Virus record (IMG/VR): IMGVR_UViG_3300022074_000339
Coordinates: 1-25,543 of that record
Direction: 5' to 3' (one strand)
Origin: a virus
Length of the DNA: 25,543 bases
This document shows positions 1 to 25,543 of this stretch, piece after piece (the first letter of the stretch is position 1; each line of letters opens with the position of its first letter). Position numbers and translations under genes: made by a program. The notes under the pieces are model-generated. The model saw only the letters and a program-made list of their open reading frames with translations. It did not search any database and was not told the DNA's origin.

Positions 1-3
1 GAC

Positions 4-1029
4 TTAATCAATAAGATAAGAGCTCACTATCGTAAAGTTTATGTATGAGCTTCCACCATTATTCCAATTATTAGTTGGCGTTAAACTTATTGTGTAAACA
101 TCTTGTGGAGTAAAATTAGAGTTTGAAAAAACAAAAGTACAATTTTGGTCTTCACCTAAACTACCAGCAGCAAGTGTGACATCTTCAAAAGTATTTGGAG
201 AACTATCTATATGATAACCATCTTTGCCTTGATTACCTATTCTAACACTGGCTACTATGTCTCCTAAGTCTGCTAAGTTTGTATTGTTACTTCCTCTGAT
301 AATTATTTTATCAATACTACCACTAAACGGAGCAACAGTCAGTCCAACATAATTTGCATTAGTCTGCGAGGCTAAACTATCTTCAGGTAAATAAACTGAA
401 CTATTGTTAGAATCAGTTCTTACGAAACCACCAGATTCTATGTTTTTTATAACACTTCTATTATTTTTATCAAAAAGATTTCCACTGACTGTTAGATTGT
501 TCACTACTGTTGTATTTGCAGAACCGTCAAAAGTAACAGCGGAGTTTCCTGAATTGTCTCTTATATCGTTTCCTCTAACTCGGATGTCTCCATCGATGTC
601 CAGCTTATGAGATGGACTATCTGTGCCAATACCAAGCTTACCAGCTGATGTTATTCTCATTCTTTCGGCGATACCATCTCCACCTGTTGTATAGAAACCG
701 ATTTCTTGACCGTTAGATTGACAGCCAATGACAAGCCCTTCTGAAGAATCAACTTGTATAAAGGCTACATCCACACCGTCATTTTCAAACTGTATTTCTC
801 TATAGTCTGAACCTCCTTTGGCAATTCTCAAGCCTTCAGTTAAAGATCCACTAATATGAATTGGTACAGTGGTTAATATTTGTGTGTTTTCTACTTTTAG
901 TCTTGTTGACCCACTTGTTTGAAATTCTATTTGATCTTCGCCAAAGTCAATCAAAGTATCTCTTTGAGTATCATCAGCAGCTTTTAGGTCCCCGATAACT
1001 TGAGCACCTTTTGAAAATTTATATGACAT
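4..1029 (-). CDS. Tail fibre-like protein with GIGTDSP motif
   Basis: This 341-residue protein is complete: ATG at 1029 behind AAGGAG, stop at 4-6. It begins MSYKFSKGAQVIGDL, like the two preceding fibres. Residues 122-139 (ERMRITSAGKLGIGTDSP) are a motif widely found in phage fibres, usually just before a C-terminal chaperone (S74) domain; here it is mid-chain and no S74 domain follows. The rest is beta-rich with Asn/Ser turns. The C-terminus (VYTISLTPTNNWNNGG...SYLID) lacks the LESP module of the three preceding fibres, so it is a different tip. Receptor binding is the likely role. It may be followed by more fibre genes beyond the window. Confidence 0.83.
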   Translation of the reverse strand: MSYKFSKGAQVIGDLKAADDTQRDTLIDFGEDQIEFQTSGSTRLKVENTQILTTVPIHISGSLTEGLRIAKGGSDYREIQFENDGVDVAFIQVDSSEGLVIGCQSNGQEIGFYTTGGDGIAERMRITSAGKLGIGTDSPSHKLDIDGDIRVRGNDIRDNSGNSAVTFDGSANTTVVNNLTVSGNLFDKNNRSVIKNIESGGFVRTDSNNSSVYLPEDSLASQTNANYVGLTVAPFSGSIDKIIIRGSNNTNLADLGDIVASVRIGNQGKDGYHIDSSPNTFEDVTLAAGSLGEDQNCTFVFSNSNFTPQDVYTISLTPTNNWNNGGSSYINFTIVSSYLID

Positions 1030-1043
1030 ATTTTCTCCTTTTC

Positions 1044-1052
1044 AATAAATAG
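1044..1052 (-). promoter_or_regulatory. Intergenic motif CTATTTATT, copy 4
   Basis: Plus strand AATAAATAG lies 14 bases before the last fibre's ATG and overlaps the tail of the terminator. The overlap means part of its sequence could simply be terminator T-run. Confidence 0.3.
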
Positions 1053-1077
1053 AAAAAGATCGGACAAAAGCCCGACC
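1050..1077 (-). terminator. Hairpin terminator after the 300-residue fibre gene
   Basis: The minus strand forms an eight-pair stem (two G-U) around a TTTT loop at 1058-1077, followed at once by TTTTTCTATTT. It is a good intrinsic terminator for the 300-residue fibre gene. Its T-run merges with the intergenic motif. Confidence 0.82.
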
Positions 1078-1099
1078 TTCTTGTTATGCAAAATTTAAA

Positions 1100-2002
1100 T
1101 TAAACAATAGACCATGAGCCAACACCACTAGTGAAAATAGAAATTAAAGTAACAGCACCATAAGGTGATTCTAAAGTAATAGAAGAAAAGCCGTCAATTA
1201 ATTGTCCACCACTAGTTTGTATTGTGACTGGATTTGTACCACAGGCTCCTGTAAAATCTTTAAAAAACCAAAACTTTCTTGTTGTACTTGAAGTAGATGA
1301 TGGAAGTGTTAGAGTAAAAGACCCACCACTGGAATTTAGTAAATAAAGATGTTCATCAGATGCAACACTATTGTTAGCAGTTTGTATTGAAGTTAAGGGT
1401 GGCCTTAAAGTTTTTGAAAAGTCTGGGTACACATTAGTTAAATTTGTGCCATCGCCCTCTACTTGTGTAAAAATACCCCTACTGGCTTTAATAGGTACAT
1501 TAGATTCTAAGATATTTTCACCCGAATCTTCAGCTGTTTGAAATGTTACAGTATTTGTGCTTCCTATTGTAAAGCCTTGGCCATTAGTATTTCCATTTGA
1601 ACCAGAGCCAATTAAAAAATTAGTATCTGTTAGTTCAAAATTATTAGTTGTCATTTTTATACTACCAGTGGACCTCATAATAATAGTTGTCTTAGCACTA
1701 TCATATTTCAAACTGGTTGTGTCGTTGGGCTTATCAAAGTCTATTCTAGAATTTCCATTTATCAATAAACTTTGACTACCACCATCAATTCTTAAAACTT
1801 CAGTGTCTGGAGTTCCTGAATTATTTACTGTGAAAATTACACTTTTATCACTTTGTGTGCTATCAAATGTTACGTTTCCGTTATTACTAGTGACGTTAAA
1901 AGCTCCATTAGCTAGTTCTATCCCATTTGATGCGGAAATTGCATTGATACTATCAATAGAACCAGATGCTTTAAAATTTCCTATTTGTACTTTGTATGCC
2001 AT
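1100..2002 (-). CDS. Tail fibre-like protein
   Basis: This 300-residue protein shares MAYK-x-Q-x-G at its N-terminus with the previous fibre and the C-terminal module IDGFSSITLESPYGAV near its end (LESP at 277-280). Between them are beta-rich fibre segments (IELANGAFNVTSNNGNVTFDS, GSIKMTTNNFELTDTNFLIG) and a Ser/Thr stretch (LTLPSSTSSTT) that leads into the C-terminal fold. No catalytic residues or chaperone domain are seen. It is expected on the phage surface, as a short or side fibre or a fibre tip. It has a GGAGG ribosome site, sits between two hairpin terminators, and appears to be expressed as an independent unit; its promoter is not identified. Confidence 0.83.
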   Translation of the reverse strand: MAYKVQIGNFKASGSIDSINAISASNGIELANGAFNVTSNNGNVTFDSTQSDKSVIFTVNNSGTPDTEVLRIDGGSQSLLINGNSRIDFDKPNDTTSLKYDSAKTTIIMRSTGSIKMTTNNFELTDTNFLIGSGSNGNTNGQGFTIGSTNTVTFQTAEDSGENILESNVPIKASRGIFTQVEGDGTNLTNVYPDFSKTLRPPLTSIQTANNSVASDEHLYLLNSSGGSFTLTLPSSTSSTTRKFWFFKDFTGACGTNPVTIQTSGGQLIDGFSSITLESPYGAVTLISIFTSGVGSWSIV

Positions 2003-2029
2003 AATGAATCCTCCTTTCTGATATGGTTG

Positions 2030-2060
2030 AAAAAAACTAGGTCAAAGACCTAGTTTTTTT
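2030..2060 (-). terminator. Perfect bidirectional hairpin terminator after the 578-residue fibre gene
   Basis: Two 14-base arms (2030-2043 and 2047-2060) pair perfectly around a three-base loop: the GC-containing core CTAGGTC/GACCTAG is flanked by a run of seven A and seven T. It therefore works on paper in either direction and should end the transcript of the 578-residue fibre gene. Confidence 0.9.
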
Positions 2061-2098
2061 GTAAGAACAAAGATAATAATCTTATTATAAAAGTATGA

Positions 2099-3835
2099 TT
2101 AAAAAATCATCCAGTCGTTTACATTTCTAAGAATTAACTTAATAGAAGCATTAGGCGATTCAAGCTGGAGGGTTTGAGAACCATCAAAGCTATAATTAGC
2201 ACCAGCAGCTCCAGAAATTGTTAATACAACAGACTCGGAAACCAAAGGACCAGCTTTTATATTTAATTCATGACCAACAGAAAACCCAGGATCAATTACA
2301 GCGGTTGCTGAAGCTGTTAAAGCAAAATAGTTGACACCACCATCTTGACCAATAGACATATCATCACCTGAGCTAGAGTCTACAGTTCTTCTGATCTTTG
2401 AAGCAGATGAAGCAGATACACCCTCTTGGAAAAAGGTTTTCAAATTACCAGCAGTAATTTTCTTTGGATCACCAGCTGCGTTGTCATCAACAATAAACAA
2501 GTCTGCATCAGCAAGACTGACATTTGTTAATGTATTCGCACAGTTGTTAATTCTCAAAGAATCACCGTCTACAAGAACACTAGAAGCTAACGCGGTTGCA
2601 GACAAAACATCAGAACCGTTAATTTGATAGGTCTTACCAGTAGCAACGTCAAAACCAGATGAAGATTTAAGCTCTCCACCATCAGCATTACAAGTAAGAG
2701 AAACATCATTATTACCGTTAGCAAGAGAACCAGTAATAAAAATACCAGCACCAGAGTTTGAAGTGCGACCTTCAGAACCAGTAACAGCGTTTAGTTGAAT
2801 CAGATTATCATTAACAACAAGATTGGTAGAATTAACACTAGTTGTAGTTCCAGCAACTGTTAGTGTTCCTTCGATTGTGATGTCATTAGAAAATGTTCTG
2901 TTTCCGCCAATAGTGTCATTCAAATCTAAACCTGTAGCACTCAAAGAAAGTCCCTGAGTATCAGTTAATTTAATTTGAACTGCACCATCAGGACCGTTTG
3001 TATCAATACCACCAGAGTTAAAAGTACGAATGTCTAATTTTCCACTATTTTCTATAACACCGAGTCCAGCTAACTGAACAGCATTAACAGAAAGTCCATT
3101 AGGACCTGTATTAATAGAGCTACCATCTCGTTTGACTTTCAAGCCACCAGATCCTAATTCAAGACCTGGATTTGTATCCAGTTTGATACCAGCTTGTCCA
3201 CCAGGACCACTTAGGTCAATACCACCTGATGCGTTTAGATCTAATTTTATCGCGTTAGATACAACTGTAACACCGTCACCTGCAACATTTGCATTTAACA
3301 TTGAACCTTCAACAGAAGTAGCTTGAATAGTTGCAGTACCATTAGACGCTACAGCAACATCACCACCAGTAATTTTAGGCAAAACATACTCAACTAATTT
3401 ATCAACAGTGGTCATCTCCATTGTACCATTGTTGTTGTGTAAAAAACCATCACCATCAGCAGGAACATTGGTTGTTCTAGAAGTGCCACCATCAATTAAG
3501 TTCAGTTCAGCAGTAGAGACTGTAGCGCCATCAAGAATTTGAACTTCAGTGTTCAAAAGATCAGCTAAAGCTTCAGCTGTGTTGGCATTCATTGTTCCTA
3601 ATTCAGTTAACTGTGCATCAAAAGCTTGCACTTCTGTTCCTGGTCTAAGACCCATGACATTTTGAGCAGCAGATTGGTTAGCTGCACCAAGTACACTAAT
3701 CCCAAAAACAGTCGCTGTTGTACCGTTAACACCTAAAGACGAACCAGAGATTGCGGCAGATTCTGCTTTTATTTGTCCTTCTTGGACGAGAGACCCACTT
3801 AAACGAGCGGCTCCCAATTGAAATTTATAAGCCAT
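2099..3835 (-). CDS. Long tail fibre-like protein
   Basis: This 578-residue protein is Gly, Ser, Asn, Asp and Thr rich with many short repeated beta turns (for example LDLNASGGIDLSGPGGQAGI, NTGPNGLSVNA and GIDTNGPDGAVQI), a style known from phage fibres that form beta-helical trimers. Its N-terminus MAYKFQLGAARLSGSL matches the start of the next two fibres (MAYKVQIGNFKASGSI and MSYKFSKGAQVIGDL), suggesting a common attachment peptide. The last 33 residues carry FDGSQTLQLESPNAS, the C-terminal module found in the 339- and 300-residue proteins. The protein is likely a receptor-binding or side fibre; there is no enzymatic motif and no S74-type chaperone. It has its own GGAGG site and is followed by a strong terminator. 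Confidence 0.85.
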   Translation of the reverse strand: MAYKFQLGAARLSGSLVQEGQIKAESAAISGSSLGVNGTTATVFGISVLGAANQSAAQNVMGLRPGTEVQAFDAQLTELGTMNANTAEALADLLNTEVQILDGATVSTAELNLIDGGTSRTTNVPADGDGFLHNNNGTMEMTTVDKLVEYVLPKITGGDVAVASNGTATIQATSVEGSMLNANVAGDGVTVVSNAIKLDLNASGGIDLSGPGGQAGIKLDTNPGLELGSGGLKVKRDGSSINTGPNGLSVNAVQLAGLGVIENSGKLDIRTFNSGGIDTNGPDGAVQIKLTDTQGLSLSATGLDLNDTIGGNRTFSNDITIEGTLTVAGTTTSVNSTNLVVNDNLIQLNAVTGSEGRTSNSGAGIFITGSLANGNNDVSLTCNADGGELKSSSGFDVATGKTYQINGSDVLSATALASSVLVDGDSLRINNCANTLTNVSLADADLFIVDDNAAGDPKKITAGNLKTFFQEGVSASSASKIRRTVDSSSGDDMSIGQDGGVNYFALTASATAVIDPGFSVGHELNIKAGPLVSESVVLTISGAAGANYSFDGSQTLQLESPNASIKLILRNVNDWMIF

Positions 3836-3869
3836 ATTTTAATCCTCCATGAATAATATGTTATAAGAA

Positions 3870-3890
3870 TAGAGCACATAACGAGCCCTA
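3870..3890 (-). terminator. Weak hairpin after the 339-residue fibre gene
   Basis: The arms TAGGGC and GCTCTA (minus strand) form six pairs, one of them G-U, around a nine-base loop, followed by TTCTTAT. It resembles the clearer terminators after the next two genes in position, but it is short and its T-run is broken. Confidence 0.35.
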
Positions 3891-3893
3891 GAC

Positions 3894-3902
3894 GATAAAT
3901 AG
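3894..3902 (-). promoter_or_regulatory. Intergenic motif CTATTTATC, copy 3
   Basis: Plus strand GATAAATAG lies in the gap between two fibre genes, 58 bases before the next ATG and flanked by CTAGA/TCTAG arms that may pair. Confidence 0.3.
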
Positions 3903-3922
3903 AATCTAGATTTTTAATCTAC

Positions 3923-4942
3923 CTAGTAAATGAAGAATTTATTTGATCCGTTTGAATAGATATTTACAGCTGCATAAGGCGATTCTAGGGCTATTGAAGA
4001 CACTCCATCTATAGTATCTGCACCTGTGGTTTTGACGATAATGGTGTTTAAATTTGCATTTCCACCTTCATCTTTAACAGTAAAATATTGCCCTGCACTA
4101 AATCCTGAAGCGGCAGGTAATCTTATTTCTAAAGAGGCCGTAGCATTCACACCTAAAATTTTTGCTGATATTGAGGAAGTTGTGTGAGTAATTATGTTTG
4201 TTCTTCCATAAGATACATCACCACCTCCACCACCACCAGAAGAAGATGCCTCAGTTATAAGAGTATTAGCAAATTTACCAATGTATATAAACCCTCTTGC
4301 GTATGTTGGAACAAAGTCGGCTCTATAATCTTGTATAAATATAATACCGTTAAAATAATCTATATACCAATCGATTGCATTTGTTGGGACTATCAGGGAA
4401 CCACCATTGTCTGGGTGCGCTGTATACAATGAAAGACCGTAATTATTACCAGCTTGTGGACCAAATGAAGGGTTTATTAGTTGTAATGTACCGTTTGTTT
4501 CACTAACTGTTTGGTTGTTTATAAATGGACCACTACCTTTTCCAGAAAAACTTGATGAGGCTTGATAAAAAGATGGTAAAGAAAGTTTGTATCCGTGAGG
4601 ACCACCACTTTGAGCCTCATCACCGCCACCAAAACCAACATCACCAAATGTTCCATCGTTTGCATCATACGTGGTACCAGTAATTGAATCAACAACAAAT
4701 TCTACATACTCTACAGTCACAGGATCAGATGCAGATGCACTAAACTTAGTGTACAAAGTGCTTGTTGTAACTGTTTGTGGTACTGCTTGTCCAAATATGA
4801 TATCAGTTTTTATTTGTACATTGGAAGGTATTGTTTCTTCATAAAATTCTTTTAAATTAGAAGTGTGGGCCTTACCAGCAAGTTTCTTAAATGCTGATAT
4901 GGTTAAAGATTGGTTTGTTGATCCTGTTCCTGGTACTGCCAT
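3923..4942 (-). CDS. Tail fibre or baseplate-associated protein with shared C-terminal module
   Basis: This 339-residue protein has an N-terminal half (about 1-215) unlike the other fibres here, beginning AVPGTGSTNQSLTISAFKKLAGKAH, with a Phe/Tyr-rich middle (AIDWYIDYFNGIIFIQDY). A poly-Gly linker (SSSGGGGGGD, about 230-240) leads to a beta-rich C-terminal part. The last 31 residues hold the module DG-x2-S-I-A-LESP-Y-A-A-V, ending 20 residues after LESP starts, shared with the two fibres that follow. The N-terminus could dock to the tail or the giant protein, and the C-terminal module may be a trimer tip or receptor-facing fold. Its AGGAG ribosome site overlaps the stop of the giant gene, so the pair is co-translated. 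Family beyond fibre-like is not recognised. Confidence 0.8.
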   Translation of the reverse strand: MAVPGTGSTNQSLTISAFKKLAGKAHTSNLKEFYEETIPSNVQIKTDIIFGQAVPQTVTTSTLYTKFSASASDPVTVEYVEFVVDSITGTTYDANDGTFGDVGFGGGDEAQSGGPHGYKLSLPSFYQASSSFSGKGSGPFINNQTVSETNGTLQLINPSFGPQAGNNYGLSLYTAHPDNGGSLIVPTNAIDWYIDYFNGIIFIQDYRADFVPTYARGFIYIGKFANTLITEASSSGGGGGGDVSYGRTNIITHTTSSISAKILGVNATASLEIRLPAASGFSAGQYFTVKDEGGNANLNTIIVKTTGADTIDGVSSIALESPYAAVNIYSNGSNKFFIY

Positions 4943-4950
4943 TTTTACTC

Positions 4951-7900
4951 CTAACTATAAGCCACTGTTATTCTTTCTAAGTATCCTATCCAATCTTTAT
5001 GAGCAGATATTTTTAATACAACAGCTTTAGAACCACCACCTGTTCCTAACTGACTCCCACCATTAAAAGTGATACTGAAAGACGTACCACCAGTAGAAAT
5101 TGGAGTTGGTGATGAGCCACCAACTAACGCACCAGAACCGTCAGTATCTTTGTTATTACTAATGTAAGACTTACCTGCATCCAGCCAAGCAGTGCTCTCG
5201 GGAACTTTTGCTTCTAAATGAAAATTACCATTATTTCCAAGTGATGTGGATTTTTCAACCATAGAACCAGAACCATGTAAAGTAATTGTTATACTAGACC
5301 TGTCATTACCAGTATTATTTTTAAAATATCTATAATAAGTTCTTGTGCTATTAGTAAGTGTTGAGTAGTTTGGATTACTGTCTGGTGCTTGTAGTGATCC
5401 ACCATCATTAGCACTCCTAGTGTCACCCTTGTTACCAATTTGAAATGGTGATATTAAGTGACCATTAGAAGTTACCATGCCATCATCATGAGTTCCACCA
5501 TTATTCATTGCTGTTGCTGGATTCCACTTACTAGCTGATTGGGTAGCTTCTGTCTGTGTACTGTAATTCCCTGATACTATTCTATATGATTCCATGCCAA
5601 AGTATTCTAAAGTGTTTTCGTTTGTACTACCGACAGAACCAGAATAAATCATAAAATAATTTTTAGATAATGATGTTGCTGTTTTATCATTTTTAAATGG
5701 GTGCCTTATTGTAGAGTTTACAGTAACACCGTAAGATGTAAATTGACCTAATCCTCCACTTATTGAAACAGAAGGACTAGCATCAAACAGCACAGTACCA
5801 GTAACTTGTAAAGTTGTAAGATGACAATTTGTTGAATTATTTAAAATAGCCATTCCAGAAGTTGCAGATGCAGAGTTAGTTGTTGTTACACCTGATCCGC
5901 TCATCCTTACGTTAGTTATACTACATCTTGTTGTAGTTGGAAAGTCAATTGCAGAACTACCAGTTGCGTAAACGTTTCTATAGAAGTTAGAAGCTAAATA
6001 GCTATAACTTCCTGTTGGTCGAGATGCAAAGTATCCAATACCAGATTGATAATACTTGGTAGTATGTCCAAAATTGCTTAACACTTCACCAGATACAGCA
6101 GTATCTTCAACAGAACCTGATGGATCTACTATCCATTCAACATAGTTGGTTTGAGTCTTGGTTGCTGCTGTTATGTTTAGTTGTGTTGATCCACCCATGT
6201 TTGGATGAGATGTACAATAAGGGTATAAAGTTACTGCTGCTTCTGGAATTATTTGTATGTAATTGGCACCACTAGTCACGCCTGTTGTATAAGCGGAGCC
6301 CCCATTGTGTGATCCACCTGAAGTTGTGCTAAATGCTAGTGGGTGAGAAGAGTTTGAAGAATGAGAGGTGTCAAATCTATAAGTGTTTCCAATCTTCAAG
6401 CTTAATGTTGTATCTTTAACACCATCAAAATAGAATATTCCTCCAACAACTGTAACAATAATTGTTTGCATAGGTGTTTTATCTAAATTATGCACCACCC
6501 TAGCATAATTCCAACCTACATTCTGGTCGTTTGCTCCTACTTGATATGAACCTGTTCTATATGTTTTATCATAGAAGGGTATATTATTGGATTCTCCATA
6601 AAATACAGGAGACACAGTAAACCCAGAAGAATTACCATTAAAGCTATTAGTTATACCTTCAAGATTTATCAAAGAAGTTTCATGTACTTCTGATCCATTA
6701 ACCTCAAGAATTAAGGCACCTTGAAAAGCATTTTTAAATGAGTTATTTGTATAGTTACTACCACTGGCGTTTACATCTTCGTTCAAAGTACCAGTCAGAG
6801 TAGGTGAAGAAGTAAAAACTCCTTTTCTGTTTCCTGTTGCTGTATAAGTGCCATTAGTGTTGAATGTAGACATTGATCCTAGACCTGACCCTGTCGCAGA
6901 ACTATAAACATTAATTACATTAGAAGAGCCAAAAGATAATCTAGCTCCTTTACCTGTGCTGTCACTGTCTATATTGTCTAGAGCTTCTGAACTTACTGGT
7001 GTATTTGTTGATGCACTTAAGAAAAATTCTAATTGAGATAAATATCCGCCCCAAGACTCATCAGCAAGTATTTTTATAACAGCCAAACTTCCGTTATTCA
7101 AAGAAGCAGTTCCTATTGTTAAGTGATGTATATTGTTTCCGCTGTCAACGTCATTTGAAGCACCAGCTACAAGAGCACCATTTCCATCACTAATTTGACC
7201 ATAAGAAAAGTTTTGAGTTATATCCATCCAACCTGTAGTACCTGGGATTTTAAAAAAGAAATGAGCGTTTGAAGCCCCTAAAGTAGAATTGTTAAAAGTA
7301 GTAGAATTTTTAGTTGTTACAATTTTAAAATTACTAGTATTGACTCCACTAGAATTTGTTAAAACTCTATAAAAAGTTCTAGTACCAACAACTGAACTAT
7401 AGTTTGGTTGTCCTGATTGAACATTTAATAATGTAGAAAAGTTACCACCATTGGGAATGTCGTTATCAACAGGGCTATACAGTCTTTGATTATAAAACAA
7501 CAATCCATCTTGATGTCCATCGACATTTGAACCAGTCATGTGTGTCTCAGAATTCCACCCAGCAGCATCAACAGTGACAGAATTTTGTGTGTCATACGAA
7601 GCTGAAGTTATTCTATAGGATTCATCATGAAAGTTTTCTACTAAATTAGAACTAGCTAAAGTTCTGTTGTCAATCAAAAAACCATTTGTAGTAGTAGTTG
7701 ATCCTGCATTAGATAAGTTTGCTTTCAAGGGGTGTGTCGCGCTGACATTTGCAGTTAGTGATGCACTTAACAAACTTGAAACATTAACAGCTAACGCCCC
7801 TGTTACGCTTATAATTTTTGTGTTATCTTGTCCTCCACCTATCGCCGGTACAGATTGTGCTGCTGGTGTTGAGCTGTTAGTAACTGTGAAAGTTATAGTA

Positions 7901-9615
7901 TTTGAGTTAGATGGATATACATTTCTATACATGTTATTTAGTTCAACTTTATAGTTGGCATTTGACCCAGTATTGTATTGTACACCAGATAGATATTTTG
8001 ATCCACGTAAAATAATATTTTCTATTCTTGGATTAGTAGCAGTTAAAGCAACTCCTGAACCTTCTGGATCTGTTAGCCATTCAACATAGTTTGTAGAATA
8101 TGTTGTTGCGCCTATAACATGCAAAACTCTAGCGTAATTCCAACCTTTTCTTTGAAATGTAGATGCTACTTTGTATTTTGCTGTTCTATGTTTAAAGATA
8201 TACCACTCTGCATTATTGCCGTCGTAAGACGATGCAGAAACCGATACACTGACAAAACCACAATCGTTTGTTAAAGACGAAGCAGATCCTGTCGCAGGGT
8301 TACCAGCACCAGTAAAAGAACTTAAATTTAATGTATGAACAACAGCCCCATTTAGCTCTAATTGCAATGAGCCAGTTTCTGCATTACCAAAAGCACCAGA
8401 TGAATATGCCATGTAGTTATTCGTAACATTTGGAGCTGTATTGAAGTTTAAAGCCCCTGTTATATCATGTGATGCATATACTCCTAACCTTAAATTATTA
8501 TTACTAGAACTAACCTGATATGCACTATTTCTTGCAACTGCTGAAAAACCAGCAGCTGTTGCGGAGGCTGAATGACCAGTCACAGCATTACTCGCATCAA
8601 AAGAAAGTTTAGCTGAAACTCCATTTCTAGAGTCAGCATTTATAAGACTTAAGTTTGGTGCTGGACTCGGTGCTAATATTTTTAAAACCTCATTAAACTT
8701 GTCAACAGCAGTACCAATTGGTGTTGATGATGCAAAATCTGCAAATAAACCATCCGCATATGAGCCATCTTCTGCATTGCCTATTGTTGAGCTTCCTCCT
8801 CCACCTCCTCCACCAGTTGAGGAAGTAAGAACCACATTGTTGCCAGAATCTAACACCAAGTACTTACTCGCTACTCCTGTGCCGCTAGCTAATCCTGTTA
8901 TTTTCATTGTAGAACCAGTTATTGGCCCAACACTAATAGATCCTGTTGTTACATTACCATTACCCACAACCTCATTTAAAGTTGGGTTAGTTGTTATACC
9001 TGATAAATTAGAACCATCTCCGAAATAAGCAGAAGCAGATACATTTTGAGTTACAGATAAAGAACCAGTAAACTGGTGAAGATCTCCAGATGAATCTCCA
9101 AACACTGTAGATCCTGTTACCGAAATGTTTGTTATATTTTTATTTGTTATGTCAATAGAATAGTCTCTAGCAAAAATAGAACCTGAAACAATTAGGGTCC
9201 CAGATACTATTAGTTGAGAGCCATCAAATGTAAAATTCTGTTCTCCATTGATTGTACCATCACCTTTAGCAGTTACAATTCTATTGTCCCCATCATTTGA
9301 AATAGTAACAGAGCCACCACCACCGCCAGCTGATGATGTTGTAACAACATTATTGCCTGCGTCTAAAGCCAAAAATCTATTTGTGGCAGCTGCACCTGCT
9401 GGTGTGTTATATAATGAAATAGAAGAAGCAGAAATGTGACCTTCCACATTAAAGCTTCCTGTTAACTCAACTTTTTTCGTAGACCTATTGAAAGTAAAAT
9501 CATGAGAACCTGTAGTGTTTGCAACCCCATACTTTACTTGTATGGAATTTGTAACACCTGCCGCAGCTCCACCTGTTGCACTTCCACTAATATATGCCCA
9601 ACCAAATTCACCCAT
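4951..9615 (-). CDS. Giant tail fibre/adhesin-like protein with duplicated module and cupredoxin-like insert
   Basis: This 1554-residue protein is rich in Ser, Thr, Gly and Asn and has the look of a phage surface fibre. Residues 1-280 carry short fibre repeats, including two linkers, FLALDAGNNVVTTSSAGGGGG-type (81-101) and its partner at 252-276. Residues about 300-864 and 880-1554 are two copies of one module: GWNYARV at 491 and 1034, TNYVEW at 508 and 1156, YRNVY at 563 and 1212, ESYRI at 665 and 1342, and a closing SWGGYL/DWIGYL. Between the first two landmarks the second copy has about 105 extra residues (1049-1153) that resemble a cupredoxin, with H1091, C1134, H1137 and M1140. It probably acts at host recognition or in the baseplate. 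The ATG follows a weaker site, TTAAGAGG; the next gene is coupled. Confidence 0.88.
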   Translation of the reverse strand: MGEFGWAYISGSATGGAAAGVTNSIQVKYGVANTTGSHDFTFNRSTKKVELTGSFNVEGHISASSISLYNTPAGAAATNRFLALDAGNNVVTTSSAGGGGGSVTISNDGDNRIVTAKGDGTINGEQNFTFDGSQLIVSGTLIVSGSIFARDYSIDITNKNITNISVTGSTVFGDSSGDLHQFTGSLSVTQNVSASAYFGDGSNLSGITTNPTLNEVVGNGNVTTGSISVGPITGSTMKITGLASGTGVASKYLVLDSGNNVVLTSSTGGGGGGGSSTIGNAEDGSYADGLFADFASSTPIGTAVDKFNEVLKILAPSPAPNLSLINADSRNGVSAKLSFDASNAVTGHSASATAAGFSAVARNSAYQVSSSNNNLRLGVYASHDITGALNFNTAPNVTNNYMAYSSGAFGNAETGSLQLELNGAVVHTLNLSSFTGAGNPATGSASSLTNDCGFVSVSVSASSYDGNNAEWYIFKHRTAKYKVASTFQRKGWNYARVLHVIGATTYSTNYVEWLTDPEGSGVALTATNPRIENIILRGSKYLSGVQYNTGSNANYKVELNNMYRNVYPSNSNTITFTVTNSSTPAAQSVPAIGGGQDNTKIISVTGALAVNVSSLLSASLTANVSATHPLKANLSNAGSTTTTNGFLIDNRTLASSNLVENFHDESYRITSASYDTQNSVTVDAAGWNSETHMTGSNVDGHQDGLLFYNQRLYSPVDNDIPNGGNFSTLLNVQSGQPNYSSVVGTRTFYRVLTNSSGVNTSNFKIVTTKNSTTFNNSTLGASNAHFFFKIPGTTGWMDITQNFSYGQISDGNGALVAGASNDVDSGNNIHHLTIGTASLNNGSLAVIKILADESWGGYLSQLEFFLSASTNTPVSSEALDNIDSDSTGKGARLSFGSSNVINVYSSATGSGLGSMSTFNTNGTYTATGNRKGVFTSSPTLTGTLNEDVNASGSNYTNNSFKNAFQGALILEVNGSEVHETSLINLEGITNSFNGNSSGFTVSPVFYGESNNIPFYDKTYRTGSYQVGANDQNVGWNYARVVHNLDKTPMQTIIVTVVGGIFYFDGVKDTTLSLKIGNTYRFDTSHSSNSSHPLAFSTTSGGSHNGGSAYTTGVTSGANYIQIIPEAAVTLYPYCTSHPNMGGSTQLNITAATKTQTNYVEWIVDPSGSVEDTAVSGEVLSNFGHTTKYYQSGIGYFASRPTGSYSYLASNFYRNVYATGSSAIDFPTTTRCSITNVRMSGSGVTTTNSASATSGMAILNNSTNCHLTTLQVTGTVLFDASPSVSISGGLGQFTSYGVTVNSTIRHPFKNDKTATSLSKNYFMIYSGSVGSTNENTLEYFGMESYRIVSGNYSTQTEATQSASKWNPATAMNNGGTHDDGMVTSNGHLISPFQIGNKGDTRSANDGGSLQAPDSNPNYSTLTNSTRTYYRYFKNNTGNDRSSITITLHGSGSMVEKSTSLGNNGNFHLEAKVPESTAWLDAGKSYISNNKDTDGSGALVGGSSPTPISTGGTSFSITFNGGSQLGTGGGSKAVVLKISAHKDWIGYLERITVAYS
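4954..6978 (-). repeat. Adhesin module, copy B with insert
   Basis: This encodes residues 880-1554. The landmark spacing to copy A jumps from about 543 to 648 residues at the insert, then drifts to about 680 by the end, so the copies have diverged by small indels as well as the one large insertion. Confidence 0.8.
6157..6471 (-). other. Cupredoxin-like domain inside the giant adhesin
   Basis: Residues 1049-1153 begin with alternating beta strands (TIIVTVVGGIFYFDG, LSLKIGNTYRFD), then SSHPLAFS with H1091, a Gly/Ser loop, and LYPYCTSHPNMGG with C1134, H1137 and M1140. The C-x2-H-x2-M spacing with an upstream His is the ligand set of amicyanin (His53, Cys92, His95, Met98). Domain assignment is by pattern; copper binding is untested. 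Confidence 0.65.
7024..8718 (-). repeat. Adhesin module, copy A
   Basis: This encodes residues 300-864 of the giant protein. It aligns in order with copy B through at least nine landmarks (for example AKLSFDASN, LQLELNG, GWNYARV, PNYS, DGNGALVAG). Copy A lacks the cupredoxin-like insert. Confidence 0.8.
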
Positions 9616-9624
9616 CTAAACCTC

Positions 9625-10080
9625 TTAAAATGTGCTACATGCAGCTAAAACTCTTACATGGGCTGTTGTTCCTACAAACGCAACCCTATCAATCCCAGCT
9701 ATTTCAAATGTTGCCATTTCTCTCTGAGCAGCTGTTTGATCAGCCTCAGCAGCACCAGTATCTATAGCTGTTACAGTCATTGCTGTTCTAATTGACACAA
9801 CAGAATCATCAGATGGTGTCATTTCTGCTTTGGGCATTGTTTCTAGAGGAAACCATTTTCCAAAAGCGTGAGCATAGCCGTAAATAGTAACAGTTAAATT
9901 TGTACCAACATGTTTGTCTATCGCTAAAACGTGAAGGTATCTTTGACTTTCTGTGCTATATCCGTCCGATGATGCATCAAGCGAAGCAACAGCTACAACT
10001 TCTACTTCTTTTTCATGCTCACCTGCTATATTTTTCAGTTGCCTTGTTCTTCCAAAATTATTATATCTATGTGTTCCCAT
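9625..10080 (-). CDS. Putative virion structural protein, beta-rich
   Basis: This 151-residue protein is predicted to be mostly beta-strand with alternating hydrophobic residues (VEVVAVASLDA, LTVTIYGYAHA, VRVLAACSTF) and only one short helical part (about 108-125, AAEADQTAAQREM). No signal peptide or membrane segment is seen. It precedes the giant adhesin-like protein and fits a small head-decoration, tail-completion or baseplate protein; no family is recognised. The start is ATG behind AAGGAG, and a CTATTTACAG variant of the intergenic motif sits about 20 bases upstream, next to a weak hairpin with a T-run. Composition is ordinary for the window. Confidence 0.75.
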   Translation of the reverse strand: MGTHRYNNFGRTRQLKNIAGEHEKEVEVVAVASLDASSDGYSTESQRYLHVLAIDKHVGTNLTVTIYGYAHAFGKWFPLETMPKAEMTPSDDSVVSIRTAMTVTAIDTGAAEADQTAAQREMATFEIAGIDRVAFVGTTAHVRVLAACSTF

Positions 10081-10111
10081 TTGTAACTCCTTAAAAACTA
10101 CTGTAAATAGT

Positions 10112-10318
10112 CTATTTTCTTCGTTTTTTCTCTTCTTTTATTCTTCTACGAATTGCTCGCTCTTTAGCTCTTCGTCTTTTCTCCGAGGGCTTTGTGTAAT
10201 GTTGGCGATCTTTTATCTCATCAATGATCCCAAGTTTTTTACACTTCTTGATAAAACGCTTAACAACTCTATCAATATTGTCTTTTTTTCTTACTCTATA
10301 CGTATAATTATTCGCCAT
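10112..10318 (-). CDS. rpsU: Ribosomal protein bS21 homologue
   Basis: This 68-residue protein aligns over most of its length with bacterial bS21: the core NIDRVVKRFIKKCKKLGIID, then the HYTKPSEKRRRAKERAIRR segment that corresponds to FYEKPTTERKRAKASAVKR in Escherichia coli. The C-terminus is a run of Lys and Arg, as in bacterial bS21. bS21 sits on the small ribosomal subunit near the anti-Shine-Dalgarno end of 16S rRNA and supports initiation. Phage-encoded bS21 is known from marine phages, where it can replace the host protein in the ribosome. Here it lies in the late head-gene run, overlapping the previous gene by 11 bases, so it would be made together with virion proteins. Confidence 0.93.
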   Translation of the reverse strand: MANNYTYRVRKKDNIDRVVKRFIKKCKKLGIIDEIKDRQHYTKPSEKRRRAKERAIRRRIKEEKKRRK

Positions 10319-10727
10319 CTTTACCTGCCATTTTTTTCCATATTAATGAAGACTTGCCCATAAATGAAGAGATATCAACACCGGGGTCTTTTGGGTCAAC
10401 ATCAGATAAAGCACCCTTTCCTGATTCTTTTGTAGATGATGTTGGTGTTGTTCCTTCAAAAAGGTTGACTCCGTTATAAGCTTCACTACCAATTGCTTCC
10501 ATCATTTTTTTTCTTTTTTTAGATAATCTTGCTTTTGCTTGTTCATCAGTTTCATACTTAGGTTTTTGTTTTTTTGGGAATCTTTGTTTGGTTTCAACAA
10601 TTGGTTCTCCAACTCCTTTTACAACTTCACTTATAATTGAAGAAAGAGTGCCATCTTCAAAAATCACTTCTTTGATACACTCTTTTATTAATGGTTTTAA
10701 AATTTTCTTTAATTCTTGCTTATTCAT
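10308..10727 (-). CDS. Charged protein of unknown function next to the protease, tag-related N-terminus
   Basis: This 139-residue protein starts with MNKQELKKILKPLIKECIKEV, an amphipathic helix similar in character to the tags upstream but not the same, and contains IKE and IFE sites of the (L/I)-x-E type. A Lys/Arg-rich middle (about 50-78) is followed by a Thr/Ser/Gly-rich disordered-looking stretch and ends with a short hydrophobic-charged tail. In T4 the scaffold gene 22 follows the protease, but this protein is too short and too basic to be identified as gp22. A core, decoration or packaged protein is possible. It overlaps the protease stop by one base and the bS21 start by 11 bases. Confidence 0.75.
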   Translation of the reverse strand: MNKQELKKILKPLIKECIKEVIFEDGTLSSIISEVVKGVGEPIVETKQRFPKKQKPKYETDEQAKARLSKKRKKMMEAIGSEAYNGVNLFEGTTPTSSTKESGKGALSDVDPKDPGVDISSFMGKSSLIWKKMAGKDGE

Positions 10728-11356
10728 TAGTCCCTCAAGATCTTATTAAATAGATTGTCAATGTTGTTTTCTTTGCCTTCTGCAATTTTAAATTTAACTG
10801 CTCCTCTGTTTATACCTGACATATTGTTTTTTGGAAAGACATATGCGTTAGGCGTAGAGGGCTCTGCTACAATATCAAAGCAAATTAGCTGAAAGTCTTC
10901 TTCAACTATGGTATCTCCCATTGACTCTTTAACAGAACCAAGCCCGCGAGAAGAAATACCAAGCTTTACTCCAGCGTTGATTAAATCTTTAAGAATACGA
11001 CCAGAAGGAGTATCTAGCACTTTTATCTTACCCATCACATCTTTTCCCTCCCACCAACAATCTGTTATCATGTGGGAGACATTTTTAAGATTTATGACAG
11101 AATCATCGGGATGATCTAGTTCTCCTGTTGCTCTTCCATCAGAAACAACTTTTTTGTAATTTTCCATTTCTTTTTTAAGAACTTTCATTGGATAAACACG
11201 TCCATTACCATTTTTTTTATCTGCGGTTTGAATACGACCAACAAGATAGACAGCTCCCTCTTGGATTACCTCACGCTTTTGAGCTTCGCTCAAGCGATCA
11301 AGACAACGCCCATCGGGACATAATTCAAAAAATTCTGTTAATAATTGTTTACTCAT
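10727..11356 (-). CDS. Prohead maturation protease (T4 gp21-like serine protease)
   Basis: This 209-residue protein is predicted to cleave the scaffold and propeptides inside the prohead. The sequence has the GELDHP motif with H82 and the GISSRGLG motif with S135/S136, the His and Ser positions of the T4 gp21 family of phage maturation proteases; the following region with VEEDFQLICFDIVAEPS (about 151-167) is the usual beta part of the fold, and D161 may complete the active site. The length matches gp21 (212 residues). Start is ATG behind AAGGAG, with a stem-loop just upstream. In T4, gp21 cuts after (L/I)-x-E; sites of that type lie at the ends of most of the shared N-terminal tags in this window. 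Confidence 0.92.
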   Translation of the reverse strand: MSKQLLTEFFELCPDGRCLDRLSEAQKREVIQEGAVYLVGRIQTADKKNGNGRVYPMKVLKKEMENYKKVVSDGRATGELDHPDDSVINLKNVSHMITDCWWEGKDVMGKIKVLDTPSGRILKDLINAGVKLGISSRGLGSVKESMGDTIVEEDFQLICFDIVAEPSTPNAYVFPKNNMSGINRGAVKFKIAEGKENNIDNLFNKILRD

Positions 11357-11435
11357 CTCTTTCTCCTTTGAAGCGGGCGCAACCCGCTTGAGTCAGCTGC
11401 CTGAACAGCAACGACGAACTGGTTGTAGCATCCAT
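11349..11435 (-). CDS. Possible 28-residue leader peptide overlapping the protease start
   Basis: An ATG at 11435 opens a frame of 28 codons (M-D-A-T-T-S-S-S... ending in F-K-G-E-R-D-E) whose TAA stop overlaps the protease start ATG by eight bases, as if translationally coupled. No good ribosome site precedes it. A second, shorter frame of 12 codons starts at 11431. The 79-base segment is about half G+C, well above its surroundings. It may be a small gene, a leader peptide or only a structured RNA leader. Confidence 0.25.
   Translation of the reverse strand: MDATTSSSLLFRQLTQAGCARFKGERDE
11371..11389 (-). promoter_or_regulatory. GC-rich stem-loop just upstream of the protease ribosome site
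   Basis: The arms AAGCGGG and CCCGCTT pair perfectly around a five-base loop. The hairpin ends two bases before the AAGGAG of the protease gene, and no T-run follows, so it is not a typical terminator. It could stabilise the 5' end of a processed mRNA or affect translation of the protease. Confidence 0.5.
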
Positions 11436-11438
11436 TTT

Positions 11439-11753
11439 TTATTCATCTTTATCTCCAATTTTTGAAACGCGAAAGCCGAAGTCATCAACCAACATAGAAA
11501 TCAGATAAGATGTTCCAGCAGAGATCCAACCGCAAATAAAGAAATTAGCGATTGTATAATCAAATGTAAATAGTTCCGTCCACTTGTTAATGCAAAATAA
11601 AAAACATCCAACCCAAAAGCCTACACACAGAGGACAATGAAAAAGTGTATTCCATTTTTTTGTGTAATCTTTTTCGGGTCGGATGTCTTCAAATATCTTG
11701 CCGTACACAAGAATAAAAGTTAAGCCATAAGCGGCAAGAATAAAATTAAGCAT
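11439..11753 (-). CDS. Small multi-span membrane protein with CPLC motif
   Basis: The start chosen is ATG at 11753, giving 104 residues, because AGGAG lies six bases upstream and partly overlaps the previous gene's stop; a longer reading from 11888 would lie mostly inside the preceding gene. Three hydrophobic segments are seen (about residues 2-18, 42-56 and 69-88). Between the first two is FHCPLCVGFW, a CxxC motif next to the membrane that is reminiscent of the DUF1360 type of small phage and bacterial membrane protein. A membrane protein among head genes is odd; proheads of T4 assemble on the membrane, so a tethering role is conceivable. Function is unknown. Confidence 0.75.
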   Translation of the reverse strand: MLNFILAAYGLTFILVYGKIFEDIRPEKDYTKKWNTLFHCPLCVGFWVGCFLFCINKWTELFTFDYTIANFFICGWISAGTSYLISMLVDDFGFRVSKIGDKDE

Positions 11754-11760
11754 TAGGCTC

Positions 11761-12441
11761 CTAGTAAGTGTAGCGTCCATAAAGATACGGAGCAAACAAA
11801 CTGTTTTGCATAATTGAGCCTTTTTCTTCTGCATGGGGAACTTCACCAAGTTCAGTTGACATGCTTTGATCAGGCTGTAATTGAGCATCTTGCATCATAT
11901 CATCATGACCCTTTTTCATTTTAGATGATGGAGCTTCAGATTTTATCCACTCTGAAAGTTGATAGATTGTTGATTTTATAGAATCTCTTTCTTTTGATTC
12001 ATGTATTTTGCCCTCTAGAGAGCCATACACGTTTCCTCCTTGAATTGAATCATATTCAATAATACCATTTTTTCTCATCCACTCCATAAGACGAGATTCA
12101 GCTCCATAAACAACTTCAGACATTAAATCTTTTGGAAAAGCTACCAACTTTTTTTTCTCAACCATCAAAACAATATCTATGTCAGCATGATCAAATACAA
12201 GCAAATCACCATTAAGAGCTTTACGAACATTCACTTCAAACGTGGTAGTTCTAGAATTATTATTAATTATATCTACAGAAATTTGAGGCTTTATGTTTAC
12301 TTCAGTGTCGCCTTGTATATTAATGTCTAAGTCTTTTTCTTCAGGTTCTGTCTTTATATTTAAACCTGTTGGTGTTAATATGTCAATTCCAAGATCTTCT
12401 TTTAGTAAATCCGAAATTATATCTTGTGGGGGTTTATACAT
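11761..12441 (-). CDS. Unknown protein in the head-gene cluster
   Basis: This 226-residue acidic protein is not recognised. The first part (about 1-65) is polar with repeated acidic patterns (EEKDLDINIQGDTEVNI); a middle part (about 65-115) looks beta-alpha and contains FEVNVRKALNGDLLVFDHADIDI; the rest is helical with a Met/Gln-rich segment and ends LFAPYLYGRYTY. There is no obvious catalytic motif. It lies between the helical protein next to the portal and a small membrane protein, within the region that in T4 holds prohead core genes. Start is ATG immediately after the previous stop. Role unknown, most likely in head formation by context. Confidence 0.75.
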   Translation of the reverse strand: MYKPPQDIISDLLKEDLGIDILTPTGLNIKTEPEEKDLDINIQGDTEVNIKPQISVDIINNNSRTTTFEVNVRKALNGDLLVFDHADIDIVLMVEKKKLVAFPKDLMSEVVYGAESRLMEWMRKNGIIEYDSIQGGNVYGSLEGKIHESKERDSIKSTIYQLSEWIKSEAPSSKMKKGHDDMMQDAQLQPDQSMSTELGEVPHAEEKGSIMQNSLFAPYLYGRYTY

Positions 12442-13236
12442 TTATTTGATCTCCGATAATAATTGTTGAATGTTAAATACATCTTTAACCACTTCTTCGT
12501 TTAAAGGTTTGTTTTTAAAATCTTCAAGCTTTTCTTTAACTAGTTTTATTTTATCAGACCATTTGCCTTCACTTAAATTTTCGCATTGTTCTTTTAATCT
12601 TCCAATCTCCTCGTTCATGAACATTTTTAGTTGAAGTCCATTGTCAGAAAATGACGTGATATAATTGGTCAACAATTCTCTTTGTTCTTTTAATAATGAC
12701 TCTTTGTATGTATCATTAAATTTATTAACAAAAGTACTATAAGTAAGACTATCTACTGTCTTTAATTTTTGTTCTTTAACCGCTTGAGGATGCGAAATAA
12801 CAAGTGTCTTAAGTCTTTGCTCTATCAACAAACGTGTCTTTGCTTTAAGGCCATCAGAATTGAAATACTGGCCAACGGTTGCAATTGATTTATAATTGGG
12901 AATAAAGTTTCCAAATGCCTCTGGAAGATTCCGATTGAATTCTTTGATCAATTGTGTTTGTTGGTTAAAAATTTCTTTTCTGTCTAAAGAATCCCAGTCT
13001 TCTTTTACTTCTTTCATATAACGAAGCCCAAGAGCTTCCTCAAGCTTTTGAGGTTCCATTAGTTGTTTGTACAATTGTAGATCGTTGTAAAGAGGTTTTC
13101 CTTTTGAGAAGTATCTTTTAAGTGTCTCAACAATTTGTTGTTTCTTTTGAAGCTCTCCTCTTACAATAGCCTTTGTCATTTCTTTGATAAGGCACTCGTA
13201 AAGAAAAGCGGTATTTCTTTTCTTATTATGTTTCAT
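12442..13236 (-). CDS. Helical protein of unknown function, possible prohead core component
   Basis: This 264-residue protein is predicted to be almost entirely alpha-helical, rich in Lys, Glu, Leu and Gln, with no Cys pair, Walker box or membrane span. Its start overlaps the end of the portal gene by 11 bases. In T4 the genes between portal and protease (67 and 68) encode prohead core proteins, and the helical, charged make-up here would suit a scaffold or core role; sequence similarity to those proteins cannot be claimed. It could instead be a head-completion or tail-joining factor. Its stop is directly followed by the ATG of the next gene (TAAATG), so the two are co-translated. Confidence 0.78.
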   Translation of the reverse strand: MKHNKKRNTAFLYECLIKEMTKAIVRGELQKKQQIVETLKRYFSKGKPLYNDLQLYKQLMEPQKLEEALGLRYMKEVKEDWDSLDRKEIFNQQTQLIKEFNRNLPEAFGNFIPNYKSIATVGQYFNSDGLKAKTRLLIEQRLKTLVISHPQAVKEQKLKTVDSLTYSTFVNKFNDTYKESLLKEQRELLTNYITSFSDNGLQLKMFMNEEIGRLKEQCENLSEGKWSDKIKLVKEKLEDFKNKPLNEEVVKDVFNIQQLLSEIK

Positions 13237-15220
13237 CGATTGGTTCCTTTTTATTTAATGATTCGATAAGTATCTCAACTTCGCGAGATACTGTTTCTAA
13301 TTTTTGTTCTTCTTCTAGATAGCCACCGGCTGCATTTGAGACAGAATATTCGTTTCCAACATAGCCTTTGTAAATGTTTCGACCTGTGGATCTTGCTGCT
13401 TCAATCCCTGTAGATCCGAGCATAGATTTCTTCATGCCGCCTTTATCATACGAAGATTGATGCGATTTGTATGGACCACGCTCTCGCACGTCTGGATTGT
13501 TGAATCCAACTTTCCTAGGAATATCAACATACGAAGGTGAATCATCACGTTTCGCAGAGGGTTCGGCGAGCAGATCAGTGTCACCCCCTTGGTCGCCGCC
13601 GACATCTCCTCCGCCGGTGTTACCACCGCCAGTATCCCCGGTAGGAGTATCTCCACCAAGGTTACCCAAATCTCCTAATCCACCTCCACCTGTGTCTGTA
13701 CCAGTATCTCCGCCACCGCCAAGATCTCCTAGACCACCGGCAAGGCCTCCTCCCTCAGCACCTTCGCCACCAGCTGCGGCAGCTTCAAGTTTTGCAGTAA
13801 ACTTTTTATCAAAGAACATTTCTCTTTGGTTACGAAGAAATTCTCCTTCATCCATACCAAACATGTTTTCAGCTATCCAGCGTTTTGAGAAATACCCTTC
13901 CGTTGCATTTGAAGCAACTTGGAACTTCTTGTCCCAATGTTCTAATTCTTGTAACTCAGCAATCTTTGAGGGGTTGTTTAATTGTAGCTTAAATGTTAAC
14001 AAATCATCATTTCTATATCCTAATGTATAAAGATGAATAATTCCAATCTTTTCCAACTCAGCTATTGCTACTCTCTGAAGTCTTTGTATAGTTCTTGCAA
14101 AGCGTATATCTTTCTGTGCTAATGTAGTTTTGTCTTCAGAAGCACCTTCTCCCATTGTTAAATAAGATTGTGGAATTTTAAGAGCTGCAAACAGCTTATC
14201 TCTCAAATATTTTACATCATCGATACCTCCGTTGTAGGAGGCACCAGGTAGACTTGTGATATCAGTAGAAGACTGTCCTCCGCGAATCGGGATGTAGTAA
14301 TCTTCCTCAATAGATAAAGGATTATAACGTAAGTCAACTCGTCCTGTCTGAGGATCGACAACAGAGTGTCTTTTCAGTTGGGTCATAACTTTTTGCATAT
14401 ATTGTTCAACTTCTTGTGGAGGTATGCCACCAACGTCTATTTTGAACAAACGACGTTCTGGTGCACGAACAATTCTATATGCCATCATAGCATCTTCTAA
14501 TAGTATAAGTTGGCGGTGAATGCGCCTACAAGCTTCAAGAACTGATGTTCCGTAAGGAGCATGTTTATCATTACCAAGGATTCTGAAGTGAGCAACTTGC
14601 CAATTCTCCAGAGTTAGTCCCGCTGTATTCCACTGGTACTGAACGTAATTTGGATTACTTTGGTCCTCTCCCTCGAGGCGCTCGATCTCTCTAGTCGGTA
14701 AACCAATAGCAGATCGAATTCCCATATCTTCGTCAATGTCAAGATATAAGAAAAAATCACCGTACTTACACATTGTTCGAGCCCAGCCAAAAAGGTTATG
14801 CTCAATGTTTAAAACATTATGATATAAATTATGAAGGATATGTTTTATTTCTTCGTTTGCACATTTAATATTAAGCATTGGACGAAGTGCAGTATGAGTT
14901 GTCATCTCATCGGCATAAATATCTAAGGAAGATGCTATCTCTGGCATATATTCCATTTCGTCAAAATCAACATAGCGCTCAGCCCTGTTTCTGTTGGATA
15001 TCATATTCAACGTAACAGAGTTTATAGGATTATATTCCCATTTTTTAAATTGTGCTCCTGTTGCTGATTTGAATCTTGTTGCATAGTTGTCTAGTTGTCT
15101 TCTTCGCAACATACGACCTGTTTGAGTCCTTCGTTGTGTTATAGGACCGGACAACAATTTTGTTAAAGCCTTGAATAAATCTGATTGGGGATTATAAGGC
15201 GACTTTTTATATTTTGGCAT
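13226..15220 (-). CDS. Portal protein (T4 gp20-like) with Gly/Asp-rich C-terminal extension
   Basis: This 664-residue protein is predicted to form the dodecameric ring at the head vertex through which DNA passes and to which the tail attaches. Residues from about 60 to 470 match the gp20-like pattern: the INSVTLNMISNRNRAERYVDFDEMEYMPEIASSLDI region typical of T4-type portals (shown here as 65-101), then W146ARTMCKYGDFFLYL, RAPERRLFKIDVG (252-264) and the crown helices. The order of terminase then portal follows the T4 block, without sheath and tube genes between. Residues 481-549 are almost only Gly, Asp, Thr, Leu and Ala, followed by about 115 ordered-looking residues, so the chain exceeds T4 gp20 (524 residues) mainly through this tail. 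The ATG follows AAAGGA. Confidence 0.93.
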   Translation of the reverse strand: MPKYKKSPYNPQSDLFKALTKLLSGPITQRRTQTGRMLRRRQLDNYATRFKSATGAQFKKWEYNPINSVTLNMISNRNRAERYVDFDEMEYMPEIASSLDIYADEMTTHTALRPMLNIKCANEEIKHILHNLYHNVLNIEHNLFGWARTMCKYGDFFLYLDIDEDMGIRSAIGLPTREIERLEGEDQSNPNYVQYQWNTAGLTLENWQVAHFRILGNDKHAPYGTSVLEACRRIHRQLILLEDAMMAYRIVRAPERRLFKIDVGGIPPQEVEQYMQKVMTQLKRHSVVDPQTGRVDLRYNPLSIEEDYYIPIRGGQSSTDITSLPGASYNGGIDDVKYLRDKLFAALKIPQSYLTMGEGASEDKTTLAQKDIRFARTIQRLQRVAIAELEKIGIIHLYTLGYRNDDLLTFKLQLNNPSKIAELQELEHWDKKFQVASNATEGYFSKRWIAENMFGMDEGEFLRNQREMFFDKKFTAKLEAAAAGGEGAEGGGLAGGLGDLGGGGDTGTDTGGGGLGDLGNLGGDTPTGDTGGGNTGGGDVGGDQGGDTDLLAEPSAKRDDSPSYVDIPRKVGFNNPDVRERGPYKSHQSSYDKGGMKKSMLGSTGIEAARSTGRNIYKGYVGNEYSVSNAAGGYLEEEQKLETVSREVEILIESLNKKEPIDET

Positions 15221-15236
15221 AGAATTTCCTTTTCGT

Positions 15237-15245
15237 AATAAATAG
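15237..15245 (-). promoter_or_regulatory. Intergenic motif CTATTTATT, copy 2
   Basis: Plus strand AATAAATAG lies between the portal promoter and the portal ribosome site, 16 bases before the ATG and close to the expected transcript start. It is one of four full copies seen only between genes. Confidence 0.35.
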
Positions 15246-15249
15246 TTCT

Positions 15250-15278
15250 ATTATAGCATAAAGTAGATAGGTTGTCAA
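15250..15278 (-). promoter_or_regulatory. Consensus sigma70-type promoter for the portal gene
   Basis: On the minus strand TTGACA (plus-strand 15273-15278) and TATAAT (15250-15255) are separated by exactly 17 bases, and TGC precedes the -10 box, giving an extended -10. The -35 box begins two bases after the terminase stop codon, and the portal ATG lies about 30 bases after the -10 box. A perfect host-type promoter in front of a head gene is unexpected if late genes use a phage-specific promoter. Confidence 0.85.
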
Positions 15279-15279
15279 G

Positions 15280-16866
15280 CTAACCCTTGAAAATCCAAGC
15301 AAAATCTTTATAAGTTTTTTGAAAGTCTTCAAGACTTTCTTGAGTCTTTGTACCTGTAAATCCTCTCATTCCTTTTATAGAAGTATTCATAGTAGTAGTA
15401 GAAGACTTAATTGAGGTAATCATAGCTTCTTGATACATTCTATCTTTTTCTGACACTTCTAAGGCTGTATCTCTTACCCAACAAGCAATAGCAAGTGACA
15501 TTATTAGATCATCATGATATGACCTCATCGCTTGAGGCTTACCATTGTTCCATATAAAAGTTTTTACTTCATGAAATAGCCGAGAAGATTTTGGTTTCAC
15601 CAACTTATTTCTTATATATTCTTCAAGTTTTGCTACAATTAAGGGTCTTGTTTTCATGGAGGTGGTAAAGCCAATAACAGCTCTGTCATTATATTCTCCT
15701 TCTAAAGAATCAACATATTCGTGTGTTGATTTGATTGAATAGTAAAGATTTGGATAACCAAGATCTCTTACTTTCTCACAAGCCGCAATACCGATACCAA
15801 CATTTTCAATCACCATAAGACAATTTCCATACTCTTTACCTGCATCTATCAATATCTTAGCAAAGTGATCCATTGTTGGTTTGCCTTGATATTCAGCAAC
15901 AATATCCATTGTGTCTGTTCTAAGTACATGAAATACAGACGAATCAGCACCATCTCCTCTTGCAACGTCAGCTACTATGAGATATGGAACTCCTTCTTGA
16001 TATTTTTCCCAAATCCACATATTTCTATCCCACCCTGTTTTATACTCAGGTTCTTGCTGTTGTTCAAATAACCAATGTATATCATCAGGATGTATTACAG
16101 TTTCACCGGAAGTATTAAAGTTACATTCAAGTTCTTGAGCTATTTGCCTTCTAGACATATTTTTTGTTTCTTTTTCGAACCAAGCTTGGTCACGTTCAGG
16201 GTGAACATCCCACGGTAGAGATACATGGTGGAACTCATTGTCTCCACTCTCAGCATCTATATAAGTTCTATGAAACCAGTTTCCAACACCCATAGGAGTT
16301 GACAAAGCAATACAGCGACCCCCTGTCGATAGAGTAGGGTAAAGACCTGCCCACAGATCATCAAGTCCATCAACGTGTGCTGCCTCGTCTATAATCAATA
16401 AAGATAGTGCTTCTGAACGACCAGCGTCTGCTGATGTTCCAACAGCCTTTATGGATGACCCATTTGATAATTCAAAAGAAGTTCTATTATCAATTGTTAT
16501 AGTAGCAACCTGCATCCACTTTGGTAAGTTTTTCATTACCATTTTTACTTTCTTTACCAAGTTGGCGGCTGTTCCAAACTTGGTTGCCATTACAAGTATG
16601 TTCTTTTCTTTGTGGAACAGCATAAACCAAACAGCATAGGCAGCTGATATAGTTGAAATACCTAGCTGTCTTGCTTTAAGAATAACAGTGAAACGATAAT
16701 CATTGAAGTCTTTAACCAAGTCATCTTGGTAAGGATAGGTGTTAAAAGGAATTAAACCCTTAAGAGGGTGAGAGATCCTACAATAATTATTTATAAAGTA
16801 TAATGGATCCTTCCCGCTTTTAAGGATTTCTTTTATTATGTCTTGCTTTGATAATTTTAGAGACAC
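15280..16866 (-). CDS. Terminase large subunit (T4 gp17-like ATPase/nuclease)
   Basis: This 528-residue protein is the motor that pumps DNA into the prohead and cuts it to length. The N-terminal ATPase has a Walker A-like KARQLGIST (64-72, compare SRQLGKTT in T4 gp17), Walker B LLIIDEA with D160 and catalytic E161, and the coupling motif ALSTP (187-191). The C-terminal RNase H-type nuclease has D300 in IVADVARGDG, E354 in VIENVG and the D452-D453 pair in SYHDDLIM, the expected three acidic positions. T4 gp17 is somewhat longer (610 residues). The start is GTG preceded by AGGA, six bases after the previous stop. The conventional lysine of the Walker A box is replaced by Ile-Ser, with the Arg-Gln pair typical of gp17-like enzymes kept. 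Confidence 0.95.
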   Translation of the reverse strand: MSLKLSKQDIIKEILKSGKDPLYFINNYCRISHPLKGLIPFNTYPYQDDLVKDFNDYRFTVILKARQLGISTISAAYAVWFMLFHKEKNILVMATKFGTAANLVKKVKMVMKNLPKWMQVATITIDNRTSFELSNGSSIKAVGTSADAGRSEALSLLIIDEAAHVDGLDDLWAGLYPTLSTGGRCIALSTPMGVGNWFHRTYIDAESGDNEFHHVSLPWDVHPERDQAWFEKETKNMSRRQIAQELECNFNTSGETVIHPDDIHWLFEQQQEPEYKTGWDRNMWIWEKYQEGVPYLIVADVARGDGADSSVFHVLRTDTMDIVAEYQGKPTMDHFAKILIDAGKEYGNCLMVIENVGIGIAACEKVRDLGYPNLYYSIKSTHEYVDSLEGEYNDRAVIGFTTSMKTRPLIVAKLEEYIRNKLVKPKSSRLFHEVKTFIWNNGKPQAMRSYHDDLIMSLAIACWVRDTALEVSEKDRMYQEAMITSIKSSTTTMNTSIKGMRGFTGTKTQESLEDFQKTYKDFAWIFKG

Positions 16867-16872
16867 ACTATC

Positions 16873-17175
16873 CTACATATTGTTATTCATTCCGTCTTCG
16901 TAACCCAAAGAAGAAAGCAAGCTTATAGCTGCTTCTTCTTGAACCATAGCAGATAATCTTTTCAATTCTTCTGGTTGATCAATAACGTCAAGTATCATCT
17001 CCAATTCCTCTTTCAATCTTGAACCAGGGGAACCCATAATAGATCCACCAGCATCTGGTATTTCACCCATTGCTCCTTGTATTCTTTGCATAGGTGTGAT
17101 TTCTTCCATCTCTGTTATAACATTCTCAAGTTCTTCCTTGATAATTTGTTTTAATTGCTTATTTGATAATTTCAT
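16873..17175 (-). CDS. Small unknown protein with the shared N-terminal tag, just before the terminase
   Basis: This 100-residue protein begins with MKLSNKQLKQIIKEELE and continues NVITE, which contains an I-T-E site of the T4 prohead-protease type. The remaining part has a Gly-rich hinge (PDAGGSIMGSPGS) and an acidic helix (about residues 52-90) ending in NNNM. It is not recognised. The gene ends six bases before the GTG start of the large terminase, so the two are made together. A small terminase subunit is possible by position and size but no DNA-binding motif is visible; a packaged head protein is the other option, suggested by the tag. Confidence 0.72.
   Translation of the reverse strand: MKLSNKQLKQIIKEELENVITEMEEITPMQRIQGAMGEIPDAGGSIMGSPGSRLKEELEMILDVIDQPEELKRLSAMVQEEAAISLLSSLGYEDGMNNNM
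17110..17175 (-). other. N-terminal tag, copy 5
   Basis: Residues 1-22 of the 100-residue protein: MKLSNKQLKQIIKEELE followed by NVITE. Candidate sites are IKE and ITE. Confidence 0.65.
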
Positions 17176-17726
17176 TTTTGATTCGCTCCTTTTTTGCGTG
17201 TATCATTTTGTGGACGCTTATCGGAAAATTGTTGTAAAAACTTTCTTGTTACATCTCTCGTTGCATCTATTGATGGTTCAAGAATCGGCATCGCCTCAAT
17301 ACCACCTATTTTAAAATGTTGTTGGGCCTCAACAAAAGAGCGAACTCTTGACGTTGATTGTACAAGAATATTAGGCTCTGACTTTGCAGTGAGTGATACT
17401 GATTTTCCTGTTACTTTTCTGTATTCTTTTTGCAAAAACTTTTTAATGTCATTCAACATCGATTCAATATCTTGTTCAAAGTTTCTTCCGTAAACTTCTT
17501 TCAGCATTACTTCGCCATGATAAGAAAGGATCATTGAGTCTGCATAGAAACGAACTTTAAATCCATCCATGACTCGTTTATCCATCAAAGCACAACCTTC
17601 CTCTCTTTTTAAACCCACTGAACGTTCTTCACCATCATAAGAAAATCTTTTATCATGAGCTCCGTCGTAAGTGTTTGCGGCTGCTTGAGCAAGCCCTTGT
17701 ATAATTTCTAATGTTGTATTACTCAT
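17172..17726 (-). CDS. Unknown conserved-type phage protein
   Basis: This 184-residue soluble protein shows no recognised family. The first half seems to be mixed alpha-beta (MSNTTLEIIQGLAQAAANT, then KRFSYDGEERSVGL and a beta segment GFKVRFYADSMILSYHG), followed by a helix rich in Lys and Glu (about 85-105) and a basic, Gln-rich C-terminus. No helix-turn-helix, metal site or membrane span is visible. It sits two genes upstream of the large terminase, where a small terminase subunit might be expected, but nothing in the sequence supports that beyond position. Start and stop both overlap neighbouring genes, the latter as ATGA. Confidence 0.72.
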   Translation of the reverse strand: MSNTTLEIIQGLAQAAANTYDGAHDKRFSYDGEERSVGLKREEGCALMDKRVMDGFKVRFYADSMILSYHGEVMLKEVYGRNFEQDIESMLNDIKKFLQKEYRKVTGKSVSLTAKSEPNILVQSTSRVRSFVEAQQHFKIGGIEAMPILEPSIDATRDVTRKFLQQFSDKRPQNDTRKKGANQK

Positions 17727-18093
17727 TTGGTCTCCATCCTTTTAGCCATCGTTCTTCACGTCCCTCAATCCATTGAATATAACATTTTTCACAACAATCA
17801 AATTTTGCCATATAAACATCATCTCTTGACTTAAATGAATAAGTATCACAAACAGGACAAGAACGCTTAGATTCTTTCGTAATTAGTTTCTCTGTGATAA
17901 AAACGCCACCAACATCTACTTGATGATCATCTTTTTCGTTTGAAGTTTTGTAGAGATCTTTTAATTGTTTTACGTATTCTCTCTCTTTTTCGTCGGTCCA
18001 GAAGGACTTTGGGTTTTGAATCGCTTCTTCACCATATTTTTCTGCTATGGCTTTTTCTACTTTAACAACATAGTTTGGGTCTTTATTTTTCAT
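17719..18093 (-). CDS. Zinc-ribbon protein of unknown function
   Basis: The start chosen is ATG at 18093, giving 124 residues (MKNKDPNYVV...), because AGGAG lies five bases upstream; a longer reading from 18132 has no such site. The N-terminal half is a charged helical region with a Trp-containing segment (SFWTDEKER). The C-terminal half has two cysteine pairs, CPVC and CCEKC, about 20 residues apart, which look like a four-cysteine zinc ribbon, then a basic Trp-rich tail. Proteins of this type often bind nucleic acid or a protein partner. It overlaps the exonuclease gene by 11 bases and the next gene by eight, so co-expression is likely. No specific family is recognised. Confidence 0.75.
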   Translation of the reverse strand: MKNKDPNYVVKVEKAIAEKYGEEAIQNPKSFWTDEKEREYVKQLKDLYKTSNEKDDHQVDVGGVFITEKLITKESKRSCPVCDTYSFKSRDDVYMAKFDCCEKCYIQWIEGREERWLKGWRPNE

Positions 18094-19147
18094 CAATACT
18101 CCTAGTTTTTTTAATTGCTGAGCTAATATCAATAGGGTCTTGTATATCTTTTGTTCCTAATTCTTTTTGTGCTCTCGATACATTGATATTTTTTGACAGA
18201 TTTCTTATCTTTTCATTAGTTATAATAAGTTCTTTGACCTCTGCATACATATTAAAAAATGCAGTTATCAATTGTCTTGTATCATCAATAGCTGTATGTA
18301 GCTGAATATAGTCTGGTCCTGGTCCGTATACATCCATCATTCTCTGTAGTTTACCGTTAAAAGCCATGACTTTTTGCATTTCACCTTTTATTTCTTTTTC
18401 TTTTTCATCAAAGAAACGAGACATTCTTGTATCTCCTTGTTCCATTTGATACTGTGCTATTTGTTTTAAAACTTGTCTTTGAAAATTAACTGTGTCAAAT
18501 ATGTCAATTTTTTCAAAATTACTTGTATCAATACCAAGAGCTTTTCCTTGATTAATTATTTTATTTCTATCGAACGATTTTATATTGTGCCCTACAGAAA
18601 CAACATTCGGACCTAGATCCTTAACCCAAGCAAGAAACTCTTCCATAGCTTCATACTCATCTCTATCATCTTCTCTTGTTTGATAGTTGGTATAACCAAT
18701 CATATCAGCAACTGTATAAGGTCTTCCTTCTTCTTTCTCTTTTTGTGCCTTTAATAAAAAGTCAACTTCTTTTGTAACCTGTCCGGTGGCTTCATATTCA
18801 TCAAAAAAATATTCGGCTCTTTTAAGTATACTTTGTTGCATAATGTGTTTTTCTAATGTTTCTTGGTTTAAAGCAACATTGACATCAAACTCAGCAATCG
18901 GTTGTTCGGGAACGGGTCCGTCGATATCATCAATCTTAAATGCTATAGCTCCATATTGAGTTATTTGTCCGTCAAAACCTATGCTTTCTAAATCCCAGAA
19001 AAACCAAGTCTTTCCATTTAGTTCTTGTCTCATATACTTAAGAACATCACCGGGAGTCATGTCTCTTAGTAAAGACAGATCTTCATCTAAGAATTTCTCT
19101 AACTCTTCTTTTATTATTCTCATAACATCTTGTTTTGATATTGGCAT
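18083..19147 (-). CDS. DEDDh 3'-5' exonuclease (DnaQ/ExoI-like) with tag-like N-terminus
   Basis: This 354-residue protein has an RNase H-fold exonuclease core. Motif I is FFWDLES with D52 and E54, motif II is GHNIKSFD with D193, and motif III is LHTAIDD with H284 and D289, the H-x4-D spacing of the DEDDh group. Such enzymes remove nucleotides from 3' ends; T4 itself uses exonucleases DexA and gp43 proofreading, and this protein is not fused to a polymerase. The substrate, DNA or RNA, cannot be told. Residues 1-22 (MPISKQDVMRIIKEELEKFLDE) match the shared tag loosely and end in the protease-like site LDE. The last third is helical. The gene is coupled to both neighbours by overlaps. Confidence 0.85.
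   Translation of the reverse strand: MPISKQDVMRIIKEELEKFLDEDLSLLRDMTPGDVLKYMRQELNGKTWFFWDLESIGFDGQITQYGAIAFKIDDIDGPVPEQPIAEFDVNVALNQETLEKHIMQQSILKRAEYFFDEYEATGQVTKEVDFLLKAQKEKEEGRPYTVADMIGYTNYQTREDDRDEYEAMEEFLAWVKDLGPNVVSVGHNIKSFDRNKIINQGKALGIDTSNFEKIDIFDTVNFQRQVLKQIAQYQMEQGDTRMSRFFDEKEKEIKGEMQKVMAFNGKLQRMMDVYGPGPDYIQLHTAIDDTRQLITAFFNMYAEVKELIITNEKIRNLSKNINVSRAQKELGTKDIQDPIDISSAIKKTRSIDEK
19082..19147 (-). other. N-terminal tag, copy 4 (diverged)
   Basis: Residues 1-22 of the exonuclease: MPISKQDVMRIIKEELE followed by KFLDE. The IIKEELE part is exact and an LDE site follows; the first ten residues differ. Confidence 0.5.
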
Positions 19148-19536
19148 TAGTTCACCGCATTTGCTATAGCTATTGTAAATCCTATACCACTAATTAGTCC
19201 AAAAGAAAACCAAAACTTCTTTTTTGGTGGAGTTTTTAATTCTTCTAAACCTTCTATTCTTGTTTCCAAAGCTTGGACTTTTGCTTCAAGTGTTCCTCTG
19301 TCGAGTTTATTTTGAGACTTAAGTTTGTTTATTTCTTGTTCTTTCTCTGCTAAAGCAATACCAACCTTATAATCAAGTTCGATAAGGCACCTGTCTGTTG
19401 CGTTTGCAACTTGGTCTGCTAATAATTGTGATGCTGTATCATTGAATAAACGACCAGAGAATGGAGCTTCCATTCCTCTTTCAAGATAGGTATATTCTGG
19501 TACATCTGCAAATGCTAAAGACAGAAGCAAAATCAT
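19147..19536 (-). CDS. Signal-peptide protein with coiled coil and C-terminal membrane anchor
   Basis: This 129-residue protein begins with a short hydrophobic leader MILLLSLAFA followed by DVPEY, which fits signal peptidase cleavage after A-F-A. The mature part holds a conserved-looking segment (YLERGMEAPFSGRLFND), two Asn/Gln-rich helices, a coiled coil (about residues 65-100) and a C-terminal hydrophobic span (about 109-126). Export plus a C-terminal anchor suggests a periplasmic protein tethered to the inner membrane, as in a spanin-type or envelope-disrupting role. The start lies one base after the previous stop. Its stop overlaps the next start as TAATG. The lysis link is inferred from topology and neighbours. 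Confidence 0.72.
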   Translation of the reverse strand: MILLLSLAFADVPEYTYLERGMEAPFSGRLFNDTASQLLADQVANATDRCLIELDYKVGIALAEKEQEINKLKSQNKLDRGTLEAKVQALETRIEGLEELKTPPKKKFWFSFGLISGIGFTIAIANAVN

Positions 19537-19537
19537 T

Positions 19538-19996
19538 TTAGTTTTTTTCCATATAAGCTTTTAGTGCTTCATGGTAATTATCATAATTTACAAAACCACC
19601 TTGACCACCACCGCCACCAGGATAATTACGTGGTAATAAATAACTAACCACATATTGTTGTCGGCGCGGACTCCAATTGAGATTCATCTGTATTCCGTCG
19701 TTAGTAACTTTGTGTTTAAAAGTATGGACTTTGCTTTTGTCAAAGATTGGCAAGATAAGATCCTCTTCGGTGCGACTTGCATCAATAGGAATATCTATTG
19801 GCTCATCTAAAGCCCCTGCCAGGTCCTTGGCTTGCTCTCGCCCTTCTGGGTCCATATACATATTTCTAAGCTTGTCTTCATATTCTGGATAATTCTTTTC
19901 ACTACGAGAATCAAACTCAGCAGGTCTATAGGCTTCAAGAACCTTGTTAAGTTCTTCTTTAATAATTTGTTTTAATTGTTTATTAGTTAATTTCAT
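19538..19996 (-). CDS. Unknown soluble protein with the shared N-terminal tag
   Basis: This 152-residue protein begins MKLTNKQLKQIIKEEL, identical in the first 16 residues to the consensus tag of this window. After the tag come a charged acidic stretch rich in Glu, Asp and Tyr, then a predicted beta-rich part (about residues 80-125), a Gly run (GGGGGQGG) and a short C-terminal helix (YHEALKAYMEKN). No catalytic motif is recognised. The gene lies inside the small-gene run between the spanin-like and the signal-peptide proteins. The tag links it to the other four tagged proteins; its own role is unknown. Confidence 0.75.
   Translation of the reverse strand: MKLTNKQLKQIIKEELNKVLEAYRPAEFDSRSEKNYPEYEDKLRNMYMDPEGREQAKDLAGALDEPIDIPIDASRTEEDLILPIFDKSKVHTFKHKVTNDGIQMNLNWSPRRQQYVVSYLLPRNYPGGGGGQGGFVNYDNYHEALKAYMEKN
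19931..19996 (-). other. N-terminal tag, copy 3
   Basis: Residues 1-22 of the 152-residue protein: MKLTNKQLKQIIKEELN followed by KVLEA. The IKE site is kept; there is no second (L/I)-x-E site. Confidence 0.65.
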
Positions 19997-20328
19997 GATT
20001 TTTTTATTCCTATGTTTTCGAACACATTGTCAGGATCAGCTTTTTTTTCTTCTAACTTTTCTAATCTTTTTTCCTTCTCAGCTTCTAAGGCAATCATTAC
20101 AGCTTTTGCTTTTTCTTCTGCTCTCTTGTCTCTACCTTGTTTTGCTTTTTGTAAACGCTCAAGTTCTTCGTTGTCCTTCTTGTATTGATCTTTGGCTAAA
20201 TTAGCCATTTCTAAATAGTTCTGATTTGAACGTTTTCCAAGCACATAAGACAAAATAAACAAACACATAAGAATCAACCAATTCTTGTGAGCTACAATCC
20301 AATTCTTTGTTTTAGATAACCAAATCAT
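19993..20328 (-). CDS. Single-span membrane protein with charged coiled coil, spanin-like candidate
   Basis: The chosen start is the ATG three bases after the previous stop (TAATCATG), giving 111 residues; a GTG 21 bases upstream would add seven residues but overlaps the preceding gene. Residues near the N-terminus form one hydrophobic span (WLILMCLFILSYVLG), followed by a long Lys/Glu-rich helix of coiled-coil type to about residue 95. This is the layout of an inner-membrane spanin (Rz/Rz1 type), which helps disrupt the outer envelope at lysis, but many phage proteins share it. The previous gene is the holin-like candidate. Function is inferred. Confidence 0.7.
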   Translation of the reverse strand: MIWLSKTKNWIVAHKNWLILMCLFILSYVLGKRSNQNYLEMANLAKDQYKKDNEELERLQKAKQGRDKRAEEKAKAVMIALEAEKEKRLEKLEEKKADPDNVFENIGIKKS

Positions 20329-20330
20329 GA

Positions 20331-20606
20331 TTAACCACCATGTCGCCACATTTTGGCGAAGTCAACAGCAGTTTGACCTCCTATGTACATCATAGCAATC
20401 ATTCCCCAAGTTTCAGGGTCTAGTTGTGCGTTCCATAACAAAGCCGTTGCTGATACAAACACAAGTAACTTACGAGAGATTGCTTTCTCTTGCAAGGCAT
20501 CAAGGATACCCTTCTGTTTATTGTCAAGATACAGTTCTTTTTTTAGTTTGTCTTTTTGTTCTTGTTCCATTTTTTCTCCTGCTTTTAAAAATTCTTCTCT
20601 AGTCAT
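20331..20606 (-). CDS. Small membrane protein, holin-like candidate
   Basis: This 91-residue protein has a charged, Lys/Glu-rich N-terminal half followed by two closely spaced hydrophobic stretches (about residues 47-61 and 66-80) separated by a short polar turn (QLDPET), and it ends in a basic tail (MWRHGG). Small size, two membrane segments and charged ends are compatible with a holin, which would open the inner membrane at lysis. It is followed directly by a single-span coiled-coil protein and, one gene later, by a signal-peptide protein. No endolysin is visible nearby, so the lysis role is inferred from topology alone. Confidence 0.7.
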   Translation of the reverse strand: MTREEFLKAGEKMEQEQKDKLKKELYLDNKQKGILDALQEKAISRKLLVFVSATALLWNAQLDPETWGMIAMMYIGGQTAVDFAKMWRHGG

Positions 20607-21004
20607 TATTGTCTACTCTTTTTTTCCATCATTGGATCATCAATTTTTACAGATTGCATACCTTGACCCATTCTTCTAGTACTAGCTCTCCTTCTCATAG
20701 AAAGATCAGTATCTTGTGCAACTACTTTTTGAAAGGCATCACTAAGAGCTTGGTTGTAATCATTCATAGTGTAACTGCTGATGTCAAACTCAACTACTTG
20801 ACCATCTCTTCCTTTGATTCTTATTTTTTGAGGTTGTTCACTTGGGTTCGCTGCTAGTCCCATATCACGAAGACCATCTATTAATTGTTTTTGAAGTGGT
20901 TCTTGACTGTGCATATAAGTTTTAAAAGGCCCTGCCATTTCTGACATAGCAACCTCTAACTCTTCTTTGATAATTTTTTTTAGTTGCTTTTTAGTTAATT
21001 TCAT
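20606..21004 (-). CDS. Unknown protein with the shared N-terminal tag
   Basis: This 132-residue protein is not recognised. It opens with MKLTKKQLKKIIKEELE, the same tag as four other proteins here; its second glutamate site reads AMSE, a poorer match to the (L/I)-x-E cleavage rule. The remainder is soluble and basic towards the C-terminus, with a run of charged and Met-rich residues (RRRASTRRMGQGMQ). Its stop overlaps the ATG of the following membrane-protein gene as TAATG, so the two are translationally coupled. No function is proposed beyond possible co-packaging with the head. Confidence 0.75.
   Translation of the reverse strand: MKLTKKQLKKIIKEELEVAMSEMAGPFKTYMHSQEPLQKQLIDGLRDMGLAANPSEQPQKIRIKGRDGQVVEFDISSYTMNDYNQALSDAFQKVVAQDTDLSMRRRASTRRMGQGMQSVKIDDPMMEKKSRQ
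20939..21004 (-). other. N-terminal tag, copy 2
   Basis: Residues 1-22 of the 132-residue protein: MKLTKKQLKKIIKEELE followed by VAMSE. The IKE site is kept; the second is MSE. Confidence 0.65.
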
Positions 21005-21024
21005 TTTTTATTCTCCATAAGACT

Positions 21025-21058
21025 AAAGCCTAGATAGCTTTTACACTAAATAGGCTTT
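21025..21058 (-). repeat. Inverted repeat after SbcCD
   Basis: Two perfect 8-base arms (AAAGCCTA and TAGGCTTT on the minus strand) flank an 18-base loop in the gap between the SbcCD stop and the next gene. The loop side carries CTATTTAGT, a variant of the intergenic motif. No strong T-run follows, so a terminator is uncertain; RNA processing or a weak terminator are both possible. Confidence 0.4.
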
Positions 21059-21068
21059 TAATATAGAT

Positions 21069-24000
21069 TTAGCAGTTTACTTTTGCATAACCACCGACTT
21101 TTTGTATATCAATTGTTTTGTCAACACAATCTTTTAAAACATCAAGATGAGAGATTAACAACACGGTTTTAAACTTATCTTTTATCATATCTATTAATCT
21201 TACAAAACCTTCCATATGCTCTTGATCTAACGCCGTAGCAGGTTCATCCATTATGAATATGGTAGATTTAGGTAAGTTGGTTATTTCAATTAAGGCAAGC
21301 CGGATTGCCATAGCTGCTATAGTCTTCTCTGCACCTGATCCCATTGAGATTGGGCGAGAATTGTACTTGGGATGTTTTATGTTTATGTCCAAATTTCGAC
21401 CATCTTCTTCAAACATAACTTCAAAATCAACAATGTTTGCAAGACACTTTTGGATCTCCTCATTGATAAGAGATAGTTTTTGCTTGATAATCTCATAGGC
21501 TATACCATTAGGGTGCATGCAACGCATAAACAACTCATAGGCAATAAATGATTCTTCTAGTGCATCTTGTTCTCGCTTTTCAACATGAAGCCTTTTGATG
21601 GTACTCTTTACTGCTCCAAGCTCAACAAGATAATCTTGTATCTTTTTATCACATTTTTCTTTTCTTTGTTTAGCCTCAGACATTTTTGTCTTAACTGCAT
21701 TCTTTGATTTTATAAGAGAAGAAAGGTTTTCTATAGCTTGTCGATTGATATTGTACTCATCTCTTTGTTGTTCAAGAGAAGTTTTTTGGTTACCCATCAA
21801 AGATATTTTAGACACAAGGGACTCATTAGTTATCTCTAAATTCTTATTAATAGAAACAAATTTATCTCTCTTCGCTATATTATTATCTAATGTTTGCAAC
21901 TCTTTTTCAGCAGAATCTTTATCAAGGCCAAATATTTTAAGTTCCCAACCATCAATAATTTTTTCTACTTCCTCGATCTCTTCTTCAAGTGTTGGAAGAT
22001 AGTTTTTTGCTTTTGTGGCGTCTTTGACAAACTTGTTGTCACAACAGTATTTACAGTCAGGATCATACTCATGATCGTGAAGCATATTGATCTTTTTGTG
22101 TGTTTGTTTTTCTTTGTTTTTTAGGGCCCTGAGTTCCTGTCTAGAAGCTGTTAGAGATTCTTCAAACTCCTTACACTGCTCTAAGATTTGCGTTAACCTA
22201 TGCTTGTTTATGGAGCTTGCAATATCGTCTGCTTGTTCAATAGCAAGTTGATTTTGTTTTATTTCTTGTTTGTTCTCAGAAACTTTAACACCAGCTTTGT
22301 GTATGTTAATATCAAGGCGATCAATCTCGTCTTCTAACTCGTCTATATCAATAATAGTTTGAGGGATAGAGTTTATTTCTTCTTCTATTTTTACAAACTC
22401 TTCAAGCAATTCTTCATAGCGATGATTATGTTTTTTACACAAATCAGTTTGTCGATCTATATCATCATTAATTTCTTCTATCTCTTCTTGTTTTGCAACA
22501 AGCAATTCAGTGATCTTTTTGCTTTTGAATCTTTTTATCAAAGTGGATATTTCTGATGAGTCTTTCTTTGCAAAATTTAACTTTTGCTCAAAAATATCAA
22601 GATCAAGAAATTTAGCTAATTTGTTCTTTCTTTTTGTTGACCCTTCTTTAATAAAAGCAAGGGAGTCTAACTGTGAAGCCATTGAAGTAATCATAAAGTC
22701 TTCAATATTGCCAAAGATCTTTCTTATGTTTGCTTCTGTATCTTTTACAGAGTCACCATTACAAGAACTATTGGTAGTGAGATTGTGGAAATCAAGATCA
22801 CCAGAGGCCACAGGGACGGACTTTCCTTTGACGGTCTTAAAAGATTTATTAAGATTCCGAGTGATTTGGTAATTTTGACCGTCTGCCTCGACCACCATCT
22901 TGATAGTGGCTTTAGCTTTATTTTGATTGACGAGATAAACGTTCTTCTTCTCGGCTTTGCTGGTTCCGCCATAAATGCCATAAAGAGCAGAATCAATAAC
23001 AGAAGACTTCCCACTGTAGTTCTTGCCAAAAATGCCAACAGTCCCAACAAGATTTGCAAAGTCCAAAGAATTGTCTTGTCCATAATTAAAAAGATTTGAA
23101 AACTCCATCTCTTTAATATTCCATTTGACGTTTCTTCTGACCTCTTCAACTTTCTCGACCTCTTTATTGTATTTAGTATTTAAATCTAACACTTGACTCA
23201 TCAAGTCCTCATTTAGTTCATAATCTTCTAAATATTCTCGAATATACCTTTCTTGAACGGAAACATCACGCATGTTTTCTATTTTATGCTCTTGACCATC
23301 CGAGGATGTAAAATTAGACGTTCCTTTGTTTAAAAAGGACAATGACACCGGATTGTATTTAGAACGTGCTAAATCAGTAATCTTGCGGATAGAAGAGCTA
23401 TCCATATTTACAGTTGAGATCATACGTAATCTACACCCATGTGGTATGTGATAATGTTCTGGAATCTGTCCTTTATTATCAAGTTTGACTGTTATAAATG
23501 GACGTGGGTTTGTAAAGGTAATATGTTGACAGCTGAAGTCGTCACCAGATTTGATTGTCCATAGCTTATAACCTTTTCTTCCATCTTCTGAGAAGTTTTG
23601 CTGAATTGTTGATCCGGCATATTGTACCCGCCCTTCTGTGTCAAGAATCTGTGGTTTATGAATATCCCCTAGCATAACATATTGATGGTCTTTAAAGATA
23701 TTTATATCGTCATCTCCGTGTTCCATAGCCCAACCTGATCCTGTTGTGGATCCCATAATTGCGCCGTGATAAAGAGCAATATTTATATCACCAGTTTTTG
23801 GTCTCATCCAAGCGTCTCTATCAAAGATAGACAAAACATTGAATGATAAACCAGACTGAGGTGACACACGTCCAGAGTTTTTTAACAGATGTAACTGTGG
23901 ATGATTCAGGGCGTTGACTATTGGTGAAATTGCGTCTTCCCTATCAGAGTTCTTAAGATTACCATCGTGATTTCCAAGAATGATATAGGTAGGTGCAATG

Positions 24001-24209
24001 TCTGCTAGGTTCTTTAAAAATTCAGAAGCCAAAGCAAAATATTCTGGTGACAACTGTGTCTTTGTGTGGGCCAAGTCACCGCAATGAACAATATAGTCAG
24101 GCTTTTGACTTAGCAATTTTTTATATATCTGATTGAACACAAATCTGTATTCATCATGAAATTTAAGATTACGAATATGTGTATCCGCAAAGTGTGCGAT
24201 CTTAATCAT
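21069..24209 (-). CDS. Single-chain SbcD-SbcC (Mre11-Rad50; T4 gp47-gp46) fusion nuclease
   Basis: This 1046-residue protein joins both halves of the recombination nuclease in one chain. Residues 1-350 are the SbcD/Mre11 phosphoesterase: D9-x-H11, GD45LAH48, GN80H81D82, H148 and GD182IH184 supply the metal ligands. Residues 361-1046 are SbcC/Rad50: Walker A GKNYSGKSS (395-403), a long coiled coil (about 560-890) with a zinc hook C719-K-Y-C722, a signature-like GSGAEK (957-962), Walker B IFIMDEP with D988 and E989, and the H-loop H1021. T4 encodes these as separate genes 47 and 46, which process DNA ends for recombination-dependent replication. Here no stop or frame change separates them. The signature GSGAEK departs slightly from the usual SGGE form. 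The gene has its own consensus promoter. The function is firm; the fusion is the unusual part. Confidence 0.93.
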   Translation of the reverse strand: MIKIAHFADTHIRNLKFHDEYRFVFNQIYKKLLSQKPDYIVHCGDLAHTKTQLSPEYFALASEFLKNLADIAPTYIILGNHDGNLKNSDREDAISPIVNALNHPQLHLLKNSGRVSPQSGLSFNVLSIFDRDAWMRPKTGDINIALYHGAIMGSTTGSGWAMEHGDDDINIFKDHQYVMLGDIHKPQILDTEGRVQYAGSTIQQNFSEDGRKGYKLWTIKSGDDFSCQHITFTNPRPFITVKLDNKGQIPEHYHIPHGCRLRMISTVNMDSSSIRKITDLARSKYNPVSLSFLNKGTSNFTSSDGQEHKIENMRDVSVQERYIREYLEDYELNEDLMSQVLDLNTKYNKEVEKVEEVRRNVKWNIKEMEFSNLFNYGQDNSLDFANLVGTVGIFGKNYSGKSSVIDSALYGIYGGTSKAEKKNVYLVNQNKAKATIKMVVEADGQNYQITRNLNKSFKTVKGKSVPVASGDLDFHNLTTNSSCNGDSVKDTEANIRKIFGNIEDFMITSMASQLDSLAFIKEGSTKRKNKLAKFLDLDIFEQKLNFAKKDSSEISTLIKRFKSKKITELLVAKQEEIEEINDDIDRQTDLCKKHNHRYEELLEEFVKIEEEINSIPQTIIDIDELEDEIDRLDINIHKAGVKVSENKQEIKQNQLAIEQADDIASSINKHRLTQILEQCKEFEESLTASRQELRALKNKEKQTHKKINMLHDHEYDPDCKYCCDNKFVKDATKAKNYLPTLEEEIEEVEKIIDGWELKIFGLDKDSAEKELQTLDNNIAKRDKFVSINKNLEITNESLVSKISLMGNQKTSLEQQRDEYNINRQAIENLSSLIKSKNAVKTKMSEAKQRKEKCDKKIQDYLVELGAVKSTIKRLHVEKREQDALEESFIAYELFMRCMHPNGIAYEIIKQKLSLINEEIQKCLANIVDFEVMFEEDGRNLDINIKHPKYNSRPISMGSGAEKTIAAMAIRLALIEITNLPKSTIFIMDEPATALDQEHMEGFVRLIDMIKDKFKTVLLISHLDVLKDCVDKTIDIQKVGGYAKVNC

Positions 24210-24238
24210 AAATCCTCCGTAATTAATTAAGTATGTTT

Positions 24239-24267
24239 ATTATAACACATTACGAAAGCTTTGTCAA
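24239..24267 (-). promoter_or_regulatory. Consensus sigma70-type promoter for the SbcCD fusion
   Basis: On the minus strand a perfect -35 box TTGACA (plus-strand core 24262-24267) is followed after 17 bases by a perfect -10 box TATAAT (24239-24244). The start codon lies about 30 bases downstream, behind a CGGAGG ribosome site. The exact consensus and ideal spacing point to strong use of the unmodified host polymerase, as expected for an early gene. Confidence 0.85.
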
Positions 24268-24273
24268 GTCAAT

Positions 24274-24534
24274 TTATAATTTTTTAATACGTTCACCTAT
24301 TTGATAAGCCTTAGATGACAAAGCTTGGTACATATCACCACCAGCCTCAGACATACCTAGTTGCAACCAATCTACTTGTTTCATCATTTGGATCTGCTGT
24401 GGGTTCAATTCTTCAGCTTTAATTTTACCACTAAGTAGCATATTTATTAATTCATCAGAACTCATTTGCTCAGATATTAAAGCTTCAAGTTCTTCTTTGA
24501 TTATTTGTTTCAATTGTGTGTTTGTTAACTTCAT
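24274..24534 (-). CDS. Small unknown protein with the shared N-terminal tag
   Basis: This 86-residue protein is not recognised from any family. Its first 16 residues, MKLTNTQLKQIIKEEL, belong to the motif shared by five proteins in this window; the segment ends in LISE, which fits the (L/I)-x-E cleavage rule of T4-type prohead proteases. The rest is polar and helical with many Gln and Met and no membrane segment. The start is ATG with a clear AGGAG site. The gene sits alone between the primase and the SbcCD promoter. A role as a small packaged or scaffold-associated protein is inferred only from the tag. Confidence 0.75.
   Translation of the reverse strand: MKLTNTQLKQIIKEELEALISEQMSSDELINMLLSGKIKAEELNPQQIQMMKQVDWLQLGMSEAGGDMYQALSSKAYQIGERIKKL
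24469..24534 (-). other. N-terminal tag, copy 1
   Basis: Residues 1-22 of the 86-residue protein: MKLTNTQLKQIIKEELE followed by ALISE. Candidate protease sites are IKE and ISE. Confidence 0.65.
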
Positions 24535-24562
24535 ACTAGATCTCCTTAAAAAAACAATTTAC

Positions 24563-24571
24563 AATAAATAG
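24563..24571 (-). promoter_or_regulatory. Intergenic motif CTATTTATT, copy 1
   Basis: The plus strand reads AATAAATAG (minus CTATTTATT) directly after the primase stop codon and 28 bases before the next ATG. The form (A/G)ATAAATAG was found at four places in this window, all between genes and all in the same orientation. The plus-strand form resembles the T4 late promoter NATAAATA, but it would point away from the genes. Its function is unknown. Confidence 0.35.
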
Positions 24572-25507
24572 TTAGATAGCATTTAAAAGTTTATCAAAAA
24601 AGAAATAGTCTGGATCTATGGGCTGTGCTCTGTCTTTTGCGTTCTCGAATTGTCGAGGAGTCATAGAACCAACATCTTCAACAGTAGAAGTATCTATCTT
24701 GTAAACCTCCATGTCGTATTCAATCATCTTCTTGATCATCCACGATGCTTTCTTCTCCGCATCTTGGTCAAGTCCTATGTACACTGGTGTGTCATTTATC
24801 GCAAGAGCTTGAAACAAACGAGACTGTGGTCTAAGAGTTGAGCCAAGAATGGGAATGCCTTGTGTTCCTGTGACAAGAGCGTCAAAGGCTCCCTCAACAA
24901 TAACAACAGGTTCGTCCCAATCAATCATCAGCTCATTAAATATAATGTCTTTAGTTGTTCTTGGGTTTAGATACTTCATTTTGTGTCCGACAAACGAACG
25001 AGCAACAAAGAAGTTGGGATCTCCGTTAATATTAAATGATGGTATAATAATTCGTCCTCCGTATCTTCCTTCGGTGCAATAACCAATCTTCCATAATTTT
25101 ATTTGATCATCATCAATGCCTCGACTATAAAGATAATCAAGAGCTCTCTTTGATGAGCGAGGAAGTCGCTTGTTACAAAGTGAGATCATCTCTGATGGTA
25201 GATCGCATGTTGGCTCCTCTTGAATTTCGTTAACTTCTTTATATATTTTATCAAAGTCTGCAAGGTCGAGTCTTCCATCAAGTTCTAGCCATCTTTGTCG
25301 TTGTCTATATTCTCCGTAAGAGCGTACAATTCTATAAATGTTCTTTCCTCTAGTGTCACAGACCCAACATTTAAAGAAACCATTTGCAAAATTAACAGAT
25401 AGTTTCTTCTTGTGGTGCTTACAATAAGGACAATGATACAAGTGTTCATTACCTTTACGATGATAAGAACCGAGAATATCGGTTAGTATCTTTCTTTTTT
25501 CCTCCAT
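24572..25507 (-). CDS. DNA primase, CHC2 zinc finger plus Toprim (T4 gp61-like)
   Basis: This protein of 311 residues is predicted to make RNA primers for lagging-strand synthesis at the phage replication fork. The N-terminus has a zinc-finger pattern, C26-x2-C29 with C47-x2-C50, typical of CHC2-type primase zinc domains that read template DNA. A Toprim core follows: the acidic strand IVEGAFDA with E205, then GLDQDAE with D247 and D249, the expected metal-binding acidic residues. The length suits the T4 gp61/DnaG-like phage group, and no helicase domain is attached. The start is ATG with a CGGAGG site just upstream, and a promoter -10 element lies in the last bases of the window. It is the first gene of the block and is followed by a small tagged protein and the SbcCD fusion. 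The family call is firm; the specific gp61 equivalence is inferred. Confidence 0.9.
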   Translation of the reverse strand: MEEKRKILTDILGSYHRKGNEHLYHCPYCKHHKKKLSVNFANGFFKCWVCDTRGKNIYRIVRSYGEYRQRQRWLELDGRLDLADFDKIYKEVNEIQEEPTCDLPSEMISLCNKRLPRSSKRALDYLYSRGIDDDQIKLWKIGYCTEGRYGGRIIIPSFNINGDPNFFVARSFVGHKMKYLNPRTTKDIIFNELMIDWDEPVVIVEGAFDALVTGTQGIPILGSTLRPQSRLFQALAINDTPVYIGLDQDAEKKASWMIKKMIEYDMEVYKIDTSTVEDVGSMTPRQFENAKDRAQPIDPDYFFFDKLLNAI

Positions 25508-25526
25508 AATTTCCTCCGTGTTTTAT

Positions 25527-25532
25527 ACTATA
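25527..25532 (-). promoter_or_regulatory. Probable -10 element of the primase promoter (partial)
   Basis: The minus strand reads TATAGT here, preceded by TAATGTGT. The 12 bases TAATGTGTTATA are identical to those around the -10 box of the SbcCD promoter near 24.24 kb, so the same host-type promoter is likely. The -35 box would fall beyond the window edge, so this is only half a promoter. Confidence 0.5.
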
Positions 25533-25543
25533 ACACATTATGG

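What the first reader, a model, noticed from the sequence alone, without database searches (positions are those of the whole stretch)
16873..24534. Five unrelated proteins share one N-terminal segment that looks like a capsid-targeting propeptide
Seen directly: the proteins starting at 24534, 21004, 19996 and 17175 begin MKL(T/S)-x-(T/K)-QLK-x-IIKEEL, and the exonuclease at 19147 carries the IIKEELEKFLDE part; the bodies behind the tag are unrelated, and the DNA of the first four is also similar. Every copy holds I-K-E, and three continue into ISE, ITE or LDE. Known: T4 internal proteins carry a short N-terminal capsid-targeting sequence (MKTYQEFIAE) that is cut by gp21 after (L/I)-x-E inside the prohead. 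Inference: the tag sends these proteins into the head and is removed by the protease encoded at 10727-11356. The charged 139-residue protein next to the protease has a related helix with IKE and IFE.
Basis: partly seen in the sequence, partly recalled or inferred. Interest (0 to 1): 0.85.

Follow-up and report, generated by a model that had tools for sequence, protein, structure and literature searches.

The report
Shared phage head-packaging tag on proteins
A T4-like virus of bacteria, known only from environmental DNA, puts the same short start segment on several unrelated proteins, most likely an address label that loads them into the virus head to be injected into the host; labels of this kind are known from phage T4, but here a new version sits on many more proteins, so cargo can be read straight from sequence.

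Summary
Four window proteins begin MKL[TS]xxQLKxIIKEEL and an exonuclease carries a diverged copy. An exact DNA pattern for this "tag A" gives 120 hits in IMG/VR (89 unrelated-body clusters with the window's own five) and none in 84,980 bacterial and archaeal genomes. Whole related records carry 5-21 tagged proteins each, almost always at the N-terminus. Tag-bearing phages are T4-like with an S77 (gp21-type) prohead protease. In a set picked without regard to either, tags occur in 6 of 9 S77+ and 0 of 10 S77- large records. A hydrophobic-x-E site, the gp21-type cut motif, recurs at positions 20-22.

The function is inferred from relatives. Published virion proteomics of cyanophage S-CREM2 shows that all 5 proteins with a T4-CTS-like N-terminus are in the particle, and none of 165 undetected proteins has one (P=6e-4). 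Three virion proteins share bodies with tag-bearing proteins (two with tag A). The same phages carry a second, more T4-like tag, MKLLFENWRxFLxE, on about 50 proteins.

Best explanation: a new capsid-targeting sequence, probably cut off in the prohead by the S77 protease. Neither packaging nor cleavage is shown for this virus. New variant of a known kind.

The parts
24274..24534 (-). tagged 86-aa protein; tag A at 24469-24534 (MKLTNTQLKQIIKEELEALISE)
   Evidence: no Pfam or PHROG match
20606..21004 (-). tagged 132-aa protein; tag A at 20939-21004 (MKLTKKQLKKIIKEELEVAMSE)
   Evidence: no relative found in IMG/VR
19538..19996 (-). tagged 152-aa protein; tag A at 19931-19996 (MKLTNKQLKQIIKEELNKVLEA)
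   Evidence: body relatives L050 and L054 also tagged
18083..19147 (-). exonuclease-like protein (weak RNase_T match) with diverged tag at 19082-19147 (MPISKQDVMRIIKEELEKFLDE)
   Evidence: seven relatives keep I-K-E at 12-14 and L20-x-E22, several with the canonical MKIT start
16873..17175 (-). tagged 100-aa protein directly upstream of the terminase gene; tag A at 17110-17175 (MKLSNKQLKQIIKEELENVITE)
   Evidence: body relatives L258-L260 also tagged
10308..10727 (-). charged 139-aa protein beside the protease; tag-like N-terminus at 10656-10727 (MNKQELKKILKPLIKECIKEVIFE)
   Evidence: conserved family next to S77 in relatives; proteins at this place in G002 and G004 score 22 bits with the tag profile
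10727..11356 (-). S77 prohead protease (gp21 type), the likely tag-removing enzyme
   Evidence: PF03420 E=3.4e-32; PHROG 207 head maturation protease E=1e-58
13226..15220 (-). T4-type portal protein (gp20)
   Evidence: PF07230 E=3.4e-77
15280..16866 (-). terminase large subunit

Best explanation
The segment is a capsid-targeting sequence of a T4-like phage. It binds the prohead core during assembly, carries otherwise unrelated proteins into the head, and is cut off by the phage's S77 protease after a hydrophobic-x-E site (I-K-E at 12-14 and/or L-x-E at about 20-22). The freed proteins stay with the DNA and are probably injected into the host, as T4 internal proteins and Alt are. Shown here: shared tag, unrelated bodies, purifying selection on the tag's amino acids, recurrent hydrophobic-x-E site, restriction to S77 phages, bodies shared with virion proteins of cyanophages. 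Inferred: core binding, packaging of the window's own proteins, cleavage, injection.
For: 1) 120 pattern hits in IMG/VR; with the window proteins, 98 distinct bodies fall into 89 clusters; 0 hits in 84,980 cellular genomes. 2) Iterated profile on whole records: 118 N-terminal, 5 internal matches; 5-21 tagged proteins per record. 3) Positions 20-22, not part of the search pattern, read [LIVM]xE in 47 of 89, against about 2-7% at most other offsets; in the exonuclease family L20 and E22 are fixed while residue 21 is D, M, N, F or T. 4) S77: 23 of 32 long tag-bearing records, 11 of 11 of at least 159 kb; the nine without S77 lack the T4 portal or hold only its end at the contig edge, and the five examined are fragments of the same phage group. 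Control set chosen by ThyX: tags in 6 of 9 S77+ and 0 of 10 S77- records of at least 79 kb, P=0.003. 5) The conserved protein beside the protease has a tag-like N-terminus ending in a hydrophobic-x-E site, and S77-adjacent genes carry tag A in G007, G016, G037 and G055. The MCP N-terminal segment ends in [LIV]xE followed by A in all 12 genomes compared. 6) Cyanophage S-CREM2 virion table (PMC10665884): the T4-CTS-like N-terminus marks 5 proteins, all in the virion, 0 of 165 undetected; replicated by the S-SM1 cytidylyltransferase MKKFSAFLNE, a reported virion protein (PMC3037559). 7) Shared bodies: S-CREM2 virion proteins ORF160 and ORF137 match tag-A proteins (E=2e-23 and 8e-13); phage C48C1 puts MKKFKQYIDE on a body that G006 places behind tag A.
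Against: No proteomics exists for a phage with tag A itself. Cleavage is inferred from motif only; the 20-22 site is absent in nearly half of the pattern set. I-K-E at 12-14 was part of the search pattern, so its invariance there is by construction (87% have [LIVM]xE ending at 14 in the profile set). Clustering of tagged genes near the protease is weak (12 observed, 7.2 expected, P=0.047). No T4-type late promoter was found before tagged genes, though that motif is rare in these genomes generally.
Confidence: 0.82

Rival explanations
1. The tag targets proteins to the prohead but is not removed: a permanent core-binding helix, with the hydrophobic-x-E sites fortuitous.
For: 47% of pattern-set tags lack [LIVM]xE exactly at 20-22; no cleavage data for this virus.
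Against: In the exonuclease family L20 and E22 are invariant while the middle residue varies freely, as expected of a protease site. The MCP of all relatives has the same type of site. T4 CTSs are cut by the homologous protease (PMC7411985).
Confidence: 0.1
2. The tag is an address or docking helix for something other than the head, such as a replication compartment, the host membrane or a common partner protein.
For: Window tagged genes lie among replication genes (primase, SbcCD fusion, exonuclease) as well as next to the terminase; profile-matched tags sit throughout the genomes.
Against: Restriction to S77 phages; tag-like N-terminus on the protein beside the protease; bodies shared with cyanophage virion proteins; hydrophobic-x-E site.
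Confidence: 0.07
3. The segment is a repeated gene start that carries a promoter, ribosome-binding or translation-initiation signal; the protein similarity is a by-product.
For: The four copies are also similar as DNA.
Against: Upstream DNA is not similar, and synonymous differences outnumber amino-acid changes. Internal in-frame tags in G014 lack a start codon at the tag's first position.
Confidence: 0.01

Closest known systems
T4 capsid-targeting sequence (CTS) of IPI, IPII, IPIII and Alt
   Same: Short N-terminal segment on unrelated proteins of a phage with an S77 protease, with a hydrophobic-x-E site; shared core hydrophobic-x-x-hydrophobic-[LI]-x-E (T4 YQEFIAE as quoted in the finding; tag A LKQIIKE). 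T4 IPs are described as diverse with only the CTS conserved (PMC3012670); the CTS binds the core and is removed by gp21 (PMC7411985).
   Different: Different sequence and longer (22 against about 10 residues), often with a second hydrophobic-x-E site; 5-21 tagged proteins per record against four in T4; some ORFs with several tags in frame; no experimental proof.
N-terminal T4-CTS-like segments of cyanophage virion proteins (S-CREM2, S-SM1; recognised here from published proteomics)
   Same: Mark virion-detected enzymes and hypothetical proteins of T4-like marine phages; three S-CREM2 virion proteins share bodies with tag-bearing proteins, two of them with tag A.
   Different: Tag reads MKxFxxFLxE, not MK[LI]TxxQLKxIIKEEL.
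P1 DarB capsid-targeting sequence
   Same: N-terminal signal within the first 30 residues that carries a foreign protein into the head (PMC9024508).
   Different: No consensus shared among Dar proteins was found there.
SPN3US head propeptides cut by gp245
   Same: N-terminal propeptides removed by a prohead protease at a motif like that of T4 gp21 (PMC7411985).
   Different: Propeptides of about 111-130 residues in the cases described, cut after AxE; not a short shared tag.

Membership tests
T4-type capsid-targeting sequence | Short N-terminal segment shared by otherwise unrelated proteins of one phage | tested here: met
T4-type capsid-targeting sequence | Phage encodes a gp21-type (S77) prohead protease | tested here: met
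   PF03420 3.4e-32 in the window; 11 of 11 long tag-bearing records; blind control 6/9 against 0/10
T4-type capsid-targeting sequence | Contains a (L/I)-x-E cleavage motif | tested here: met
   [LIVM]xE at 20-22 in 47 of 89; ending at 14 in 98 of 113 profile-set tags; fixed L20 and E22 in the exonuclease family
T4-type capsid-targeting sequence | Sequence homology to the T4 CTS MKTYQEFIAE | tested here: inconclusive
   Only the pattern hydrophobic-x-x-hydrophobic-[LI]-x-E is shared, by inspection; too short to prove descent
T4-type capsid-targeting sequence | Tagged proteins are present in the virion | not testable with these tools
   No proteomics for a tag-A phage; in S-CREM2 all five T4-CTS-like proteins are virion proteins and shared-body proteins are too
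T4-type capsid-targeting sequence | Tag is removed by the protease in the prohead | not testable with these tools
   Needs mature N-termini
T4-type capsid-targeting sequence | Tag alone targets a foreign protein into the head | not testable with these tools
   Needs an experiment
Peptidase S77 (window 10727-11356) | Match to the curated family model above its cut-off | tested here: met
   112 bits against a cut-off of 27

The most novel reading that the evidence does not exclude
These phages run a large cargo-loading system: two distinct head tags (A: MK[LI]TxxQLKxIIKEEL; B: MKLLFENWRxFLxE) on up to about 20 fast-changing proteins per genome, some made as multi-tag polyproteins (one 604-codon ORF in G014 has four in-frame tags, three without a start codon at the tag) that the prohead protease cuts apart inside the head, with the two tags perhaps serving different binding sites.
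Probability: 0.35. Interest if true: 0.85.

Novelty: new variant of a known kind. Interest (0 to 1): 0.72.

Why it matters
If right, the proteins that a large group of uncultivated aquatic T4-like phages loads into its heads, and probably injects into cells, can be read from sequence alone. Nearly all of the tag-A bodies are of unknown function (5 Pfam families among 98 proteins), and in T4 such proteins include an inhibitor of host restriction (PMC3012670), so the tag is a direct way to list candidate injected effectors and anti-defence proteins. The same rule offers an explanation for enzymes reported in cyanophage virions, such as cytidylyltransferases/NMNATs, which were reported without a packaging signal in the S-CREM2 paper.

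Tried and rejected
Chance or low complexity: rejected. Regulatory DNA repeat: rejected by codon analysis and dissimilar upstream DNA. T4-type late promoters before tagged genes: 1 of 108 against 112 of 2514 others, uninformative. Amphipathic-helix moment: only weakly above shuffles (p 0.03-0.21 for the five window tags), not used. tblastn of the bare tag against cultured phages gave nothing, perhaps owing to the filter and short length. AlphaFold2 model of the exonuclease was poor (mean pLDDT 45) and was not searched further. Relatives of the 132-aa protein at 20606-21004 were not found. Literature on 'IIKEEL', 'ENWRKFL' and capsid targeting in cyanophages gave no earlier description in the held library; supplementary tables could not be read. 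Physical clustering of tagged genes near S77 is only marginal.

Full report
Observation. The first four share 82 nt at 67-79% identity. Codon by codon, the first 16 residues differ between pairs by 3-6 synonymous and 1-3 non-synonymous codons, while the 40 nt upstream are not alike, so the conserved object is a peptide, not a DNA signal. Bodies are unrelated. The window is an IMG/VR contig of 25,543 bases from a T4-like phage: S77 protease, T4 portal and large terminase; the nearest cultured phages by terminase are Flavobacterium phage immuto and Microcystis phage Mel-JY01.

Spread. A degenerate DNA pattern for the tag (M-K-L at the start, Q-L-K at 7-9, I-I-K-E-E/D at 11-15) has 120 matches in IMG/VR; with the five window proteins, 98 distinct bodies fall into 89 clusters. 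The same pattern has no match in 84,980 bacterial and archaeal species genomes. The tag consensus is MKLTKxQLKQIIKEELexvLxE. Conservation stops at about residue 22, where bodies begin. An iterated profile on eleven long tag-bearing records, the window and two cultured relatives finds 118 matches at start codons against 5 internal, with 5-21 tagged proteins per long tag-bearing record, often in tandem, such as about twenty genes in the first 10 kb of G002.

Cleavage motif. I-K-E at 12-14 was part of the search pattern, so its invariance in the pattern set is not evidence; in the profile set 98 of 113 have [LIVM]xE ending at 14. Positions 20-22 were not in the pattern, yet 47 of 89 read [LIVM]xE there and another 17 one residue earlier, against about 2-7% at most other offsets. 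Seven relatives of the window exonuclease (74-80% identical) have starts such as MKITKQDIKRIIKEELEKVLDE; L20 and E22 are fixed in all while residue 21 is D, M, N, F or T. The major capsid proteins of ten relatives and of both cultured phages have an N-terminal segment that ends in [LIV]xE followed by A (LLREA, LLKEA, VLREA, IVSEA, LISEA).

Link to the prohead. S77 is present in 23 of 32 long tag-bearing records and in 11 of 11 of at least 159 kb. The nine without it lack the T4 portal, except one whose portal fragment lies at the contig edge; five of these, examined in full, are fragments of the same phage group. As a control, contigs were drawn by a thymidylate synthase ThyX motif: of the 19 records of at least 79 kb, tags occur in 6 of 9 with S77 and 0 of 10 without (P=0.003). 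Common descent of these phages contributes to this association. The 139-aa protein beside the protease belongs to a family found there in most relatives, with an N-terminus like LKPLIKECIKEVLxE; the proteins at that place in G002 and G004 score 22 bits with the tag profile. Genes with tag A lie next to the protease gene in G007, G016, G037 and G055. Overall clustering near S77 is marginal (12 observed, 7.2 expected, P=0.047).

Independent test on published proteomics. Cyanophage S-CREM2 has a virion protein table (PMC10665884). I asked which of its genes start with a T4-CTS-like motif, [FYL]xxF[LIMF]xE within the first residues. Five do, and all five are virion proteins: an S-adenosylmethionine hydrolase (MKDFDSFLEE), an APH-like kinase (VKRFDAFLTE), a cytidylyltransferase (MKNFSSFLTE) and two hypothetical proteins. 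None of 165 undetected genes matches (Fisher P=6e-4). I wrote the motif after first viewing N-termini of virion-detected and undetected proteins, guided by the T4 sequence, so the P value is optimistic. In S-SM1 the only match in the 80 kb examined is the T4-GC190 cytidylyltransferase (MKKFSAFLNE), which Sullivan et al. report from the virion (PMC3037559). The S-CREM2 paper does not mention targeting.

Same bodies, different tags. S-CREM2 virion protein ORF160 shares a module with tag-A proteins L061 (E=2e-23), L037 and L077, and with G011 111509, which instead starts MKLLLENWKKYINEG. ORF137 (virion) ends in the DUF6321 domain found behind tags in G011 (E=8e-13). Phage C48C1 places MKKFKQYIDE before a body that G006 and others place behind tag A (E=3e-43). 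The relatives of virion protein ORF156 in these phages begin with W-x-x-[FY]-[LI]-x-E type segments.

A second tag. That led to tag B, MKLLFENWR[KQS][FY][LI]xE: 52 N-terminal against 1 internal match in the same genomes. The generic motif [FWY]xx[FY][LIM]xE is 7.6-fold enriched in the first 24 residues (P=3e-19). Its cargo includes NUDIX hydrolases, a cytidylyltransferase-like protein, a 5'-nucleotidase and a nucleotidyltransferase. Two tag-B genes lie between the protease and the 139-aa protein gene in G008, and a weaker match lies there in G003. Tags A and B, the cyanophage tag and the T4 CTS can all be written hydrophobic-x-x-hydrophobic-[LI]-x-E; this is an inference from inspection.

Mechanism. 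Most likely the tag binds the prohead core, carries its protein inside, and is removed by the S77 protease, as for T4 IPs and Alt (PMC3012670, PMC7411985). Shown: shared tag, modular fusion, selection on the peptide, hydrophobic-x-E site, restriction to S77 phages, bodies shared with virion proteins. Inferred: binding, packaging of these proteins, cleavage, injection. Several ORFs contain more than one tag in frame (G014, G011, G008, G005, G006), and in G014 three internal tags have no start codon at the tag, which suggests polyproteins.

Novelty. The principle is that of the T4 CTS. What differs is the sequence, the number of cargo proteins, the use of two tags and the possible polyproteins. 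I found no earlier description in the held library. I rate it a new variant of a known kind.

Noticed in passing
G008, G011, G003, G005, G006, G007, G014, G017 (L114-L143, L163-L171, L181-L189, L194-L211): A second shared N-terminal tag, MKLLFENWRxFLxE, on about 50 proteins with different bodies (NUDIX, cytidylyltransferase-like, nucleotidase and unknown), found in the same genomes as tag A.
   Followed up: partly
L201:17074-18885 (G014 157074-158885), L129:9445-10884 (G011), L119:12379-13230 (G008): Single ORFs with two to four in-frame tags; in G014 three internal tags lack a start codon at the tag, suggesting polyproteins cut inside the head.
   Followed up: partly
L226-L228, L249, L250 (S-CREM2 OR473000): Virion-detected S-adenosylmethionine hydrolase, APH-like kinase and cytidylyltransferase share a T4-CTS-like N-terminus; the virion-detected Cas9-like protein has a similar segment RFASFMAE at residues 18-25.
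   Followed up: partly
L112 (Flavobacterium phage immuto, record positions 117631-118931): Two adjacent immuto proteins share another N-terminal segment, FxL[KR]xFLxENKLTxNxxxLKE, just upstream of the terminase, possibly a third tag.
   Followed up: no
L129:12514-13191 (G011 112514-113191): A tagged protein that also ends with a tag-like segment (ITKADLKKVIREELEAFLDD) at its C-terminus.
   Followed up: no
window 4951-9615 and 9625-10080: In the window and in relatives G044, G034, G036 and G048, genes for small and large structural-looking proteins follow the protease and charged-protein genes; no capsid gene lies in the window.
   Followed up: no
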